From positions 1 through 62,981 of the forward strand of contig DATKSK010000041.1 of assembly GCA_035531755.1 (NCBI GenBank): 62,981 nucleotides of DNA. Direction: 5' to 3'. Positions 1-62,981 of the stretch are shown one piece after another. The translations under genes and the position numbers were made by a program. The first letter of the stretch is position 1. The number at the start of each line of letters is the position of its first letter. Under the pieces are notes generated by a model. The model worked only from the letters and a program-made list of their open reading frames with translations. It was not told the origin of the DNA and did no database searches. Origin of the DNA: Acidimicrobiales bacterium. Lineage in GTDB: Bacteria; Actinomycetota; Acidimicrobiia; Acidimicrobiales; UBA8190.

Positions 1-1482
1 CATCTGCCCCGCGACCGTCGCGAACGAGGTGCCGCTCGTGTACCCGCCGAGCGAGACCGTGACCGGTGCGCTGAGCGCCGCGGTGTAGGCCTCGAGGATG
101 TCGTTGTAGCCCGTGTAGGCGCTGCCCCTGGTGGCGTCGTACTGGATCGTCGGGATATTGCTGAGGTTCGAGGACTGCGTCCAGCTCGAGGCGCCCTTGA
201 CCTTGTACCAGGTCTGGATCTGGCCGGTGTAGCTGGTCTCCCAGTTGGCGTGGAGGATGATCTCGTTCCACGCGCCCTGGACGAACGCGCCGATCGGGAT
301 CGCGTACTGGCCCGGCAGGCAGGTGTACGTCGTGGTGCTCTTGCAGTTGGCGTCCGCGTTGGAGCGGATCACGCAGCCGGGGCTCGTGGTCGCGTGGTTG
401 CTGCAGGCGCCGGTCTCGAGCGCGAGCGTGACGTGGTCGGGGTGCAGCTGCAGCGAGATCGGGGCGCCGTCCACGTTCTGGAAGTGGAGCTCCGCGATCT
501 CGATCCCGTTGAACGCCCGGTTCGGGATGCTCCAGCCCTTGGGGACGTAGACCATCATCCCGTAGTAGCCGTCGGCGCCGATCGCGAGCGGCTTGCTCGC
601 GCTGATCACGTCACAGGCCTCGAGGGGGTAGGTCGAGGGGCTCGGATCGGTCGGCAGCGAGAACAGGTAGGACGACTGGCCGGTGAGCGGCTGGTTGGTC
701 GGGTCGTAGGTGGCCGTCCCGCGGTAGCGCGGTGACTTCGACGGCGTGGTCGGCGCGCACTGCGCGTTCTGCCACGGCGTGCCCCTCAGCGAGCTCTGCG
801 TGATGGCGCCGCTCATACCGATGCCGTAGCCGGGCGTGGGGGTCGGCGTCGGGGTCGGCGTCGGGGTCGGGGTCGAAGAGAGAATCGGGCTCGTAGCCTG
901 GTTCGTCCCCGGGTCTGTCGACCTCGCAGCTGGACCGCTCGCCCCGACCGCGCTGCCCGACGTCTCTCCGACCTGCGCTGCGCCGGCCGTGACCACCGTT
1001 CCGGACGATCGCGTCGCGACGTCCGGCAGCGAGGCGGCCGCGTCGGTGGCAGGCTGGGCAGCCGGCGTCGGAACGTCCGTTCCCGGGCCACCGGGATCGT
1101 GTCCCGACGCGCCGACAGGTTGACCCGTGACCTTGGGAGACGCCGACCCGGTGGCGCCTGCGTCGGCGCCGGGCGCCGATCCCCGGGGGGGTGCCTGGGG
1201 TGCCCGGGGGGCGCCCTGGGGTGCCGGCGGCGGTACCCCCGCCACCCCGGACGCCGCTCCGGCATCGCTCACCGATGCCGGGGAGGACGGTGCCGGTCCC
1301 TTCGGGGCCGTCGTGGAATCGGGGCGCGCCGAGGACCTCGTTGCCTGGGGCCCCGTGTCGGCGACCGTCGAGAACGCATGAGCGAAGCCGTCGTCGGGAT
1401 TGGGAACGTTGCCGTGCCTCCGCCCCGCACGGGGTTCCTCGGGTGTGACGGCCGCCAGAAGGGGGCTGTCGATCGGGCTCAC
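1..1482 (-). CDS. FliK-position gene: Pro/Ala-rich N-terminus in frame with polysaccharide-lyase-like domain (partial, C-terminus off left edge)
   Basis: A GTG start at 1482 overlaps the TGA of the upstream hydrolase gene, and the frame stays open for 494 codons to base 1. Residues 1-200 are a low-complexity Ala/Pro/Gly/Ser/Thr region like the disordered N-terminus of hook-length proteins. A Thr-Pro repeat follows (about residues 203-217, bases 832-875). Residues 218-494 look like a secreted beta-sandwich lectin or heparin-lyase-I-like lyase, with several cysteines and segments such as WNEIILHANW and GQIQTWYKV. The position after fliJ is where fliK normally sits, but no Flg_hook domain is visible. 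It is either a true fusion or an assembly join at the Thr-Pro repeat. The reading frame is certain; the lyase assignment is by motif resemblance only. Confidence 0.6.
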   Translation of the reverse strand, partial: MSPIDSPLLAAVTPEEPRAGRRHGNVPNPDDGFAHAFSTVADTGPQATRSSARPDSTTAPKGPAPSSPASVSDAGAASGVAGVPPPAPQGAPRAPQAPPRGSAPGADAGATGSASPKVTGQPVGASGHDPGGPGTDVPTPAAQPATDAAASLPDVATRSSGTVVTAGAAQVGETSGSAVGASGPAARSTDPGTNQATSPILSSTPTPTPTPTPTPTPGYGIGMSGAITQSSLRGTPWQNAQCAPTTPSKSPRYRGTATYDPTNQPLTGQSSYLFSLPTDPSPSTYPLEACDVISASKPLAIGADGYYGMMVYVPKGWSIPNRAFNGIEIAELHFQNVDGAPISLQLHPDHVTLALETGACSNHATTSPGCVIRSNADANCKSTTTYTCLPGQYAIPIGAFVQGAWNEIILHANWETSYTGQIQTWYKVKGASSWTQSSNLSNIPTIQYDATRGSAYTGYNDILEAYTAALSAPVTVSLGGYTSGTSFATVAGQM

Positions 1483-2564
1483 GACACGCCTCCGAGCATT
1501 CCGATGATGCTGTGGACGTACGCAGTGGTCTCGCCGTACGGCGGGACCCCGCCGTACCGGGCCACCGCCCCGGGGCCGGCGTTGTAGGCGGCGAGGGTGA
1601 GCGGGACGGACCCCCGGTACTGCTGGAGGTAATTGCCGAGCAGCCGAGCGGCACCGTCGACGGCTTGCGCGGGGTCGAGCGGATCGACGCCGAGACCACG
1701 GGCCGTCGACGGCATGAGCTGCATGATCCCCTCGGCGCCGGCAGGGCTCACAGCACCGGCGTTGTACCCCGACTCCTGCTTGGCCACCGCGGCCAGGAGC
1801 GATGCGGGCACGCCGTGTCGTGCCGCCGCCGACGTGAACAGGGCCACGAGGTTGGCGGGCACCCCCAGGCTCGCGGGGATGGCACCCGACGCGCCGGGCG
1901 TCGACAGGCCCGGGTCGGTGGAGGCCGGCAACACACGGCGGATGGCACTGGGCTGCCCCACCGCCTGGATCTGGACGCTCGTGCCGTGGTGAGGCGCGTC
2001 GATCATCTGCCCGTTCCCGACATAGATGCCGACATGACCCGGACCGCCCGCGCCGGGCTCGAAGAAGACCAGGTCACCAGGTTGGGCATCGGCGATGCTG
2101 GCCACCGGCGTCCCGATGGTGGCCTGCTCCTGGCTCGTGCGGGGAAGCGAGATCCCGAGGTCGCCGTAGACGCGCTGGACGAGCCCCGAGCAGTCGAGGC
2201 CCTTCGCGGGGTCCGTGCCGCCCCACTGGTACGGCACGCCGAGATACTGCTCGGCGTCGGCGACGATCGACGCGCCGGTCACACCCGAGCCGGCTCCCGT
2301 CGCGCCCGTTCCCCCACCGGAGAGCCCGAGAAGGGTCGCCGAGGGGGTGAGGGCCGTGCCCGTCGTGGCGGCGGAGGTGGCTGGACTGGTGGCGGGACTG
2401 GTGGCGGGACTCGTGGCGGCCGCCAGGGCAGCATTGGCGTTGGAGAGCACGTCGGCGAACTCGCCGGTCGCCGCAGCCTGCTGCAGCGCCGGACCGATCG
2501 ACGAAACGGCGGCGTCGACGGCCTGCAGCCGGGCGACGATCACCGAGGAATCGATGGTGCTCAC
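1479..2564 (-). CDS. NlpC/P60 endopeptidase - SLT lytic transglycosylase fusion, flagellar operon
   Basis: This predicted peptidoglycan hydrolase of 361 residues carries two cell-wall-cutting domains. The NlpC/P60 cysteine peptidase spans about residues 99-210, with catalytic Cys in DCSGLV (125), His in GHVGIY (177) and a PHH motif near 192. The SLT (goose-lysozyme-type) transglycosylase spans about 235-355, with catalytic Glu in AKQESGY (264), then GIMQLMPSTA and AAYNAGPGAV. Residues 50-70 hold a TSPA repeat encoded by 12-bp tandem units. No signal peptide is visible. The GTG start overlaps the fliJ stop (GTGA), so translation is probably coupled. It probably opens the wall for the rod, replacing the FlgJ hydrolase; the domains are clear, the role is inferred from position. 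Confidence 0.85.
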   Translation of the reverse strand: MSTIDSSVIVARLQAVDAAVSSIGPALQQAAATGEFADVLSNANAALAAATSPATSPATSPATSAATTGTALTPSATLLGLSGGGTGATGAGSGVTGASIVADAEQYLGVPYQWGGTDPAKGLDCSGLVQRVYGDLGISLPRTSQEQATIGTPVASIADAQPGDLVFFEPGAGGPGHVGIYVGNGQMIDAPHHGTSVQIQAVGQPSAIRRVLPASTDPGLSTPGASGAIPASLGVPANLVALFTSAAARHGVPASLLAAVAKQESGYNAGAVSPAGAEGIMQLMPSTARGLGVDPLDPAQAVDGAARLLGNYLQQYRGSVPLTLAAYNAGPGAVARYGGVPPYGETTAYVHSIIGMLGGVS

Positions 2565-3028
2565 GCGAGTGCTCCCGTGCCCCGGCGAGCCTCGGCCGCG
2601 CCGACATCTGCGAGCCACCCGGCAATCGCGGACTCGTCGATGGCTGCCATCTCGGCCCGCTGCTCCTCGACGCGCCACTCGGCGCGCCGGCGCTCGTCGA
2701 GGTTCTCGAGCGCGGCCACGCGCTGGGCGGCGACAGCCCAGTCGGCATGACGGGCCGTGACATCACCAGACGCGATGACAACCACGTGCAGTGCCGCCAC
2801 CACGGCTGACGCCCGTCGCTCGGCCTCGTCGCGATCGCGGCGGAAGGAGGTGAGATCCTGCTGTCCGGGCTCCGATTCGAACGCTTCGTACCACGCCAGC
2901 GCCCGTCGGTGGTTGCGCCTGGCGCGCTCGAGCTCGCGATTCGCCAGGCTGAGGGCGATCCCGGCAGCTTCCTCTTGGATCCGTCGCACTCGGAGCACGG
3001 TCTCGAGAGCGAAGTGATAGCGCTTCAT
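2561..3028 (-). CDS. fliJ: Flagellar export chaperone FliJ
   Basis: A 155-residue, highly charged and almost wholly helical protein that begins MKRYHFALETVLRVRR, the typical FliJ opening (F-x-LE-x-VL-x-xR). FliJ is the central stalk-like coiled coil of the flagellar type III export ATPase, acting with FliI and FliH at the base of the hook-basal body. Sequence identity within the family is low, so the call rests on the N-terminal signature, the coiled-coil composition, the normal length and the position directly after fliI, which it overlaps by 4 bp (ATGA). The stop in turn overlaps the GTG of the hydrolase gene downstream. Confidence 0.85.
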   Translation of the reverse strand: MKRYHFALETVLRVRRIQEEAAGIALSLANRELERARRNHRRALAWYEAFESEPGQQDLTSFRRDRDEAERRASAVVAALHVVVIASGDVTARHADWAVAAQRVAALENLDERRRAEWRVEEQRAEMAAIDESAIAGWLADVGAAEARRGTGALA

Positions 3029-4359
3029 GCCGGCACCGCCTCGGGAGCGACATCGGACGCGAGCACGTCGGCCAGTGCCGTCCAGGACTCATCGGCGCGG
3101 GCAGTCTCGGTGATGTCTTGGCACAGGAATCCGTCGATCTGCTCCTTCTGCCTGACAGCGCGGTCGACGAGCGGATTGGAGCCCGTGACGTAGGCGCCGA
3201 TCTCGATGAGGTCCTTGGCCTCACGGTATGCGGCCAGCAGGCGGCGGATCTCGCTGGTCAGTGACCGCTGCTGGCGCGTGAGGATGGCCGGCTCGACGCG
3301 CGAGATCGACTCGAGTACTTCGATGCTGGGGAAGTGGTTGGCGGTCGCCAACCGTCGCGACAGGACGATGTGGCCGTCGAGGAGAGAGCGGGCGGAGTCG
3401 GCGATCGGCTCGTTCATGTCGTCGCCTTCGACGAGGACCGTGTAGAGGCCGGTGATGCTTCCGGTCTCTGCCGCGCCGGCACGCTCGAGGAGCCTGGGCA
3501 TGAGCGTGAACACCGAGGGTGGGTACCCGCGCGTCGCCGGGGGCTCGCCGGCCGACAGTCCGACCTCTCGTTGCGCCATGGCGAAGCGCGTCAGGGAGTC
3601 CATCATCAAGACGACGTCCTTGCCCTGGTCGCGGAACCATTCCGCGATCCTCGTGGCAGTGAACGCCGCCCGGATCCGGACGAGAGCCGGCTCATCGGAG
3701 GTGGCGACGATCACGACCGAACGGGCAAGACCCTCCGGCCCGAGGTCGCGCTGGATGAACTCGTTGACCTCCCGCCCCCGCTCGCCCACCAGCGCGAGCA
3801 CCGACACCGATGCGTCGGTCCCGCGAGCCACCATCGAGAGCAGGCTCGACTTGCCGACACCCGATCCGGCGAAGATGCCGAGCCGCTGGCCGCGGCCGCA
3901 GGGAATGAGGGTGTCGACGGCCTTGATCCCGAGCGCCAGTTGGCGGTCCACCAATTCGCGTCGCAAGGGGTGGGGGGGAGCCCCGTCGATGCCGATCTCC
4001 TGCCATTCCGACAGCATCGGTCGGTCGTCGATGGGCCGGCCCAAACCGTCGAGCACCCGGCCGAGCAAGCCCTCCCCGACGACGACGGGCAGGGGCCGTC
4101 CGAGTGCCTCGACCGTGTCGCCGTAGCGCACGCCGCTCACGTCGCCCAGCGGCATGCAGGCGAGAGCCGATCCCTGGACCGCCACCACCTCGGCGTCGAG
4201 GACCCCGCCCCCCCGCCAGATCCGCACCGCCTCACCGACGGCCGCGGCGACGCCTTCGACCTCGATGCGCAGGCCGACCATGCGGGTGACCCGGCCGGTG
4301 CGTCGCGGTGCTACCGCCGCTTGCAACGATGCGTGCAGAGGGTGCGGAACCGTGGTCAT
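3025..4359 (-). CDS. fliI: Flagellum-specific export ATPase FliI
   Basis: This 444-residue F1-beta-like ATPase energises flagellar type III secretion at the cytoplasmic face of the basal body. The Walker A motif is GSGVGKS at residues 165-171, and the Walker B region is VVLMMDSLTRFAMAQRE, the form that separates FliI/SctN ATPases from F1-beta. The ATPase body includes GYPPSVFTLMPRLLERAG. The ATG at 4359 overlaps the fliH TGA (ATGA), which sets the start and removes about 29 spurious N-terminal codons present in the longest open frame. Length is normal for the family. Confidence 0.96.
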   Translation of the reverse strand: MTTVPHPLHASLQAAVAPRRTGRVTRMVGLRIEVEGVAAAVGEAVRIWRGGGVLDAEVVAVQGSALACMPLGDVSGVRYGDTVEALGRPLPVVVGEGLLGRVLDGLGRPIDDRPMLSEWQEIGIDGAPPHPLRRELVDRQLALGIKAVDTLIPCGRGQRLGIFAGSGVGKSSLLSMVARGTDASVSVLALVGERGREVNEFIQRDLGPEGLARSVVIVATSDEPALVRIRAAFTATRIAEWFRDQGKDVVLMMDSLTRFAMAQREVGLSAGEPPATRGYPPSVFTLMPRLLERAGAAETGSITGLYTVLVEGDDMNEPIADSARSLLDGHIVLSRRLATANHFPSIEVLESISRVEPAILTRQQRSLTSEIRRLLAAYREAKDLIEIGAYVTGSNPLVDRAVRQKEQIDGFLCQDITETARADESWTALADVLASDVAPEAVPA

Positions 4360-5003
4360 GCCGGCCCCCCCGTTCCCTGTCCGACGGACGTGATGAGGGC
4401 CCGGGCCCGCTCCATGGCCGGGCCGATCTGGGCGTCGATCCGGCACGGCCCGGCGTCGACGACGCAGCCCCCGACTTCCACGTCGGGGTCGACGACCACC
4501 TTGACGGTGGCGTCGGGAACGAGCGTCTGCAGCTCATCGGGGGTGATGGCGTCGTCGGGGTGGAGGCGCACCACGAGGTCCTCACCCCGCGGTACGAGCG
4601 CCACGGCCCGTTTGACGGCCTCGATGCTCACGGACGGCGTGAAGCTGATCTCACGGCCGAGGAGCGCCTCGGCCAGCTCGAACGCCAGCGCCACGGCCTC
4701 GTGCTGCGCCTGTGCCACCGCCGCCTCGCGTTGCAGGCTCGCCGACGCCGCCGCGGTGATGAGGGCGGCGGAGAGGCTGATCGCTCGCTCCGCCCTCGCC
4801 GCCTCGAGACCGGCGGCGGCGGCGGCGAGCCCCGCCTCGTACCCCTCCTGGTAGGCAGCCGCCCGTTCGCTGACGAAGGGGTCGACGGCCGGCGGCATGC
4901 TCCCGCTGGGGTCGAGCGCTTGGTGGCCGAAGGTCTCGGCGGCCGCCTGACGGCCGGCCTCGCCTCGCAGCACGCGGCTCATGACGCGGCTAGACGAACT
5001 CAT
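4356..5003 (-). CDS. fliH: Flagellar export stator protein FliH
   Basis: A 215-residue FliH homologue, the peripheral stator that binds FliI and tethers it to the C-ring. The N-terminal third is alanine- and glutamate-rich with a GYEAGLAAAAAG segment like the FliH glycine-repeat helices. The C-terminal domain has the FliH/V-ATPase-E pattern (AFELAEALLGREI, DLVVRLHPDD, VVVDPDVEVGGCVV). The ATG at 5003 follows AGGGGTGACG, the best ribosome binding site, and overlaps the end of fliG by 14 bp. A second in-frame ATG at 4982 lacks such a site. The stop overlaps fliI. Confidence 0.88.
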   Translation of the reverse strand: MSSSSRVMSRVLRGEAGRQAAAETFGHQALDPSGSMPPAVDPFVSERAAAYQEGYEAGLAAAAAGLEAARAERAISLSAALITAAASASLQREAAVAQAQHEAVALAFELAEALLGREISFTPSVSIEAVKRAVALVPRGEDLVVRLHPDDAITPDELQTLVPDATVKVVVDPDVEVGGCVVDAGPCRIDAQIGPAMERARALITSVGQGTGGPA

Positions 5004-5994
5004 CGTCACCCCTGGCCAGCACGATCTCGCCTGATGCCTCGAGCTCCCGGACGATCTTGACGATGGCGCTCTGGGCGGTCTCGACCTGCGACACCCGCGT
5101 GGGCCCGAGGAGGTCGACTTCCTCCAGGACGTCCTGCGCGGCGCGCTCGGACAGATTGCGGAGGAACTTGTCGCGAAAACCGTCCGGGACCGTCTTGAGT
5201 GCGGTGGCAAGATCCTTGGGGACGACGTTGCGCAGAATTCGCTGGAGCGTCCGGTCGTCGAGGTTGGCGATGTCGTCGAAGACGAACATCTCGTTGCGGA
5301 TCTGCTCGGCCAGCTCTGGGTCGCTCTGCTCCAGCTCGGCCAGGATCTGTTGCTCCGACGCGCGCTCGGTCTGATTGAGGATGGCCACGATGGACGCCAC
5401 ACCGCCGGTCTCGTTGGCCGTGGTCACTCCGGTCCGCAACACAGCAGCCAGCTTCTGCTCGAGGAACTCGGCGACCTGCTGGACGACGTCGGGTGAGATC
5501 CGCCCCATGGTGGCGATCCGCCGTGCAACCTCGCTCCGTGTCGATTCCTCGAGCTTGGCGATCACGTTGGCGGCAGAGTCCGCCGGCAGGTGCGACAGGA
5601 CGAGGGCGACGAGCTGGGGATGCTCGTTCCCCACGAAGCTGGCGATCTGCTGGGGATCGATCCGGTGGAGAAAGGAAAGGGGGTGCGAGTAGCTCGCTTG
5701 CACGAAGCGGTCCAGGACCTCCTCGGTCTTGGCGCTGCCGAGGCGCTCCCGGAGGAGCTTCCGGGCGACGTCCACGCCACCCTGCCCGACCTGGACGGTC
5801 GCCGTGGCATGCGTGGTGAACTCGTTGAGCACACCGCGCACCTCGTCGACTGCGAGAGTCGGGAGCGTGGCCAACGTCGACATGAGGTCGACGACTTCCT
5901 GTTCGCTCATGACCCTGAGCACCTTGGCAGCCCGACTGCTGTCGAGCTGCGCCAACACGACCGCCGCCTTCTGGGATCCGGTGAGGGTGGGCAT
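4990..5994 (-). CDS. fliG: Flagellar motor switch protein FliG
   Basis: This 334-residue rotor protein of the C-ring interacts with the stator and with FliF and FliM to generate torque and switch direction. Diagnostic features are the middle-domain EHPQ motif (VGNEHPQLVALVLSHLP), the MFVFDDIANLDDR segment, and the charged C-terminal torque helix (DGFRDKFLRNLSERAA). The N-terminal FliF-binding domain starts MPTLTGSQKAAVVLAQL. It begins 2 bp after the fliF stop. No stator genes (motA, motB) or fliM/fliN are in the window; they are presumably beyond the left edge. Confidence 0.96.
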   Translation of the reverse strand: MPTLTGSQKAAVVLAQLDSSRAAKVLRVMSEQEVVDLMSTLATLPTLAVDEVRGVLNEFTTHATATVQVGQGGVDVARKLLRERLGSAKTEEVLDRFVQASYSHPLSFLHRIDPQQIASFVGNEHPQLVALVLSHLPADSAANVIAKLEESTRSEVARRIATMGRISPDVVQQVAEFLEQKLAAVLRTGVTTANETGGVASIVAILNQTERASEQQILAELEQSDPELAEQIRNEMFVFDDIANLDDRTLQRILRNVVPKDLATALKTVPDGFRDKFLRNLSERAAQDVLEEVDLLGPTRVSQVETAQSAIVKIVRELEASGEIVLARGDDEFV

Positions 5995-5996
5995 TG

Positions 5997-7616
5997 TCAG
6001 CTACTCAACGTCTTCGTGTCCGACAGCCACGAGCGCAGCATGGTGGCGACGTCGTCGGGCTGGCTGTCGATGAAACGGTTGGCGTCGACCGCCTCCCGGG
6101 AGGACAGCACGTCGGGGACGACCGCCGGAAGCTGCCCGGTCGGCTCGTCGGCCCACGAGCGCGACAACGCGGCGAGCTCGGAGGGGCCCAGCACCTGAGC
6201 CGGCTGGGCGCGCCGCGCCTTGCGGGCGGAGCGCCACAGCAGGAACAGTGCGATGGCGATCACCAGGAAGACGACCCCGGTTCGGATCAGCGACGTCATG
6301 GCCTGCTTCTGTGCGGCCGTGGCCCCGGCCGCGGCGGCCTTGGCCGCCTGTTGGGCGCCGACGGTGTCGAAGGGCATCGAGCTGAAGGCCAGCTGATCGC
6401 CGCGGGCCGCGTCGATGCCGGCGGCGGCGGCCACCCCACCCTGCAGGGCGGTGAGGCTGAGTCCCTTGGGGATGGCCTTGGAGTTCACCAGCACCGCCAC
6501 CGACTGGTTGACGACGGTCCCCGGCGCCTGTTGGACGGTCTTGGTCTCCTGGTTCGTCTCGCACGTCTGCGTGTTCTGCGTGTTGACGTAGTTGCCGTTA
6601 CCGGTGCCCGTCGTGGCCCCACCGGGGGTCGTGGTCACGGTGGCCGGCGTGGTGGTCACGGTCCCCGCGGGCCCGCCCGGTGGCGTCCCGCTGCCCGTGT
6701 ACGACTGGTTGCTCTGCGACGTCTGGGTGCAGAAGCTCTGCGGCTGGCCCGTCGGGCCCGGGATGATGTTCTGGGTCGTGGTGGAGACCTGGTCGTAGGA
6801 GAGCGTGGCGTTGACCTGGACATCCGCATTGCTCTGCCCCAGGGCGGCGGCCAGGTACGCCTCGACCTTGGCTTGCACCCCCTGGTCGTAGGCGTCGGTC
6901 TGGCTGTTGGCGCCGCCTTCGCCCTGGGAGACGCCGGGCCCGGCAAGGAGGTTCCCGTTGGAGTCGGCCACCGTGACGCCGCTCGACGGCAGGTTGGGGA
7001 TGCTCGAGCCGACGAGGTGGACGATGGCCTGGACCTCGCCGTCGGTGAGCGTCTGGCCGGCTCGCATGGTCACGAGCACCGACGCCCCCGTCGGGGAGTT
7101 GTTGCTCAGCGCGAAGTCCTGATTGGCCGGCATGGCGATGTTCACCTGCGAGCTGGTCACGTTCTGAATCGAGTCGATCGTCTGCTCGAGCTCGCCTTGG
7201 AGCGCCTGCAGGTAGTCCGCCTGCTGGGTCATGTTGGAGGTGGTCACTCCCTCCTTGTCGAGCAGCGACAGTCCGACGGTGCTGGTGGCCGGCAGCCCTG
7301 CCTGCGCCAGCGTGATGCGCTCCTGATCGACGTCGCTGGCGGGAACCATGATCGTCGTGCCGTTGTCGGCCAGCTGGTACGGCACCTTGTCCGACGTGAG
7401 CTTGGAGACGACGTTCGCCGCATCGGCAGACTTCAGGCCGGTGAACAGTGGCGTGTAGTTGGGCTTCGCCGAAAAGGACATGAACACCGCGGCTCCGACG
7501 ACCAGCGCGATGGCCGCGACGACGGTGACAGCCTTCTGGCCGTATGTGAACTCCGACGCGAAGCGCTTCAGGCCGTCGCGGGCTCGGGTCATTTCGCTGG
7601 ACGGGACGAGTGCCAT
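5997..7616 (-). CDS. fliF: Flagellar MS-ring protein FliF
   Basis: This 539-residue membrane protein forms the MS ring that houses the export gate. A first transmembrane helix lies near residues 30-47 (VTVVAAIALVVGAAVFM). The ring-building motifs follow (YTPLFTGL, ERITLAQAGLP). A Ser/Thr/Gly/Asn-rich periplasmic insert spans about residues 260-360 and contains two cysteines. The second transmembrane helix is near residue 440 (GVVFLVIAIALFLLW), and a C-terminal cytoplasmic FliG-binding segment ends the protein. It starts 1 bp after the fliE stop, in the same transcription unit. Confidence 0.95.
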   Translation of the reverse strand: MALVPSSEMTRARDGLKRFASEFTYGQKAVTVVAAIALVVGAAVFMSFSAKPNYTPLFTGLKSADAANVVSKLTSDKVPYQLADNGTTIMVPASDVDQERITLAQAGLPATSTVGLSLLDKEGVTTSNMTQQADYLQALQGELEQTIDSIQNVTSSQVNIAMPANQDFALSNNSPTGASVLVTMRAGQTLTDGEVQAIVHLVGSSIPNLPSSGVTVADSNGNLLAGPGVSQGEGGANSQTDAYDQGVQAKVEAYLAAALGQSNADVQVNATLSYDQVSTTTQNIIPGPTGQPQSFCTQTSQSNQSYTGSGTPPGGPAGTVTTTPATVTTTPGGATTGTGNGNYVNTQNTQTCETNQETKTVQQAPGTVVNQSVAVLVNSKAIPKGLSLTALQGGVAAAAGIDAARGDQLAFSSMPFDTVGAQQAAKAAAAGATAAQKQAMTSLIRTGVVFLVIAIALFLLWRSARKARRAQPAQVLGPSELAALSRSWADEPTGQLPAVVPDVLSSREAVDANRFIDSQPDDVATMLRSWLSDTKTLSS

Positions 7617-7617
7617 G

Positions 7618-7914
7618 TCAGAATTGCATGTTCATGATGTCGGTGAAGGCGGCGACGCCCTTGTCGACCAGGGCCACCGTCACCTGCGTCTCCAACGAGG
7701 CCTGGGTCGCCTTGATCATGGCGTCGGTCACACTTCCTTGACCGGCGGCTGCTTGTGCCTCGGCCATCGATGCGGTGTTCTGGCTCTGCTGGACCTGGTC
7801 GACTGCCTGGGAGATCGATTGCGAGAAGCCACCACCCGAGCCGGCGGTCGCCCCCCCGGCCGGTGTCGGGGGAAGGGGCTGAATGGGCGGGATCGCGGGG
7901 ATCATGACCGTCAC
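7618..7914 (-). CDS. fliE: Flagellar hook-basal body protein FliE
   Basis: A 98-residue protein that links the MS ring to the rod. The helical C-terminus carries the FliE pattern (MIKATQASLETQVTVALVDKGVAAFTDIMNMQF, split here only for reading). The N-terminus is rich in Pro and Gly, a common feature of actinobacterial FliE. The GTG start overlaps the flgC stop (GTGA). Size, order flgB-flgC-fliE-fliF and the C-terminal motif agree. Confidence 0.93.
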   Translation of the reverse strand: MTVMIPAIPPIQPLPPTPAGGATAGSGGGFSQSISQAVDQVQQSQNTASMAEAQAAAGQGSVTDAMIKATQASLETQVTVALVDKGVAAFTDIMNMQF

Positions 7915-8315
7915 GTCCCCAACGTGAGCGCCGACTGGTAGGCGGTCTTGGCGTCTGCGAGCGCCGCGGTATTGGCCTGGAAGTCGGTCTGCGCCTGGAT
8001 CATGTCCACCATCTGCGAGCTGAGCTGCACGTCCGGCACACGCACCTCCCCCTTGGCATCGGCCTGGGGATTGGTCGGGTCGAACTGGATGATCCCGGTG
8101 GTGTCGCCCTCCTGGATGCCGGCCACGGTGACGCCGTCACCGACCTGGCCGGGCGTGGCGGTGGGGACGAACACGGGGGTCTGCTCCCCGTATGTGGCCT
8201 GGTCGGTCGGGGAAGTGTCATTCATGTTGGCGATGTTCCCCGCGACGGTGTTGAGCCACGTCTGGGCGGCATCGATGCCGGACCCCGAGATGCCGAGGCT
8301 CCCGAACAGGCTCAT
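7911..8315 (-). CDS. flgC: Flagellar proximal rod protein FlgC
   Basis: A 134-residue rod subunit. The N-terminal rod signature is SGIDAAQTWLNTVAGNIANM, and the C-terminal helix is VDMIQAQTDFQANTAALADAKT, the paired segments by which axial proteins assemble. Between them is the short FlgC D1 region (EQTPVFVPTATPGQVGDGV). ATGA overlap with the flgB stop indicates coupled translation. It is exported through the FliI/FlhA system. Confidence 0.95.
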   Translation of the reverse strand: MSLFGSLGISGSGIDAAQTWLNTVAGNIANMNDTSPTDQATYGEQTPVFVPTATPGQVGDGVTVAGIQEGDTTGIIQFDPTNPQADAKGEVRVPDVQLSSQMVDMIQAQTDFQANTAALADAKTAYQSALTLGT

Positions 8316-8656
8316 TGGAAGGTCCCGCCGGCGGCGCCCGAGATCAGGCGGAACTGGGCGTTGAGCATGTCGACCATGGTCTGGTACTGCAACGTCTCCT
8401 CCTGGCCGTTGACCAGCTGCTTGCCGGTGTCGACGTTGTTCCCGTCGGAGGCAGCGGTGGCGGGGTCGGCGGAGACTATGACGCTGGCGGTGCCGCCACC
8501 GGGTGCGTCGATGGCCTGCTGGAGGCTGGCTTCGAAGCTCACGTCCTGGGCGGTGTAGCCCGGCGTGTCAGCGTTGGCGAGATTGTTGGCGGTGGCCTGC
8601 TGCTGCTGTGCGACGCCGTCGACGGCGAACTGCAGCGCGTTCACGATCCCGTCCAT
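8312..8656 (-). CDS. flgB: Flagellar proximal rod protein FlgB
   Basis: A 114-residue rod subunit and the first gene of the minus-strand basal-body operon. The family signature QQQQATANNLANADTPGYTA is at residues 17-36, and the C-terminal axial helix contains QYQTMVDMLNAQFRLI. The ATG at 8656 is chosen because it follows GGGAGG at good spacing; the open frame runs much further upstream but that part is noncoding. Expression is probably driven by the sigma-28-like promoter about 120 bp upstream. Confidence 0.93.
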   Translation of the reverse strand: MDGIVNALQFAVDGVAQQQQATANNLANADTPGYTAQDVSFEASLQQAIDAPGGGTASVIVSADPATAASDGNNVDTGKQLVNGQEETLQYQTMVDMLNAQFRLISGAAGGTFQ

Positions 8657-8688
8657 CGCTCGACCTCCCAGGAACTCTGCGGACCTCG

Positions 8689-8705
8689 GCCGGAAACCTT
8701 CCGGC
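8689..8705 (-). promoter_or_regulatory. Inverted repeat in the flgB leader
   Basis: GCCGGAA and TTCCGGC, separated by 3 bases, form a perfect 7-bp hairpin in the predicted 5' untranslated region of flgB, between the promoter and the ribosome binding site. It may be a regulator binding site or an mRNA-stability stem. There is no U-tract, so a terminator is unlikely. Confidence 0.4.
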
Positions 8706-8773
8706 TGAAGCCTCTCGATGAGCCCGTCCTGGGCGGTTGTGAACCGAGCCTTCCATGACCCGCGACGGAGGAA

Positions 8774-8801
8774 CTGTCGGCCGCTTCCGCGATTTGCTTG
8801 A
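8774..8801 (-). promoter_or_regulatory. Sigma-28-like promoter of the flgB operon
   Basis: On the minus strand TCAAG (8801-8797) and GCCGACAG (8781-8774) are separated by 15 bases, close to the flagellar sigma-28 consensus TAAA-N15-GCCGATAA. The same arrangement recurs before flhA and before the TasA-like gene. The expected transcript would carry a leader of about 110 nt. No sigma-28 gene is in the window. Confidence 0.7.
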
Positions 8802-8938
8802 GATCTGGCGGGGAAAATCCCCGGGCCGCCACGATCCGTGTTGGTCGCAGGCGCTCGCCCGCCCGGGCGGTGCCGGCACTCGACCACGGCGCGTAGCGCC
8901 CACCTTGGGGAGGGGTTTTCCTCTACATCGGCAGTGGT

Positions 8939-11900
8939 GTGGTGCCGATGCATCAGCCCGTGCACCGCTCCCCCGCCACCATCATCATCCTCGCCTGGAA
9001 CGCGTGGAGCTCCACCGAGGACTGCCTCGAGTCGCTGCGACCCACACTGGGAGTGCGCGATCAGGTGGTGGTCGTGGACAACGGGTCGACCGACGCCACC
9101 CCCCGTCGGTTGACGCGATACCCGTGGATCGACGTCGTGACCAACGAAGAGAACCATGGCTTCGCACGTGGTTGCAACGACGGCGCCGCCATCGCCCGGA
9201 ACGACACTCTCGTCTTCTTGAACAACGACACCGTGCTGGCCGGGCGGTGGCTCGACCCGCTCATCGTCCCGTTCGACGAGGACCGCTCGGTCGGGGCCAC
9301 CGGCCCACGCTCGAACTTCGTCTCCGGGGCGCAGGTCGCCGAAGGGGCGTCCTACCTCCGTGGAGACATGGCGGGCATGCGGCGCTTCGCCCGGGCATGG
9401 GCCCAGGAGCACCGTTCGCAGGTGTCGGACACGGAGCGGCTGGTCGGGTTCTGCCTGGCGGTCCGGCGCAGCCTGTTCGAGGAGATCGGCGGCTTCGACG
9501 CCGGATACGGTATCGGCGGGTACGAGGACGACGACCTCTGCCGGCGGGTGTTGGCCTCGGGGCACCGCCTGCTCATCGCCCACGAGTCCTTCGTCCACCA
9601 CGACGGCCACCAGACCTTCGACGCCAACGGGCTCGACTGGTACGCAGAGCAGGAGACGAACCGGGGGCGCTTCGAGTCCCGGTTCGGCGCCGGCCGGTCC
9701 TCACGCGACGGCACGAGGGTCTCGGCGTGCATGATCACCAAGGATGAGGAGGCCAACATCGCCACCTGTCTGGCCTCGGTGGAGGGATTCGTCGACGAGG
9801 TGGTGGTCTACGACACCGGGTCGAGCGACGCCACCGTACGCGTTGCACGCGAGCTCGGGGCCACGGTCATCGATGGCCACTGGGACGACGACTTCTCCCG
9901 GGCCCGCAACGCGGCCCTGGAGCACTGCTCCGGGGACTGGATCGCCTGGCTGGACGCCGACGAGACGCTCGTGTGCGACGACGTCGCCGGTCTGCGCCGC
10001 CTTCTCGAGAACACCGCGCCCAACGTCGACGGCTTCTCCGTCCCGATCGACAACCTGACGGGGACGGGTGTCGGGGCCGGGTTCACGCATTCGGCCTGCC
10101 GCCTGTTCCGGCGGGCACGGTGTGAATGGACGGGCCGGCTCCACGAGCAGATCGCCGGGCGCGGCGACCACCGCGGCATCGAGCAGGTGAAGTTGGAAGG
10201 GGCCAGGATCCTGCACACGGGCTACCTCGACGAGGCCATGCGAACCCGAGACAAGACCGAGCGGAACCTGCGGGTCGCCCAGGCCGAGGTGGCTGCGGCG
10301 GATACCTGGGACATGGGGTTCTCGCTCACGAGCCTCGGCCGTTCGTTCCTGACGGCCGGGCGCGTCCAGGAGGCGTTCGACTCCTGCCGGGACGCGCTCG
10401 AGCACACCACCAACCTCATCACCCGCCGGCTGGCCACACGGACCGCCATCGAGGCGCTGACCATCCTCGGGGACTACGACGGGGCGCTGGCGTGGATCGG
10501 TGACCTGCGAGGGATCTCGGCGATGACGGCACAGGCGGACATCTCCGAGGGCAGGGTCCGGCTCGCCCAGGGAGAGTTCCAATTGGCGCTCGACCTGTTC
10601 GAGCGGGTCGAGTCCCGCCAATTCGACGAGGACGGCTTCGAGGTGAGCCGTCACACGCTCGCCGTGGACCGGGCCAAGGCGCTCGAAGGCCTCCACCGGC
10701 CGAGCGATGCCGCCGACGTCCTGCTCGAGGTGCTGGTCGACCAGGGAGTGATCGACGTCCACCTCGCCATCCTCGTCGACTGCCTGAACCGGGCGGGGCG
10801 CTCCTACGACGAGCTGGCCGCTGCCATACCGCCAGGCAAGGCGCCGCAGTTCCTGGCCCAGGTCCTCCAGCTCATCCCCGAAACGGCTGACGCGGTGTTG
10901 GAGGCGTGCTTCCGGACGATGGACGATGGACGGACCGTGCTCGCCACGGCGGCGACACTGGCCTGTCGTCTCCCGGTCGACCGGGCGCTGGCGTGGTCCG
11001 CACGGATGCGTGCCGCCGGTTTCGCCACCTCCTGCCCGCTCGTGGCCATCGCCACCGGCTCGGCCTCTCCGCCGGTGCGCGCCCGGGCCGCGGCCACCGC
11101 GGTCCGGGCCTTCGGGGATACCCGGGGGCGCGACGCCTTCGTGGCGGCGCTCGGTGCGGCCCGGCCGCTCGAGCGCGACGCCATCCTCACCGAGGCCGCC
11201 GCCCTGTGTCCCGAGCTCCTCGCCGTGGCCGAGTCGGCGCAACAGCAGCACCCCGCCCCGGCCGGCACCGACCTCCCCGATCCGCGGGTCAGCATCGTGA
11301 TCCCGTGCTTCAACGGGGCCGGGCTGACACTCAACTGCCTCCAGAGCCTGCAGGCCACGACTGAGGCGGCCCTCTACGAGGTGATCCTCGTCGACAACGG
11401 CTCCACCGACGCCACGGTCAAGCTGGCCGGCGCCTCCGACGCACGCTTCTGCGTCGTGCGCAACGAGGAGAACACCGGCTTCGGTCCGGCCTGCAACCAA
11501 GGAGCCGCCCTGGCGCGCGGTGAGTTCATCCTCTTCCTCAACAACGACACCGTCCTGCTCCCCGGGTGGCTGGAGCCCCTCGTCGCCGCCCTCGACGACG
11601 ACCCGATGCTGGCGGCGGTGCAGCCCAAGCTGCTCTACCCCGACGGGCGCCTGAACGACGCCGGTGGCCTGGTCTTCGCTGCGGGCCAGCCCTGGGTCTA
11701 CGGCAAGGGACGCCCCGAGCCCGACGCCCCCGAGTTCTCCTGCCGCCGCGCGCCGGACTATGCGTCGGGTGCATGCCTCCTCGTCCGTCGGACCGCGTTC
11801 GAGGACGTCGGTGGCTTCGACGACCGCTACGCACCGGCGTACTACGAGGACACCGACCTGTCCTTCGCCTTGCGGGCGGCGGGCTGGAGGGTGCTCTTCG

Positions 11901-13324
11901 AGCCGGCGTCGAAGGTCGTCCACGTCGAGGGGGGCACGGCCGGGACCGACGTCACCCAGGGCCTCAAGGTCTACCAGGAGCGCAACGCCGCCAAGTTCGC
12001 CGAGAAGTGGGCGCACGAGCTCGTGCACCGGCCCGCGGTTCGACCCGACCATGTGGAGCGGTGGGCACACCGGCCACAGGGCGGTTTCGGCCCCGGCGAA
12101 CGACTGCCCGTCCGGGCCGCGCCGTCGGTGGACGTCGCCCGCACGGCGGCCTCCGAGGCCCGGTCCGTGCTCGTCCTGGACCCGTTCATGCCGGTCTTCG
12201 ACCGGGCGTCGGGAGGGCTGCGCACCTTCACCTTGCTCCAATGCCTGCGCGACGCGGGCCATGCCGTGACCTTCTATGCACTGGCCGGTGGGAGCAGGAC
12301 CTACGCCGACGCCGTGGGTCGCCTGGGGATCCCGTGTTTCGGCGGGGACCGGCGCGAGGCGGTGGACCACGGGCCCGGCCACGCGTCGGCGGTCTGGCCC
12401 ACCTTCGAGGCCCTGTTCAGCCGCCGCCATTTCGATGTCGTGGTCGTCAGCCCCTGGACGACGGCGGAAGGTGTCATCGAGCACGTGCGCCGGCTTGCGC
12501 CCGAGGCCACGCTCGTCGTGGACACCAATGACGTCCACTTCGTCCGCCTCCAGCGGGCCGCCATGCTCACCGGGGGTTCCACGTCGGAGGTCGCCGAGGC
12601 CAAACGGCGCGAGCTGGCCGTCTACCGCCAGGCCGACCGGATCGTGTGCGTCACCGACGACGACGCCGAGGCCGTGCGGTCGGAGATTCCCGACGCCGAT
12701 ATCGTCATCGTGCCGAACGCCCATGCCGAGGTGGCGTGCGGACCGGGTTTCGAGCAACGCACGGGTTGCCTCTTCGTCGGCAACTTCAACCACCCGCCCA
12801 ACGCCGATGCACTGTCGTGGTGGAAGCAGGAGATCGGGCCGGCGCTCTCCGCACGGCACCCCGGAGCCGAGCTGACCGTGATCGGCAACGACCCGCGGGG
12901 AGAGGCCGCGACTTTCGCGGGTCCCGGCATCACCGTCGCCGGCACGGTTCCCTCCACCGTGCCGTTCCTCCACGAGGCCCGGGTGTCGGTGGCACCCCTG
13001 CGCTACGGGGCAGGGATGAAGGGCAAGGTCGGCGAAGCCCTCGCCACGGGGCTCCCCGTGGTCCTCACCTCGATCGCCGCCGAGGGCATGGGGCTCGTCG
13101 ACGGCGAGCACGTGCTCGTCGCCGACACCGCCGAGGCCTTTGCGGACGCCGTGCACCGGCTCTACACCGACCGCGCCCTGTGGGAACGGCTGCGGCAAGC
13201 GGGCCGTGCCCATGTCGCCAAGCACTTCGGCATCGACCGGATGCGCCAAGGCGTCCGGGACATGCTCCCGGACGTCCCGGCGTCGGCACCTGCCCGCGGA
13301 CGCGCGGTGGCAGCGTCCGCCTGA
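8939..13324 (+). CDS. Four-module glycosyltransferase (GT2-GT2-GT2-GT4) in the flagellar island
   Basis: A 1461-residue protein with four sugar-transfer modules. The first GT2 (about residues 10-250) has ATIIILAWNAW, VVVDNGSTDAT and LNNDTV. The second GT2 (about 262-480) has ACMITKDEEANI, VVYDTGSSDAT and WLDADE, and is followed by a TPR-like helical stretch to about residue 760. The third GT2 (about 782-1030) has VSIVIPCFNGAGLT, VILVDNGSTDAT and FLNNDTV. The fourth (about 1075-1455) is GT4-like, with IVCVTDDDAEAV, CLFVGNFNHPPN and APLRYGAGMKGKV. It lies between the flgB operon and flhA, which suggests glycosylation of flagellin or another exported surface protein. Start codons GTG 8939, GTG 8942 and ATG 8948 are all possible; none has a strong ribosome binding site. 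Confidence 0.9.
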   Translation: MVPMHQPVHRSPATIIILAWNAWSSTEDCLESLRPTLGVRDQVVVVDNGSTDATPRRLTRYPWIDVVTNEENHGFARGCNDGAAIARNDTLVFLNNDTVLAGRWLDPLIVPFDEDRSVGATGPRSNFVSGAQVAEGASYLRGDMAGMRRFARAWAQEHRSQVSDTERLVGFCLAVRRSLFEEIGGFDAGYGIGGYEDDDLCRRVLASGHRLLIAHESFVHHDGHQTFDANGLDWYAEQETNRGRFESRFGAGRSSRDGTRVSACMITKDEEANIATCLASVEGFVDEVVVYDTGSSDATVRVARELGATVIDGHWDDDFSRARNAALEHCSGDWIAWLDADETLVCDDVAGLRRLLENTAPNVDGFSVPIDNLTGTGVGAGFTHSACRLFRRARCEWTGRLHEQIAGRGDHRGIEQVKLEGARILHTGYLDEAMRTRDKTERNLRVAQAEVAAADTWDMGFSLTSLGRSFLTAGRVQEAFDSCRDALEHTTNLITRRLATRTAIEALTILGDYDGALAWIGDLRGISAMTAQADISEGRVRLAQGEFQLALDLFERVESRQFDEDGFEVSRHTLAVDRAKALEGLHRPSDAADVLLEVLVDQGVIDVHLAILVDCLNRAGRSYDELAAAIPPGKAPQFLAQVLQLIPETADAVLEACFRTMDDGRTVLATAATLACRLPVDRALAWSARMRAAGFATSCPLVAIATGSASPPVRARAAATAVRAFGDTRGRDAFVAALGAARPLERDAILTEAAALCPELLAVAESAQQQHPAPAGTDLPDPRVSIVIPCFNGAGLTLNCLQSLQATTEAALYEVILVDNGSTDATVKLAGASDARFCVVRNEENTGFGPACNQGAALARGEFILFLNNDTVLLPGWLEPLVAALDDDPMLAAVQPKLLYPDGRLNDAGGLVFAAGQPWVYGKGRPEPDAPEFSCRRAPDYASGACLLVRRTAFEDVGGFDDRYAPAYYEDTDLSFALRAAGWRVLFEPASKVVHVEGGTAGTDVTQGLKVYQERNAAKFAEKWAHELVHRPAVRPDHVERWAHRPQGGFGPGERLPVRAAPSVDVARTAASEARSVLVLDPFMPVFDRASGGLRTFTLLQCLRDAGHAVTFYALAGGSRTYADAVGRLGIPCFGGDRREAVDHGPGHASAVWPTFEALFSRRHFDVVVVSPWTTAEGVIEHVRRLAPEATLVVDTNDVHFVRLQRAAMLTGGSTSEVAEAKRRELAVYRQADRIVCVTDDDAEAVRSEIPDADIVIVPNAHAEVACGPGFEQRTGCLFVGNFNHPPNADALSWWKQEIGPALSARHPGAELTVIGNDPRGEAATFAGPGITVAGTVPSTVPFLHEARVSVAPLRYGAGMKGKVGEALATGLPVVLTSIAAEGMGLVDGEHVLVADTAEAFADAVHRLYTDRALWERLRQAGRAHVAKHFGIDRMRQGVRDMLPDVPASAPARGRAVAASA

Positions 13325-13464
13325 CGCCGGCCACGACGCGCCGCGACCACACCCGGCCCGCGGCCGCCGGGGCCGCGTTCCCGACACGTTCGCGCGGTGT
13401 CGGGCGAAAACCGGTGCGGAGAGTGGTTTCCCAGGCCAGGGGCCCTGTCGTCCGGCCCGAATCC

Positions 13465-13492
13465 TCAAGCAGGCCGCTACTTCCGCCGATAC
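13465..13492 (+). promoter_or_regulatory. Sigma-28-like promoter of flhA
   Basis: TCAAG at 13465-13469 and GCCGATAC at 13485-13492 are 15 bases apart, about 80 bp before the flhA start and in the 246-bp gap after the glycosyltransferase. The -10 half matches the sigma-28 consensus at seven of eight positions. It has the same layout as the flgB promoter. The rest of the gap shows no gene. Confidence 0.72.
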
Positions 13493-13565
13493 CTGAGCAC
13501 GACGCCAGGACGGCGCGGAACAGACGGCCACGGATCGGCCGATCCCCGTACGCTCGTCCCGTGAG

Positions 13566-13601
13566 GTGTCATGTCGAACCGGCGTGTCATGTCGAACCGG
13601 C
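13566..13601 (+). repeat. 18-bp tandem duplication across the flhA start codon
   Basis: Two perfect copies of an 18-bp unit (13566-13583 and 13584-13601) each contain TCATGTCG, so flhA has two in-frame ATG codons (13571 and 13589) with identical surroundings. The duplication adds MSNRRV to the N-terminus without breaking the frame. Confidence 0.9.
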
Positions 13602-15637
13602 TCGGAATGGTCGGCGTCCCCGCCGCGGTCATCGCCATCGTGGTGATGCTCGTCGTGCCATTGCCGACGTTCGTCCTCGACGTCCTCATCAGCGTGAACA
13701 TCGCCGGGGCCATGGTCGTGCTGCTCATGACCATGCACGTCAAGAAGCCGCTCGACTTCTCGGTCTTCCCCGCAGTGCTCCTCGTCGCCACGCTGTTCCG
13801 CCTGGCACTCAACGTGTCGGCGACACGGCTGGTCCTGCTCCACGGCTACGCCGGATCGGTCATCAACAGCTTCGGGAATTTCGTCGTGGGCGGACAGCTC
13901 ATCGTCGGCCTCGTCGTCTTCCTGATCCTCATCGTGATCCAGTTCGTCGTCGTCACCACGGGTGCCGGACGGGTCGCGGAGGTCGCCGCCCGTTTCACCC
14001 TCGACGCCATGCCCGGAAAGCAGATGGCGATCGATGCCGACCTGAGCTCCGGGCTGATCGACCAGCACGAGGCCAAGCGCCGGCGCCAGGAGACCGCTGA
14101 CGAGGCCGACTTCTACGGGGCCATGGACGGTGCAGCCAAGTTCGTCCGGGGTGACGCCATCGCGGCCATCGTCATCACCGCCATCAACCTGATCGGTGGC
14201 CTGGCCATCGGCCTCGCCCAGCGGCACCTGTCGATCACCGACGCCACCCACACCTACAGCCTCCTGAGTGTCGGTGACGGTCTCGTCTCGCAGATCCCGG
14301 CCCTGCTGCTGTCGATCTCGACCGGGCTCGTGGTCACCAGAGCCGCCACCGACGACCAGGACTTCGGCACCGACCTCATCGGCCAGGTCCGTCGCCAGCA
14401 CCGGGCCATCAAGATCGCCGGGGTCGTCATGGCAGGCATGGCCATCGTGCCGGGGCTACCGCATCTCGCCTTCCTGATCGTGGGCGGCCTGCTGTGGTTC
14501 ACCGGTGACCGCGTGGGAGCGGCCGTTCACACCGAGTCCCTCGAAGCCTCGGACGGGCCGGACATCGTCACGGTCGCCCCCGACAGCCCCCAGGCGCTGG
14601 CGGCCGACATGCGGGTGGAGGCACTCGAGCTCGAGCTGTCGGCGACCCTCGTCGACCTGGTCGACGAGGCCAAGGGCGGGGACCTGCTCGAGCGGGTGAA
14701 GGGCCTGCGCCGCAAGCTCGCCACCGAACGCGGGCTGATCATCCCCCCCGTGCGCACCCGGGACAACGTGCACCTCGACAACGACTCGTACGCGATCCGG
14801 CTGCACGGCGTGGAAGTGGCCACGGGTACCGCGCCGGCGGGTCGCTTCCTCGCCATCGGAGGCGGGCTCGACCTGGTGCCCGGCGAGTCCGTCGTGGAGC
14901 CGGTGTTCGGGCTCCCGGCCAAGTGGGTGCCGGCCGAGCTGCGCCAACAGGCCCTCGTGGCCGGGGCCACCGTCATCGACCGGTCCTCGGTCATCACCAC
15001 CCACCTCGGCGAGGTGGCCAGCCGCCATGCCGGGCAGCTGCTGTCGGCCCAGCAGGTGAAGACGCTGCTCGACTCGGTGAAGGGCACCGACCCGGCGGTG
15101 ATCGAGGAGATGGGGGCGGCCCAGGTGTCGCTCACCGACCTCCATCGGGTCCTGTGCGGTCTGCTGGCCGAGGGGGTCGTCATCCGCGACCTCGTACGCG
15201 TCATCGAGGCGGTCACCGAGCAGGCTCGCCAGGCCAAGGAGCCCGAGGCCCTGCTGGAGGCCGCCCGCCGGGCGCTCGGGCCGGCCATCACCGCCGCCTA
15301 CGCGAAGGACGGCACCCTCCCGATCATCAGTCTCGATGCCCGCTTCGAACGAGAGCTGGCCGACGCTGTCCGCCCCGGGGAGTCCGGCACGGTCCTGGTC
15401 CTCGAGCCCGACGTCGTCGAGACGCTCGTCCGTGAGGTGGGTGCGATCGCGCGCCAGGCCGAGGAGAACAACCGCGAGGCCGTCCTCATCTGCGCGTCGC
15501 GCCTGCGCCCGTCGCTCCGTCGCCTGCTCTCCCCTGCCCTGCCACGCCTCGGCGTGCTGTCCGTCAATGAGCTCGGCCCACAGGTCAAGCTCGAGCGCAT
15601 AGGAGTCGTCAGTGTCACCCCAGCTGAAGTCGTTTGA
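13571..15637 (+). CDS. flhA: Flagellar export gate protein FlhA
   Basis: This 688-residue protein forms the cytoplasmic ring and membrane part of the export gate. About the first 320 residues hold eight transmembrane helices with the FHIPEP-family segments LLVATLFRLALNVSATRLVL and GDAIAAIVITAINLIGGLAIG. The C-terminal cytoplasmic domain follows (GTAPAGRFLAIGG, DRSSVITTHLGEV, LLCASRLRPSLRRLL-like end). Protons and chaperone-substrate complexes pass through this gate. It probably heads an operon with flhF-like, a small membrane protein and flbD. fliP, fliQ, fliR and flhB, often next to flhA, are not in the window. Confidence 0.96.
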   Translation: MSNRRVMSNRLGMVGVPAAVIAIVVMLVVPLPTFVLDVLISVNIAGAMVVLLMTMHVKKPLDFSVFPAVLLVATLFRLALNVSATRLVLLHGYAGSVINSFGNFVVGGQLIVGLVVFLILIVIQFVVVTTGAGRVAEVAARFTLDAMPGKQMAIDADLSSGLIDQHEAKRRRQETADEADFYGAMDGAAKFVRGDAIAAIVITAINLIGGLAIGLAQRHLSITDATHTYSLLSVGDGLVSQIPALLLSISTGLVVTRAATDDQDFGTDLIGQVRRQHRAIKIAGVVMAGMAIVPGLPHLAFLIVGGLLWFTGDRVGAAVHTESLEASDGPDIVTVAPDSPQALAADMRVEALELELSATLVDLVDEAKGGDLLERVKGLRRKLATERGLIIPPVRTRDNVHLDNDSYAIRLHGVEVATGTAPAGRFLAIGGGLDLVPGESVVEPVFGLPAKWVPAELRQQALVAGATVIDRSSVITTHLGEVASRHAGQLLSAQQVKTLLDSVKGTDPAVIEEMGAAQVSLTDLHRVLCGLLAEGVVIRDLVRVIEAVTEQARQAKEPEALLEAARRALGPAITAAYAKDGTLPIISLDARFERELADAVRPGESGTVLVLEPDVVETLVREVGAIARQAEENNREAVLICASRLRPSLRRLLSPALPRLGVLSVNELGPQVKLERIGVVSVTPAEVV

Positions 15638-17057
15638 AGGCCCTGACGTCCAGCGGCTGCTGGACGAGGTCCGCCGCGAGGTCGGTTCGGACGCCAAGAT
15701 CAGCGGCGCCGAGAAGATCCGCGTCGGCGGAGTGGCCGGGTTCTTCGCCAAGGAGCACTACCGGGTGGTCGTGGAGGTGCCCGCAGCTGTCATCGAGCCC
15801 GGCGTCTCCCCGTCGCCCACGGCACAGCGCAGCCGCCAGCCCGCGCACGCTCGCCCGAACCGGCGCACGCGCCGCCGCGGTCCCGTGAGCGGTCCGGTGA
15901 GCGCTCCCGCGCCGGCCCCCACCGCGGTCCCCATGGACGAGCCCGATCCCACGGCCCAGATACCGGCCGTCGGGGAGGAGCGGACCGACATCTTCACGAC
16001 CCTGGCCGACGCCACCGACGACGTGACCGACATCGTCGGCATGCACCAGTCCCCCGGCATGGCGACCCCGGTCACCGCGGGGCCGGCTCGAGCGGCGGTG
16101 GGCGGGCCGGCCACGGGCGCGCCAGCCGCGGGCCCGCCCGCCACGGCCGCGGTCGCGAGCACGCAACCGGGCGACGGCAGCGACTCCTTCGACGCCGTGT
16201 TGTGCCGGATCGCCACCACCCTCGACGCGACGCCGACCATCGACGACACCACCTCCGACTACCTCGGGGCGGCGCGCGCCGCAGGGCACAGCCGGGCCGT
16301 AGCGGGCGGGGGTGGGCCGCGGGACGTCACCTCCGGCACCATCGCCAGCGAGGCGGCCATGTTCCTCGCCACCAACGGCCCCGAGTCGGACGGAGCCACG
16401 GTGGCCGCCCTGCGCCGCGTCGGGCTCGACGAGGCCGCCGTGGGCTACGTCGCCGAAGGGCTGCGACTCGGGGGCGTGCTCGAGGCGCTCCTGCTCGACG
16501 CCCTGGGGCGCCTGGTCGAGGCCCCGCCGCTTCCCCGTCGCGCCGGCAGCCTGCTCGTCGTGGTCGGTGCGGGGCTGCGGGCCCGCGAGCTCGCCGGCGC
16601 CGTGGCCGTCGAGGTCGGGGGCGATCCGGCGGAGGTGCCCGTCGCCTCCCTCGACCCGCAAGCCGACACCGTGGTGCCGGGCCCGCTGCTCGTGCGCTCG
16701 GCCGACGAGGCCGCCGAACTCGCACCGGGTTGGCGTCGCAACCAGACGGCCGCCGTGGTCGTCGTCGACGCCCCGCTCGCCGGTGGCCACCTGTCCTGGG
16801 CAGCCCACGTCATCTCCTCGCTGCGGCCCACCGCCGTGTGGGGCCTCGTCGACTCCACGTGTAAGGCCGAGGACATCACCGCCTGGGCGGACGGCCTCGG
16901 TGGGATCGATGCCCTCGCGCTCGAGAACGTCGACGCCACCGTGAGCCCGGCCGCCGCGCTCGGCACCGGGATCCCGGTAGCCCGGCTCGACGGCCGGCCC
17001 GCCAGCGCAGCTCGCTGGACGGCCACCATCGTCGATCGGATAGACCCATGCACGTAA
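15612..17057 (+). CDS. FlhF-like protein with degenerate GTPase domain
   Basis: A 481-residue protein in the flhF position. The N-terminus (SFEGPDVQRLLDEVRREVGSDAKISGAEKI) matches the FlhF B-domain pattern (x-A-l-x-xVR-x-elG-dAvIl). A Pro/Ala-rich linker covers about residues 60-200. The C-terminal half keeps the order of an SRP-type GTPase, but the P-loop is absent: LLVVVGAGLRARELAG replaces GPTGVGKTTT, and the TKLDE specificity motif is replaced by LENVDAT. It therefore probably does not hydrolyse GTP and may act only as a placement scaffold. GTG 15612 follows AGGAG and overlaps the last 26 bp of flhA. Confidence 0.75.
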   Translation: MSPQLKSFEGPDVQRLLDEVRREVGSDAKISGAEKIRVGGVAGFFAKEHYRVVVEVPAAVIEPGVSPSPTAQRSRQPAHARPNRRTRRRGPVSGPVSAPAPAPTAVPMDEPDPTAQIPAVGEERTDIFTTLADATDDVTDIVGMHQSPGMATPVTAGPARAAVGGPATGAPAAGPPATAAVASTQPGDGSDSFDAVLCRIATTLDATPTIDDTTSDYLGAARAAGHSRAVAGGGGPRDVTSGTIASEAAMFLATNGPESDGATVAALRRVGLDEAAVGYVAEGLRLGGVLEALLLDALGRLVEAPPLPRRAGSLLVVVGAGLRARELAGAVAVEVGGDPAEVPVASLDPQADTVVPGPLLVRSADEAAELAPGWRRNQTAAVVVVDAPLAGGHLSWAAHVISSLRPTAVWGLVDSTCKAEDITAWADGLGGIDALALENVDATVSPAAALGTGIPVARLDGRPASAARWTATIVDRIDPCT

Positions 17058-17344
17058 GACGCCCGGAGCTCGTATTGGCCGGCGCGGTGGCCATCTGCCT
17101 GCCGATGGTCCCCGGGGTTCTGAACGGCAACATCACCGCCGTCACCGCCGGGACGAGGCTGCTCATCGCCATCGTCATCTGCTGGGTCGGCGGGTCGATC
17201 CTCACCTCGATCATCGACCGCTATTCGACCGAGTCACGACGCAGCCACGTCATGAAGATGCTGGCGAACGCGCGTCGCACGGGTCCGGCCGACGGGGACC
17301 CCGGGACACCGCGCGGCGGCCCGTCAGGGGAGGCTGAGCGATGA
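17048..17344 (+). CDS. Small two-TM membrane protein in the flhA-flbD operon
   Basis: A 98-residue protein with two hydrophobic helices: AGAVAICLPMVPGVLN near residues 11-26 and RLLIAIVICWVGGSILTSII near 37-56. A charged cytoplasmic tail (STESRRSHVMKMLANARR) follows. It overlaps the end of the FlhF-like gene by 10 bp and its stop overlaps flbD. I do not recognise the family. The position suggests a flagellar accessory role, perhaps working with FlbD or the export gate, but nothing in the sequence proves this. Confidence 0.75.
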   Translation: MHVRRPELVLAGAVAICLPMVPGVLNGNITAVTAGTRLLIAIVICWVGGSILTSIIDRYSTESRRSHVMKMLANARRTGPADGDPGTPRGGPSGEAER

Positions 17345-17646
17345 TCGTGTTGACACGGTTCCACAGTGGTGACCGCATCGCGGTCAACTCCGAGTTGATC
17401 GAACGCGTCGAGGAGACGCCCGACACCGTCATCACGCTCACGAACGGCACCAAGCACGTGGTGCAGGAGACGATCGACGAGATCGTGGAGAGGGTCCAGG
17501 CAGTGAAGGCGACGACGCTGGCACTCGCCACCCGGATGGTGGAGGACGGCGCGACCGTCCGCCCCGCCCATCTTCGTGTCGTCCACGACGCCGAGCATCA
17601 CGCCCCGGGTGACCACTCGGTGGACCCGCTCGCCCCGGGACCCTGA
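17341..17646 (+). CDS. flbD: FlbD/SwrD-family flagellar protein
   Basis: A 101-residue protein of the small FlbD (SwrD/YlzI) family, not the Caulobacter transcription factor of the same name. The signature is MIVLTRFHSGDRIAVNSELI, then IERVEETPDTVITLTNGTKH and a VVQETIDEIVERV helix. In Bacillus, SwrD raises flagellar torque. The usual family length is about 60-75; the C-terminal 30 residues here are a polar extension. It overlaps the preceding gene by 4 bp and is the last gene of the plus-strand flagellar run, converging on the sipW-like gene. Confidence 0.9.
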   Translation: MIVLTRFHSGDRIAVNSELIERVEETPDTVITLTNGTKHVVQETIDEIVERVQAVKATTLALATRMVEDGATVRPAHLRVVHDAEHHAPGDHSVDPLAPGP

Positions 17647-17691
17647 GAGGCCCGGACATGGCGCCTGGCCCGGGTGGCGGACGACCGCTGC

Positions 17692-19488
17692 TCAGGACAC
17701 CGAGCGCAGGGCCTCGACGTGGAACGTCAGGTCCGCCGGCCGGTCCGGGTCGTCGATGGACCAGCGGGCGCGGTCGGGACCAGGCTCAGCGCCGCAGCGG
17801 TACACGGCGCTGCCGTATTCGACGTAGTAGGCGTGCCCGTCGGCGTGCTCGAGCTCGAGGACCATGCAGTCGTAGCGCCGGGCCAGACGGGCAAGCGCGT
17901 CGAATGTTCCCACGTCCACGACCCGACCGGCATTGGCCGCCGGGCTCGAGTACACCGTGATCAGGTCATGGCCGAGCGTTGCTCGGATGCGGGCCGGCTG
18001 GTCCAATCGCCGGCGGCGCAGGGTCCACCTCCACCCGACGAGGGTGGCCACGAGGGCGGCGAGCACCCCGCCGATCCCGACGCGGCGGGCCGTCGTGACG
18101 GCGATCGAACGACCGAGGATCGCCATGTGGGCCGGCGCCCGGGCCGGGAGCCCGACCGACCCGGCGAGCTCGGGGGTCAGCTGCGGGAAGACGGCGGGGG
18201 TGCCACCCGGGCTGGACGAAAGCAGGTTGAGCTCCTGGCCGCTCATCTGGAAGGTGAGCGGGGGGGCGAACGAGTCGCTGACCCGGGCCCCGGCGAGCGA
18301 CCCGCCGACGTGCACCGCCGGCGTCACGACGATGTCCGTCGTCCCGAGCGACATCCCCGTCTCGGAGGTGAACGCCTTCTCGAGCGCGGCGATCTTCGAG
18401 AGGTTCACGGCGATGATCGCGCTCGCGGTCCGGCCGGAGAAGTGGACGGGGGCCACGGCGGCCAATTGCCCGCTCCACCCCCCCGGACCCTGGAGCGCTG
18501 CTCGCGCGCCGATGGTGCCGGCCACGGTGGTCCGAGCGCGCGTCGAGGCGCTCGGCGAGACCGCGTCGAACGCATAGTGCACTGCCACGTGCAGTGTCCC
18601 GACGAGGCGCAGGAACACGGGGTCCCCGGTGACCACCGACCCGGTCGGGTACGCGGTCCCGGGGGACGCCCTCGCGGTGTACGAGAACCTGATGTGCTGC
18701 TCGTAGGCCGCAACGCGCTCGGTCGGCCGGGAGGTCGGCTGCACCCACGCCACCACGGTCAGCAGGCCGAGAATCCCGGCCACGGCGAGCGGGACGACGA
18801 CCGGCGCGCACCCCACCCGCGCCTCGCTGGGGGCGGCATGCTTCGGGCCGGACCCCGAGGCGGAGCGACCCGTCCTCACGGCCGCCACCCCAGCGCCGGA
18901 GCCGGCCGCCGCCGCGCCACCGGCCGCCGCCGCGCCACCAGCCACCGCCGCGCCACCGGCCGCCGCCGCGCCACCGGCCGCCGCCGCGCCACCGGCCACA
19001 TCGGCGCCCGACCGGGCGCCGTGACCCCCCGTCCGTCGGCGCGATGCCCTGCCGCCGAGGACGCCGAAGGCGACCAGGAAGAACGCCAGGCCTGCGAGGC
19101 CGATCGGGGAACGGACCCACCCGAGGACGGTGCCGGCTTGGGGAATGCGAGCCCACAGCTGACCCTTGATGACCGACGCCGGGAGCCGCACCGGGTCGAG
19201 GAAGTGGTTGTGGTCACCCTTGAAGGTGAACAGGCCGCCGTGCTCCGCCACGATGCGGTGGAGCACGACGATGTGGAGGAGCGGACTGTGGTATCCGACG
19301 ATGTCGCCGACATGGTAAGCCGCGTTCGGGACGATGATGGCGAGGTCCCCGGTGTGGAACCTCGGGAGCATGCTCACCCCGTGCGTGGTGACCAGCGTCA
19401 CCTCGCCGGTGGCCAGCGCCACGATGAGCGCGATGCTGGTCACCGTGACCAGGGTGGCGCCGATGCGTCGAATCCGTCGGCCGCCCAT
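17692..19488 (-). CDS. SipW-type signal peptidase I fused to DUF5305-like domain
   Basis: A 598-residue membrane protease. Residues 1-145 form an S26B (ER/archaeal-type) signal peptidase: a TM helix near 12-27, the serine in GVSMLPRFHTGD (Ser39), HRIV with His77 in place of the lysine of bacterial LepB, GDHNHF, and a second TM helix near 126-143. An Ala/Gly run (about residues 162-195) is encoded by an 18-bp repeat. A DUF5305-like ectodomain with TM helices near 225 and 470, and a basic tail, complete it. SipW processes TasA/camelysin-type proteins; the secreted protein gene directly upstream (minus strand, 66-bp gap) is the likely substrate. The fusion in one chain is unusual. Confidence 0.85.
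   Translation of the reverse strand: MGGRRIRRIGATLVTVTSIALIVALATGEVTLVTTHGVSMLPRFHTGDLAIIVPNAAYHVGDIVGYHSPLLHIVVLHRIVAEHGGLFTFKGDHNHFLDPVRLPASVIKGQLWARIPQAGTVLGWVRSPIGLAGLAFFLVAFGVLGGRASRRRTGGHGARSGADVAGGAAAAGGAAAAGGAAVAGGAAAAGGAAAAGSGAGVAAVRTGRSASGSGPKHAAPSEARVGCAPVVVPLAVAGILGLLTVVAWVQPTSRPTERVAAYEQHIRFSYTARASPGTAYPTGSVVTGDPVFLRLVGTLHVAVHYAFDAVSPSASTRARTTVAGTIGARAALQGPGGWSGQLAAVAPVHFSGRTASAIIAVNLSKIAALEKAFTSETGMSLGTTDIVVTPAVHVGGSLAGARVSDSFAPPLTFQMSGQELNLLSSSPGGTPAVFPQLTPELAGSVGLPARAPAHMAILGRSIAVTTARRVGIGGVLAALVATLVGWRWTLRRRRLDQPARIRATLGHDLITVYSSPAANAGRVVDVGTFDALARLARRYDCMVLELEHADGHAYYVEYGSAVYRCGAEPGPDRARWSIDDPDRPADLTFHVEALRSVS
18903..19002 (-). repeat. 18-bp tandem repeat coding for the Ala/Gly linker
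   Basis: Five near-identical 18-bp units of the form ggccgccgccgcgccacc lie inside the signal peptidase gene and code for GGAAAA repeats between the protease and the DUF5305-like part. Copy number could vary without a frameshift. Confidence 0.85.
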
Positions 19489-19503
19489 GTCAGCTCCCGA
19501 TGT

Positions 19504-19537
19504 GGGTGGTGCGGGCCGCGCACGGCCCGCACCACCC
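19504..19537 (-). promoter_or_regulatory. 14-bp perfect stem-loop between the TasA-like gene and sipW
   Basis: Bases 19504-19517 and 19524-19537 are exact inverted repeats around a 6-base loop, filling the 66-bp gap between the secreted-protein gene and the signal peptidase gene. There is no U-tract. It could be an attenuator or an RNase barrier that keeps the upstream mRNA more abundant than the protease mRNA. Confidence 0.75.
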
Positions 19538-19554
19538 CCGGTCGGGTGCTCCCG

Positions 19555-19947
19555 TTAGTGGACCACGATGTCGGTCGCCGTGATGCCGGAGACCGCCTGG
19601 GTCAGGCCGCTGCAGATGTACGTCGTGGTGTTGGCACCGCTGTCGTAGGTACCCGCGCCACAGACCGACGTCGGCTGGTTGCCGGAACCGGTGGTGAAGC
19701 CGACGTCACCTTCCGAGCCGCTCGTGTCGCCGGTGGCAACGAAGGTGACCGAGTTGACGGTCGTGCCGTCCGTGCTCAGCCCGTAGCTGATGGAGGTCAC
19801 GGTGGCCCCGGTGACGTTCTCGGACCCGTAGGCGACCGTGGTGTTCGAGTTGCTGAACGCCAGGCTGTTGGTGAATGCCGCTGCGCCGGCAAGGACCAGC
19901 GCTCCGACCCCGACCGCGGCAATGAGGGTCTTCCTGTTCCGTCGCAT
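19555..19947 (-). CDS. TasA/camelysin-like secreted protein (SipW-dependent type)
   Basis: A 130-residue exported protein. The basic N-terminus MRRNRKT is followed by a hydrophobic segment (LIAAVGVGALVLAGAAAF) and a likely cleavage region near AFTNSLAFSNS. The mature part of about 100 residues is rich in Thr, Ser, Gly and Val, predicted all-beta, with two cysteines (near 98 and 112). The ATG follows GAGAGGAG. The SipW-type signal peptidase is the next gene. A sigma-28-like promoter lies about 90 bp upstream, so it is probably made with the flagellum. It could be a matrix fibre, filament sheath or pilin-like subunit; the family assignment rests on size, signal and neighbour. Confidence 0.7.
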   Translation of the reverse strand: MRRNRKTLIAAVGVGALVLAGAAAFTNSLAFSNSNTTVAYGSENVTGATVTSISYGLSTDGTTVNSVTFVATGDTSGSEGDVGFTTGSGNQPTSVCGAGTYDSGANTTTYICSGLTQAVSGITATDIVVH

Positions 19948-20038
19948 TGCTACTCCTCTCGTCCATGAGCCAGCCCCGTGGGGCCTGGTGCGACGGATGC
20001 CCGCCCCACCTCCTGGTGCACGTCCATGTGCACGACGT

Positions 20039-20066
20039 CAATCGGCAACATACGGAAAACTCTTGA
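20039..20066 (-). promoter_or_regulatory. Sigma-28-like promoter of the TasA-like gene
   Basis: On the minus strand TCAAG (20066-20062) and GCCGATTG (20046-20039) are separated by 15 bases, the same layout as the promoters of flgB and flhA. The predicted leader is about 85 nt. The rest of the gap up to holB (20067-20341) is GC-rich and shows no supported gene. Confidence 0.68.
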
Positions 20067-20341
20067 GCGCGGGCCGGCCGGGAACGGCTGGCATCGGGTC
20101 ACACGGTCAGGTCGACATGTCCCGTCCCGCGGGGCGGGGATTGCCCGCCACCTGGCCATATGTCGTCGCCGGGTCCGACCCGGGCCCCCGGGGCCGCCCG
20201 CACCGCCAGCGGGGCCGCCGGGTCCGCAGGTCGCCGCGCTCCCCCGGGCACGACGCCGCATCGTGCGAAGCGCCCCGCGGGTGGCTCCAGAGCCGAAGGC
20301 CTCCAGCTGGGCAGGACGATTTCCAGGGCCGACGACGCCGA

Positions 20342-21466
20342 TCAACCGGTGACCGCCGACAGGCGCACCAGCAGCGCCTCGAGCAGCAACGTCTCGTTGG
20401 GATTGCGGACCAGCTCCGCCGAGCACCGTTCCACGGTGGCGACCGCGCCGACGAGCTCCCGGACGCGCTTCTCGGCCCGGGCCCGCTCCTCGGCCCGGGC
20501 CGGCACCGGCGCTGCCGATGCCAGCAGCCGGTCGCGGTAGGCACCCGCCAGCACCGCGAACCCGGCACGCAGCTCGTCCATCCGCCACCGCCGCTCCTCG
20601 CGATGGTGCCGGTCCTCGGTATCCTTGCGACGCGGAACGCCGCGCTCGCCGCGCCGCTCCGCTTCTGCGCCCAGCCCCTCGAGTTCGGCGCGGTTCCGGG
20701 CGCGCAGGGGCTCGACTGCCTCCTCGGCCGACGCCAGCAGCTCCGCCGCCAGCGACGCCGCCGCCGACCCGGTGCCGTCGAGACGCGACGGCACCGACCG
20801 CCACAGGGCCCGTCGGGCGGCGAATCCGGCGTCGTCGGCGAGCAGCCGGGCGCGGTCGACGCTGCCCCCGGCCGCCTCGGCCAGCTCGGCAGCGAGGTCG
20901 GCGGCCATGCCCTGCCCCCGGAGCCACTCCTGCATGGCGGCGGGGGGGACGGGGCGCAGCTCGATGCGCACGCACCTGCTGGCGATCGTGGCGAGCTCGG
21001 CGGGAACGGCCTCGGCGAGGAGCACGAAGACCGTCTGGCCGGCGGGCTCTTCGAGCGTCTTCAGCAGCACCGGCGCCGCCACGCGGGCCAGGTGGATGTC
21101 GGACACCGCGATCACCTGGCGGTGGCCTTCCAGCGGGCGCCGCTGGGCCAGGCGCACCACCCGGCGGGCGTCGTCGACGCTCACGAAGGCGCCACTGCGC
21201 TCCACCTCGACCAGGTCGGGGTGCACGCCGGTGAGCGCCCGGCGGCAGACCTCGCACACGCCGCACCCGCCGTGGGGGCACAGCAATGCCGCCGCGAAAC
21301 CCCGTACCAGCGCGCGCTGCCCGAGCCCGGGTTGCCCCACGAGCAGGTACGCGTGCACGGGCCGCCGGCCCGCGGCGCGCAAGTGTGCCACGGCGTCGGC
21401 CTGGCCGACCACGTCGGCGAAGAGCGACGCCGCCGGCAGGGTGTCGGGGTCGAGGGTGCTACTCAC
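20342..21466 (-). CDS. holB: DNA polymerase III delta' subunit
   Basis: A 374-residue clamp-loader subunit that helps load the beta clamp at the fork. The P-loop is degenerate (VGQPGLGQRALV), as usual for delta', which does not hydrolyse ATP. The zinc module is CPHGGCGVCEVC. The sensor-1 region and SRC motif are present (KTLEEPAGQTVFVLL, ASRCVRIEL). The C-terminal half is helical and rich in Arg/Glu. GTG 21466 overlaps the tmk stop, which rejects the much longer open frame. The tmk-holB pair is widely conserved in bacteria. Confidence 0.93.
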   Translation of the reverse strand: MSSTLDPDTLPAASLFADVVGQADAVAHLRAAGRRPVHAYLLVGQPGLGQRALVRGFAAALLCPHGGCGVCEVCRRALTGVHPDLVEVERSGAFVSVDDARRVVRLAQRRPLEGHRQVIAVSDIHLARVAAPVLLKTLEEPAGQTVFVLLAEAVPAELATIASRCVRIELRPVPPAAMQEWLRGQGMAADLAAELAEAAGGSVDRARLLADDAGFAARRALWRSVPSRLDGTGSAAASLAAELLASAEEAVEPLRARNRAELEGLGAEAERRGERGVPRRKDTEDRHHREERRWRMDELRAGFAVLAGAYRDRLLASAAPVPARAEERARAEKRVRELVGAVATVERCSAELVRNPNETLLLEALLVRLSAVTG

Positions 21467-22125
21467 GACGACGACGGCGGCGGCGGGGACCACGGGGCTG
21501 ACGCCGGCTCCGGAGTCGGGCCCAGCCGCTCGACGACCACGGCCAGGAGGTGGCGGGCGACGGTGTCGACGTCCCCGGTCCCGTCCACCACCACCCATCC
21601 CTCGGGGTCCGCCGCCGCCAGCGCCAGGTAGCCGGCGTGGACGCGCTCGTGGAAGCCGTCGTCGAGGCGTTCCAGCCGGTCGGCGGCGGCCGCCTGGCGC
21701 CGGTGGCGCGCCTGGGCGACCGGCACGTCCAGCAGGACGGTCAGGTCGGGTGCGATCCCGCGCGCCGCCCATGCCACCAGGCGGCGAAGCTCGTCGAGGT
21801 CGAGCCCCCGGCCGTAGCCCTGGTAGGCGAGCGTCGACCCGGAGAAGCGCTCGGTCACCACCCAGCGCCCACCCTCGAGCGCGGGCGCCACCACCTCGTC
21901 CACGTGCTGCGCCCGGTCGGCGGCGACGAGGAGCGCCTCGGCGCGGGGCGACACCGGGGGCAGCTCGGCGTCGAGGAACAGGTACCGCAGGCCCTTCCCG
22001 AGTGCCGTCGACCCGGGCTCGGCGGTGGACAACGCCCCCAGTGCGCCGGCCAGGCGCGCCGCCTGCGTGGACTTGCCGCAGCCGTCCACCCCTTCGAGGG
22101 CGATCAGCCGGCCGCGCCCGCTCAC
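21463..22125 (-). CDS. tmk: Thymidylate kinase
   Basis: A 220-residue kinase that phosphorylates dTMP to dTDP with ATP. The P-loop is EGVDGCGKSTQAARL near residues 9-23. The substrate loop is VVTERFSGSTLAYQGYGRG, and a LID region is RHRRQAAAADRLE. The GTG at 22125 overlaps the topA stop by 4 bp; the frame remains open far upstream but that is antisense or out-of-frame topA sequence. The C-terminal 20 residues are Pro/Ser-rich and specific to this lineage. Confidence 0.93.
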   Translation of the reverse strand: MSGRGRLIALEGVDGCGKSTQAARLAGALGALSTAEPGSTALGKGLRYLFLDAELPPVSPRAEALLVAADRAQHVDEVVAPALEGGRWVVTERFSGSTLAYQGYGRGLDLDELRRLVAWAARGIAPDLTVLLDVPVAQARHRRQAAAADRLERLDDGFHERVHAGYLALAAADPEGWVVVDGTGDVDTVARHLLAVVVERLGPTPEPASAPWSPPPPSSS

Positions 22126-25064
22126 CCGGCGTCTGGCGTCCCCGGCGACGCCGCCCCGGCGACGGCCGCGCCGGCGGCGCCCGCCGTCTTCCTGGCGGCG
22201 CCCGCCCTCTTCGTCGCGCCGGAGGCCTTCTTGGTGGACGTGGCCACCCTCTTCGTCGCCTTGGTCGCCTTGGTCGACTTCGTCGCCTTGGTCGACTTCG
22301 ACGCCTTCTTGGTCGCCTTGGCGGCGCGCCCGGCCCGCTTGACCGGAGGACCCGCCGCCCGGCGGTCGGCGAGCAATTCCGCGGCCCGCTCGATGGTGAT
22401 CGTCTCGGGCTCGTCGCCCTTGCGCAGCGACGCGTTGGTGGTGCCGTCGGTGACGTACGGTCCGAAGCGGCCCGACCGCACGACGACGGGTTGGCCCGTC
22501 TCGGGGTCGGCGCCGAGCTCTCGTAGCGGCGCCGCCGCCGCCCCGCGACCCCGGCGGGTCTTCGGCTGCGCGAAGAGGGCGAGGGCCTCGTCGAGGGTGA
22601 CCGTGAGCAGCTGCTCCTCGGTGTCGAGGCTGCGGGTGTCGGTGCCCTTCTTCACGTAGGGCCCGAACCGGCCGTTCAGGGCCTGGATCTCCTCGCCCGA
22701 CGCCGGGTCGGTGCCGACCGTCCGGGGCAGGCGCAACAGCTGGAGCGCCTCCTCGAGCGTCACGGCGTCCGGCGTCATCGTCCGGAACAGCGACGCCGTC
22801 CGGGGCCGGTCGCCCCCGTCGACCAGCGGTCCCAGCTGGATGTAGGGGCCGAAGCGGCCCGAGCGCACCAGCACGTCGAGCCCGCTGCCGGGGTCGGTGC
22901 CGAGCGACCGGTCGCCAGACGGCGCCGCCAGCAGCTCCTCGGCGCGCTCCACGGTGAGCTCGTCGGGGGGGAGGTCTTCGGGGATCGACGCCCTGTCCTC
23001 GCCGCGCTGCAGGTACGGCCCGTACCGGCCGACCCGCACCACCATCTGCTCCCCGTCGGCGTCGGCGCCGATGGGGATCGAGTTGACCTCGCGGGCGTCG
23101 ATCTCCCCGAGGTGCGACGCCACCTCTTCCTTGAGCCCACGTCGGGCGTGGCCGTCGGCGGCCGCCACGCCGCCGGTGGGGGCAGCGTCGGCGGCGGCCG
23201 GGCCACCCGCGGCAGCCGGCGGCGCCCACGCCCCCGGCGCCCCGTGCCCGTGGCCGTTGCCTCCGAAGTAGAAGCGTGTGAGCCACGGCAGCGCCTCGCG
23301 CGCCCCCTGGGCGATCTCGTCGAGATCGTCCTCCATGGCGGCGGTGAAGCCGTAGTCGACCAGGTCACCGAAGTAGCGCTCCAGCAGGCCCACGACGGCG
23401 AACGCCGTGAACGACGGCACGAGGGCGGTGCCCTTCTTCCACACGTAGCCGCGGTCCTGGATGGTGCCGAGGATGCTGGCGTACGTCGACGGGCGCCCCA
23501 CCCCGAGCTCCTCGAGCGCCTTCACGAGCGAGGCCTCGGTGTAGCGGGCGGGCGGCTGGGTGGCGTGCGAGCGCGGCTCGAGCTCGCGGGCCGACAGCGT
23601 GTCGCCCTCGGCCAGCGCCGGCAGTTGCACCTCGCGCTCGGCCAACTCGGCGTCGGGGTCGTCGGACCCCTCGACATAGGCGCGCAGGAAGCCCGGGAAG
23701 CCGATCACCGTCCCCGACGCCGCGAACTCCGCCTCGTCGGCGGGCGTCCCCCCTGCCGGTGTGCCCACCAACCGCACCTGCGCGCTCGTGCCGGTGGCGT
23801 CAGCCATCTGCGACGCCACCGTCCGCTTCCAGATCAGGTCGTAGAGTCGCAGCATGTCGCCGTTGAGGGCGCCGCCCGCCTCGTCGGGCGTCCGGAACAC
23901 CTCGCCCGCCGGCCTGATGGCCTCGTGCGCCTCCTGGGCGTTCTTCACCTTGCGCTCGTAGCGCCGCGGGGACCCGGGGACGTACTCGGGCCCGTACAGC
24001 GCGGCCGCCTGCGCCCGGGCCGCGGCCAGGGCCTCGTCGGACAGTGTGGTGGAGTCGGTGCGCATGTAGGTGATCCAGCCCTGCTCGTAGAGGCGCTGGG
24101 CCACCTGCATGGTCCGCTGCGCGCCGAAGCGCAGCTTCCTGCCGGCCTCCTGCTGCAGCGTCGAGGTCATGAACGGTGGGGCCGGGGAGCGGCGGTAGGG
24201 CTTGTCGGTCACCGAGCGGACAGTGAAGGGCCGGCCGGCGAGGCCCTGGGCCAGCCGCACGGCGTCCGCCTCGGCCAGCAGGACGGTGTCGGCGCGGGTG
24301 CGCTCGCCGGTCTCGTTGAAGTCGCGACCGGTCGCCACCGTCGTGCCGCCCACGGCCACCAGGGTGGCCGCGAAGCCCTGGCCGCGCGCGTCGAAGACGC
24401 CCTCGATGTCCCACCACGTGGCGCCGCGGAAGCGCATACGGGCGCGCTCGCGCTCGACGATCATGCGCGTGGCCACGCTCTGCACCCGGCCGGCCGACAG
24501 GCGGGGCATGACCTTCTTCCAGAGCACGGGGGACACCTCGTACCCGTAGAGCCGGTCGAGGATGCGGCGGGCCTCCTGGGCGTCGACGAGGCGGCGGTCG
24601 AGCTCGCGCCACTCCTCCACGGCCCGCTGGATGGCGGCCGCGGTGATCTCGTGGAAGACCATCCGCTTCACCGGCACCTGCGGGGACAGGACCTCGGAGA
24701 GGTGCCACGCGATCGACTCGCCCTCGCGGTCCTCGTCCGTCGCGAGATAGAGCTCGCTGGCGTCTTTGAGCAGGGCCTTGAGCCGGGCCACGACCGACTT
24801 CTTCTCCGAGGCCACCACGTACAAGGGCTTGAAGCCGTTGTCGACGTCCACGCCGAGGCGGGCCCAGCTCTCCCCCTTGTAGGCGGCAGGCACCTCGTCG
24901 GCCCGACGGGGCAGGTCGCGGATGTGGCCGACGGAGGACTCCACCACGAAGTCGGGCCCCAGCAGGACCGAGATGGTGCGCGCCTTGGCCGGTGACTCGA
25001 CGATCACGAGCGGCTTGCGCCCGGAGCGGGCACTGGCGGTCTGGGAGCGGGCGGAGGGTGGCAT
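22122..25064 (-). CDS. topA: DNA topoisomerase I
   Basis: A type IA topoisomerase of 980 residues that relaxes negative supercoils. The Toprim domain starts PLVIVESPAKARTISVLLG and contains TDEDREGESIAWHL. The active-site tyrosine is in ITYMRTDSTTLS. Several C-terminal zinc-free repeats (type GPYIQLG, GRFGPYVKKGT) follow, then a lysine/alanine-rich tail (KATKKASKSTKATK) typical of actinobacteria and needed for processivity. ATG 25064 is preferred; an in-frame GTG at 25118 would add 18 residues. Upstream, a TAGGCT -10-like hexamer near 25165 is a possible promoter. Confidence 0.95.
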   Translation of the reverse strand: MPPSARSQTASARSGRKPLVIVESPAKARTISVLLGPDFVVESSVGHIRDLPRRADEVPAAYKGESWARLGVDVDNGFKPLYVVASEKKSVVARLKALLKDASELYLATDEDREGESIAWHLSEVLSPQVPVKRMVFHEITAAAIQRAVEEWRELDRRLVDAQEARRILDRLYGYEVSPVLWKKVMPRLSAGRVQSVATRMIVERERARMRFRGATWWDIEGVFDARGQGFAATLVAVGGTTVATGRDFNETGERTRADTVLLAEADAVRLAQGLAGRPFTVRSVTDKPYRRSPAPPFMTSTLQQEAGRKLRFGAQRTMQVAQRLYEQGWITYMRTDSTTLSDEALAAARAQAAALYGPEYVPGSPRRYERKVKNAQEAHEAIRPAGEVFRTPDEAGGALNGDMLRLYDLIWKRTVASQMADATGTSAQVRLVGTPAGGTPADEAEFAASGTVIGFPGFLRAYVEGSDDPDAELAEREVQLPALAEGDTLSARELEPRSHATQPPARYTEASLVKALEELGVGRPSTYASILGTIQDRGYVWKKGTALVPSFTAFAVVGLLERYFGDLVDYGFTAAMEDDLDEIAQGAREALPWLTRFYFGGNGHGHGAPGAWAPPAAAGGPAAADAAPTGGVAAADGHARRGLKEEVASHLGEIDAREVNSIPIGADADGEQMVVRVGRYGPYLQRGEDRASIPEDLPPDELTVERAEELLAAPSGDRSLGTDPGSGLDVLVRSGRFGPYIQLGPLVDGGDRPRTASLFRTMTPDAVTLEEALQLLRLPRTVGTDPASGEEIQALNGRFGPYVKKGTDTRSLDTEEQLLTVTLDEALALFAQPKTRRGRGAAAAPLRELGADPETGQPVVVRSGRFGPYVTDGTTNASLRKGDEPETITIERAAELLADRRAAGPPVKRAGRAAKATKKASKSTKATKSTKATKATKRVATSTKKASGATKRAGAARKTAGAAGAAVAGAASPGTPDAG

Positions 25065-25184
25065 GGTCGAGGTTGAGCGTGCGGGCTGGCGCTCGTCGGT
25101 GTCAACCGCTCCCGGCACCCGTTGCGTCCCCGGTGCCTGTGGCCAGGGTTTTCACCCGGAGACCGAGCCTACCCTCCGGGGGCG

Positions 25185-27533
<2,349 letters not shown>

Positions 27534-27626
27534 GTGCCTGCTGCTCCCTTCATATGGGCCCGAGGCCCCGGGGCGAGCCTCGGCGGGCGAGGCGGGTTCG
27601 GTCGGTTGTCGGATTCCAGGTCGGAC

Positions 27627-27645
27627 GCGTCTCGGGACGAGACGC
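27627..27645 (-). terminator. Stem-loop downstream of the permease gene
   Basis: GCGTCTCG and CGAGACGC pair perfectly around GGA, in the gap between the permease stop (27730) and the hppA start (27533). A second weaker hairpin of CCCCCG/CGGGGG type lies beside it. There is no U-run, so it is a candidate terminator or mRNA-end stem only. Confidence 0.45.
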
Positions 27646-27729
27646 TCCCCCGGAGAACGGGGGCTGACGATACCGACTCCACGCGACAACGGGCAAGGAA
27701 GCTCGCCCGACGGCTCCCCGGCGGGCCGG

Positions 27730-30147
27730 TCAGACGCCGAGGTCGACCGGCGCGGTGTCGGGCCCGGCGATGAGCTCGTAGTCGGGGTTCAGGATCGCCA
27801 GACGCCCCTCCCAGGCGCCGACCATGCCCTGCGCCACCAGGCGCGCGCCCTGCTGGATCCCGGGGATGCGCCGCCGGCCCTGGAAGACCAGCAGGATGGC
27901 CCCGCTGCCGTCGACCAGGGTGCACTCCAGGTTGGCGGTGGCCCCGCCGGTGGGGACCCTGACGGCCCGCACCCGGCCCGCCACCCGCACCCGCTGGCGC
28001 CACTGGGCCTCGCCGATCGGGGTGGTCCCGTCCACCGTCGGGCCGAGCACGTCGCCCAGGCGAGGCGCCATGCGCGTCGGGCGGGGGGCGGCCGCCCGGG
28101 GCAGGCCGCGGCGGGTCGGGCGGTGCCATCCACCGGTCAGCTGGAAGGGCACGATGGTGGCGTTGACGTGCGGCAGGTGGCCGACCGCCGCCGCGATGCG
28201 GTCGGCGCTGCGGTCGTGCAGGAGCCGGCGCCACCCCGCTGCGAAACCGCGCCGGGGCAGCAGGACGGTGAGCTCGGTGTTGCCGTCGCTCGTGCTCTGC
28301 GCCGCCAGCTCGAGCGCGGCGCGGGCGAGGCGCCGGTCGGGGCACTCGATGATGTCGAGCGGCAGCCGCGAGAGCCCCAGGCGGCTCCAGTCGTGCTCCA
28401 GGGCGGCGGCGTCGCGCGGGTCGACGGCGAAGTGCACGGCGCGCAGCTCGTCGGGCGACAGCGTGCGCGCGTACTGCACGGCGCGCGCCGTGGCCAGGTC
28501 CAGGCGGTCCACCAGCACCAGCACCATGTGGCGCCGGAGCACCGGGGCCTCGCACGCGGCGGCGGCTCCTTCCTCGAGCTGTTCGTCCTCCTTGGTGTAC
28601 TGCCGGTGCAGGCGCAGCAGCACGAGCACGCCGAGGGGCATGAGCAGCACCACCACCCAGGCCCCTTCGGTGAACTTGGTGGTGGCGAAGATCAGGTCGA
28701 CGACGAACGACAGCACGGCCGCGGTGCCGTTGATGGCCGCCCCGCGCCGCCAGTGCGGCTCGCGGTAGGTGAGGTGGTGCTTCACCATCCCCGCCCCGGC
28801 CATGGTGAAGCCCGTGAAGACGCCGATGGCGTAGAGCGGGATGAGGCTGTCCACGTGGGCCCCGGTGACGAGCAGCAGCACGATCGACGCCACCGTGAGG
28901 ACGATGATCCCCGTCGAGAACACCAGGCGGTGCCCGCGCCGGGTGAGCTGGCGCGGCAGGTACGAGTCGTCGGCCGCGAAGCTCGCCAGGAACGGGAAGC
29001 CCGTGAAACTCGTGTTGGCCGCCAGGACGAGGATCAGCATGGTCCCCGCCTGCAGGAGCACGAACAGCACGTGGGCGAAGGCACCCGGGCCGTAGACGTA
29101 CTTGGCCACCTGGGCCAGCACCGTCGGGGTCCCCGCCCTGAAGGGGACCGGGTGGACGACGGCGGCCAGCCCGGCGACGCCGAGGACGAGCGACCCCAGG
29201 ATGACGGCCATGACCACCAGGGTGATGCGGGCGTTGCGGGACTCCGGGGGGCGGAAGATGCTCACGCCGTTGGAGATGGCCTCGGTGCCCGTCAATGCCG
29301 AGCCTCCGGAGGCGAACGCCTTCATGACGACGAACAGCGACGCGCCCAGGAGGAGCCCCGTGCCGCGGTGGCCCACCGCGATCCCCCCGGCCTGGTGCAG
29401 CGGATGGGCGTGGAGCTGCCCGAGGACCGCCTTCACCGTGCCCATGACGATGAGCAGCACCATGTTGGCGATGAAGAAGAACGTCGGCACCGCGAAGGTG
29501 CGCCCCGCCTCGCGCACCCCGCGCAGGTTGCCGTAGGCGATCAGGACGACGAAGCCAATGGCGATCTCCACCGTGGCGCCGGTCAGGTTGGGGAAGACCG
29601 ATGTCAGCGCGGCGACGCCGGCGGCCACCGACACCGCCACGGTGAGCGTGTAGTCGATGAGGAGCGCCACCGCGGCGATCTGGGCGATGTTCAGGCCGAA
29701 GTTCTCACGCGCCACCACGTAGGCGCCGCCGGCCTTCGTATAGACCTTCACGACCTCGAGGTACGACAAGGTGACGAAGATCAGGACGAGGACCACGGCG
29801 ATGCTGACCGGGACCACGAGGGAGAAGGCCGCGATGCCGATCCACGGCACGAGCTGGAACAGGATCTGCTCGGTGGCGTACGCCGAGGACGAGATGACGT
29901 CCGACGACAACACGGCCAGCGCCGTGGGCTTGCCCAGGCGCTCCACCGCCTGGCGTTCGGTGGCCAGCGGCGGCCCCAGCACGGCGTTCTTCAGCCGGTA
30001 GCGCGCGTTCTCCGGGAGGTCGACGGCGTCGGGCGAGGGGAGGGCCGAGGGGGCGACGTCGCGCCCCTTCGGGCGGTGCGGGAGGGCCGGGGCCCCCGCC
30101 ACGGGCGTGCCGGGGTCGGTCTCCCCCGCTGCGGGCACATCGCTCAC
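27730..30147 (-). CDS. APC-superfamily permease with C-terminal OB-fold domain
   Basis: A membrane transporter of about 805 residues. The N-terminal 500 residues hold about 12 helices of the APC type, starting after GKPTALAVLSSDVISSSAYA, with GGAYVVARENFGLNIAQIAA in the conserved helix. A cytosolic domain (about 500-690) follows. The last 80 residues are an OB-fold (WRQRVRVAGRVRAVR, LVDGSGAILLVFQGRR, RLVAQGMVG) that in other actinobacteria is a separate gene of the ceo locus. It is divergent from the two TrkA-type genes, so amino acid or K+ transport gated by them is likely. GTG 30147 is chosen; TTG 30159 is an alternative. Confidence 0.87.
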   Translation of the reverse strand: MSDVPAAGETDPGTPVAGAPALPHRPKGRDVAPSALPSPDAVDLPENARYRLKNAVLGPPLATERQAVERLGKPTALAVLSSDVISSSAYATEQILFQLVPWIGIAAFSLVVPVSIAVVLVLIFVTLSYLEVVKVYTKAGGAYVVARENFGLNIAQIAAVALLIDYTLTVAVSVAAGVAALTSVFPNLTGATVEIAIGFVVLIAYGNLRGVREAGRTFAVPTFFFIANMVLLIVMGTVKAVLGQLHAHPLHQAGGIAVGHRGTGLLLGASLFVVMKAFASGGSALTGTEAISNGVSIFRPPESRNARITLVVMAVILGSLVLGVAGLAAVVHPVPFRAGTPTVLAQVAKYVYGPGAFAHVLFVLLQAGTMLILVLAANTSFTGFPFLASFAADDSYLPRQLTRRGHRLVFSTGIIVLTVASIVLLLVTGAHVDSLIPLYAIGVFTGFTMAGAGMVKHHLTYREPHWRRGAAINGTAAVLSFVVDLIFATTKFTEGAWVVVLLMPLGVLVLLRLHRQYTKEDEQLEEGAAAACEAPVLRRHMVLVLVDRLDLATARAVQYARTLSPDELRAVHFAVDPRDAAALEHDWSRLGLSRLPLDIIECPDRRLARAALELAAQSTSDGNTELTVLLPRRGFAAGWRRLLHDRSADRIAAAVGHLPHVNATIVPFQLTGGWHRPTRRGLPRAAAPRPTRMAPRLGDVLGPTVDGTTPIGEAQWRQRVRVAGRVRAVRVPTGGATANLECTLVDGSGAILLVFQGRRRIPGIQQGARLVAQGMVGAWEGRLAILNPDYELIAGPDTAPVDLGV

Positions 30148-30198
30148 GCCTTCAGCCAATCACATCCCCGGGAGCGGCCCCGATCCGGCGGCCGTGTC

Positions 30199-30267
30199 GC
30201 CCGCCGGGGTGAGGCCGTGGTGCCCGCCGGGGTGAGGCCGTGTTGCCCGCCGGGGTGAGGCCGTGTT
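30199..30267. repeat. Three 23-bp tandem repeats between the divergent permease and trkA genes
   Basis: Units at 30199-30221, 30222-30244 and 30245-30267 share gcccgccggggtgaggccg and differ at one position near the end. They fill most of the 130-bp divergent promoter region and reach to within 10 bp of the trkA start. They could be stacked operator sites or a slippage expansion. Confidence 0.92.
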
Positions 30268-30277
30268 GCATGGTGCG

Positions 30278-30964
30278 GTGCACGTCGTCATCGTCGGTTG
30301 CGGGCGGGTCGGGTCGGGGCTCGCCCTCCGGCTGGGAGAGCACGGCCACACCGTGTCCGTGATCGACAAGCAGGCCCGGGCGTTCCGCCGCCTCCCGGCC
30401 GACTGGCCCGGAACGACCGTGCTGGGCTCGGGGTTCGACCGCGAGGACCTCGACCGCGCCGGCGCCGCGCAGGCGGGTGCCCTGGCGGCGGTGACGAGCG
30501 GGGACAACTCGAACATCCTGACCGCCCGCATCGCCCGCGAGAACTACGGCATCCCCAACGTGGTGGCCCGTATCTACGACCCCCGGCGCGCCGAGATCTA
30601 CCAGCGACTCGGGATCCCCACGGTGGCCACCGTCACCTGGACGATCGACCAGGTGCTGCGCCGGCTCCTTCCCTCGGTGGTGACCGGGGAGTGGACCGAT
30701 GCCTCGGGCCAGCTCGTCCTCGTCGAGCGGGTGCTGCCCGAAACGTGGGCGGGCAAGGCGCTGCGCGACCTCGGCATGGGAGCGAAGGCCACGCTGGTGG
30801 CCGTGACCCGGGCGGGCGTGCCGCGCCTGGAGGTCACCGACCTCGTGGGCCAGGAGGGCGACATCCTGCACGTCGCCGTGCTGAAGCCCTCCATCGAAGA
30901 GCTCGAACGTGTCTTCGACGGCGGTGCCCCCGTCTCCGACGGCCGTCCCGGGGGCACGGCGTGA
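30278..30964 (+). CDS. ceoB: TrkA/KtrA-type K+ uptake regulator, CeoB-like
   Basis: A 228-residue cytosolic regulator with an N-terminal RCK/TrkA-N Rossmann domain (VVIVGCGRVGSGLALRLGEH, then VIDK ending beta-2) and a TrkA-C domain near the C-terminus. AAVTSGDNSNILTARIARE and VVARIYDPRRAEIYQRLGIP closely follow the mycobacterial CeoB pattern. It binds NAD(H) or a nucleotide and gates a K+ channel or permease. GTG 30278 is chosen because homologues start at this point; GTG 30263 is possible. Its stop overlaps the next gene by 4 bp. Confidence 0.9.
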   Translation: MHVVIVGCGRVGSGLALRLGEHGHTVSVIDKQARAFRRLPADWPGTTVLGSGFDREDLDRAGAAQAGALAAVTSGDNSNILTARIARENYGIPNVVARIYDPRRAEIYQRLGIPTVATVTWTIDQVLRRLLPSVVTGEWTDASGQLVLVERVLPETWAGKALRDLGMGAKATLVAVTRAGVPRLEVTDLVGQEGDILHVAVLKPSIEELERVFDGGAPVSDGRPGGTA

Positions 30965-31623
30965 AGGTCGCCATCGCCGGCGCCGGCAACGTCGGGACGG
31001 CCATCGCCCAGGACCTGGCGGCCAACGGTCACGAGGTCCTGCTCATCGAGAAGGACCCCGACGTCGTCGAGCGGCTGCGCCATACGGTCGACGTGACCGT
31101 CGTGGCCGCGGACGCCTGCGAGGTCAGCTCCCTCGACGCCGCCGGGATGGCCCTCGTCGACGTGGCCGTGGCCGCTACCGGTGACGACGAGGACAACCTC
31201 GTGATCTCGCTGCTGGCCAAACAGGAATTCGCCGTGCCCCGGGTGATCGCCCGGGTCAACCATCCGAGCAACCAGTGGCTGTTCAACGAGTCGTGGGGCG
31301 TGGACATCTCCGTGTCGACACCGCAGCTGCTCACCGCGCTCGTCGAGGAGGCCGTGTCCGTCGGGTCGCTCGTACGGTTGCTGCAGTTCGAGGGGGGCAA
31401 CGCCCACCTCGTCGAGGTGACCCTGGCCGAGGGCTCGCCCGCGGCGGGGAGCTCACTGGCCGAGCTCGAGCTGCCGCGCGACGCCACGGTGGTGGCGGTG
31501 GTCCGCCACGACCGGTTGGTGGTCCCGCGCGGGGACACGGTGCTGAGCCCCGGCGACGAGGTCATGGTCCTGGTCACCGGTGAGGCCGAGGAGGCGGTCC
31601 AGCAGCTGCTCGTCGGGGGTTGA
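30961..31623 (+). CDS. ceoC: TrkA-type K+ uptake regulator, CeoC-like
   Basis: A 220-residue second TrkA protein, translationally coupled to the first through a GTGA overlap. The TrkA-N Rossmann fold is VKVAIAGAGNVGTAIAQDLA with an acidic ribose-binding residue at the end of beta-2 (IEKD). ATGDDEDNLVISLLAKQEF and VIARVNHPSNQWLFN are typical of CeoC. TrkA-C covers about residues 140-220 (PRGDTVLSPGDEVMVLV). The pair probably forms a hetero-ring that regulates the divergent permease or another K+ carrier. Confidence 0.92.
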   Translation: MKVAIAGAGNVGTAIAQDLAANGHEVLLIEKDPDVVERLRHTVDVTVVAADACEVSSLDAAGMALVDVAVAATGDDEDNLVISLLAKQEFAVPRVIARVNHPSNQWLFNESWGVDISVSTPQLLTALVEEAVSVGSLVRLLQFEGGNAHLVEVTLAEGSPAAGSSLAELELPRDATVVAVVRHDRLVVPRGDTVLSPGDEVMVLVTGEAEEAVQQLLVGG

Positions 31624-31670
31624 GCGGCTCGGTCCGGGCAGGCGGTGCCGCCCCCGTACAATTCCGGGCG

Positions 31671-32468
31671 ATGGAGGCGGCATTCTTCGACCTGGACAAG
31701 ACCATCATCGCCAGGGCGTCGATGGCGGCGTTCGGCCACCACTTCTACCGGGGCGGCCTCATCTCGCGCGCCACCGTCGTCCGGGCCCTGACGTCGCAGC
31801 TCGTGTACCTGCACCTCGGGGCGAGCGAGCAGAAGCTGGCCCGCATCCGTGAATCGGTCCTGAAGCTCACCCGCGGCTGGGACCAGGGCGAGGTGTCGCG
31901 CATCGTGCGCGAGGCGCTCGACGACGTGGTCGAGCCCATCATCTACGCCGAGGCGCTCGAGCTGCTGGAGCAGCACCACGCCTCGGGCCGCAAGACCTAC
32001 CTCGTGTCCGCCTCGCCCGAGGAGATCGTGCAGCCCCTGGCCGAGTACCTCGGCGTCGACGGCGCCATCGCCAGCCGGGCCGTGGTCGACCTCGACGGGC
32101 GCTACACGGGGGAGATGGCCTTCTACGCCTACGGGCCGTTCAAGGCGGAGGCCATACGCGACCTGGCCCAGTTCGAGGGGATCGACCTGGCGGCGTCCTA
32201 CGCCTACAGCGACTCGTACACCGACGTCCCCATGCTCGAGGCCGTCGGCCACCCGGTGGTGGTGAACCCCGACCGCGTGCTCGCCCGCCTGGCGCGCGAC
32301 CGCGGCTGGGAGGCCCTGCAGTTCACGAGGCCCGTGCGCCTACGCGACCGGGTGCCCGTCCCCAATCTCCCGACGGCGGCCGCGCTGACCGGCGTGGCGC
32401 TCGCCGCCACCGGTGCTGCGGTGCTGGTGAGGCGGCACGGGCACAGGACGCCCCGCGCCGCGGGGTGA
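31671..32468 (+). CDS. HAD-IB family phosphatase with C-terminal TM helix
   Basis: A 265-residue HAD hydrolase of the phosphoserine-phosphatase-like IB group. Motif I is FFDLDKTII with the nucleophile and acid/base aspartates, motif II is the serine in YLVSASPEEI, and motif III/IV is the lysine of FKAEAI with YSDSYTDVPML. A C-terminal TM helix (AAALTGVALAATGAAVLV) and a basic end suggest membrane anchoring. ATG 31671 lies 8 bases after TACAAT, consistent with a leaderless mRNA. The substrate is unknown; CicA-like lysophospholipid or phosphoserine phosphatase roles are possible. Confidence 0.85.
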   Translation: MEAAFFDLDKTIIARASMAAFGHHFYRGGLISRATVVRALTSQLVYLHLGASEQKLARIRESVLKLTRGWDQGEVSRIVREALDDVVEPIIYAEALELLEQHHASGRKTYLVSASPEEIVQPLAEYLGVDGAIASRAVVDLDGRYTGEMAFYAYGPFKAEAIRDLAQFEGIDLAASYAYSDSYTDVPMLEAVGHPVVVNPDRVLARLARDRGWEALQFTRPVRLRDRVPVPNLPTAAALTGVALAATGAAVLVRRHGHRTPRAAG

Positions 32469-32543
32469 TCAGGCCTCGCGCAGGCGCCGGGCGGCGACGA
32501 GTCCGAGGGCGACCAGGACGGCGAGGATCAGCAGCTTCTTCAC
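32469..32543 (-). CDS. 24-residue single-TM micropeptide
   Basis: GTG 32543 opens a 24-codon frame: MKKLLILAVLVALGLVAARR plus four residues, one hydrophobic helix framed by basic ends. TAGGAT lies 7 bases before the start, so it is probably a leaderless transcript. The stop abuts the convergent HAD gene. It resembles the tiny DLW-39-type actinobacterial proteins in size and layout, but no function is known. Confidence 0.55.
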   Translation of the reverse strand: MKKLLILAVLVALGLVAARRLREA

Positions 32544-32621
32544 GTCAGGGATCCTACCCAGGGGTGGTGACGGTGCACACAGGCCCTGGCCAGGGTGGTG
32601 CGCACCCGCCGACGGCGGGCC

Positions 32622-33560
32622 TCAGACCGTCAAGAGGTCGCGGGCGCCGGTGTCCGACGAGGGGTGACGCAGCTTCGACATGGCCCGGGCCTCGATCTGG
32701 CGGATCCGCTCCCGGGTGAGGTTGAAGTGCTCGCCCACCTCTTCGAGCGTGCGCGGCTCGCCGCGGTCGAGGCCGAAGCGCAGCCGCAGGATCTCGCGCT
32801 CGCGCTCGTCGAGCGGCGACAGGAGCCGGTTGATCTCGTCGGGCAGGAGCGACGTGGCGGCCACCTCGAAGGGCGACTCCGCTGACCGGTCCTCCACCAC
32901 GTCGCCCAGCTCGGCGTCCCCGTCCTCACGCAGGGGCTCGGACAGCGACAGCGGTTCGGCCCGGAAGCGCAGGGCCTCGATGAGCTTGTCCTCGGGCATC
33001 TCCACCTCGGCCCCGAGCTCGGCCAGGGTGGCGGGGCGGCCCAGCTTGAGCTCCAGGCGCGCCTGGGCCTTCTGCACGCGGGCCAGGGTGTCGCCGGCGT
33101 GCACGGGCAGCCGGATGGTGCGGCCGGTGTTGGCGATGCCGCGGGTGATCGCCTGGCGGATCCACCATGTCGCGTAGGTGGAGAACTTGAAACCCTTGCG
33201 CCAGTCGAACTTCTCCACGGCGTGCATCAGGCCCAGGTTCCCCTCCTGGATGAGGTCGAGCAGGGGGAGCCCCGACGCCTGGTACTTCTTGGCGATGGAC
33301 ACCACCAGCCGCAGGTTGGACTGCACGAAGGTCTGCTGGGCCTGCTCGCCGGTCTGGATCTTGCGCTTCATCTCGCGGCGCTTGGCCGGGGTGAGGTCCT
33401 TGATCTTGGTGGCGAGGTCGAGCTCGGCCTCCCGGCCGCCCTCGATGGTCTGGGCCAGGCGGACCTCGTCGTCCTTGGTCAGAAGGGGGTACTGCCCGAT
33501 GTCGGTCAGGTAGAGCCGGACCAGATCTTCCTCGTCGCGCTCGACGCGCTCCTTCGCCAA
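32622..33560 (-). CDS. Sigma-70 family RNA polymerase sigma factor, principal (SigA/SigB) type
   Basis: A sigma factor of about 312 residues with all core regions: 1.2 (DLVRLYLTDIGQYPLLTKDDE), region 2 (FVQSNLRLVVSIAKKY, LPLLDLIQEGNLGLMHAVEKF, then FKFSTYATWWIRQAI), region 3, and region 4.2 (LEEVGEHFNLTRERIRQIEA). The long N-terminal 1.1 region and insert of classic RpoD are missing, so it could be the primary sigma of this lineage or a SigB-like paralogue. TTG 33560 is the chosen start, after GAAGGG; the open frame extends to 33707 but the extra residues look noncoding. It is not the sigma-28 class. Confidence 0.9.
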   Translation of the reverse strand: MAKERVERDEEDLVRLYLTDIGQYPLLTKDDEVRLAQTIEGGREAELDLATKIKDLTPAKRREMKRKIQTGEQAQQTFVQSNLRLVVSIAKKYQASGLPLLDLIQEGNLGLMHAVEKFDWRKGFKFSTYATWWIRQAITRGIANTGRTIRLPVHAGDTLARVQKAQARLELKLGRPATLAELGAEVEMPEDKLIEALRFRAEPLSLSEPLREDGDAELGDVVEDRSAESPFEVAATSLLPDEINRLLSPLDEREREILRLRFGLDRGEPRTLEEVGEHFNLTRERIRQIEARAMSKLRHPSSDTGARDLLTV

Positions 33561-33757
33561 CGTCTCAACCCTTCGTCGGAACCATCCGGCGCTCCCTGCC
33601 GGTGGTCGAGAGCCTTCAGCTGTGGCCTGCGGCTGGGACCGGGGCGACCGGCGTCCAGGGGCACGGACACAGCACGCCTGTGGATGACAGTTTACCGGCG
33701 GAGTCAAGGCCCCGACCTCCCCACGGCCCCGTCCGGGGCCGGTCGGGCCGTGCCTGG

Positions 33758-34504
33758 TCAGGCAGGGGGCGGGCCGGCGGGCCCATCAAGAGCGCCGGCG
33801 CCCTCCGGCCAGGGCACCAGCCCGGCGCCCGTCTCGGCCACCAGCCCTTCGAGGTGCTGCTGGTGGCCCGTGACCACGGCGATGTCGTGGGGCCGTCGCA
33901 GCAGCGCCTGGGTGAGCGTCTCGACCGCCTGCCACTGCTCGACCTCGTCGCGCAGCACCAGGCGTAGGGCCCGACCGGTGGGGGCCTCGGCCACGAGCGA
34001 CACGCGCCGCAGGTGCAAGCCGTACCCGGCCACGAGCCGGGGCAGCACCACCCGGCCCAGGCCGACGAGGCGAAGCAGGGTGCCACCCGACGGCGCCCCC
34101 GACCCCGGGCCCCGACCCATGAGGGTGCCGTCACCGGCGGCGGGCTCGCCCTCGCCCGGGCGCAGCGCCCCCGCCAGGGCGGCGAACATGCGGTCGACCT
34201 CGACGCTCGGCGGCACGGTCAGGGTGGCGGCGTCCACCGAGTCGAGTGCCGGGAGGCGCTCGGCGAAGAGCTCGGCATGCCACGCGTGCTGCTGGGCGGT
34301 CACGTCGAACAGCACCTGGGCCTCGGGCACGGGCTCGTTGCCGGCCCAGGACCCGAGCACCTCGAACAGCCGGCGCTCCATCCACTGGTAGGCACCCACC
34401 ACGCGCGCCTGGGCGTCGAGCGACAGCGCCCGGCCCCCGAACGCCCCACCCCCGAAGGGGCCGCCGCCGAGCGCCTGGGCGGCGGCCTCGAAGCGGTCAC
34501 GCAC
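33758..34504 (-). CDS. Ferritin-like-fold hypothetical protein behind nadE
   Basis: A 248-residue protein. The GTG at 34504 overlaps the nadE stop by 8 bp, so the two are probably co-translated. The helical part contains QWMERRLFEVLGSW and QQHAWHAELFAERLP, spaced Glu/His residues reminiscent of a ferritin-like four-helix bundle. The C-terminal half is a mixed domain (LHLRRVSLVAEAP, LRLVLRDEVEQWQAV). I recognise it only as a conserved actinobacterial hypothetical type; no enzymatic function can be assigned. Confidence 0.65.
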   Translation of the reverse strand: MRDRFEAAAQALGGGPFGGGAFGGRALSLDAQARVVGAYQWMERRLFEVLGSWAGNEPVPEAQVLFDVTAQQHAWHAELFAERLPALDSVDAATLTVPPSVEVDRMFAALAGALRPGEGEPAAGDGTLMGRGPGSGAPSGGTLLRLVGLGRVVLPRLVAGYGLHLRRVSLVAEAPTGRALRLVLRDEVEQWQAVETLTQALLRRPHDIAVVTGHQQHLEGLVAETGAGLVPWPEGAGALDGPAGPPPA

Positions 34505-36383
34505 CGCCGACCCCCTCGTCCTCGGCGCCGACTGTTGCCCCCGCGGGGGCGGCGCCGGCCGCGGTGGCGGTGGCGGTGGCGGCAGGGGCCGGCGGGACGA
34601 CGGTCGCCGGCGCGTGGTCCCGGTACCGGTTGGTGATGGGCATGCGACGATCCTTGCCGAACGCCTTGGCCGTGATGCGGACGCCCGGCGGGGACTGGCG
34701 TCGCTTGTACTCGGCGCGGTCGACGAGCGCGGCGACGCGCGCCACCAGCGCCGGGTCGTAGCCGGCGCCCGCCACGTCCGCGATCGACCGGTCGTGGAGC
34801 ACCAGCGCGTCGAGCAGCGGATCGAGGACGTCGTAGGGCGGGAGGCTCTGGTCGTCGCGCTGGTCGGGGCGCAGCTCGGCCGATGGCGGCTTGACGAGCA
34901 CCGACGCGGGGATGACGTCGGCTCCCGCGCTGGCGTTGCGGTAGCGGCACAGGCGGTACACGAGGGTCTTGGGGACGTCCTTGATGACGGCGAAGCCGCC
35001 GGCTGAGTCGCCGTAGAGCGTGGAGTACCCGGTGGCGAGCTCGCTCTTGTTGCCCGTGGTGAGCACGATCCACCCGCGGGCGTTGGACACCGCCATGAGC
35101 AGGACGCCGCGGATGCGCGACTGCAGGTTCTCGTCGGTGAGCCCGGTGGGCACCTCGCCGAGGGCGGTGCCGATGAGCCCCGCCAGCGCCTCGTGGGCGG
35201 CCTCGATCGGCACCGTACGGAGGTCGATGCCGAGGTGGTCGGCCAGGGCGGTGGCATCGGTGACCGAGCCGGGGCTCGAATAGCGCGACGGCATCGCCAG
35301 GCCGTGGACGTGGGCGGCCCCGAGCGCGTCGACGGCCACCGCGGCCACCAGGGAGGAGTCGATGCCCCCCGACAGGCCCACCACGGCGTCGGTGAAGCCG
35401 TTCTTGCGCAGGTAGTCGCGCGTGCCCAGCACCAGGGCCTCGTAGACCTGCGCCTCCTCGTCGAGGGGGGCCGGCACCGGCGGTGCGGCCCGGATCGCCG
35501 GGTCGCGCCGCGCCGCGCTCACGAGGACCGTCGGCAGGCCGGGGCCGGGGCCGGGGCCGTCGGACGGCACGGGCACGTCGACCACGAGCACCGTCTCGGC
35601 GAACCCCTCGGCCGCGGCGACGACCTCCCCGGTGCGGTCCATGACGAAGGAGCCGCCGTCGAAGACCAGCTCGTCCTGGCCGCCGACCTGGTTGACGTAG
35701 GCGATGGCGCAGCCCGCCTCGGCCACCCGCTGGCGGGACACGGCCAGCCGGTCGGACCGCCGCCCGATCGAGAACGGCGACGCGTTGACGTTCACCACCA
35801 GGCGGGCGCCCCCCGAGGCCTGGGCGCGCACGGGCCCGTCGGGGAACCACAGGTCCTCGCAGATCGACACGCCCACGGGCACCCCGGCGATCTCGTAGAG
35901 CTCGAAGCCCGCCGTCCCCGGCGCGAACCAGCGCTCCTCGTCGAAGACGCCGTAGTTCGGGAGCCGGCGCTTGTGGTACACGCCGCGCACCGCGCCGCCC
36001 GCACACACCGCCACAGCATTGCGGAGCCGCCGGGGGGCGCCGCGGATCGCCGCCTCGCGCGCCACGGTTCCGGCGCCCGACGCGTGGGTGACGGCGTCCC
36101 CGACGTCGTCGTGCCCGGCCACGTCCACGAACCCCACGATCGCCACGCACGCGGCCGTCGCCGACGCCACCCGGTGGATCGCCGCCAGGTTGTCGGCGAC
36201 GAACGCCGGCTTGAACAAGAGGTCCTCAGGGGGGTACCCCGTGATGGCGAGCTCCGGGAAGGCGGCCACGTCGGACCCGTCGGCCTCGGCGCGGGCCAGG
36301 TGCTCGATGATCCGCTCGGCATTGCCGTCGACCTCCCCGACGACCGTGTCGAGTTGGCACAGCGCCACACGAAGGTGGGACAC
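34497..36383 (-). CDS. nadE: Glutamine-dependent NAD+ synthetase
   Basis: A 628-residue two-domain enzyme that converts nicotinate adenine dinucleotide to NAD+ with glutamine-derived ammonia. The nitrilase-fold glutaminase has the triad Glu (FPELAITGYPPEDLLF), Lys (YHKRRLPNYGVFDEERWF) and Cys (VGVSICEDLWFP). The synthetase domain has the P-loop GLSGGIDSSLVAAVAV and TGNKSELATGYSTLYGD. The last 40 residues are an Ala/Thr-rich tail. The GTG start lies 6 bases after TAGGAT, suggesting a leaderless transcript. Confidence 0.95.
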   Translation of the reverse strand: MSHLRVALCQLDTVVGEVDGNAERIIEHLARAEADGSDVAAFPELAITGYPPEDLLFKPAFVADNLAAIHRVASATAACVAIVGFVDVAGHDDVGDAVTHASGAGTVAREAAIRGAPRRLRNAVAVCAGGAVRGVYHKRRLPNYGVFDEERWFAPGTAGFELYEIAGVPVGVSICEDLWFPDGPVRAQASGGARLVVNVNASPFSIGRRSDRLAVSRQRVAEAGCAIAYVNQVGGQDELVFDGGSFVMDRTGEVVAAAEGFAETVLVVDVPVPSDGPGPGPGLPTVLVSAARRDPAIRAAPPVPAPLDEEAQVYEALVLGTRDYLRKNGFTDAVVGLSGGIDSSLVAAVAVDALGAAHVHGLAMPSRYSSPGSVTDATALADHLGIDLRTVPIEAAHEALAGLIGTALGEVPTGLTDENLQSRIRGVLLMAVSNARGWIVLTTGNKSELATGYSTLYGDSAGGFAVIKDVPKTLVYRLCRYRNASAGADVIPASVLVKPPSAELRPDQRDDQSLPPYDVLDPLLDALVLHDRSIADVAGAGYDPALVARVAALVDRAEYKRRQSPPGVRITAKAFGKDRRMPITNRYRDHAPATVVPPAPAATATATAAGAAPAGATVGAEDEGVGGA

Positions 36384-36486
36384 GGCCGAATCCTATCGGC
36401 GGCCCCCGCGCACGCCGCCTGGCATGCTGCGGTCGTGGGAACGGCGCCACTCCGACGAGCACGTAGGTGACCGGCAGGCCCGGGCC

Positions 36487-39225
36487 ATGACGGTGCCCCA
36501 GGCGGTGGAGGCCCTCGCCGAGCGTTCGGCCGCGCCCGACGCCGCTCTCGCCGTCCTGCGACGGCTCGCCGAGGAGCGCGCCGGGGTCGTCGAGGACATG
36601 GCGTCACCGGCGGGCCCGACCGCCCGGGCGGTCGCGCTGGTGCGCGTGGTGGGCGCCAGCAATTCCCTGGGCCGGCTGTGCGTGGCGGACCCCGACGCCC
36701 TCGACGTCCTCGACGCGCTGGACCGGCCGGGCCCCGTCGACGCGTCGAGCCCCGAGGCCCTGGCCCGCTCCAAGCGCCTGGAGCTGTTGCGCATCGCGGC
36801 GCGCGACCTGCTCGGCATGGACTCGCTCGACGCCGTCGGGACGGCGCTGGCCGACCTCGCCCAGGACGTCCTGCAGGCGGCGGTGACCCTCGCCCTCGAC
36901 GAACCGGCCGCTGACGGCACGACACTCGCCCTGATCGGCATGGGCAAGCTCGGTGGCCGCGAGCTCAACTACGCCAGCGACGTCGACGTGCTGTTCGTCA
37001 CGCGGCGCGGCCCCGACGAGGACGTGGCGCGCCGCGTCCTGCGGATCGCCCGGCTGTCGTTCCGCGTCGACGCCGACCTGCGACCCGAGGGCCGCGCCGG
37101 CCCACTCACCCGGTCGCTCGACGGCTACCGCTCCTACTGGGACCGGTGGGCCGCCACCTGGGAGTTCCAGGCACTGCTGAAGGCCCGCGCCGTGGCCGGC
37201 GACGCCGGGCTCGGCGGCGAGTTCGAGCGCGCCGCCCACGAGCAGGTCTGGGGACGGAACTACAGCGCCGACGAGATCGCGGCGGTCCGGTCGATGAAGG
37301 CGCGCGCCGAGGGGCTGGTCGCCGGCCGCGGCCTCACCGGACGCGAGATCAAGCGCGGTCCGGGCGGGATCCGCGACATCGAATTCGCCGTACAGCTGCT
37401 GCAATTGGTGCACGGCCGCAACGACCCCGGCATCCGGGACCGCTCGACCCTCGGGGCGCTCGACGACCTGGCCGACGCCGGCTACGTGGCCCGGGGGGAC
37501 GCCACCGTGCTGGCCCGCGCCTACCGGTTCCTGCGCACCGTCGAGCACCGGCTCCAGCTCGTCGAGGAGGAGCAGACCCATTCGGTCCCCGCCGATCCTG
37601 TCGCCCGCCGACGGTTGGCGCTCGTCATGGGGTTCGAGGACGATCCCTCGGCACCCGCCGTGGCGCGGTTCGACGACGAGCTGCGCCGGTGCCAGCGCGA
37701 CGTCCGGGCGATCCACGAGCGGCTCTTCTTCCGCCCCCTGCTCGAGGCGTTCGCCACCGTGGAGACCACCGGCGAGGACGGCGGGGTGGGAACGGTCATG
37801 TCGGCCGACGCCGTGGCCCGGCGACTCGACGCCTTCGGCTTCGCCGACGTGGCCCGCACCCGCGCCGCCGTCGAGGAACTGGCGGGCGGCCTGACGCGCA
37901 GCTCGCGGCTCATGGCCCAGTTGCTGCCGCTGCTGCTCGACTGGCTGTCGCTCGCGCCCGACCCCGACCTCGGCCTCCTGGGGCTGCGCAACCTGACCCT
38001 CGGCGCCCACCAGCGGTCGCTGGTCGTCTCCACCTTCCGGGAGTCCTCGGAGGCCGCCCGGCGCCTGTGCCTGTTGCTCGGGTCGAGCCTGATCCTCGCC
38101 GAGGCCATCGAGCGCAACCCCGAGCTGATCGCCACCATCGGCGACGACGAGGCGCTGGCCCCGACACCGCGCCCGGTGCTCGTGGCCGAGGCCGGGGAGC
38201 GCCTGCGTCGCGACGACGACGAGACGTGGCGCCGGGCCCAGCTGGTGCGCATCCGCCAGGACCAGCACGTGCGCATCGCCGCGCGCGACCTGCTCGACGT
38301 GGCCGACATCGTCGCCACCGGCCAGGCGCTGGCCGAACTGGGCGAGGCGCTCCTCGAGGTCGCCCTCGAGGTGGTGCAACCCGACATGCCGTTCTCGATC
38401 GTGGGCATGGGCCGCCTCGGCGGTGGCGAGATGGCCTATGCCAGCGACCTCGACGTGCTGCTCGTCTACGACGGCGCCGGGGACGCGGCCGGGGAGACCG
38501 TGGCCGAGGCACTGCTGCGGTTCATGCACGGGCCGAGCCCGGCGCAGCGGGTGGCGGCCGTCGACCTCGGGCTGCGGCCCGAAGGCGGCCAGGGCCGCCT
38601 GGCGCGCGACCTCGACGGCTACGCCGCCTACTTCGAGCGCTGGGCCCAGACCTGGGAGCGCCAGGCCATGCTGCGCGCCCGGGTCGTCGCCGGCGACCGC
38701 GAGCTCGGGGCGCGCTTCATGGCGCTGGCACGCGACTTCGTGTGGGACCCACCGCTCACCGACGCCGACGTGGCCGCCATCCGTCGCATGAAGGCCCGCA
38801 TGGAGCGCGAGCGCATCCCGGCGCGCGACGACCCCCAATTCCATCTGAAGCTCGGGCGCGGGTCGCTGTCGGACGTGGAGTGGACGGTGCAGCTGCTGCA
38901 GCTGCGGCACGGCCTCGCCGAGACGAGCACCATGACCGCGCTCGAGGCCCTCGCGGCCGACGGTGCCCTGGCGCCCGCCGACGTCGACGCCCTGCGTGAC
39001 GCCTACCGCTTCTGCGAGCGGACCCGCAACCGCTGGCACCTGGTGGGCGCCCTCCCCGGCGGCACCTCGCCGGGCGACGCGCTCCCCACCCAGGCCCACC
39101 AGCTGTCCCGCCTCGCCCGGAGCCTGGGCACGACCCCGGCGCACCTGCGCGACGACTACCGCCGGGTCACGCGGCGGGCCCGCCGCGTGGTCGAGCGGGC
39201 CTTCTACGGCATCGAGGACGCCTGA
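36487..39225 (+). CDS. glnE: Bifunctional glutamine synthetase adenylyltransferase/adenylyl-removing enzyme
   Basis: A 912-residue enzyme that adds AMP to glutamine synthetase and removes it, tuning nitrogen assimilation. Two nucleotidyltransferase domains each carry the G-x-DxD signature: GMGKLGGRELNYASDVDVLF near residues 150-170 and GMGRLGGGEMAYASDLDVLL near 640-660, each followed by an RPEGRAG/RPEGGQG loop and a GlnD-like helical linker (GPGGIRDIEF; GRGSLSDVEW). ATG 36487 is preferred; the open frame extends far upstream through noncoding sequence. It is divergent from nadE. Confidence 0.95.
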   Translation: MTVPQAVEALAERSAAPDAALAVLRRLAEERAGVVEDMASPAGPTARAVALVRVVGASNSLGRLCVADPDALDVLDALDRPGPVDASSPEALARSKRLELLRIAARDLLGMDSLDAVGTALADLAQDVLQAAVTLALDEPAADGTTLALIGMGKLGGRELNYASDVDVLFVTRRGPDEDVARRVLRIARLSFRVDADLRPEGRAGPLTRSLDGYRSYWDRWAATWEFQALLKARAVAGDAGLGGEFERAAHEQVWGRNYSADEIAAVRSMKARAEGLVAGRGLTGREIKRGPGGIRDIEFAVQLLQLVHGRNDPGIRDRSTLGALDDLADAGYVARGDATVLARAYRFLRTVEHRLQLVEEEQTHSVPADPVARRRLALVMGFEDDPSAPAVARFDDELRRCQRDVRAIHERLFFRPLLEAFATVETTGEDGGVGTVMSADAVARRLDAFGFADVARTRAAVEELAGGLTRSSRLMAQLLPLLLDWLSLAPDPDLGLLGLRNLTLGAHQRSLVVSTFRESSEAARRLCLLLGSSLILAEAIERNPELIATIGDDEALAPTPRPVLVAEAGERLRRDDDETWRRAQLVRIRQDQHVRIAARDLLDVADIVATGQALAELGEALLEVALEVVQPDMPFSIVGMGRLGGGEMAYASDLDVLLVYDGAGDAAGETVAEALLRFMHGPSPAQRVAAVDLGLRPEGGQGRLARDLDGYAAYFERWAQTWERQAMLRARVVAGDRELGARFMALARDFVWDPPLTDADVAAIRRMKARMERERIPARDDPQFHLKLGRGSLSDVEWTVQLLQLRHGLAETSTMTALEALAADGALAPADVDALRDAYRFCERTRNRWHLVGALPGGTSPGDALPTQAHQLSRLARSLGTTPAHLRDDYRRVTRRARRVVERAFYGIEDA

Positions 39226-39319
39226 ACCCGGTCCCGGAGGGCACCCTGCGGACAGACGAGCGCACGGGTGCCGGCGTTAGCATGCGGACAGTGCAGACGT
39301 CAGGCCGGTCCTGAGCACC

Positions 39320-41251
39320 ATGGCGACCCGCAAGCAGGACGTCGAGCGTGCCCGCGACCCGGACGCCACGCCCGACGAGCTCGTGGGCGCGGTGCTCCGC
39401 CTCATGCCGGACGCTGCGCTGGTCGTGGACGCAGCGGGGCAGATCGTGGCGGCCAACCCCGGCGCCGAGGCCATGTTCGGCTACCCTCCCGGCGCGCTGC
39501 AGGGGGTGGCGGTGGACGTCCTCGTCCCCGAGCGGCTCCGGGCCGGCCACGCCCGGCACCGGTCCTCGTACATGGCCAGCTCCAGCCAGCGCCCCATGGG
39601 GGCGGCCGTCGAGCTGTGGGCCACGCGCCTCGACGGGACCGAGTTCCCCGTCGACATCAGCCTCGCCCCGCTCGGTATGCCCGAGCGGGCCCTGACGTTG
39701 GCCGCCGTGCGGGACCTGACGGGGCGGCGTGCCGAATGGGACGCGCAGGCGCGGCTGGCGGCCATCGTGTCGTCGACCGACGACGCCATCGTGTCGACCG
39801 ACCTGAACGGCACGATCACGAGCTGGAATCCCGGGGCCCAGCGCCTGCTCGGCTACCGCGCCGACGAGGTCATCGGCCGGCCGGTGTGGCGCCTGGTCCC
39901 CGAGGGGCTGCGCGCCGAGGTGGAGGAGCAGATGGCCCGGGCGCGCGGGGGCGTGCACATCCCGACCCGCGACACCCTGCGCCTCGACAGGCACGGGGGC
40001 CAGGTGGAGGTGGCCGAGTCCCTGTCGCTCGTGCGTGACCCGTCGGGCCGGCCCACCGGGATGTCGGCGGTGATGCGCGACATCTCCGTGCGCAAGCGCG
40101 CCGAGCGCGAGCTGCGCCGCCTCCTCGTCGACGGCCAGCGCCGCGAACGCTGGCTGGGCGCCATCTCCGAGGTCCGGTTGTCGATGCTCGGCGGGGGCGA
40201 CCTCGACGAGTGGCTGGCGCTGATCGCCCGGCGGGTGTCCGAGCTCGCCGACGCCGACGGCATCACCGTCAGCGTGGTCGCCGACGACGACACCATGCTC
40301 GAGGTGATCGCCGCCCACGGGGCGCCCGTCGAGGAGTACCGGGGCGACCTCGTCCCCCTGGAGGGCTCGCTGCAGGGCCGGGTGTTCACGTCCAACCGCT
40401 CCATCGCGATCGACGACCCGTCGGCCGCCATCGGCATCGACCAGGGCCTCGCCGCCTCCCGCGGCATCGGGCCCATCCTCGTGGCCCCCATCGACACGGC
40501 CCACGGGGTCGGCGGCGTCCTCGGTGTGGTGCGCCTCGCCGGCAACGCCCCCTTCAGCCCCGAGGAGATCCGCGTCGTGGAGAGCTTCGGCCAGCAGGCC
40601 GGGCTCGCCATCGAGCTCGACCGCGCCCAGTCCGACCGGGAGCAGCTCGCCCTCATCGGTGACCGCGAGCGCATCGCCCGGGACCTCCACGACCACGTCA
40701 TCCAGCGGCTCTTCGCCGTCGGCATGTCGCTGCAGGCCGCCACGCACTCGATCACCGACCCCGCCGTGCTCGACCGGATCGGCGAGTCCGTCGAGGAGCT
40801 CGACGCCACCATCCGCGACGTGCGCTCGACCATCTTCTCGCTGTCACTGCGGGCCACCGAGAAGGGCGAAGCGAGCGCCCGCTCGCGCATCCTCGACGTG
40901 GCCGCAGCCGCGGTCCCCGCCCTGGGCTTCCAGCCCCGCCTGCAATTCGACGGCCCCGTGGACACCAAGGTCTCCCAGGAGCTCGTCCCCGACGTGCTGG
41001 CGGTCGTGCGCGAGGCGCTGTCCAACACGGCGCGCCACGCCAACGCCACCCGGGTCGAGGTCCGTGTCGACGCCCACGACGAGCTGTCGATCACCATCAC
41101 CGACGACGGCGACGGCATCGGGGACACCACCCGGTCGAGCGGCCTCGCCAACCTCCGGACCCGCGCCGAGGCGCGCGGCGGCTCGATGACGGTCGGGCCC
41201 GCTGACGAGCGGGGGACACGGCTGCGCTGGCGGGTGCCGTTCGCACCCTGA
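39320..41251 (+). CDS. PAS-PAS-GAF sensor histidine kinase (NarL-type, HisKA_3)
   Basis: A 643-residue soluble kinase. Two PAS domains (about residues 20-140 and 145-265; AANPGAEAMFGYPPGAL, SWNPGAQRLLGYRADEV), one GAF domain (about 290-440) and a HisKA_3 domain with the phospho-acceptor His in RDLHDHVIQRLFAVGM precede the HATPase_c domain (EALSNTARHANATR, DDGDGIG). The layout resembles DevS/DosT-type redox or gas sensors, though I cannot see a heme ligand for certain. No response regulator is adjacent, so it is an orphan here. TAGCAT near 39278 may be its -10 element. Confidence 0.93.
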   Translation: MATRKQDVERARDPDATPDELVGAVLRLMPDAALVVDAAGQIVAANPGAEAMFGYPPGALQGVAVDVLVPERLRAGHARHRSSYMASSSQRPMGAAVELWATRLDGTEFPVDISLAPLGMPERALTLAAVRDLTGRRAEWDAQARLAAIVSSTDDAIVSTDLNGTITSWNPGAQRLLGYRADEVIGRPVWRLVPEGLRAEVEEQMARARGGVHIPTRDTLRLDRHGGQVEVAESLSLVRDPSGRPTGMSAVMRDISVRKRAERELRRLLVDGQRRERWLGAISEVRLSMLGGGDLDEWLALIARRVSELADADGITVSVVADDDTMLEVIAAHGAPVEEYRGDLVPLEGSLQGRVFTSNRSIAIDDPSAAIGIDQGLAASRGIGPILVAPIDTAHGVGGVLGVVRLAGNAPFSPEEIRVVESFGQQAGLAIELDRAQSDREQLALIGDRERIARDLHDHVIQRLFAVGMSLQAATHSITDPAVLDRIGESVEELDATIRDVRSTIFSLSLRATEKGEASARSRILDVAAAAVPALGFQPRLQFDGPVDTKVSQELVPDVLAVVREALSNTARHANATRVEVRVDAHDELSITITDDGDGIGDTTRSSGLANLRTRAEARGGSMTVGPADERGTRLRWRVPFAP

Positions 41252-41256
41252 CCCGA

Positions 41257-41278
41257 GGGGTGCGCCGCCGCGCGCCCC
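41257..41278. terminator. Stem-loop between convergent kinase genes
   Basis: GGGGTGCGC and GCGCGCCCC can form a 9-bp stem with one G-U pair around CGCC in the 46-bp gap between the converging histidine kinase and kdpD-N genes. It is a plausible bidirectional terminator without a clear U-run. Confidence 0.5.
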
Positions 41279-41297
41279 CGAGAGCACCGCCTGGCCG

Positions 41298-42491
41298 CTA
41301 CTCGGCCGGCTCGGGCACCTCCGCCAGGTCCACGTCGCGCCGGGCGATGACGTGGACGTCGACGTCGCAGTCGGCCGCGAAGCGCAGCACGCGCTGGACC
41401 ACCGACCCCTTGGTGAGCTCCTCCCAGCGGCTCCGACGGCTCGAGCCCATGACGATCTGGGTGACTTGGTTCTCACGGGCGAAGTCGACCAGGGCGCGCG
41501 CCGGGTCGTCGCGGTTCAGCTCGTGCCACTCGGCGCCGAGGTCGTCGACCAGCTGGTGCAGCGCCTCGAGGGCGGGCCCGCCCCGGCGGCTCTGCTCGGC
41601 CGCCACGATGTGCACGGCGTGCAGGTCGGCCTTGGTCCGGGCCGCGATGCGCGCCGCACGACGGATGACGGCGTCGGTGCCGTGCGCCCCGGTGACCGCC
41701 ACCATGATGCGCTCCCTCGTCTCCCAGACGGCGTCGGGGTGGCGCTCGTGGAGGTAGGCGAGCAGCTCGTCCTCGGTCTGGTCGGCCACGAAGCGCAGCG
41801 CCAACTCTCGCAGCGCCACCAGGTTCTCGGTGCGGAAGAAGTGCGTGAGCGCCTCGGGCACCTTCTCGGCCGGATAGATGTTGCCGTGCACCATCCGCCG
41901 CCGCAGCGCCTCGGGTGAGGAGTCGATGAGCTCGAGCTGGTCGGCGCGACGCACGACCCAGTCGGGCACGCGCTCGCGCACCCGGGTGGCCGTCATGCGC
42001 TCCACGGCGTCGGCGATGCTCTCGAGGTGCTGCACGTTGACGGTGGTGATCACGGCGATCCCGGCGTCGAGCAGCTCGATGACGTCCTGCCAGCGCTTGT
42101 CGTTGCGCCCCGAGCCCGGGACGTTCGTGTGGGCGAGCTCGTCCACCAGTGCCAGGGCGGGCGTGCGGGCCAGGACGGCGTCGACGTCCATCTCCTCGAA
42201 CTGGGTGCCGCGGTAGGAGACCACCCGGCGGGGCACCACCTCCAGGTCGCGGATGAGCTCGGCGGTCCGGGGGCGCCCGTGGGTCTCGACGAAGCCGACG
42301 ACGACGTCCGCGCCGCGGCGGTGGCGCCGCCACCCCTCGTCGAGCATGGCGAAGGTCTTCCCCACACCCGCTGCGGCGCCCAGGTAGATGCGGAACCGGC
42401 CCGTGGGGCCCACGGCGTCGGGCTCGACCGCCTCGCCACCCGTCCGTCGTCCGGCGTGCCCGGGGTGGGACCGGTCCGCCTCGTCGCTCAT
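41298..42491 (-). CDS. KdpD cytosolic sensor domain with universal-stress domain (split KdpD)
   Basis: A 397-residue soluble protein equal to the N-terminal half of KdpD. The KdpD domain (about residues 30-240) has Walker A YLGAAAGVGKTFAMLDEG and Walker B-like ALALVDELAHTNVPGS. The UspA-like domain (about 265-385) has IMVAVTGAHGTDAVIRRA and QIVMGSSRRSRWEEL. The membrane and kinase half is encoded by the divergent gene at 42669. It probably senses K+ status or c-di-AMP and docks on that kinase. CACAAT sits 6 bases before the ATG, suggesting leaderless translation. Confidence 0.9.
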   Translation of the reverse strand: MSDEADRSHPGHAGRRTGGEAVEPDAVGPTGRFRIYLGAAAGVGKTFAMLDEGWRRHRRGADVVVGFVETHGRPRTAELIRDLEVVPRRVVSYRGTQFEEMDVDAVLARTPALALVDELAHTNVPGSGRNDKRWQDVIELLDAGIAVITTVNVQHLESIADAVERMTATRVRERVPDWVVRRADQLELIDSSPEALRRRMVHGNIYPAEKVPEALTHFFRTENLVALRELALRFVADQTEDELLAYLHERHPDAVWETRERIMVAVTGAHGTDAVIRRAARIAARTKADLHAVHIVAAEQSRRGGPALEALHQLVDDLGAEWHELNRDDPARALVDFARENQVTQIVMGSSRRSRWEELTKGSVVQRVLRFAADCDVDVHVIARRDVDLAEVPEPAE

Positions 42492-42525
42492 CGGCCCATT
42501 GTGCCCGGTGCCCGGCCCGTGCTGC

Positions 42526-42630
42526 GCCGGTTCACGGGCAGCCGGTTCACGGGCAGCCGGTTCGCGGGCAGCCGGTTCGCGGGCAGCCGGTGCGCGGGGA
42601 GCCGGTGCGCGGGGAGCCGGTGCGCGGCGC
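42526..42630. repeat. Seven 15-bp tandem repeats between the divergent kdpD halves
   Basis: Seven head-to-tail units of gccggttcacgggca and variants (ttcacggg, ttcgcggg, tgcgcggg) fill 42526-42630 in the 177-bp divergent promoter region. Drift is progressive from left to right. The array separates the two start regions and could affect spacing or supply binding sites. Confidence 0.92.
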
Positions 42631-42668
42631 CGGTAACGTGGACGGTCGAGGGGCAGAAGGTAGGACCG

Positions 42669-44156
42669 ATGGGCACGACACGGCGCGCGGTGATGGGCTC
42701 GATCGCCGCGCTCGCCGTCATGGGGGTGCTCGTCGCCGTCATGGTGCCGCTGCGCAGCCACGTCAGCATCGCCACCACCGCCCTCGTCCTCGTGGTCCCG
42801 GTCGTAACCGGTGTGGTGGTGGGAGGGTTCGCGGCGGGCGTCGTCGGCGTGGTCACCGGCTTCCTCGTGTACGACCTGGTGTTCATCCCGCCCTATTACA
42901 CGCTGTCGGTGGGAGCCACGGAGAACTGGGTGGCACTGGGTGTGTACGCCGCGGTGATGGTGCTCGTGGCGAGTCTGGTTGCCCGCCTCGATGCCGCACG
43001 CGCCGAGGCCGGTCAGCGCGAGCAGGGTATCCAGCGCCTGTTCGAGCTCACCGACCTCCTCATCGAGGACCGGCCCCTACCCGAGGTGCTCGAGCTCATC
43101 GTGTCCACCGTCCACGACGCCTTCGGTCTGCGCAGCGTGGCCCTCGTCCTGCCCGTGGGGAGCAAGCTGGACGTCGTGGCGTCGGCCGGGGAGCCCATCT
43201 CCGACGCCGAGCTGCGCCGCGTGGCCCCGGCGCCCGGGGTCCCCACCAGCCTGGGCGCTGCGGGCGACGGGTCGCGCCACGACCGCGCCCAGACCGTGGC
43301 CCTCACGGCCACGGGCCGGCCGGTCGGCCTGCTGCGGATCCGCGGGGCCGCGCTCAGCCCGCACGAGCAGGAGCTGCTGCGGACGTTCACCAACCACATG
43401 GCCCTCACGCTCGAGCGCGCCCAACTGCGCGAGCAGGCCCTGCGCACCGAGCTGCTCGAGGAGGTCGACCGCCTCCAGCGGGCGCTCGTGGGTGCGGTCT
43501 CGCACGACCTGCGCACCCCGCTGGCGACGATCAAGATGTCGGCGTCCACCATGCGCAACCCCGACGTCGAGGTCGCGCCCGAGCAGCGCGCCGAGCTGCT
43601 CGAGCTCATCGACTCCCAGGCGGACCGCCTCGACCGCCTCGTGACCAACCTGCTGGACCTGTCGAGGGTGCAGGCCGGCGCGCTCGAGCTGCGAAACCAG
43701 CCCATCGCCGTCGTCGACCTCGTCACCGAGGCGCGGCGCGGCCTCGGCCACGTCATGGACGACGCCGAGGTGACGCTGCGGATCCCCGCCGACCTGCCGC
43801 TCGTCGACGTGGACCATCTGCTCATCGGGCAGGTGCTCGCCAACCTCCTCGACAACGCCGTGCGCCACGCGCCGCGGGGCACCGCCGTCACGGTGTCGGC
43901 CGGGCGGCACGAGGACGGCCTCGTCCACGTCGTGGTGGAGGACAAGGGGCCGGGCATCCCCCGCGCCGAGCGCGCCAACGTCTTCCTGACGTTCACCCGG
44001 GGCGGGGCGAGCGGTGGGACCGGGGTGGGTCTCGCCATCGCCCGGGCCTTCGTCGCCGCCCACGGGCAGGACATCTGGGTGGAGGACGCGCCCGGCGGCG
44101 GGGCGCGCTTCATCTTCACCCTGCCGGTCGCGCCCGTCGCCGCCGTGGTCCCCTGA
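42669..44156 (+). CDS. kdpD: KdpD membrane histidine kinase half (DUF4118-GAF-HisKA-HATPase)
   Basis: A 495-residue sensor kinase lacking the cytosolic KdpD/Usp region. Three to four TM helices (about residues 10-105; SIAALAVMGVLVAVMVPL, VLVVPVVTGVVVGGFAAG, LGVYAAVMVLVASLVA) form the DUF4118 module. A GAF domain (about 135-250) is followed by HisKA with His in AVSHDLRTPLATIKM, the N box VLANLLDNAVRHAP and the G boxes DKGPGIPRAE and GTGVGLAIARAF. It phosphorylates KdpE, encoded immediately downstream with no gap. AGAAGG precedes the ATG. Confidence 0.92.
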   Translation: MGTTRRAVMGSIAALAVMGVLVAVMVPLRSHVSIATTALVLVVPVVTGVVVGGFAAGVVGVVTGFLVYDLVFIPPYYTLSVGATENWVALGVYAAVMVLVASLVARLDAARAEAGQREQGIQRLFELTDLLIEDRPLPEVLELIVSTVHDAFGLRSVALVLPVGSKLDVVASAGEPISDAELRRVAPAPGVPTSLGAAGDGSRHDRAQTVALTATGRPVGLLRIRGAALSPHEQELLRTFTNHMALTLERAQLREQALRTELLEEVDRLQRALVGAVSHDLRTPLATIKMSASTMRNPDVEVAPEQRAELLELIDSQADRLDRLVTNLLDLSRVQAGALELRNQPIAVVDLVTEARRGLGHVMDDAEVTLRIPADLPLVDVDHLLIGQVLANLLDNAVRHAPRGTAVTVSAGRHEDGLVHVVVEDKGPGIPRAERANVFLTFTRGGASGGTGVGLAIARAFVAAHGQDIWVEDAPGGGARFIFTLPVAPVAAVVP

Positions 44157-44843
<687 letters not shown>

Positions 44844-44846
44844 CCC

Positions 44847-44960
44847 GATCACACCCTCGCCGTTTCTCGTCACGGCACCCGATCACACCGTCCCCGTCTC
44901 CGTCCTCGTCACGGCGCGTCGATCACACCGTCCCCGTCTCCGTCCTCGTCACGGCGCGTC
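44847..44960. repeat. Two perfect 40-bp repeats plus one shorter degenerate copy
   Basis: Bases 44881-44920 and 44921-44960 are identical 40-mers beginning gatcacaccgtccccgtctc. A related 34-base copy lies at 44847-44880. The array fills the gap after kdpE, and its last 12 bases form the end of the second KdpD-domain gene. It may be a repeated transcription-end element between convergent genes. Confidence 0.93.
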
Positions 44961-45644
44961 GAGGAACGAGGAGGTCACGGGGGGAACCAGCAGGCCGCGG
45001 ATGTCGAGCCAGCGCGTCGCCAGGTCCCGCAGCGCGGCGAGGGTCGAGGCGTTGAACAGGCCGCCCAGCGCCGCAGCCGACGCCTCCGGGGCGACCACGC
45101 TCCCCTCCTCCACCCGCCGCCGGAGCACCTCGGGGCTGACGTCGACGAGGTCGATGCGGTCGGCCGAGGAGACGAAGGCGTCGGGCACCGTCTCGTGGGG
45201 GAGGACGCCGGTGATCCGCTCGATCGACGCCGAGAGGCTCTCGATGTGCATGACGTTCAGCGTCGTGATCACGCCGATCCCCACGGCGAGGAGCGCGTCG
45301 ACGTCCTGCCAGCGCTTCTCGCGCCGGGACCCGGGCACGTTGGTGTGGGCCAGCTCGTCGACGAGCACCACGGCCGGCCGGCGCGCTGTGATGCCGTCGG
45401 CGTCCATTTCGTCGAACGTCGAGCCGTGGTGCGCGACCGGCACGGGCGCCACCCGCTCGCAGGCGGAGAGCATGGCGCCGGTGTCGACCCGGCCGTGTGT
45501 CTCCACCCACCCCGCCACCACGTCGACCCCCGCCGAGGACAGGCGCCGCCCCTCGCTGAGCATGGCGTACGTCTTCCCCACGCCCGGTGCCGAGCCCAGG
45601 TAGACGTGCAAGGCACCCCGATCCCGGACGCGGGCCTCGGGCAT
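44949..45644 (-). CDS. Second stand-alone KdpD cytosolic domain protein
   Basis: A 231-residue protein made of the KdpD domain only, without the Usp part. Walker A is YLGSAPGVGKTYAMLSEG, Walker B-like is VVLVDELAHTNVPGSRREKR, and it keeps GVITTLNVMHIESL. It is the last gene of the kdpFABC operon, 1 bp after the OB-fold gene. It is a paralogue of 41298-42491 and may be an alternative regulator of the kinase half or of the pump itself. The C-terminal ten residues lie within a 40-bp repeat and may be recent. Confidence 0.9.
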   Translation of the reverse strand: MPEARVRDRGALHVYLGSAPGVGKTYAMLSEGRRLSSAGVDVVAGWVETHGRVDTGAMLSACERVAPVPVAHHGSTFDEMDADGITARRPAVVLVDELAHTNVPGSRREKRWQDVDALLAVGIGVITTLNVMHIESLSASIERITGVLPHETVPDAFVSSADRIDLVDVSPEVLRRRVEEGSVVAPEASAAALGGLFNASTLAALRDLATRWLDIRGLLVPPVTSSFLDAP

Positions 45645-45645
45645 C

Positions 45646-45960
45646 TCAGATCTCGAACCGGTAGACGGGATCCCACACGGTCGGCTCGGTCTCCCCGGTG
45701 AGCACCGTGCCCTCGACGGTGCAGCGCATCCCCTCCGCCAACCCGGGCAAAGGGTCGGGCCGGGTGAAGACGAGCGTCAGCCGGCCCGTGCCGTCGTCGA
45801 GCCGCGCCGTGCACGTCTGCACGCCGCGCCACCGCCGCATCTCGACGGTGCCCACCGTGCCGGTGACGACCACCCGGTGACGCGGCTCGGCGTCGGCGAC
45901 GCACCGGATGATGGGCCGGCCGCCCCAGGACTCGGGCGACGGCGGGAGGCTCCCGTTCAC
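45646..45960 (-). CDS. Small OB-fold protein in the kdp operon
   Basis: A 104-residue protein with a single OB-fold-like domain: RHRVVVTGTVGTVEMRRWRG, TARLDDGTGRLTLVFTRPDP and GMRCTVEGTVL. This pattern is strikingly like the C-terminal domain of the APC permease (27730-30147). GTG 45960 overlaps the kdpC stop (GTGA), so it is translated with the pump. It may bind nucleic acid or a nucleotide such as c-di-AMP; this is speculation. No other family feature is visible. Confidence 0.75.
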   Translation of the reverse strand: MNGSLPPSPESWGGRPIIRCVADAEPRHRVVVTGTVGTVEMRRWRGVQTCTARLDDGTGRLTLVFTRPDPLPGLAEGMRCTVEGTVLTGETEPTVWDPVYRFEI

Positions 45961-46508
45961 CGGAGGCGGGCGAGGGCTTCGTTCAGCTCCAGGACCGTGA
46001 CGTAGTCGGCGCCGAGGAAGCCGAGCTCCCGGGTGTGGACATGGGTGGCGACGAGCCGGCGCACCGTGGCCGGCGACAGGCCCCGGGCACCCGCCACCGC
46101 GTCGACCTGGGCGTAGGCGTCGGCCGGCGAGATGTCGGGGTCGACGAGGCTGCCCGAGGTGGTGACGAGGTCGTTGGTGGGCACGATGCCCTCCTTCTCG
46201 AGCACGCCGGCCTGCTTGGCCACCGCGTCGCGGACCGTCTTCGACCGCGGGCCACCCTGGAAGGTGCCCGACACCACGACCCCGCCGGGGCCGGTCGTCA
46301 CCACCGTGCCGTCGGGACGGCCCTGGAACCACTTGGGCCCGGACCAGGCCTGTCCGATGAGCGTCGAGCCGTCAGCGGTGAGCGAGCCGTCGGCCTGGTG
46401 CCTGAACAGCAGCTGAGACAGGCCCGTGCCGGCGAGCGGGTAGGCCAGGCCCACCAGGACGAGGAAGATGACCGAGAGGACCACCGAACGGCGGAGGTGG
46501 ACGAGCAT
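45957..46508 (-). CDS. kdpC: Potassium-transporting ATPase subunit C
   Basis: A 183-residue subunit with one N-terminal TM helix (VLSVIFLVLVGLAYPLAGTGLS) and an extracytoplasmic domain. QAWSGPKWFQGRPDG is the family's conserved start of the ectodomain. GSLVDPDISPADAYAQVDAV and HVHTRELGFLGADYVTVLELN close it. KdpC stabilises the KdpFAB complex and raises ATP affinity. The ATG overlaps the kdpB stop (TGATG). Confidence 0.95.
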   Translation of the reverse strand: MLVHLRRSVVLSVIFLVLVGLAYPLAGTGLSQLLFRHQADGSLTADGSTLIGQAWSGPKWFQGRPDGTVVTTGPGGVVVSGTFQGGPRSKTVRDAVAKQAGVLEKEGIVPTNDLVTTSGSLVDPDISPADAYAQVDAVAGARGLSPATVRRLVATHVHTRELGFLGADYVTVLELNEALARLR

Positions 46509-48598
46509 CAGTAGGCCCCGGTGGCTGTCAGGATCAGGTCGATCAGCTTGATGAAGACGAAGGGCACGACGACCCCGCCCACGCCGTAGATCAGCACGTT
46601 GCGGCGCAGGATGGCGCTGGCGTTCGACGGTCGCCACCGCACCCCGCGCAGCGCCAGCGGGATGAGCGCCACGATCACCAGCGCGTTGAAGATGACGGCC
46701 GACAGCACCGCGCTGTGGGCGTTATGCAGTTTCATGATGTTGAGCGAGTTGAGCCGGGGGTAGACGGACACGAACAGCGCCGGGATGATGGCGAAGTACT
46801 TGGCGACGTCGTTGGCGATCGAGAAGGTCGTGAGCGCCCCCCGGGTGATGAGCAGCTGCTTGCCCACCTCGACCACGTCGATCAGCTTGGTGGGGTTGGA
46901 GTCGAGATCGACCATGTTCCCGGCTTCCTTGGCGGCCGTGGTGCCGGTGTTCATGGCCACGCCCACGTCCGCCTGGGCCAGCGCCGGGGCGTCGTTGGTG
47001 CCGTCACCCATCATGGCGACGAGCTTCCCGCCCTCCTGCTCGCTCTTGATCAGCTCCATCTTGGCCTCGGGCGTGGCCTCGGCCAGGTAGTCGTCGACAC
47101 CGGCCTCCTGGGCGATGGCCGCGGCGGTGAGCGGGTTGTCACCGGTGATCATCACCGTGCGGATCCCGACGGCTCGCAGGTGGTCGAAGCGCTCCCGGAT
47201 GCCCTCCTTCACGACGTCCTTGAGCTCGATGACCCCGAGGATGGTGGGGCCGTCGGCGACCACCAGCGGCGTGGAACCGGCCCGGGCGATGCGTTCCACG
47301 ACGGCGTCGAGCCCGTCGGGGACGGCGCCTCCCTGTTCCCCCACCCAGCGGCGCACCGACTCGGTGGCCCCCTTGCGGACGCGGCGCCCGTCGGTGTCGA
47401 GCCCGGACATCCGGGTGGTGGCGGTGAAGGGGACGAAGCTGTGCCCGGCACCCAGGGCGCGCTCGCGGATGCCGAAGCGCTCCTTGGCCAGCACCACGAT
47501 CGAACGACCCTCGGGCGTCTCGTCGGCGAGGGAGGCGAGCTGGGCGGCTTCGGCCACCTCCTCCTCGGTCCGGTCGCCCACGGGGAAGAACCCCGACGCC
47601 ATGCGGTTGCCGAGGGTGATCGTCCCCGTCTTGTCCAGGAGCAGGGTCTGCACGTCGCCGGCGGCTTCGACGGCCCGACCGCTCATGGCCAGCACGTTGC
47701 GCTGGACCAGGCGGTCCATGCCGGCGATGCCGATGGCCGAGAGCAACGCCCCGATGGTGGTGGGGATGAGGCACACGAGCAGCGACACCAGGATGACCAC
47801 GTCGACCGCGCCGATGCGGCCGTGACCGGACACCAGGCCCGAGAACAGGCCGAAGGGCTGCAGCACGACCACCACCGGCAGGAAGACGAGGGTGAGCGCG
47901 GCGAGCAGGATGGTGAGGGCGATCTCGTTGGGAGTCTTCTGCCGGTTGGCCCCCTCGACGAGGGCGATCATGCGGTCGAGGAAGGTGTGGCCGCGCTCGG
48001 CGGTGATCCGCACGACGATGCGGTCGGACAGGACCTTGGTGCCGCCCGTGACCGCCGAGCGGTCCCCCCCGGACTCGCGGATGACCGGGGCCGACTCGCC
48101 GGTGATGGCGGACTCGTCGACCGACGCCACGCCCTCGGTGATCTCGCCGTCGGAGGGGATGGCGTCGCCGGCCTCGCACACCACGAGGTCGCCCCTGGCC
48201 AGCGCGGACGCCGCCACCCGCTCCTCGGCGCCGTCGGGGCGCAACCGGCGCGCCTCGGTCTCGGCTCGCATGCGCCGCAGCGTGGCCGCCTGGGCCTTGC
48301 CCCGGCCCTCGGCCATGGCCTCGGCGAAGTTGGCGAAGATCACCGTCAGGAACAGCCAGATGGTGATGCTCCACGTGAAGATGCCGGGGTGGGCGATGGC
48401 CTCGAAGAGCGTCACCACCGTGCCCACGAGGACGACGAACATGACGGGGTTCCTGACCTGCACCCGGGGGTCGAGCTTCTCGAGCGAGCCCACCAGGGCC
48501 TGCCCCAGGATCTCGGTGTCGAACAGGCTGCGGGCCTGGGCGACACCGCGCGCCCCGGTGGGCGACGGCGGCTGCGGCTGTGCCATGACGGTCGTCAT
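46508..48598 (-). CDS. kdpB: Potassium-transporting P-type ATPase subunit B
   Basis: A 696-residue catalytic subunit of the K+ pump. Motifs are [17 protein letters not shown], the phosphorylation site [14 protein letters not shown], the nucleotide-binding [10 protein letters not shown], and [20 protein letters not shown]. It hydrolyses ATP to drive K+ through KdpA. The ATG at 48598 overlaps the kdpA stop. The long open frame further upstream is antisense-like shadow over kdpA and is ignored. Confidence 0.97.
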
Positions 48599-50289
48599 CG
48601 GAAGAGCTTTCCGTGCAGGAGTTGTTCGGCGATGGGGCCGAGGGACACGGCGGGGAAGAACGTCAGCCCACCCACGATGAGGATCACGCCGATGAGCAGG
48701 CCGACGAACAGCGGCGAGTCGGTGTGGAAGGTGCCCTCGCCGGCGGGCACGATCTTCTTCTCGGCCAGGGCCCCGGCGAGGGCGAGCACCGGGATGATGA
48801 TGACGAAGCGCCCCAGCAGCATGGCCACCGAGCCCATGACGTTGTAGAAGGCGGTGTCGCCCGAGAGCCCGCCGAAGGCCGAGCCGTTGTTGTTGCCCTG
48901 CGAGGTGAAGGCGTACAGGATCTCGGTGAACCCGTGGGGACCCCCGTTCCCGGGCGCCACCCGCCCGGCATGGATCGACACCGCCACCGCCGTGACGACG
49001 AGCACCGTGACGGGCATCACGAGGACGCCGAAGGCTGCCAGCTTCACCTCCCGCGACTGGATCTTCTTGCCCAGGTACTCCGGCGTCCGGCCCACCATCA
49101 GCCCGCCGATGAACACGGTGATGAGGGCGAAGAGCAGGATGGTGTAGAGGCCGCTGCCGGTTCCTCCCGGCGACACCTCGCCCAGCATCATGCCGGTGAG
49201 CAGCCCGAAGCCCCCCATGGGGGTGAACGAGTCGTTGGCGCCCGAGACGCTCCCGGTGGAGGTCTGGGTGGAGGCGACGTTGTAGAGCGTCGTGGGCAGG
49301 ACCCCGAAGCGGACCTCCTTGCCCTCCATGTTCCCCTGGGGCTGGGCCACGACGTGGGCGGCGGCCACCGCCGGATTGGGCTGGGACTCCGCGTAGGAGG
49401 AGAAGCCCACCCAGGCGCCGAAGATGATGACCATGGCCATGAGCACGGCCACGCCCTGGCGCACGCTGCCGACCATCCTCCCGAACGTGTACGTGAGCGC
49501 GAACGGGATGCACAGCAGCAGGAAGTACGACAGGAAGTGGGTGGCGCCGGTCGGGTCCTCGAATGGATGGGCCCCGTTGGCGTTCAGGGGCCCGCCGCCG
49601 TTGGTCCCCAGCTGCTTGATGGCCTCCTGGAACCCGAAGGGGCCCCGGGCGACGACCTGCGTCGTGCCGGTGAGGGCGTTGTGGATCGTCGCCGGCCCCG
49701 CCAGGGTCTGGATGGCTCCCTGGCCCACGAAGATCAGGCCGGCGACGAAGGCGATGGGGATCAGGATGTAGAAGATGCAGCGGACCAGGTCGACCCAGAA
49801 ATTGCCGATGGTGGGCGACCCCTTGCGGGCGAACCCGCGGATCATGGCGACGGCCACGGCGATGCCGACCGCGGCGCTGGCGAAGTTCTGCACGGTGAGC
49901 GCGGCCATCTGCGAGAAGTACGACATCGTCGACTCGCCGGCGTAGTTCTGCCAGTTGGTGTTGGTGACGAACGACACCGCTGTGTTCCACGACAGCGCCG
50001 GGGCCACGGCGCCGAGGTGCTGCGGGTTGAAGGGGAGGCTCCCCTGGATGCGCTGGATGACGTAGGTGAAGAGGATCGCCACGCCCGAGAAGACGACCAG
50101 GGCGCCGGCGTAGCGTTGCCAGGACTGCTCGGCCTCGGGGTCGACCCCGAGGGCGCGGTACACGGGGCGCTCGGCCCATGCCAGGAACGTCACCCGGCCC
50201 TCGAACACGCCCACCATGTAGGAGCCGAGGTAGCGCCAGGCCAGGCCGAGGGTCACCACCAGGGCGGTGATCGTCCAGAAGTAGCCCAT
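48595..50289 (-). CDS. kdpA: Potassium-transporting ATPase subunit A
   Basis: A 564-residue, about 10-TM channel-like subunit that selects K+. Typical segments are [58 protein letters not shown] and [19 protein letters not shown], the filter and pore regions of KdpA. The ATG at 50289 overlaps the kdpF stop (TGATG). Confidence 0.96.
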
Positions 50290-50378
50290 CAGAACCACTC
50301 GGGCTTGAACAGCGCCACGCCCAGGTAGATGAAGACGACGATGGAGACTGCCAGCAGGATGACCTGGACGGCGCTCAT
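50289..50378 (-). CDS. kdpF: KdpF, 29-residue K+ pump subunit
   Basis: A 29-residue single-TM peptide: [20 protein letters not shown], then VALFKPEWF. The F-x-P-E-x-F ending and the place just before kdpA are diagnostic of KdpF, which stabilises the complex. Its ATG overlaps the stop of the mini-protein upstream (ATGA) and its stop overlaps the kdpA ATG. Confidence 0.9.
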
Positions 50379-50458
50379 ACGTGCTCGAGCCCCCAGATCA
50401 GCCCGAGCATGGCCGCCACGAAGAGGACGATGCCGAGCACAGCCATGAAGTCACCCAT
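50375..50458 (-). CDS. 27-residue TM mini-protein preceding kdpF
   Basis: A 27-codon frame, MGDFMAVLGIVLFVAAMLGL plus IWGLEHV, forms one hydrophobic helix with an acidic N-terminus. ATGA overlap with kdpF puts it first in the kdp operon. It is too short for standard gene finders. The tight coupling argues for a real gene, perhaps an extra small subunit or regulator of KdpFABC. ATG 50446 is an alternative start. Confidence 0.65.
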   Translation of the reverse strand: MGDFMAVLGIVLFVAAMLGLIWGLEHV

Positions 50459-50482
50459 GGGGAGAGCGTCCGGCCGGACGGG

Positions 50483-50530
50483 GTGAACGTGCTGTGAACG
50501 CGACCTCCCGGGCGTGAACAAGATGTGAAC
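50483..50530 (-). promoter_or_regulatory. Candidate KdpE operator: two pairs of GTGAAC direct repeats
   Basis: GTGAAC occurs at 50483 and 50494 and again at 50514 and 50525; within each pair the spacing is exactly 11 bp, one helical turn, as for tandem OmpR-family dimers. The array begins 25 bp upstream of the first kdp start codon. KdpE is encoded in the same island, so it is the likely binder. Confidence 0.6.
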
Positions 50531-50561
50531 GCACCCCGGACGCACCCCGGACTCCCGACCT

Positions 50562-50580
50562 GGGACGCGTGACGCGTCCC
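50562..50580 (-). terminator. Stem-loop downstream of the hydrolase gene
   Basis: GGGACGCG and CGCGTCCC pair perfectly around TGA, in the 156-bp gap between the kdp operon start and the hydrolase stop codon. On the minus strand it lies downstream of the hydrolase. No U-run, so a candidate only. Confidence 0.45.
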
Positions 50581-50614
50581 TCGGGTCCCAGCGTGCCTCA
50601 GGTCGCCGGGCGGC

Positions 50615-51601
50615 TCACGTCGTCGATCGCCCCGCCGCCGGTCGCGGCCGGCCGAGGCGGCCCACCAAGGTGGGCAGCTCCCTGACGGGGCGGCCCTTGC
50701 GGCCCAGCCTGCGGGAGCGCATGGCGATGTCGACGACGTTGGTCATCACCTCGCCGAAGGTGTCGGGGTCGGCGATGAGCCAGGCGTGCGACCCTTCCAC
50801 CGTGAACGAGTGGGGTCCGCCGAGCACCTCGCACATCTCCTCGAAGGCGTCGCGGGTGATGATCCGGTCCCGCTTCCCCCACAGCACGACGACGGGGAGC
50901 CGCCGGCTCTTCAGCTCCTCGAGCTCGCCCGTGAGATCGGCGTCGCGGGCCAGGGCGGCCACGCGCCAGAAGGCCCGGGGATCGCGGACGAGGTTCGGCA
51001 CCGCCTCGGCGAGGATGACGGGCAGGACGCGCCGTGCCTGGGCGAGGGGCCAGAGGTCGCCGGGGAAGTGCAGGCCCCAGTCCCACAGGGGCCGCTGGGC
51101 CATGGTGCGCGCCGTGTGGCCCCGCCCGGCCCACGCCGAGGCCCCGATGGAGTTGATGAGCACGAGGCCCCGGACGCGCTCGGGATGGTCGTGGGCGAAC
51201 ACGATCCCGACGCCGCCGCCGAAGGAGTGTCCCACGATCAGCGCAGGCTCGGTGACGCCGACGGCGTCGAGGAATTCCGCCAGCCACGAGGCGAAGCCGG
51301 CCAGCGACCACGACCGCGCCCGTAGCGAGGCCGTGCCTCCGAAGCCCGGCAGGGCGGGCGCGACGACACGCACACCGGCGGCCACGAGGCGGGCCAGGGC
51401 CCGCTTGTAGACCCGGTGGTCGAGGCCCCAGCCGTGCAGGAAGACCACGGGGGTGCCCTCGCCGGCCTCGCCGTAGGCAGCCGGTCGCCCGGCCACCTCG
51501 ACGTCCTTCCACGACAGCCAGAAGGCCTCACGGCCTTCCTGGTACCGATCGTGGAGGCCACCCCCGCCCACGTCGCCGGCAACGGTCCGTGCCCCAGCCA
51601 T
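50615..51601 (-). CDS. Alpha/beta-fold hydrolase
   Basis: A 328-residue serine hydrolase. Oxyanion region PVVFLHGWGLDHRVY, nucleophile Ser in LIVGHSFGGGVGIVFAHDHP, acid Asp in VVLWGKRDRIITRDAFEEM and catalytic His in VEGSHAWLIADPDTF all fit the AB_hydrolase_1 family (epoxide-hydrolase or lipase-like). ATG 51601 is used; nine more codons are open upstream. There is no signal peptide. The substrate cannot be inferred; the C-terminal 35 residues are basic and Pro/Arg-rich. Confidence 0.9.
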   Translation of the reverse strand: MAGARTVAGDVGGGGLHDRYQEGREAFWLSWKDVEVAGRPAAYGEAGEGTPVVFLHGWGLDHRVYKRALARLVAAGVRVVAPALPGFGGTASLRARSWSLAGFASWLAEFLDAVGVTEPALIVGHSFGGGVGIVFAHDHPERVRGLVLINSIGASAWAGRGHTARTMAQRPLWDWGLHFPGDLWPLAQARRVLPVILAEAVPNLVRDPRAFWRVAALARDADLTGELEELKSRRLPVVVLWGKRDRIITRDAFEEMCEVLGGPHSFTVEGSHAWLIADPDTFGEVMTNVVDIAMRSRRLGRKGRPVRELPTLVGRLGRPRPAAGRSTT

Positions 51602-51737
51602 ACGTCCACCCTGGCGCTCGGGCCGCACTGCGCCCAGGGTCGAAGGTCCCCGGGGGCATCTCCACCCGCCATTCCGTAACGAATGGGGTTCCGGTAGCCT
51701 GAGAATTCACGCAAGGCATCTCGGGGGGGAGCTGCCA

Positions 51738-51896
51738 ATGAAATCGACGCTCGGAAAGGTCCTCGCCGCATCGGCGAGGCGCATGGACCTGCCGGTCGGC
51801 GCGGCCGGGGACGACGCCCACCGCGAGCCCGACGACGGCCATCCCGAGGACCCCGCGGCGCAGGACACGAGCGCGACCATCCTGCTCCTCCTCTGA
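51738..51896 (+). CDS. 52-residue hypothetical protein with strong ribosome binding site
   Basis: An ATG at 51738 follows GGGGGGAGCTGCCA and opens 52 codons: MKSTLGKVLAASARRMDLPV, an acidic middle (DDAHREPDDGHPEDP), and the hydrophobic end TILLLL. It precedes the DUF4177-like gene by 40 bp on the same strand. No family is recognised. The quality of the ribosome binding site is the main evidence. Confidence 0.5.
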   Translation: MKSTLGKVLAASARRMDLPVGAAGDDAHREPDDGHPEDPAAQDTSATILLLL

Positions 51897-51936
51897 ACCC
51901 ATCCGATGCCCGACCGCGGAAGCGAGCGCTGAGCCG

Positions 51937-52185
51937 GTGACACCCTGGGAGTACGCCCACATCTCGGCCGGCTTCGACGGCAATTCCCAGCTCTGGGCCC
52001 TGACGATGCGCGTCCCCGGTCACGAACTCGAGAAGCGGACCGCCGGCGGCGTCGCCTGGATCAGCGAGATCCTGAACGAGCTCGGCAAGGACGGCTGGGA
52101 GCTGGTCGACCGCGTGGCCACCGGCACCGGCGGCAACGCCTACGTGACGGGCTGGCAGTTCATCTTCAAGCGCCCGACCGAGTAG
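51937..52185 (+). CDS. DUF4177-like small protein
   Basis: An 82-residue protein, MTPWEYAHISAGFDGNSQLW onwards, with the DUF4177 pattern: an N-terminal WEY strand, a helix ending LNELGKDGWELVDRVA, and a last strand YVTGWQFIFKRP. The function of the family is unknown. GTG is the start. It converges on the 2TM-domain gene with a 4-bp gap. Confidence 0.75.
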   Translation: MTPWEYAHISAGFDGNSQLWALTMRVPGHELEKRTAGGVAWISEILNELGKDGWELVDRVATGTGGNAYVTGWQFIFKRPTE

Positions 52186-52189
52186 CGCA

Positions 52190-52504
52190 TCAGCGCTGAC
52201 GGCGGCGCAACTCAGCGTCGACGTCCGCTTCGGTGATCGGCCGGCGGAAGTAGTCCCAGATGTGGAAGACGAGGCCGACACCCCAGCCGGCGAGCACCCA
52301 TCCCGGCCAGAAGTACCCGGCCCCCGTGAACGCCCACACCGCCACGAGGAACGCGTTGATCACCAGGTAGGCGACCACGTGCCCGAACAGGTCGCGCCGG
52401 GCCTCGAGCCGCTTGCGTGCCTCGTCCCGCTCCGGCGACGGCGCTGCCGTGTGAGGTGCGGACTCGGCCACAGGTGCTCTCTCGGCTCCCTGCAGATCCG
52501 TCAT
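52190..52504 (-). CDS. 2TM domain-containing membrane protein
   Basis: A 104-residue protein with a cytosolic helix (RDEARKRLEARRDLFGHVVA), two TM helices (AYLVINAFLVAVWAF; WPGWVLAGWGVGLVFHIW) and a charged C-terminal helix. The R-x-L-x-x-H...N and W-P-x-W-x-x-W-G signature matches the 2TM domain family. ATG 52504 follows GGGAGG. In histidine kinases this module is a sensor part; alone, its role is unknown. Confidence 0.85.
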   Translation of the reverse strand: MTDLQGAERAPVAESAPHTAAPSPERDEARKRLEARRDLFGHVVAYLVINAFLVAVWAFTGAGYFWPGWVLAGWGVGLVFHIWDYFRRPITEADVDAELRRRQR

Positions 52505-52940
52505 CGGCCCTCCCTTCATGGCCAGGCAGCACCGCACGTTGGCTCGCAGCACTGCTCCTACCGTCACCGTGGATCTCCGGAGCGGGCGCCCGCCAGGGCC
52601 GAACGGACTGAATTCGACCTCTGTGCCCTGACCAGGACACGCGTACGCGCCACGAGCGAGGAGCCCGATGGTCGTCCGGACCGGGATCGAGCCGTTGGTG
52701 CAACCCTTGGCCGCATCCTCACTGGGTAGGACGGACATCTGGCTCTACGCCCGTCCGTGGACAGCGCATCGTGGACTGCGCTCGTGGACCGCGCTCGAAA
52801 ACGGCCACACCCGGGTAGTCGGTAGCCAAGGCCTCCGCGATGCCCGCCCTATTGACCGCGCGCCCTTCTCCGTTGCTCCCGTCGCACTCGGAGCATGGCG
52901 AGGAACTTTCGCACGATGAAGCCCACGAGCGACGACCTGC
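52505..52940. other. Gap without supported gene
   Basis: This 436-bp gap between divergent and convergent small genes holds short open frames only. Three imperfect 13-bp copies of cgtggacngcgct lie at about 52755-52796. No RNA gene or clear promoter was seen. Confidence 0.6.
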
Positions 52941-53765
52941 CTACGAACCCGGGGGACCCGGGGCCGCGCTGCCGTAGGCGATTGCGAAACCGTCAGTGTC
53001 GGTGTCGGGCAGAGACGGGGTCGAGATTCGGTGTCGACCCTTGAACATCGCACCTGACTCCGAGGCCAGCAGGCCCGGGTTCCCTCCGTCGACGGTGCCG
53101 GAATCGAACACCACCGTGCTGTCAGGGGTCAGTGTCACCACGTGCCGTCCGATGGTCGGCGCCTCTTGAATCCATTCCGCGGAGGTCATTGGCCCGACAT
53201 AGAGCTGCGTCGTCGTGAAGCTCCGGTTGGTGGTCGTGTCGGTGACGGTGATCGTCCAGTCGGGAGCGCCCTGGGTGATCGACACCGTGATGCCGTCGCC
53301 GGGATTGACGGCCAACGAGCGTATCGGCGTCTCTGGGGCAGGCAAGATCTCCCACCACGCCCGATAGAAGGCGTGCCCGTTCAGCCAGTCCTGTTCGGTG
53401 CCTGCTTGGATCAGGCTGCTGTTGTTGTAGCCATCGATCCCGACCCAAGACGACGAAAACGTGCCCCTCCGGTAGTGGCGCTTCTTGGTCGGCGCCTGAG
53501 CCTGCGGAACATGCCAGTTGCCCGTCACGCTGGTGAACCCGGTACCGGTGACGGCATACCCAGACCAGTTCCTCGACGTCCACTCCTTGACTGCCGCCGC
53601 ACCGGGCACCGCCTTCGGAGCCGGACCCGGAATGCGAGGAGCGTGCGCCTCTCGAAGACCAGACGCGCCTCCTGTCGGGGAACCGGTGGCCGCACCACCC
53701 AGGGCAACGGTCCCGACGAGGGCAACTGCGCCAGCTGCAACGGCACGGCATGCTCTTTGCCTCAT
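52941..53765 (-). CDS. Secreted glutamic (G1/eqolisin-like) peptidase
   Basis: A 274-residue exported protein. The signal peptide is about residues 1-28 (MRQRACRAVAAGAVALVGTV...GAATGSP). The mature part has the G1 layout: NWSGYAVTGTGF, WVGIDGYNNSSLIQAGTEQD with the catalytic-type Gln, FYRAWWEILPAPE, and SAEWIQEAPTIG with the catalytic-type Glu. G1 peptidases work in acid, so an acidic habitat would fit. ATG 53765 follows GGGGGG. It is monocistronic. Confidence 0.85.
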   Translation of the reverse strand: MRQRACRAVAAGAVALVGTVALGGAATGSPTGGASGLREAHAPRIPGPAPKAVPGAAAVKEWTSRNWSGYAVTGTGFTSVTGNWHVPQAQAPTKKRHYRRGTFSSSWVGIDGYNNSSLIQAGTEQDWLNGHAFYRAWWEILPAPETPIRSLAVNPGDGITVSITQGAPDWTITVTDTTTNRSFTTTQLYVGPMTSAEWIQEAPTIGRHVVTLTPDSTVVFDSGTVDGGNPGLLASESGAMFKGRHRISTPSLPDTDTDGFAIAYGSAAPGPPGS

Positions 53766-54007
53766 GTTCGTCCCCCCAGAGGGATTCCTCGATCGACGGA
53801 CATCCTGGTGGCCGACATCGTAGGCGGGACTGCGCCACGAATCCCGGCTGGGTCCGCTGAAGGCAGATTCGCCAGGCCGGACCGTCAGAAGCACCTTCAT
53901 CGTCTCTTCAGGTTCGACCGCTTAGATGATTGGCAACAGGGGCTCCGCGCTCGACACAGGGGCGGCGGCGACCGGCCCACGATTCGTCATCAACGCGAGG
54001 AGGTCGG

Positions 54008-54229
54008 ATGGTGCAGAACGGCTCGAGGGAGTCGACTCCGGCACGTCCCCGGGTCGTTGCCGGAGACAATGTGGAAGTCCGTACCCGGTATCAGGCGGGT
54101 CAGTGGGCCCACGGGTACCAGATAGCGGAGGTCCTGGACGAGGGCTACCGAATCCTCCGGCGCGGATCGCAGGAGGTGATTCCGCAGGTCATCGGAACGG
54201 CCGACGTCCGCCTGGACGGCGACAGGTAA
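54008..54229 (+). CDS. 73-residue conserved-type hypothetical protein
   Basis: A small basic protein with an SH3/KOW-like beta pattern: VVAGDNVEVRTRYQAGQWAH, then GYQIAEVLDEGYRILRRGSQ and VIPQVIGTADVRL. GAGGAGG precedes the ATG by 6 bases. It may bind nucleic acid or protein, but no family is certain. It begins about 240 bp from the divergent peptidase gene. Confidence 0.65.
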   Translation: MVQNGSRESTPARPRVVAGDNVEVRTRYQAGQWAHGYQIAEVLDEGYRILRRGSQEVIPQVIGTADVRLDGDR

Positions 54230-54321
54230 CGCGGCGCCAGGTGGGTCATCCCCGATCCTGCGAGGCTCGGGTCAACCAAACGGACCCCTTTCTGAGAGTC
54301 CAGGGAGTTGAAGTGGTGGGC

Positions 54322-54753
54322 ATGCAACTGCGGAAAGCTCTCGTCCTCGGAGCGGTCTTGGGCGGATCGTCCCTTCTCCTGCTCGGATGCTCGCCCACCG
54401 GGACCACGACGAAACACAAGACGACGGCTTTCAGATCACACGTTCCCGCCATACCGCAGCCGCTTCCGAGACTCGCTACGAAACCGACCATTGACGCACT
54501 CACGACGACCACGCGGGTGGCCGCGCCGATCCGAGTTCCGACGACCACGGGGGCTGCACCGCCGCCGCCCGCGGGGGTTCTCCTGCCGACGACAACCGTG
54601 CCCAGATCGATCCCAACGCAGAAGGTCACGACCTCTACTCCGACGTCCACCCCTGTGACGACGCCCGCACATCCAGTTCACCGCACCGGGCATTCGGCCC
54701 ATCGCGGTCATCGCGGTCATCGCGGTCGTCACGGCCACAAACACCGAAAGTGA
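54322..54753 (+). CDS. Lipoprotein with Thr/Pro-rich body and His/Arg-rich tail
   Basis: A 143-residue predicted lipoprotein: hydrophobic signal VLGAVLGGSSLLLLGC with a lipobox cysteine at about residue 23, then a disordered body of Thr, Pro and Val, and a tail of HRG repeats (GHRGHRGRHGHKHRK) encoded by 9-bp repeats. The tail could bind metals or an anionic wall polymer. GTG 54313 or 54316 are possible earlier starts. No family is recognised. Confidence 0.65.
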   Translation: MQLRKALVLGAVLGGSSLLLLGCSPTGTTTKHKTTAFRSHVPAIPQPLPRLATKPTIDALTTTTRVAAPIRVPTTTGAAPPPPAGVLLPTTTVPRSIPTQKVTTSTPTSTPVTTPAHPVHRTGHSAHRGHRGHRGRHGHKHRK

Positions 54754-55485
54754 CTGGAACTCCAGTCCACCCGAAGCCGAGTCCACAATCGCTCGCACGC
54801 ACGATGGATCCGAGGCACGCGCCCGGTAGTGAGGTCGACACGGACCACCACCTATACGTCATGTCCGACAGGAGAGAACGCTCCGAGGACGAGCCGACAC
54901 CGCAGAGGGTCATGACCTCTGCCTACCCTCGCACCGGCAAGACGATGGCAGGCGTTGGCCCGGAGGGAGACGAATGGCGCTTGACCGTCAGGGCGCGGTC
55001 ATTGGGTATCCGGATAGCCCGTTACACCGTGCGGTGTGCTCGGTGGCTGCTCGGACGCTGACACTGTCTCCTCGACTCTGGGGCCTTGGGGCCCGAACCG
55101 ACGAGGGCTCTGAGACGCCAGTATCCGTCTCATTCGTACTGATTCATGGAACAAAGTGGGCCGGGCGGAACGAGCCGTGGTGGGGCGCCCCGGACTCGGG
55201 CCGCTCACCCGTTATCGCCGGGTCGGAGAATTCCGAGCGCTTGGACCTGGTCGGGTCTCATCCTCGCCCCGAGCACAACCGGCATATCCTCGGTCCGACT
55301 GGCAGGACCGGGGTCTGGAACGCGTGGTGCGAGTGTGAGGCTGGGGGGCGTGGGTTCGAGTACCGGAACGCCACTCAGGTGATGTGCGCTCGGAAGGGAG
55401 AGGCGCCGAGCCGACGGGGAGCCGGACGAAACCAACAGAAATAGGCTGACGCGACGGGAGCCCACCAGCTTGCGAAGGGAGGACA
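54754..55485. other. Gap without confident gene
   Basis: The 730-bp stretch contains overlapping open frames on both strands (for example 54974-55444 plus) with poor codon bias and no recognisable motif. A TTCGAGT loop-like motif near 55355 does not fold into a tRNA. Probably degraded or regulatory DNA. Confidence 0.55.
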
Positions 55486-56970
55486 GTGCGTCCAAGACTC
55501 TCTAGGCGACATTTGCTACCTCATGTGACCGGTTCCATCCTTTTGGCACTACTCGTGTCGTGCGGGGCATCACCGCAGGCCGCGCCGACGGAAAAGGTAT
55601 CCGGAGGACCGAACGGCACGTACCTGGTGGCGGCGGGTATCCACAAGATCCGCCACGTGATCATCATCATGCAGGAGAACCGGTCCTTTGACACGTACTT
55701 CGGCACCTTCCCAGGTGCCGACGGGATTCCCATGAAGAACGGGGTTCCCACGGTATGTTCGCCTGACCAGCGCAACGGAAAGTGTGTGGTTCCCTTCGTC
55801 GACCATGCCGACGTCAACGGTGGGGGACCGCATGGCCAGGCAAACGCCGTCGCCGACATTGCCGGCGGCAACATGAACGGTTTCGTCGATCAGGTCCTCA
55901 CGGCGCAACACGGGTGTACTGCCGTGACCGACCCCGCTTGCGCGAGCATTCTCAAACCCACCCAAGAACCGGACGCGATGAGCTACCACACCCAGAGCGA
56001 CATTCCCAACTACTGGACCTACGCCAAGGATTTCGTGCTCCAGGACCACATGTTCGAGCCCGACGCCTCGTGGAGCCTTCCCGCACACCTCTTCATGGTC
56101 TCGGAGTGGTCGGCGTATTGCACCCAGCACGGCAATCCCGGCAGCTGCGTCAACGAAGTGCGAGCCCCGACGACACCCCCAGCGGGCCCGGCGATGTACA
56201 ACGGCGCCACGCGTCAAGAGCCCATCTACGCTTGGACTGATCTCACATACCTGCTCTACAAGCGGCACGTCTCTTGGGGGTACTACCTCGTGTCGGGCAC
56301 GGAGCCGGACTGTGAGAACGACTCGGCCCTGTCGTGCGGCCCGGTCAACCAGAATGCCAACACGCCCGGCATCTGGAATCCGCTCCCGTTCTTCGACACG
56401 GTCAAGGCGGACGGCCAGCTCGGCAACATCCAATCGGTCGACAACTTCTACGCCAGGGCTCGCAGCGGCACCCTTCCGGCCGTGTCGTGGGTAGTGCCTT
56501 CGGGAGCCGTGAGCGAGCATCCCCCGGGTGCCGTGAGCGCCGGTCAATCCTATGTGACGAGCCTCATCGACGCCGTCATGCGGAGCAAGAACTGGGGTTC
56601 CTCAGCCATCTTCCTGGCGTGGGACGACTGGGGAGGATTCTACGACAACGTCGTCCCTCCGACAGTCGACGCCAACGGGTACGGACTACGCGTGCCCGGA
56701 ATGGTCATCAGTCCGTATGCCAAGAAAGGCTACATCGACCACCAAGTGCTGAGCTTCGACGCTTACGACAAGTTCATCGAAGATGATTTCCTCCACGGCC
56801 AGCGACTCGATCCGCGCACCGACGGGCGCCCGGACCCTCGGCCGACAGTGCGTGAGAACGTGGCGATACTTGGCGACGTCGTCAGCGACTTCAACTTTGC
56901 CCAGACACCTCGGCCTCCGATCATGTTGTCCGTCCATCCACGGACCACCCTCACCGGCTCGCCTCGATGA
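55486..56970 (+). CDS. Phospholipase C/acid-phosphatase-type phosphoesterase lipoprotein
   Basis: A 494-residue exported enzyme. The N-terminus has a hydrophobic segment with lipobox LLVSC. The phosphoesterase family signature HVIIIMQENRSFDTYFGTFP opens the catalytic domain; NYWTYAKDFVLQDHMFE, WDDWGGFYDNVVPP and VPGMVISPYAKKGYIDH follow in the usual order. Relatives cleave phospholipids or phosphomonoesters outside the cell. The GTG start follows GAAGGGAGG. It stands alone. Confidence 0.9.
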   Translation: MRPRLSRRHLLPHVTGSILLALLVSCGASPQAAPTEKVSGGPNGTYLVAAGIHKIRHVIIIMQENRSFDTYFGTFPGADGIPMKNGVPTVCSPDQRNGKCVVPFVDHADVNGGGPHGQANAVADIAGGNMNGFVDQVLTAQHGCTAVTDPACASILKPTQEPDAMSYHTQSDIPNYWTYAKDFVLQDHMFEPDASWSLPAHLFMVSEWSAYCTQHGNPGSCVNEVRAPTTPPAGPAMYNGATRQEPIYAWTDLTYLLYKRHVSWGYYLVSGTEPDCENDSALSCGPVNQNANTPGIWNPLPFFDTVKADGQLGNIQSVDNFYARARSGTLPAVSWVVPSGAVSEHPPGAVSAGQSYVTSLIDAVMRSKNWGSSAIFLAWDDWGGFYDNVVPPTVDANGYGLRVPGMVISPYAKKGYIDHQVLSFDAYDKFIEDDFLHGQRLDPRTDGRPDPRPTVRENVAILGDVVSDFNFAQTPRPPIMLSVHPRTTLTGSPR

Positions 56971-57270
56971 ACACGTCGGGCAAGCCGCGTGGAGGCGACG
57001 AGAGACCCCCTCGTCGCGCCCGCGGTCGTGTCGAGGGCCCCAGAGGAGTACGCAATGAGCGAGAGGGACCCCAGGTGGCGGGCGGAAAATCCTGGTGAGG
57101 TGGCCACCAGGCTGGTGCCCCTTCGCCTCCGTGTCCGTGCACTTGCCGCTCAAGGTCTGACGGCCCGTCGATCTCCGGCGGTGGATGGGCCTCAGAGCGC
57201 GCTATCGGGCGGTGTAGACCGCCCCAAGGGGGAGCGCACAGACCGGCAGTAGGGGGCACCCAGTCGACTG
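56971..57270. other. 300-bp gap without confident gene
   Basis: A short plus-strand frame (56989-57252) exists but shows no domain or convincing ribosome binding site. Nothing else is seen. Confidence 0.5.
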
Positions 57271-57537
57271 CTATCTGCCGGTGCGCTCGCGGTGCTTGCA
57301 CCCTGGCCAGCAGCAGGGCCGACGCTGGCCTTCCTCCAGCTCCTCCTGGGTCCGGCGAATGCGGCGTTCTCGGGTCATCTCCTGCTTGGCATCCTCCACC
57401 CAGCAGATGAACTCGTTGCGGGCCAGAGGCGTGATGTCCTTCCAGGCATCGAGTGCCGTGGGATTGGCGATCAGCGCCATGCGCAGATCTCCTGGAAGTT
57501 CGTGCACCACCCCACCGGGCACTCGCGGGCTGCTCAC
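57271..57537 (-). CDS. YdeI/OmpD-associated family protein (short form)
   Basis: A protein of about 88 residues. LPGDLRMALIANPTALDAWK, then PLARNEFICWVEDAKQEMTR and RRIRRTQEELEEGQR, match the C-terminal YdeI/OmpD-associated domain (L-x-A-L-x-x-n-p-x-A, WI-x-xAK-x-x-TR-x-RRI). A Cys-rich basic end (CCWPGCKHR) could bind zinc. GTG 57537 is the chosen start, but the frame continues upstream without a stop into the IS110 remnant, so the true start is uncertain and the gene could be truncated. Confidence 0.7.
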   Translation of the reverse strand: MSSPRVPGGVVHELPGDLRMALIANPTALDAWKDITPLARNEFICWVEDAKQEMTRERRIRRTQEELEEGQRRPCCWPGCKHRERTGR

Positions 57538-57697
57538 GAGGCCACGGTATCGGGTCAGGGCGAGCCCTATCACCATCCAAGCGGCCCCGATTGCCGTTCG
57601 GGGGCACCCGCGAACAGAAGTCGATGCCACCGAGAACTGTTGATGTCGGTCATGACGTGTATCCAAATGTCGCGACCGAGATGTAGATATGAAGCTC

Positions 57698-58386
57698 CTA
57701 TCGTCTGTCAAGGGGCTGGATGAGATCTGCGAGGTCGCCGAACACTTCTCGAGCCACGGCGCTTGAGACAGCGGATGATCTCTCTCTTGCTTTTGCCTTC
57801 GAGCGTTCGCCGCTTCACGTAGACGCGGGTCCGGGGCTCCGAGGCCATGCGGACCATGGCGATACGCCAGAGCGGCCTCGTTCGCACGCCGGTCGCCGCG
57901 AGGATTGAGTCTCTTGCGTGTGACCATGCCAGAAGAGGCGTCAATCGGTGCGCTCCCACACAGGTGAGCAAATGACGCGTCGCTGCGTAGGCGCTCCGGG
58001 TTGTCGCCGGCGGTGACGAGCAGGGTGGCGGCGGTCTCAGTGCCCACTCCGTGGCGGGCGACGAGGTTGGGGGCGGTGGCGGCGACGAGAGGCCCGAGGA
58101 CCGAGTTGACTCGTGCTATCTCGGCCTCGAGGGCCTGGACGCGTTGAGCCAGCTCGCGCAGAGCAAACTTGGTCGCTCCCTCAACGGTGGTGGGGTCGCC
58201 CGGACGTAGGTGCCGCGCTCGCGAAACGAGCTTTCGGAGGGTGACTCCTCGGAACGTCTCACGGAGTTCGTCGGGGGCGGTCACGACCAGGGCCCGCATC
58301 TGATTGACGGCCGAGGTGCGGTCCCGGGTGGCGGAGCGGCGCACCAGTCGGAGCGCCCGAATGGCCTCTACGCTGCCTGTTGCCGG
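57698..58386 (-). pseudogene. IS110-family transposase remnant (5'-truncated, frameshifted)
   Basis: Only the C-terminal half of an IS110 transposase is left. RSATRDRTSAVNQMRALVVT and the Transposase_20 core (GVGTETAATLLVTAGDNPER, FAHLCGSAPIDASSG) are in one frame; RRTLEGKSKREIIRCLKR is in a second frame; AREVFGDLADLIQPLDR is in a third. The DEDD catalytic half is missing, replaced by the ATPase gene ending at 58387. No terminal repeats were found. It is a dead mobile element. Confidence 0.85.
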
Positions 58387-59658
58387 TCAAGCTCCGAGCA
58401 GCACTGCGGGGATGACGGCAATGCCGTCGGGTCGGCGGTACGCATGGACGCCAGCGGTAATGACAGCGGCGTCGAGAAGATCCTCGCCTAATTGCTCCCG
58501 AAGCCAGAGTAGGTCACGTACGTCCGTCGGTTCCGGAACGCCGTCAAGCTTCACCTCGAGCGCCACGACCCGTTGGTCGCGGCGCTGGATGATGAGGTCG
58601 ACCTCATGGTTCCCATCTCGGGTCCGGAGGTGGTGAACGGTGGCCTCGTTCGCCTGGGCATAGACCCGGGCACTCAAGGTCACAAGCGACTCGAACAGTG
58701 CCCCCAGGAGTGTCCCGTCGCGGGGGATGTCGGGCCCGGCGCTCTGCCCCCGCAACAAGGCGCCGGCGTCCACGCCGACAAGGTGGGCGGCCAGAGCAGG
58801 GTCGGCAAGGTGATGCTTTGGACCTTGCGTGAGCCTACGCAGGTGGTTGCGGTTCGGCACCCATCCCGGAACCGGGTCAAGTAGCCATAGCTGGGAGAGG
58901 ACGTCTCGGTAAGCAGTCGTCGTGGTTTTGGCTGGCTTAGCGGTCTCCCCTGCCGTGGCTGCATCGAGGAGCGAGTTGTAACTGGTCGTCGTCGCTGTGG
59001 CCGCGGCGTACGCGGACAGCCAGGCGTGCAACGTGGCGGGACGGCGCACCCGCAGGCCTTGCTCGGGGAAGTCGCGTTCGACGACGCGGGCGAGGTAGCT
59101 ATCGATCTGGGCTCGCCGTGCCCTTTCCGCCAGCGGCCGGATGCCGGGGAACCCCGAAGCGAGGATCTCCTCGACGTAGTCGTGCACCGCCATGTCGCTC
59201 TTCCCACTGATTGCCGGTCGCTCGCCGGCGAGCATGGCACCCAGTCCGACGGCTGGCTCTGCCAGACCGCGCTCGGCCAGGCTGAGGGGGCGCATCCGGA
59301 GTCGGACGATGCGTCCGGCGCCCGAATGCGCGGGCGTATCGGTGGGCTCGGCGCTGCCGGTAAGGAGGAACCGGCCTGGAGGAGCCCCGTCGTCAACTCG
59401 CCGGCGGACGACATCCCAGATGGGCGGGTGGCGCTGCCACTCGTCTATCAGGACCGTGCCGTCGGCGGTGTCGATCATCGAGGGATCTGCGATCAGGACC
59501 TCGCGTTGGCCCGGGTCGTCCAACTCGAAGACGGTGTCAGCTCGCCGGGCCGCCGTCGCCGTCTTGCCGACACCCCGGGCGCCTTCGAGCGCCAAGGCCG
59601 GCAGATCTCCCATCAGGGTGTCGAGTTCCTCGTCAGCGATGCGGCGCTGGTACTCCAC
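58387..59658 (-). CDS. AAA_14 / DUF4143 ATPase
   Basis: A 423-residue ATPase. Walker A LEGARGVGKTATAARR (about residues 27-42), Walker B TVLIDEWQRHP, sensor-1 FLLTGSAEP, and a C-terminal DUF4143 domain with DVLSQLWLLDPVPGW and a nuclease-like strand EVDLIIQRRDQRVVALEVK. Cellular function is unknown; such genes are common, patchy and often near mobile DNA. GTG 59658 lies 7 bases after TATAGT, so it is probably leaderless; GTG 59667 is the alternative. A 23-bp-period repeat lies directly upstream. Confidence 0.9.
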   Translation of the reverse strand: MEYQRRIADEELDTLMGDLPALALEGARGVGKTATAARRADTVFELDDPGQREVLIADPSMIDTADGTVLIDEWQRHPPIWDVVRRRVDDGAPPGRFLLTGSAEPTDTPAHSGAGRIVRLRMRPLSLAERGLAEPAVGLGAMLAGERPAISGKSDMAVHDYVEEILASGFPGIRPLAERARRAQIDSYLARVVERDFPEQGLRVRRPATLHAWLSAYAAATATTTSYNSLLDAATAGETAKPAKTTTTAYRDVLSQLWLLDPVPGWVPNRNHLRRLTQGPKHHLADPALAAHLVGVDAGALLRGQSAGPDIPRDGTLLGALFESLVTLSARVYAQANEATVHHLRTRDGNHEVDLIIQRRDQRVVALEVKLDGVPEPTDVRDLLWLREQLGEDLLDAAVITAGVHAYRRPDGIAVIPAVLLGA

Positions 59659-59675
59659 GCCTCGCACTATACGAC

Positions 59676-59750
59676 TTGCCGGGCTTCTACACTACCGTTT
59701 GCCGCCATTCTGAGCTACCATTTGCCAGGATGTACACTCCCGTTTGCCGG
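59676..59750. repeat. Repeat array of 23-bp period upstream of the ATPase gene
   Basis: TTGCC occurs at 59676, 59699, 59722 and 59744, spaced 23, 23 and 22 bp, with similar intervening sequence (ctacactaccgt, tgagctaccat, gtacactcccgt). The array starts 18 bp upstream of the ATPase start, at the expected -10/-35 region, so it may be operator DNA. Confidence 0.8.
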
Positions 59751-60211
59751 ATCCGTTCGGCGCGCAAGGGGAGGACCGTCTCCCAACTCGCGCACGATGC
59801 CTCGAACGGCTGCTCGGGGTTGACGGGAGCAGCCCGGTATCGAGAGGTTCTAGACCTGAGGCTGCCACACAGCCCTCTCTACCTGGACCTTGCTAGATGT
59901 CGTAGTAGAGCATGAGGGCTCTGAGGGCTCAGACTCGTAGTGAGCAGTGTGCAGAAGTGCTGGTCAGGCGATCGAGACACGGTCCTTGTGTGCAACAGTT
60001 GGCAGGACTAGACGGCAGTTCTAGACGCGAACCTAGACGCGAAATGTCGTAGTTCTTTCCGCCAGTAAATCTTGACCCGATTTTGGACGAAGACTTGGCC
60101 GTCCTAGACGCGGACCTAGACGCGGACCCTTAAATCAACGGGTATCTGTGACCCCAGATCGGCAGCAAACGACACGCCCGAGCCTGGTCACGATCGTTCG
60201 GAGAAGTTCAC
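59751..60211. other. Noncoding gap with two pairs of 12-bp repeats
   Basis: No gene is supported. Tandem pairs ctagacgcgaac (60021-60044) and cctagacgcgga (60103-60126) share TAGACGCG and lie about 83 bp apart. GC is lower than the core genome. The pairs could be recombinase arm sites or remnants of an insertion. Confidence 0.6.
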
Positions 60212-60460
60212 TCACGTCCGCGACCAGGGAATCCGAGCGCCGAAAGCACGCCCAATCCTAGAGGGCCACCCCCAGAGTGACTCCGAAAGCAACGAACCAT
60301 GTTGCCCTTCGGTCGATGCTTCCACGGCCAAAAGGACGACGATTGCACCGGCCGCGAGAAGTTGGAGCGTTCTGATCTGGTCCAGTTCCTTAACGACTGC
60401 TGACCTCTCGGGCTCCGGGAGGCTTTCGACGCTCGAGAATTTTCGACCGTAGGCCGGCAC
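60212..60460 (-). CDS. Possible small membrane protein
   Basis: An 82-codon frame with a polar N-terminus (SSVESLPEPERSAVVKELDQ), one hydrophobic helix (TLQLLAAGAIVVLLAVEA) and a basic end. No family is recognised. An overlapping frame on the same strand is of similar length, so the call is weak. Confidence 0.35.
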   Translation of the reverse strand: MPAYGRKFSSVESLPEPERSAVVKELDQIRTLQLLAAGAIVVLLAVEASTEGQHGSLLSESLWGWPSRIGRAFGARIPWSRT

Positions 60461-60645
60461 CTTCGGTCGAGTGCCGTCGTCACCCCAGCATCTTGGCTGA
60501 CGGTGCCCGCTGGGAGTTTGATGATCGGATCTTCCTGAGGAGAGGCTTCATGTAGGGAGAGCGCCCTGCCTACGGCTGACGGACCGGCGGCGTGGTCCGG
60601 TCGCGCCATGGCCTCCTGGTCGGCCGTCTCTCAAAGGAGGCGGTC

Positions 60646-61665
60646 ATGAACCCCATCGAGACAGCAGCCCACGACTACCTGGAGTGGATGGAGGTCCACA
60701 ACTACGCGACGACTACGATCGCGTGCCGGAGTCGGTACCTCGCCTACTTCTTCGCCTTCGCCCACCAGCATGACGTCGACGAGGCGAAAGAGGTGACCTT
60801 GGAGCTGCTCCTCGGATACCAACACACCTTGTTCGCCCACCGCAAGCGTGATGGCGAGCCCCTTTCCTTCGGCACCCAGGCCCAGCGCCTGGTCCCCGTG
60901 GCCCAGTTCTTCTCCTGGCTGCGCCGTGAGCACCGCATCGTGACCAATCCTGCCGCCGACCTCCTGATGCCCCGGCCCGACCGACGCCTTCCTGAGGCCA
61001 CCTTGAGCGCCTCGGAGATGGCCGCCCTCCTGAGTGCCCCAGACGTCTCCAAGCCCCTTGGCCTGCGAGATCGAGCCGTGTTGGAGGTCTTCTACTCGTG
61101 TGCGCTTCGCCGAGGTGAGCTCATCTCGCTGTGGTTTCGGGATGTGGACTTCGAGCGCAGCACCATCTTCGTGCGCCGGGGGAAGGGCGCCAAGGACCGC
61201 TACGTGCCCATCGGGGAACGGGCTCTGTTCTGGGTGCGCCTTTACACCGAGATCGTCCGACCCGGATTCGTGACGTCCCGATTCCCTGACCAGCTGTTTC
61301 TATCCTCCGCGGGCACGCCACTATGTCCGGACTGGCTGTGTCGGAAGGTCCGGACGTACTTGGCACAAGCGGGCATCTCCAAGCGCGGCAGCTGCCACCT
61401 CTTGCGCCACACCGTGGCTACCCTCATGCTCGAGGGTGGGGCAGACATCCGCTACGTGGCCGAGATGCTCGGCCACTCGCGCCTCGAGACGACGCAGCGT
61501 TACACCCGAGTGAGCATCGACCGTCTACGGGCCGTTCACGCCGCCTGCCACCCGGCGACGGGGCTCAGTGTCGCCATGGCCTCGGAACTCTGTGGTGCCC
61601 TCCCCAACGCCCGCAGCGCCATCGCCGCCAGCAGGGCAACATCCGGGGCGAGGAAGCAGGCATGA
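60646..61665 (+). CDS. Site-specific tyrosine recombinase (XerC/XerD-like)
   Basis: A 339-residue recombinase. The SAM-like core-binding N-domain is at about residues 5-95. The catalytic domain has Arg in YSCALRRGELISLW, Lys in RRGKGAKDRYVP, HLLRHTVATLMLEGG (His, Arg), LGHSRLETTQRYTRV (His, nucleophile Tyr). All catalytic residues are present. ATG 60646 follows AAAGGAGG. It sits immediately upstream of an RHS tip, which suggests that it moves or swaps RHS C-terminal cassettes. Confidence 0.93.
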   Translation: MNPIETAAHDYLEWMEVHNYATTTIACRSRYLAYFFAFAHQHDVDEAKEVTLELLLGYQHTLFAHRKRDGEPLSFGTQAQRLVPVAQFFSWLRREHRIVTNPAADLLMPRPDRRLPEATLSASEMAALLSAPDVSKPLGLRDRAVLEVFYSCALRRGELISLWFRDVDFERSTIFVRRGKGAKDRYVPIGERALFWVRLYTEIVRPGFVTSRFPDQLFLSSAGTPLCPDWLCRKVRTYLAQAGISKRGSCHLLRHTVATLMLEGGADIRYVAEMLGHSRLETTQRYTRVSIDRLRAVHAACHPATGLSVAMASELCGALPNARSAIAASRATSGARKQA

Positions 61666-61672
61666 TGGTCCC

Positions 61673-62476
61673 GTGGTGGGCCAGACGGCGCTCTGTGGCA
61701 GAAACGCCCGGGCCGGTAGCGCCCAGGCCGACGGCGCCCGTCAACGGGGCCAGCAGGGGTGTCGGAACGATTCCCCGCGGGGCTTATTTGGAGGCGCCTT
61801 AGTCCGCCGCTACTACGACCCGTCGACTGGGCAGTTCCTGAGCGTTGATCCAGCGGCCTCGATGACTGGGACGCCGTATGCCTTCACGGGCGGCGATCCC
61901 GTGAACGGCAACGACCCGAGCGGGCTATGCGTCGACGTGAACAATCAGTACACGCCCGGACGTTGTGGTACAGCACAGGTCGCAGCATTGGACCGGGCAG
62001 CCACTCAGGCAAGGGCAGCCGGAGTTGCAACAGGCTGCTCGAACATTGTCTCGTGTGCCGTGCAGGCGGATGCTGGCTTTGTCGCACAACATGCCTCGAC
62101 TTTGTCGACGATCGCCTCTGGCCTTGCAACTGTGGCGTATGCCACGTGTGCATTTAGTGGAGGTATCGGATGTGGAGCGGGATTGGCGCTGTCAGCTGCT
62201 TCAACGGCATTGTCAGGGATCAACGCCTACCGATCCTGTTTTGGCGGCGCTGGCGACTGCACCACGGCTGCGATCGGCTTCGGGATTAGCGTTGTCGCCA
62301 CTGGCGCTGGCGCTTTCTTGCAAGGTGCTGCTTCGAGTGCCCTCAATGCGGCGAACGCGTACGCTCGAGATATCTACGAGGCGCGACAAGCGGGTGTCAT
62401 TGGTGCATCCACCAACGGAGTGTCGTTCTTGTTTGGACTCGCTAGTTCCGTCTTCGGGGGGTGTGGGAATTCATGA
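61673..62476 (+). CDS. RHS core-tip fragment with glycine-rich hydrophobic C-terminal (candidate toxin)
   Basis: The RHS core starts at about 61799: LVRRYYDPSTGQFLSVDPAA, then TPYAFTGGDPVNGNDPSGL, the end of the RHS shell. About 180 residues follow that are variable-tip-like: Cys-rich and Gly/Ala-rich with hydrophobic stretches (LSTIASGLATVAYATCAFSG, AAIGFGISVVATGAGAFLQG). The shell N-terminus is missing, so this is an orphan tip cassette. GTG 61673 is the first reasonable start but may not be used. Membrane insertion or pore formation is guessed from composition. The stop overlaps the next gene (ATGA). Confidence 0.75.
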   Translation: MVGQTALCGRNARAGSAQADGARQRGQQGCRNDSPRGLFGGALVRRYYDPSTGQFLSVDPAASMTGTPYAFTGGDPVNGNDPSGLCVDVNNQYTPGRCGTAQVAALDRAATQARAAGVATGCSNIVSCAVQADAGFVAQHASTLSTIASGLATVAYATCAFSGGIGCGAGLALSAASTALSGINAYRSCFGGAGDCTTAAIGFGISVVATGAGAFLQGAASSALNAANAYARDIYEARQAGVIGASTNGVSFLFGLASSVFGGCGNS

Positions 62477-62697
62477 AGCGACGGCCATTTGGTGATCTGA
62501 CGACTTCGAGGCGACTGGGCCTGTTGATGGCAGTGCTCGCGATCGGCTGGCTAGTTGCTGGAATCGTTGGGCTCGCGAAAGAGCAAGGTGGACTAGCCGG
62601 ATTTGGGCTCGGCCTCTTTGTATTCTTCGGAATTTGCGCTTGGTGGCTGTCGCCGGCACGCATCACAAGGCGCGGTGACAAACTTCGCGGATCTTAA
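62473..62697 (+). CDS. Two-TM membrane protein, candidate immunity gene for the RHS tip
   Basis: A 74-residue protein: basic N-terminus MKRRPFGDLTTSRR, TM helix LGLLMAVLAIGWLVAGIVGL, short loop, TM helix FGLGLFVFFGICAWWL and a basic tail. The ATG overlaps the RHS tip stop by 4 bp, the usual layout of a polymorphic toxin with its immunity gene. A membrane-embedded immunity protein fits a membrane-acting toxin. No family is recognised. Confidence 0.65.
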   Translation: MKRRPFGDLTTSRRLGLLMAVLAIGWLVAGIVGLAKEQGGLAGFGLGLFVFFGICAWWLSPARITRRGDKLRGS

Positions 62698-62719
62698 GTA
62701 CGCGTCCCGCGAAATGGTC

Positions 62720-62829
62720 TCAGCAGTCCCGCGAACACAAGCCAATATGAGATGAGATCGGCGTTCGCAAGCTTACTGGCCAGGTGGGCGGGTCGTAGTA
62801 GCCGCCTACCAGGTTGAAGTTTCCGGGTC
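62720..62829 (-). pseudogene. Inverted RHS core remnant
   Basis: On the minus strand GNFNLVGGYYDPPTW begins an RHS core (normal form GGYYDPxTGQF), but it continues as unrelated residues to a TGA at 62722-62720. It is a broken tip in the opposite orientation to the RHS cassette before it. Confidence 0.6.
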
Positions 62830-62981
62830 TGAGTTGATGTAAGAACCGCAATTCCGTGGTAGACGCCGACCTTACCCGGGCCCACCATGCATCCGAACAC
62901 CCGAATGAGCCGATCGACTACTGTAAGACTCCGCCACAGCGGCCAGAAAGTGTGCGGCGAGGTCCTGGTAGGCGGCTACTA
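62796..62981. repeat. 18-bp perfect inverted repeat of RHS core DNA at the window end
   Basis: Bases 62796-62813 are the exact reverse complement of 62964-62981. Both encode L-V-G-G-Y-Y of an RHS core, one leftwards and one rightwards; the rightward copy runs off the window and may start another RHS tip. The repeat probably continues past the edge. Confidence 0.85.

Follow-up and report, generated by a model that had tools for sequence, protein, structure and literature searches.

The gene at 8939-13324 (plus strand) of an Acidimicrobiales contig, a stretch of 62,981 nucleotides referred to here as the window, encodes a four-module glycosyltransferase (GT) of 1461 aa. We think it likely that the gene product is a cytoplasmic flagellin O-glycosyltransferase of the GmaR kind, extended into a multi-step enzyme; a short sugar chain is probably built on the protein of the flagellar filament. 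This reading draws on the architecture and intact motifs of the protein, the homology of its second module to GmaR and SunS, its synteny and co-occurrence with flagellar genes, the occurrence of its two halves as separate proteins, and a conflict between the trees of its core and of its third module.

The ORF begins, as listed, with GTG, the true start possibly lying a few codons downstream, and its frame is backed by GC contents of 0.72/0.51/0.90 at the three codon positions. These values and the domain matches rule out both a chance ORF and an overlapping minus-strand gene (9701-14401) as the true reading. Pfam recognizes GT2 in three stretches (PF00535, E 4e-72) and GT4 in one (PF13692, E 3e-22; PF13439, E 8e-8), so that the three GT2 and one GT4 modules which a first-pass annotation had placed in a single protein are indeed carried by one coding ORF. 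Their order is GT2 (M1), GT2 (M2), a helical TPR-like block, GT2 (M3) and GT4 (M4), all on the plus strand. M1, of the GT-A type, occupies 8960..9688 (aa ~8-250) and is defined by Pfam, motifs and the AlphaFold2 (AF2) fold; M2 (9701..10303, aa ~255-455) by motifs and homology to SunS and the GT domain of GmaR; the helical solenoid (10304..11263, aa ~456-775) by the AF2 model and weak TPR matches; M3 (11270..12058, aa ~778-1040) by Pfam, alignment and trees; and M4, of the GT-B type (12146..13288, aa ~1070-1450), by Pfam and motifs.

Nucleotide-sugar motifs, which had been noted earlier as kept in all four modules, are recognizable in each and could be located: VVVDNGSTD (aa 44-52), LNND (94-97) and YEDDDL (195-200) in M1; YDTGSSD (aa 291-297), LDADE (338-342), HE (402-403) and HTGY (426-429) in M2; LVDNGSTD (aa 817-824), LNND (867-870) and YYEDTDL (968-974) in M3; and MKGKVGEALATGLPVV in M4. 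M3 is 37% identical to M1. M4 resembles part of TIGR03087 with a score far under that model's cut-off, and the specific NCBIfam names MftF, TIGR04283 and TIGR03087 were all rejected for the protein, every score falling under the curated cut-off. A search upstream of the gene for a sigma-28-like promoter gave nothing convincing, the only matches to GCCGATAA having one mismatch (37 observed vs 21.6 expected).

The best PDB match of M2 is GmaR (phmmer, E 5.6e-29), and a profile search of the PDB with this module returned the GT domain of GmaR (E 5.7e-54) followed by SunS (E 6.2e-30). M2 and GmaR of Listeria monocytogenes have a homologous GT2 domain with DTGSTD, DAD, HEQ, HxGYL and RN motifs, and the DTGSxD, DAD, HE and HxGY motifs of M2 vary little or not at all across 41 relatives; by homology and motifs alike, M2 is a GmaR-like glycosyltransferase. 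In an AF2 model of aa 1-775 (mean pLDDT 91.8) it is followed by a solenoid of helix pairs (helices at aa 431-770), the relative placement of the domains being uncertain at a pTM of 0.68. A structure search with this model matched SunS to M2 plus the first helices (Z 26.4, 4.8 Å over 288 residues), SunS and ThuS both scoring at Z about 25-26. Foldseek of the model against the PDB did not place the GT entry of GmaR among its matches; this entry may postdate the PDB copy searched. The TPR-like stretch that the first-pass annotation saw between the second and third modules corresponds to this solenoid: the TPR match is sub-threshold in the 1461-aa protein (best 16.6 bits, E 0.0085), and homologue L091 has a TPR_1 match of 39.3 bits vs a Pfam cut-off of 27.8. 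We propose M2 as the initiating flagellin transferase and the helical block as the flagellin-binding part. SunS and ThuS are S-glycosyltransferases that modify Cys of bacteriocins; unlike the present protein, they consist of a single GT and have no known flagellar link.

GmaR of Listeria glycosylates flagellin with GlcNAc and is composed of GT, TPR, linker and antirepressor domains, its TPR being proposed to bind flagellin (PMC9638930). The 1461-aa protein resembles it in the succession of a GT and a TPR-type helical region and in its link to flagella; Listeria GmaR, however, possesses a single GT domain and ends in an antirepressor, whereas here an extra GT2 precedes the core and a GT2-GT4 pair follows it. 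GmaR is bifunctional (PMC9638930) and the GT-plus-helical plan is common to both proteins, which might suggest that ours is a flagellin transferase that also regulates flagellar genes via its helical region. We consider this extremely improbable, as two more GT modules follow the helical block, and the 60 PDB matches listed include the GmaR GT chain (22ao/22ap) and SunS-type helices but no GmaR antirepressor chain.

The gene lies between a divergent flagellar group and flhA. The divergent neighbour is flgB (rod protein; 8312..8656, minus strand), and the group continues on the same strand with flgC (7911-8315), fliF (5997-7616), fliG (4990-5994), fliH (4356-5402) and fliI (3025-4446), a fliE-like ORF (7618-7914) also belonging to it. 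On the other side is the flagellar export gate gene flhA (13571..15637, plus strand; PF00771, E 5e-242). Beyond it come an FlhF-like ORF (15612-17057), which is divergent, and an FlbD-like ORF (17341-17646), both named by reading and position. The identities of FlgB, FlgC, FliF, FliG, FliH, FliI and FlhA were all confirmed, which bears out the flagellar-island setting first ascribed to the gene.

This association extends beyond the window. Among 248 genomes of the same order, searched for M2 plus the TPR block at E<=1e-30 and for FlhA by PF00771, FlhA occurs in 43 of the 44 genomes with the core vs 14 of the 204 others (Fisher 1e-34, with counts that ignore kinship). The sole genome with M2-TPR and no FlhA is 67% complete. 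The core is absent from 14 of the 57 flagellated genomes of the order. M1 (E<=1e-40) is found in 14 genomes, of which 13 are flagellated and the other is the same 67%-complete genome. A scan of named genomes gave 80 loci, among them loci of Acidimicrobiia, Dactylosporangium, Planosporangium, Kineococcus, Cellulomonas, Sanguibacter and some Firmicutes; a flagellar gene is present in 62 of the 80 and flagellin in 53, the median gap being 377 bp. Forty-two of the 47 best loci hold a flagellar or flagellin gene, the other five being contigs of less than 9 kb, and long-contig loci devoid of flagellar genes occur among the more distant matches (e.g. Armatimonadetes, Aneurinibacillus, Thermoleophilia). 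Eight ORFs adjoining the relatives' copies are flagellin according to Pfam, and the copies also have as neighbours genes for a DegT aminotransferase, FdtA, a sulfotransferase, methyltransferases and further GTs. The link to flagella and flagellin is thus seen in the locus itself, in co-occurrence and in flagellin adjacency in relatives.

The genome's own flagellin is encoded on another contig (C54) together with fliD, fliS, fliW, flgK and a gene, probably flgL, for another protein of the flagellin type. It starts MSSLVVNTN and, with only 278 aa, has no room for D2/D3 domains. In alignment, the middle stretch of the relatives' flagellins contains 22-27% Ser/Thr.

Most of the 25 relatives that were aligned over M1 no longer have its nucleotide-binding (NTP), DxD-like and base motifs but do keep those of M2, a pattern that argues, at the level of sequence, for M2 as the conserved activity of the family. 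The 1461-aa protein retains the DNGSTD, LNND and EDDD motifs of M1, as do L084, L085, L092 and L096 with conservative changes at most, and the predicted fold is near that of polypeptide GalNAc-transferases (Z about 22; GalNAc-T2, Z 22.7, AF2 model). M1 is probably active here and a pseudo-enzyme in many members; because it is degenerate in most relatives, a structural role is possible even in the 1461-aa protein. The flagellin glycosyltransferase might then work with some of its modules only, M2 and perhaps M3 or M4 being active and M1 serving in acceptor binding or packing, with a glycan of one to three sugars. The motif losses fit such an arrangement, and in Cellulomonas and its kin the core by itself, in proteins of about 540-600 aa, is enough beside flagellin; the motifs preserved in M1 of this and the four proteins named, and in M3 of the 1461-aa protein, speak against it. 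We rate it as unlikely, though deserving of serious thought, and favour the multi-step enzyme.

In the survey of relatives the core stays constant while its partners vary. It is found alone (~540-600 aa, the Cellulomonas type) and as GT2-core, GT2-core-GT2 (L084, L085), core followed by two GT4-type stretches (L083), GT2-core-methyltransferase-GT2 (L092) and, in Clostridia, GT4-GT4-core (L140); the 2569-aa L087 has five GT2 stretches and a GT4. The four-module order seen here recurs in G001 (63% identity), G049 and G098, and a similar one in G059/L086. Culturable carriers include Aciditerrimonas ferrireducens MV1 (L122) and Acidiferrimicrobium sp. IK (L088). The description of such enzymes as rare was only partly right: fusions of several GTs to the core have turned up repeatedly in Acidimicrobiia and are also found outside them, one chain carrying as many as six GT modules. 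Close relatives differ in their C-terminal modules. The M3 tree groups the window protein with G001 and G049 (support 95/97); the core tree places it with G001, L083, L084, L085, L088 and G013, and the clade of window protein, G001 and G049 is rejected on the core (AU p 0.015, an optimistic value because the groups were chosen with the first tree already in view). This conflict suggests that C-terminal modules may have been exchanged between relatives.

The M3-M4 pair also exists as a free GT2-GT4 protein in surface-glycan loci, a finding that concerns the C-terminal half only. The genes around the free protein encode, among others, a GDP-mannose dehydratase-type epimerase, a sulfotransferase, an ABC-2 transporter and an initiating sugar transferase. 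The pattern that the first-pass annotation named as a refutation, with homologues mainly in polysaccharide loci without flagella, is not seen for M1-M2-TPR and is seen in part for M3-M4, about half of whose relatives are in non-flagellated genomes. The flagellated genome G103 divides these parts between two genes: one, divergent from fliC, encodes M1-M2-TPR in 829 aa, and the other, adjoining a sugar aminotransferase, encodes M3-M4 (58% identical); this natural split of the fusion is consistent with, and does not prove, cooperation of the two halves. The 1461-aa protein thus seems to join a flagella-bound half (M1 and M2-TPR) to a GT2-GT4 pair of the surface-polysaccharide kind.

It is conceivable that the true target is a surface polysaccharide, a lipid-linked glycan or the nearby TasA-like secreted protein, the flagellar setting being incidental. 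The surface-glycan loci just described lend themselves to this idea, and the window contains a small TasA/camelysin-like ORF (19555-19947) and a signal peptidase I-like protein (17692-19488). Nevertheless M1-M2-TPR goes together with flhA and flagellin in Acidimicrobiia as well as in other Actinomycetota, and the nearest solved relative of this half is GmaR; we hold another target to be very improbable. M3-M4 relatives in non-flagellated genomes indicate a graft rather than a different target, and because of them the M3-M4 half might act elsewhere or be interchangeable. The first-pass annotation had proposed single-chain glycan assembly on either flagellin or the TasA-like protein: M2-GmaR homology, co-occurrence with flhA and the adjacent flagellins of relatives give flagellin good support, and the TasA-like protein has no support beyond the shared window.

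In the mechanism we propose for the flagellin transferase, the helical TPR-like block would bind cytosolic flagellin before export. M2 would then start the chain, with a HexNAc if the analogy with GmaR holds, on Ser/Thr of the short flagellin of D0-D1 only, and M1, M3 and M4 on the same chain would extend the glycan by up to three sugars from nucleotide-sugar donors, giving a putative multi-sugar product. In Clostridium difficile, GT1 and then GT2 add GlcNAc and two rhamnoses to flagellin (PMC5207246). The type B transferases of that organism (GT1 for GlcNAc, GT2 for two rhamnoses, and GT3) are likewise of the GT2 family, lie beside fliC and make a stepwise flagellin glycan (PMC5207246), but they are three separate proteins, one with a methyltransferase domain, whereas here the transferases are fused. 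FlmG, which binds flagellin through its N-terminal domain (PMC7591256), and Maf, with a TPR in Maf-1 as cited in PMC13317340, are similarly cytoplasmic and modular, and owe their specificity to a domain that binds flagellin. In contrast to GmaR, both are described in the literature as transferring nonulosonic acids. PF01973 (Maf/MptE-like) is absent from the Pfam matches of this protein. Maf was also rejected as the flagellin transferase of this genome, which has no PF01973 match in a search whose controls matched in archaea only and whose sensitivity for Maf is unproven. In the streptococcal SRR-adhesin pathway (dGT1, GalT2, Gly), too, GTs act one after another on a protein (PMC5207161); it is spread over six genes, modifies an adhesin and lacks a GmaR-like core, unlike the single chain described here.

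GmaR, FlmG and Maf are already known as flagellin transferases with binding parts of the TPR type, and C. difficile type B offers a known case of a flagellin glycan made stepwise. In the limited open-access literature searched we found no GmaR-like core that shares one chain with exchangeable modules of the GT2, GT4 and methyltransferase types, and little on flagellin glycosylation in Actinomycetota. A broader idea, which we put forward tentatively and with more doubt than confidence, is that the family is a one-chain assembly line for flagellin glycans, in which a constant GmaR-like core reads flagellin, the other modules are exchangeable, C-terminal swaps rewrite the glycan between lineages, and module content matches glycan length and composition. 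If the core is constant and the modules exchangeable, one could test whether the modules present in a single protein predict the sequence of a glycan and can be used to rewrite it. Glycoengineering seeks ways to make a defined protein O-glycan with few enzymes, and swapping end modules between relatives would offer a simple means of altering the flagellar sugar coat. For the acidophilic, mostly uncultured Acidimicrobiia, the gene represents a candidate flagellin glycosylation system.

At the fliI end of the flagellar gene group, fliI is adjoined by a single fused protein with NlpC/P60 and SLT lytic transglycosylase domains (1479-2678, minus strand), possibly a peptidoglycan enzyme serving rod insertion. 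The group is closed by an ORF (1-1482, minus strand) with a polysaccharide-lyase match (PF14099, E 3e-9) and a Pro/Ala/Thr-rich N-terminal part, at a place where one might look for a FliK-type gene.

Also adjoining the flagellar genes of the window is a SipW/TasA-type pair, comprising a 598-aa protein with a signal peptidase I-like domain (17692-19488, minus strand; TIGR02228 match above the model's cut-off, DUF5305 match sub-threshold) and a 130-aa TasA/camelysin-like secreted ORF, named by reading (19555-19947, minus strand). The ORF at 57271-58344 (minus strand) matches an IS110 transposase model below its cut-off (E 5e-20) and is apparently partial.

One of the relatives is a protein of 2569 aa (locus L087, 9176-16882; L087 and L037 are one contig), in which five GT2 stretches and one GT4 surround the GmaR-like core, with flagellin approximately 1 kb away. 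The GT-A-like N-terminal module has lost its catalytic motifs at loci L086, L088-L091, L093, L094, L097-L100, L113, L114, L116, L121, L123, L128 and L131. These motif-less modules are candidate pseudo-glycosyltransferases, fixed ahead of an active GmaR-like core.

Flagellar queries found no flagellar gene at the loci holding more distant core-like proteins in Aneurinibacillus (L145, L158), Armatimonadetes and kin (L136, L141, L161) and Thermoleophilia (L152), and it is possible that the core-like proteins of these six loci have acceptors other than flagellin.
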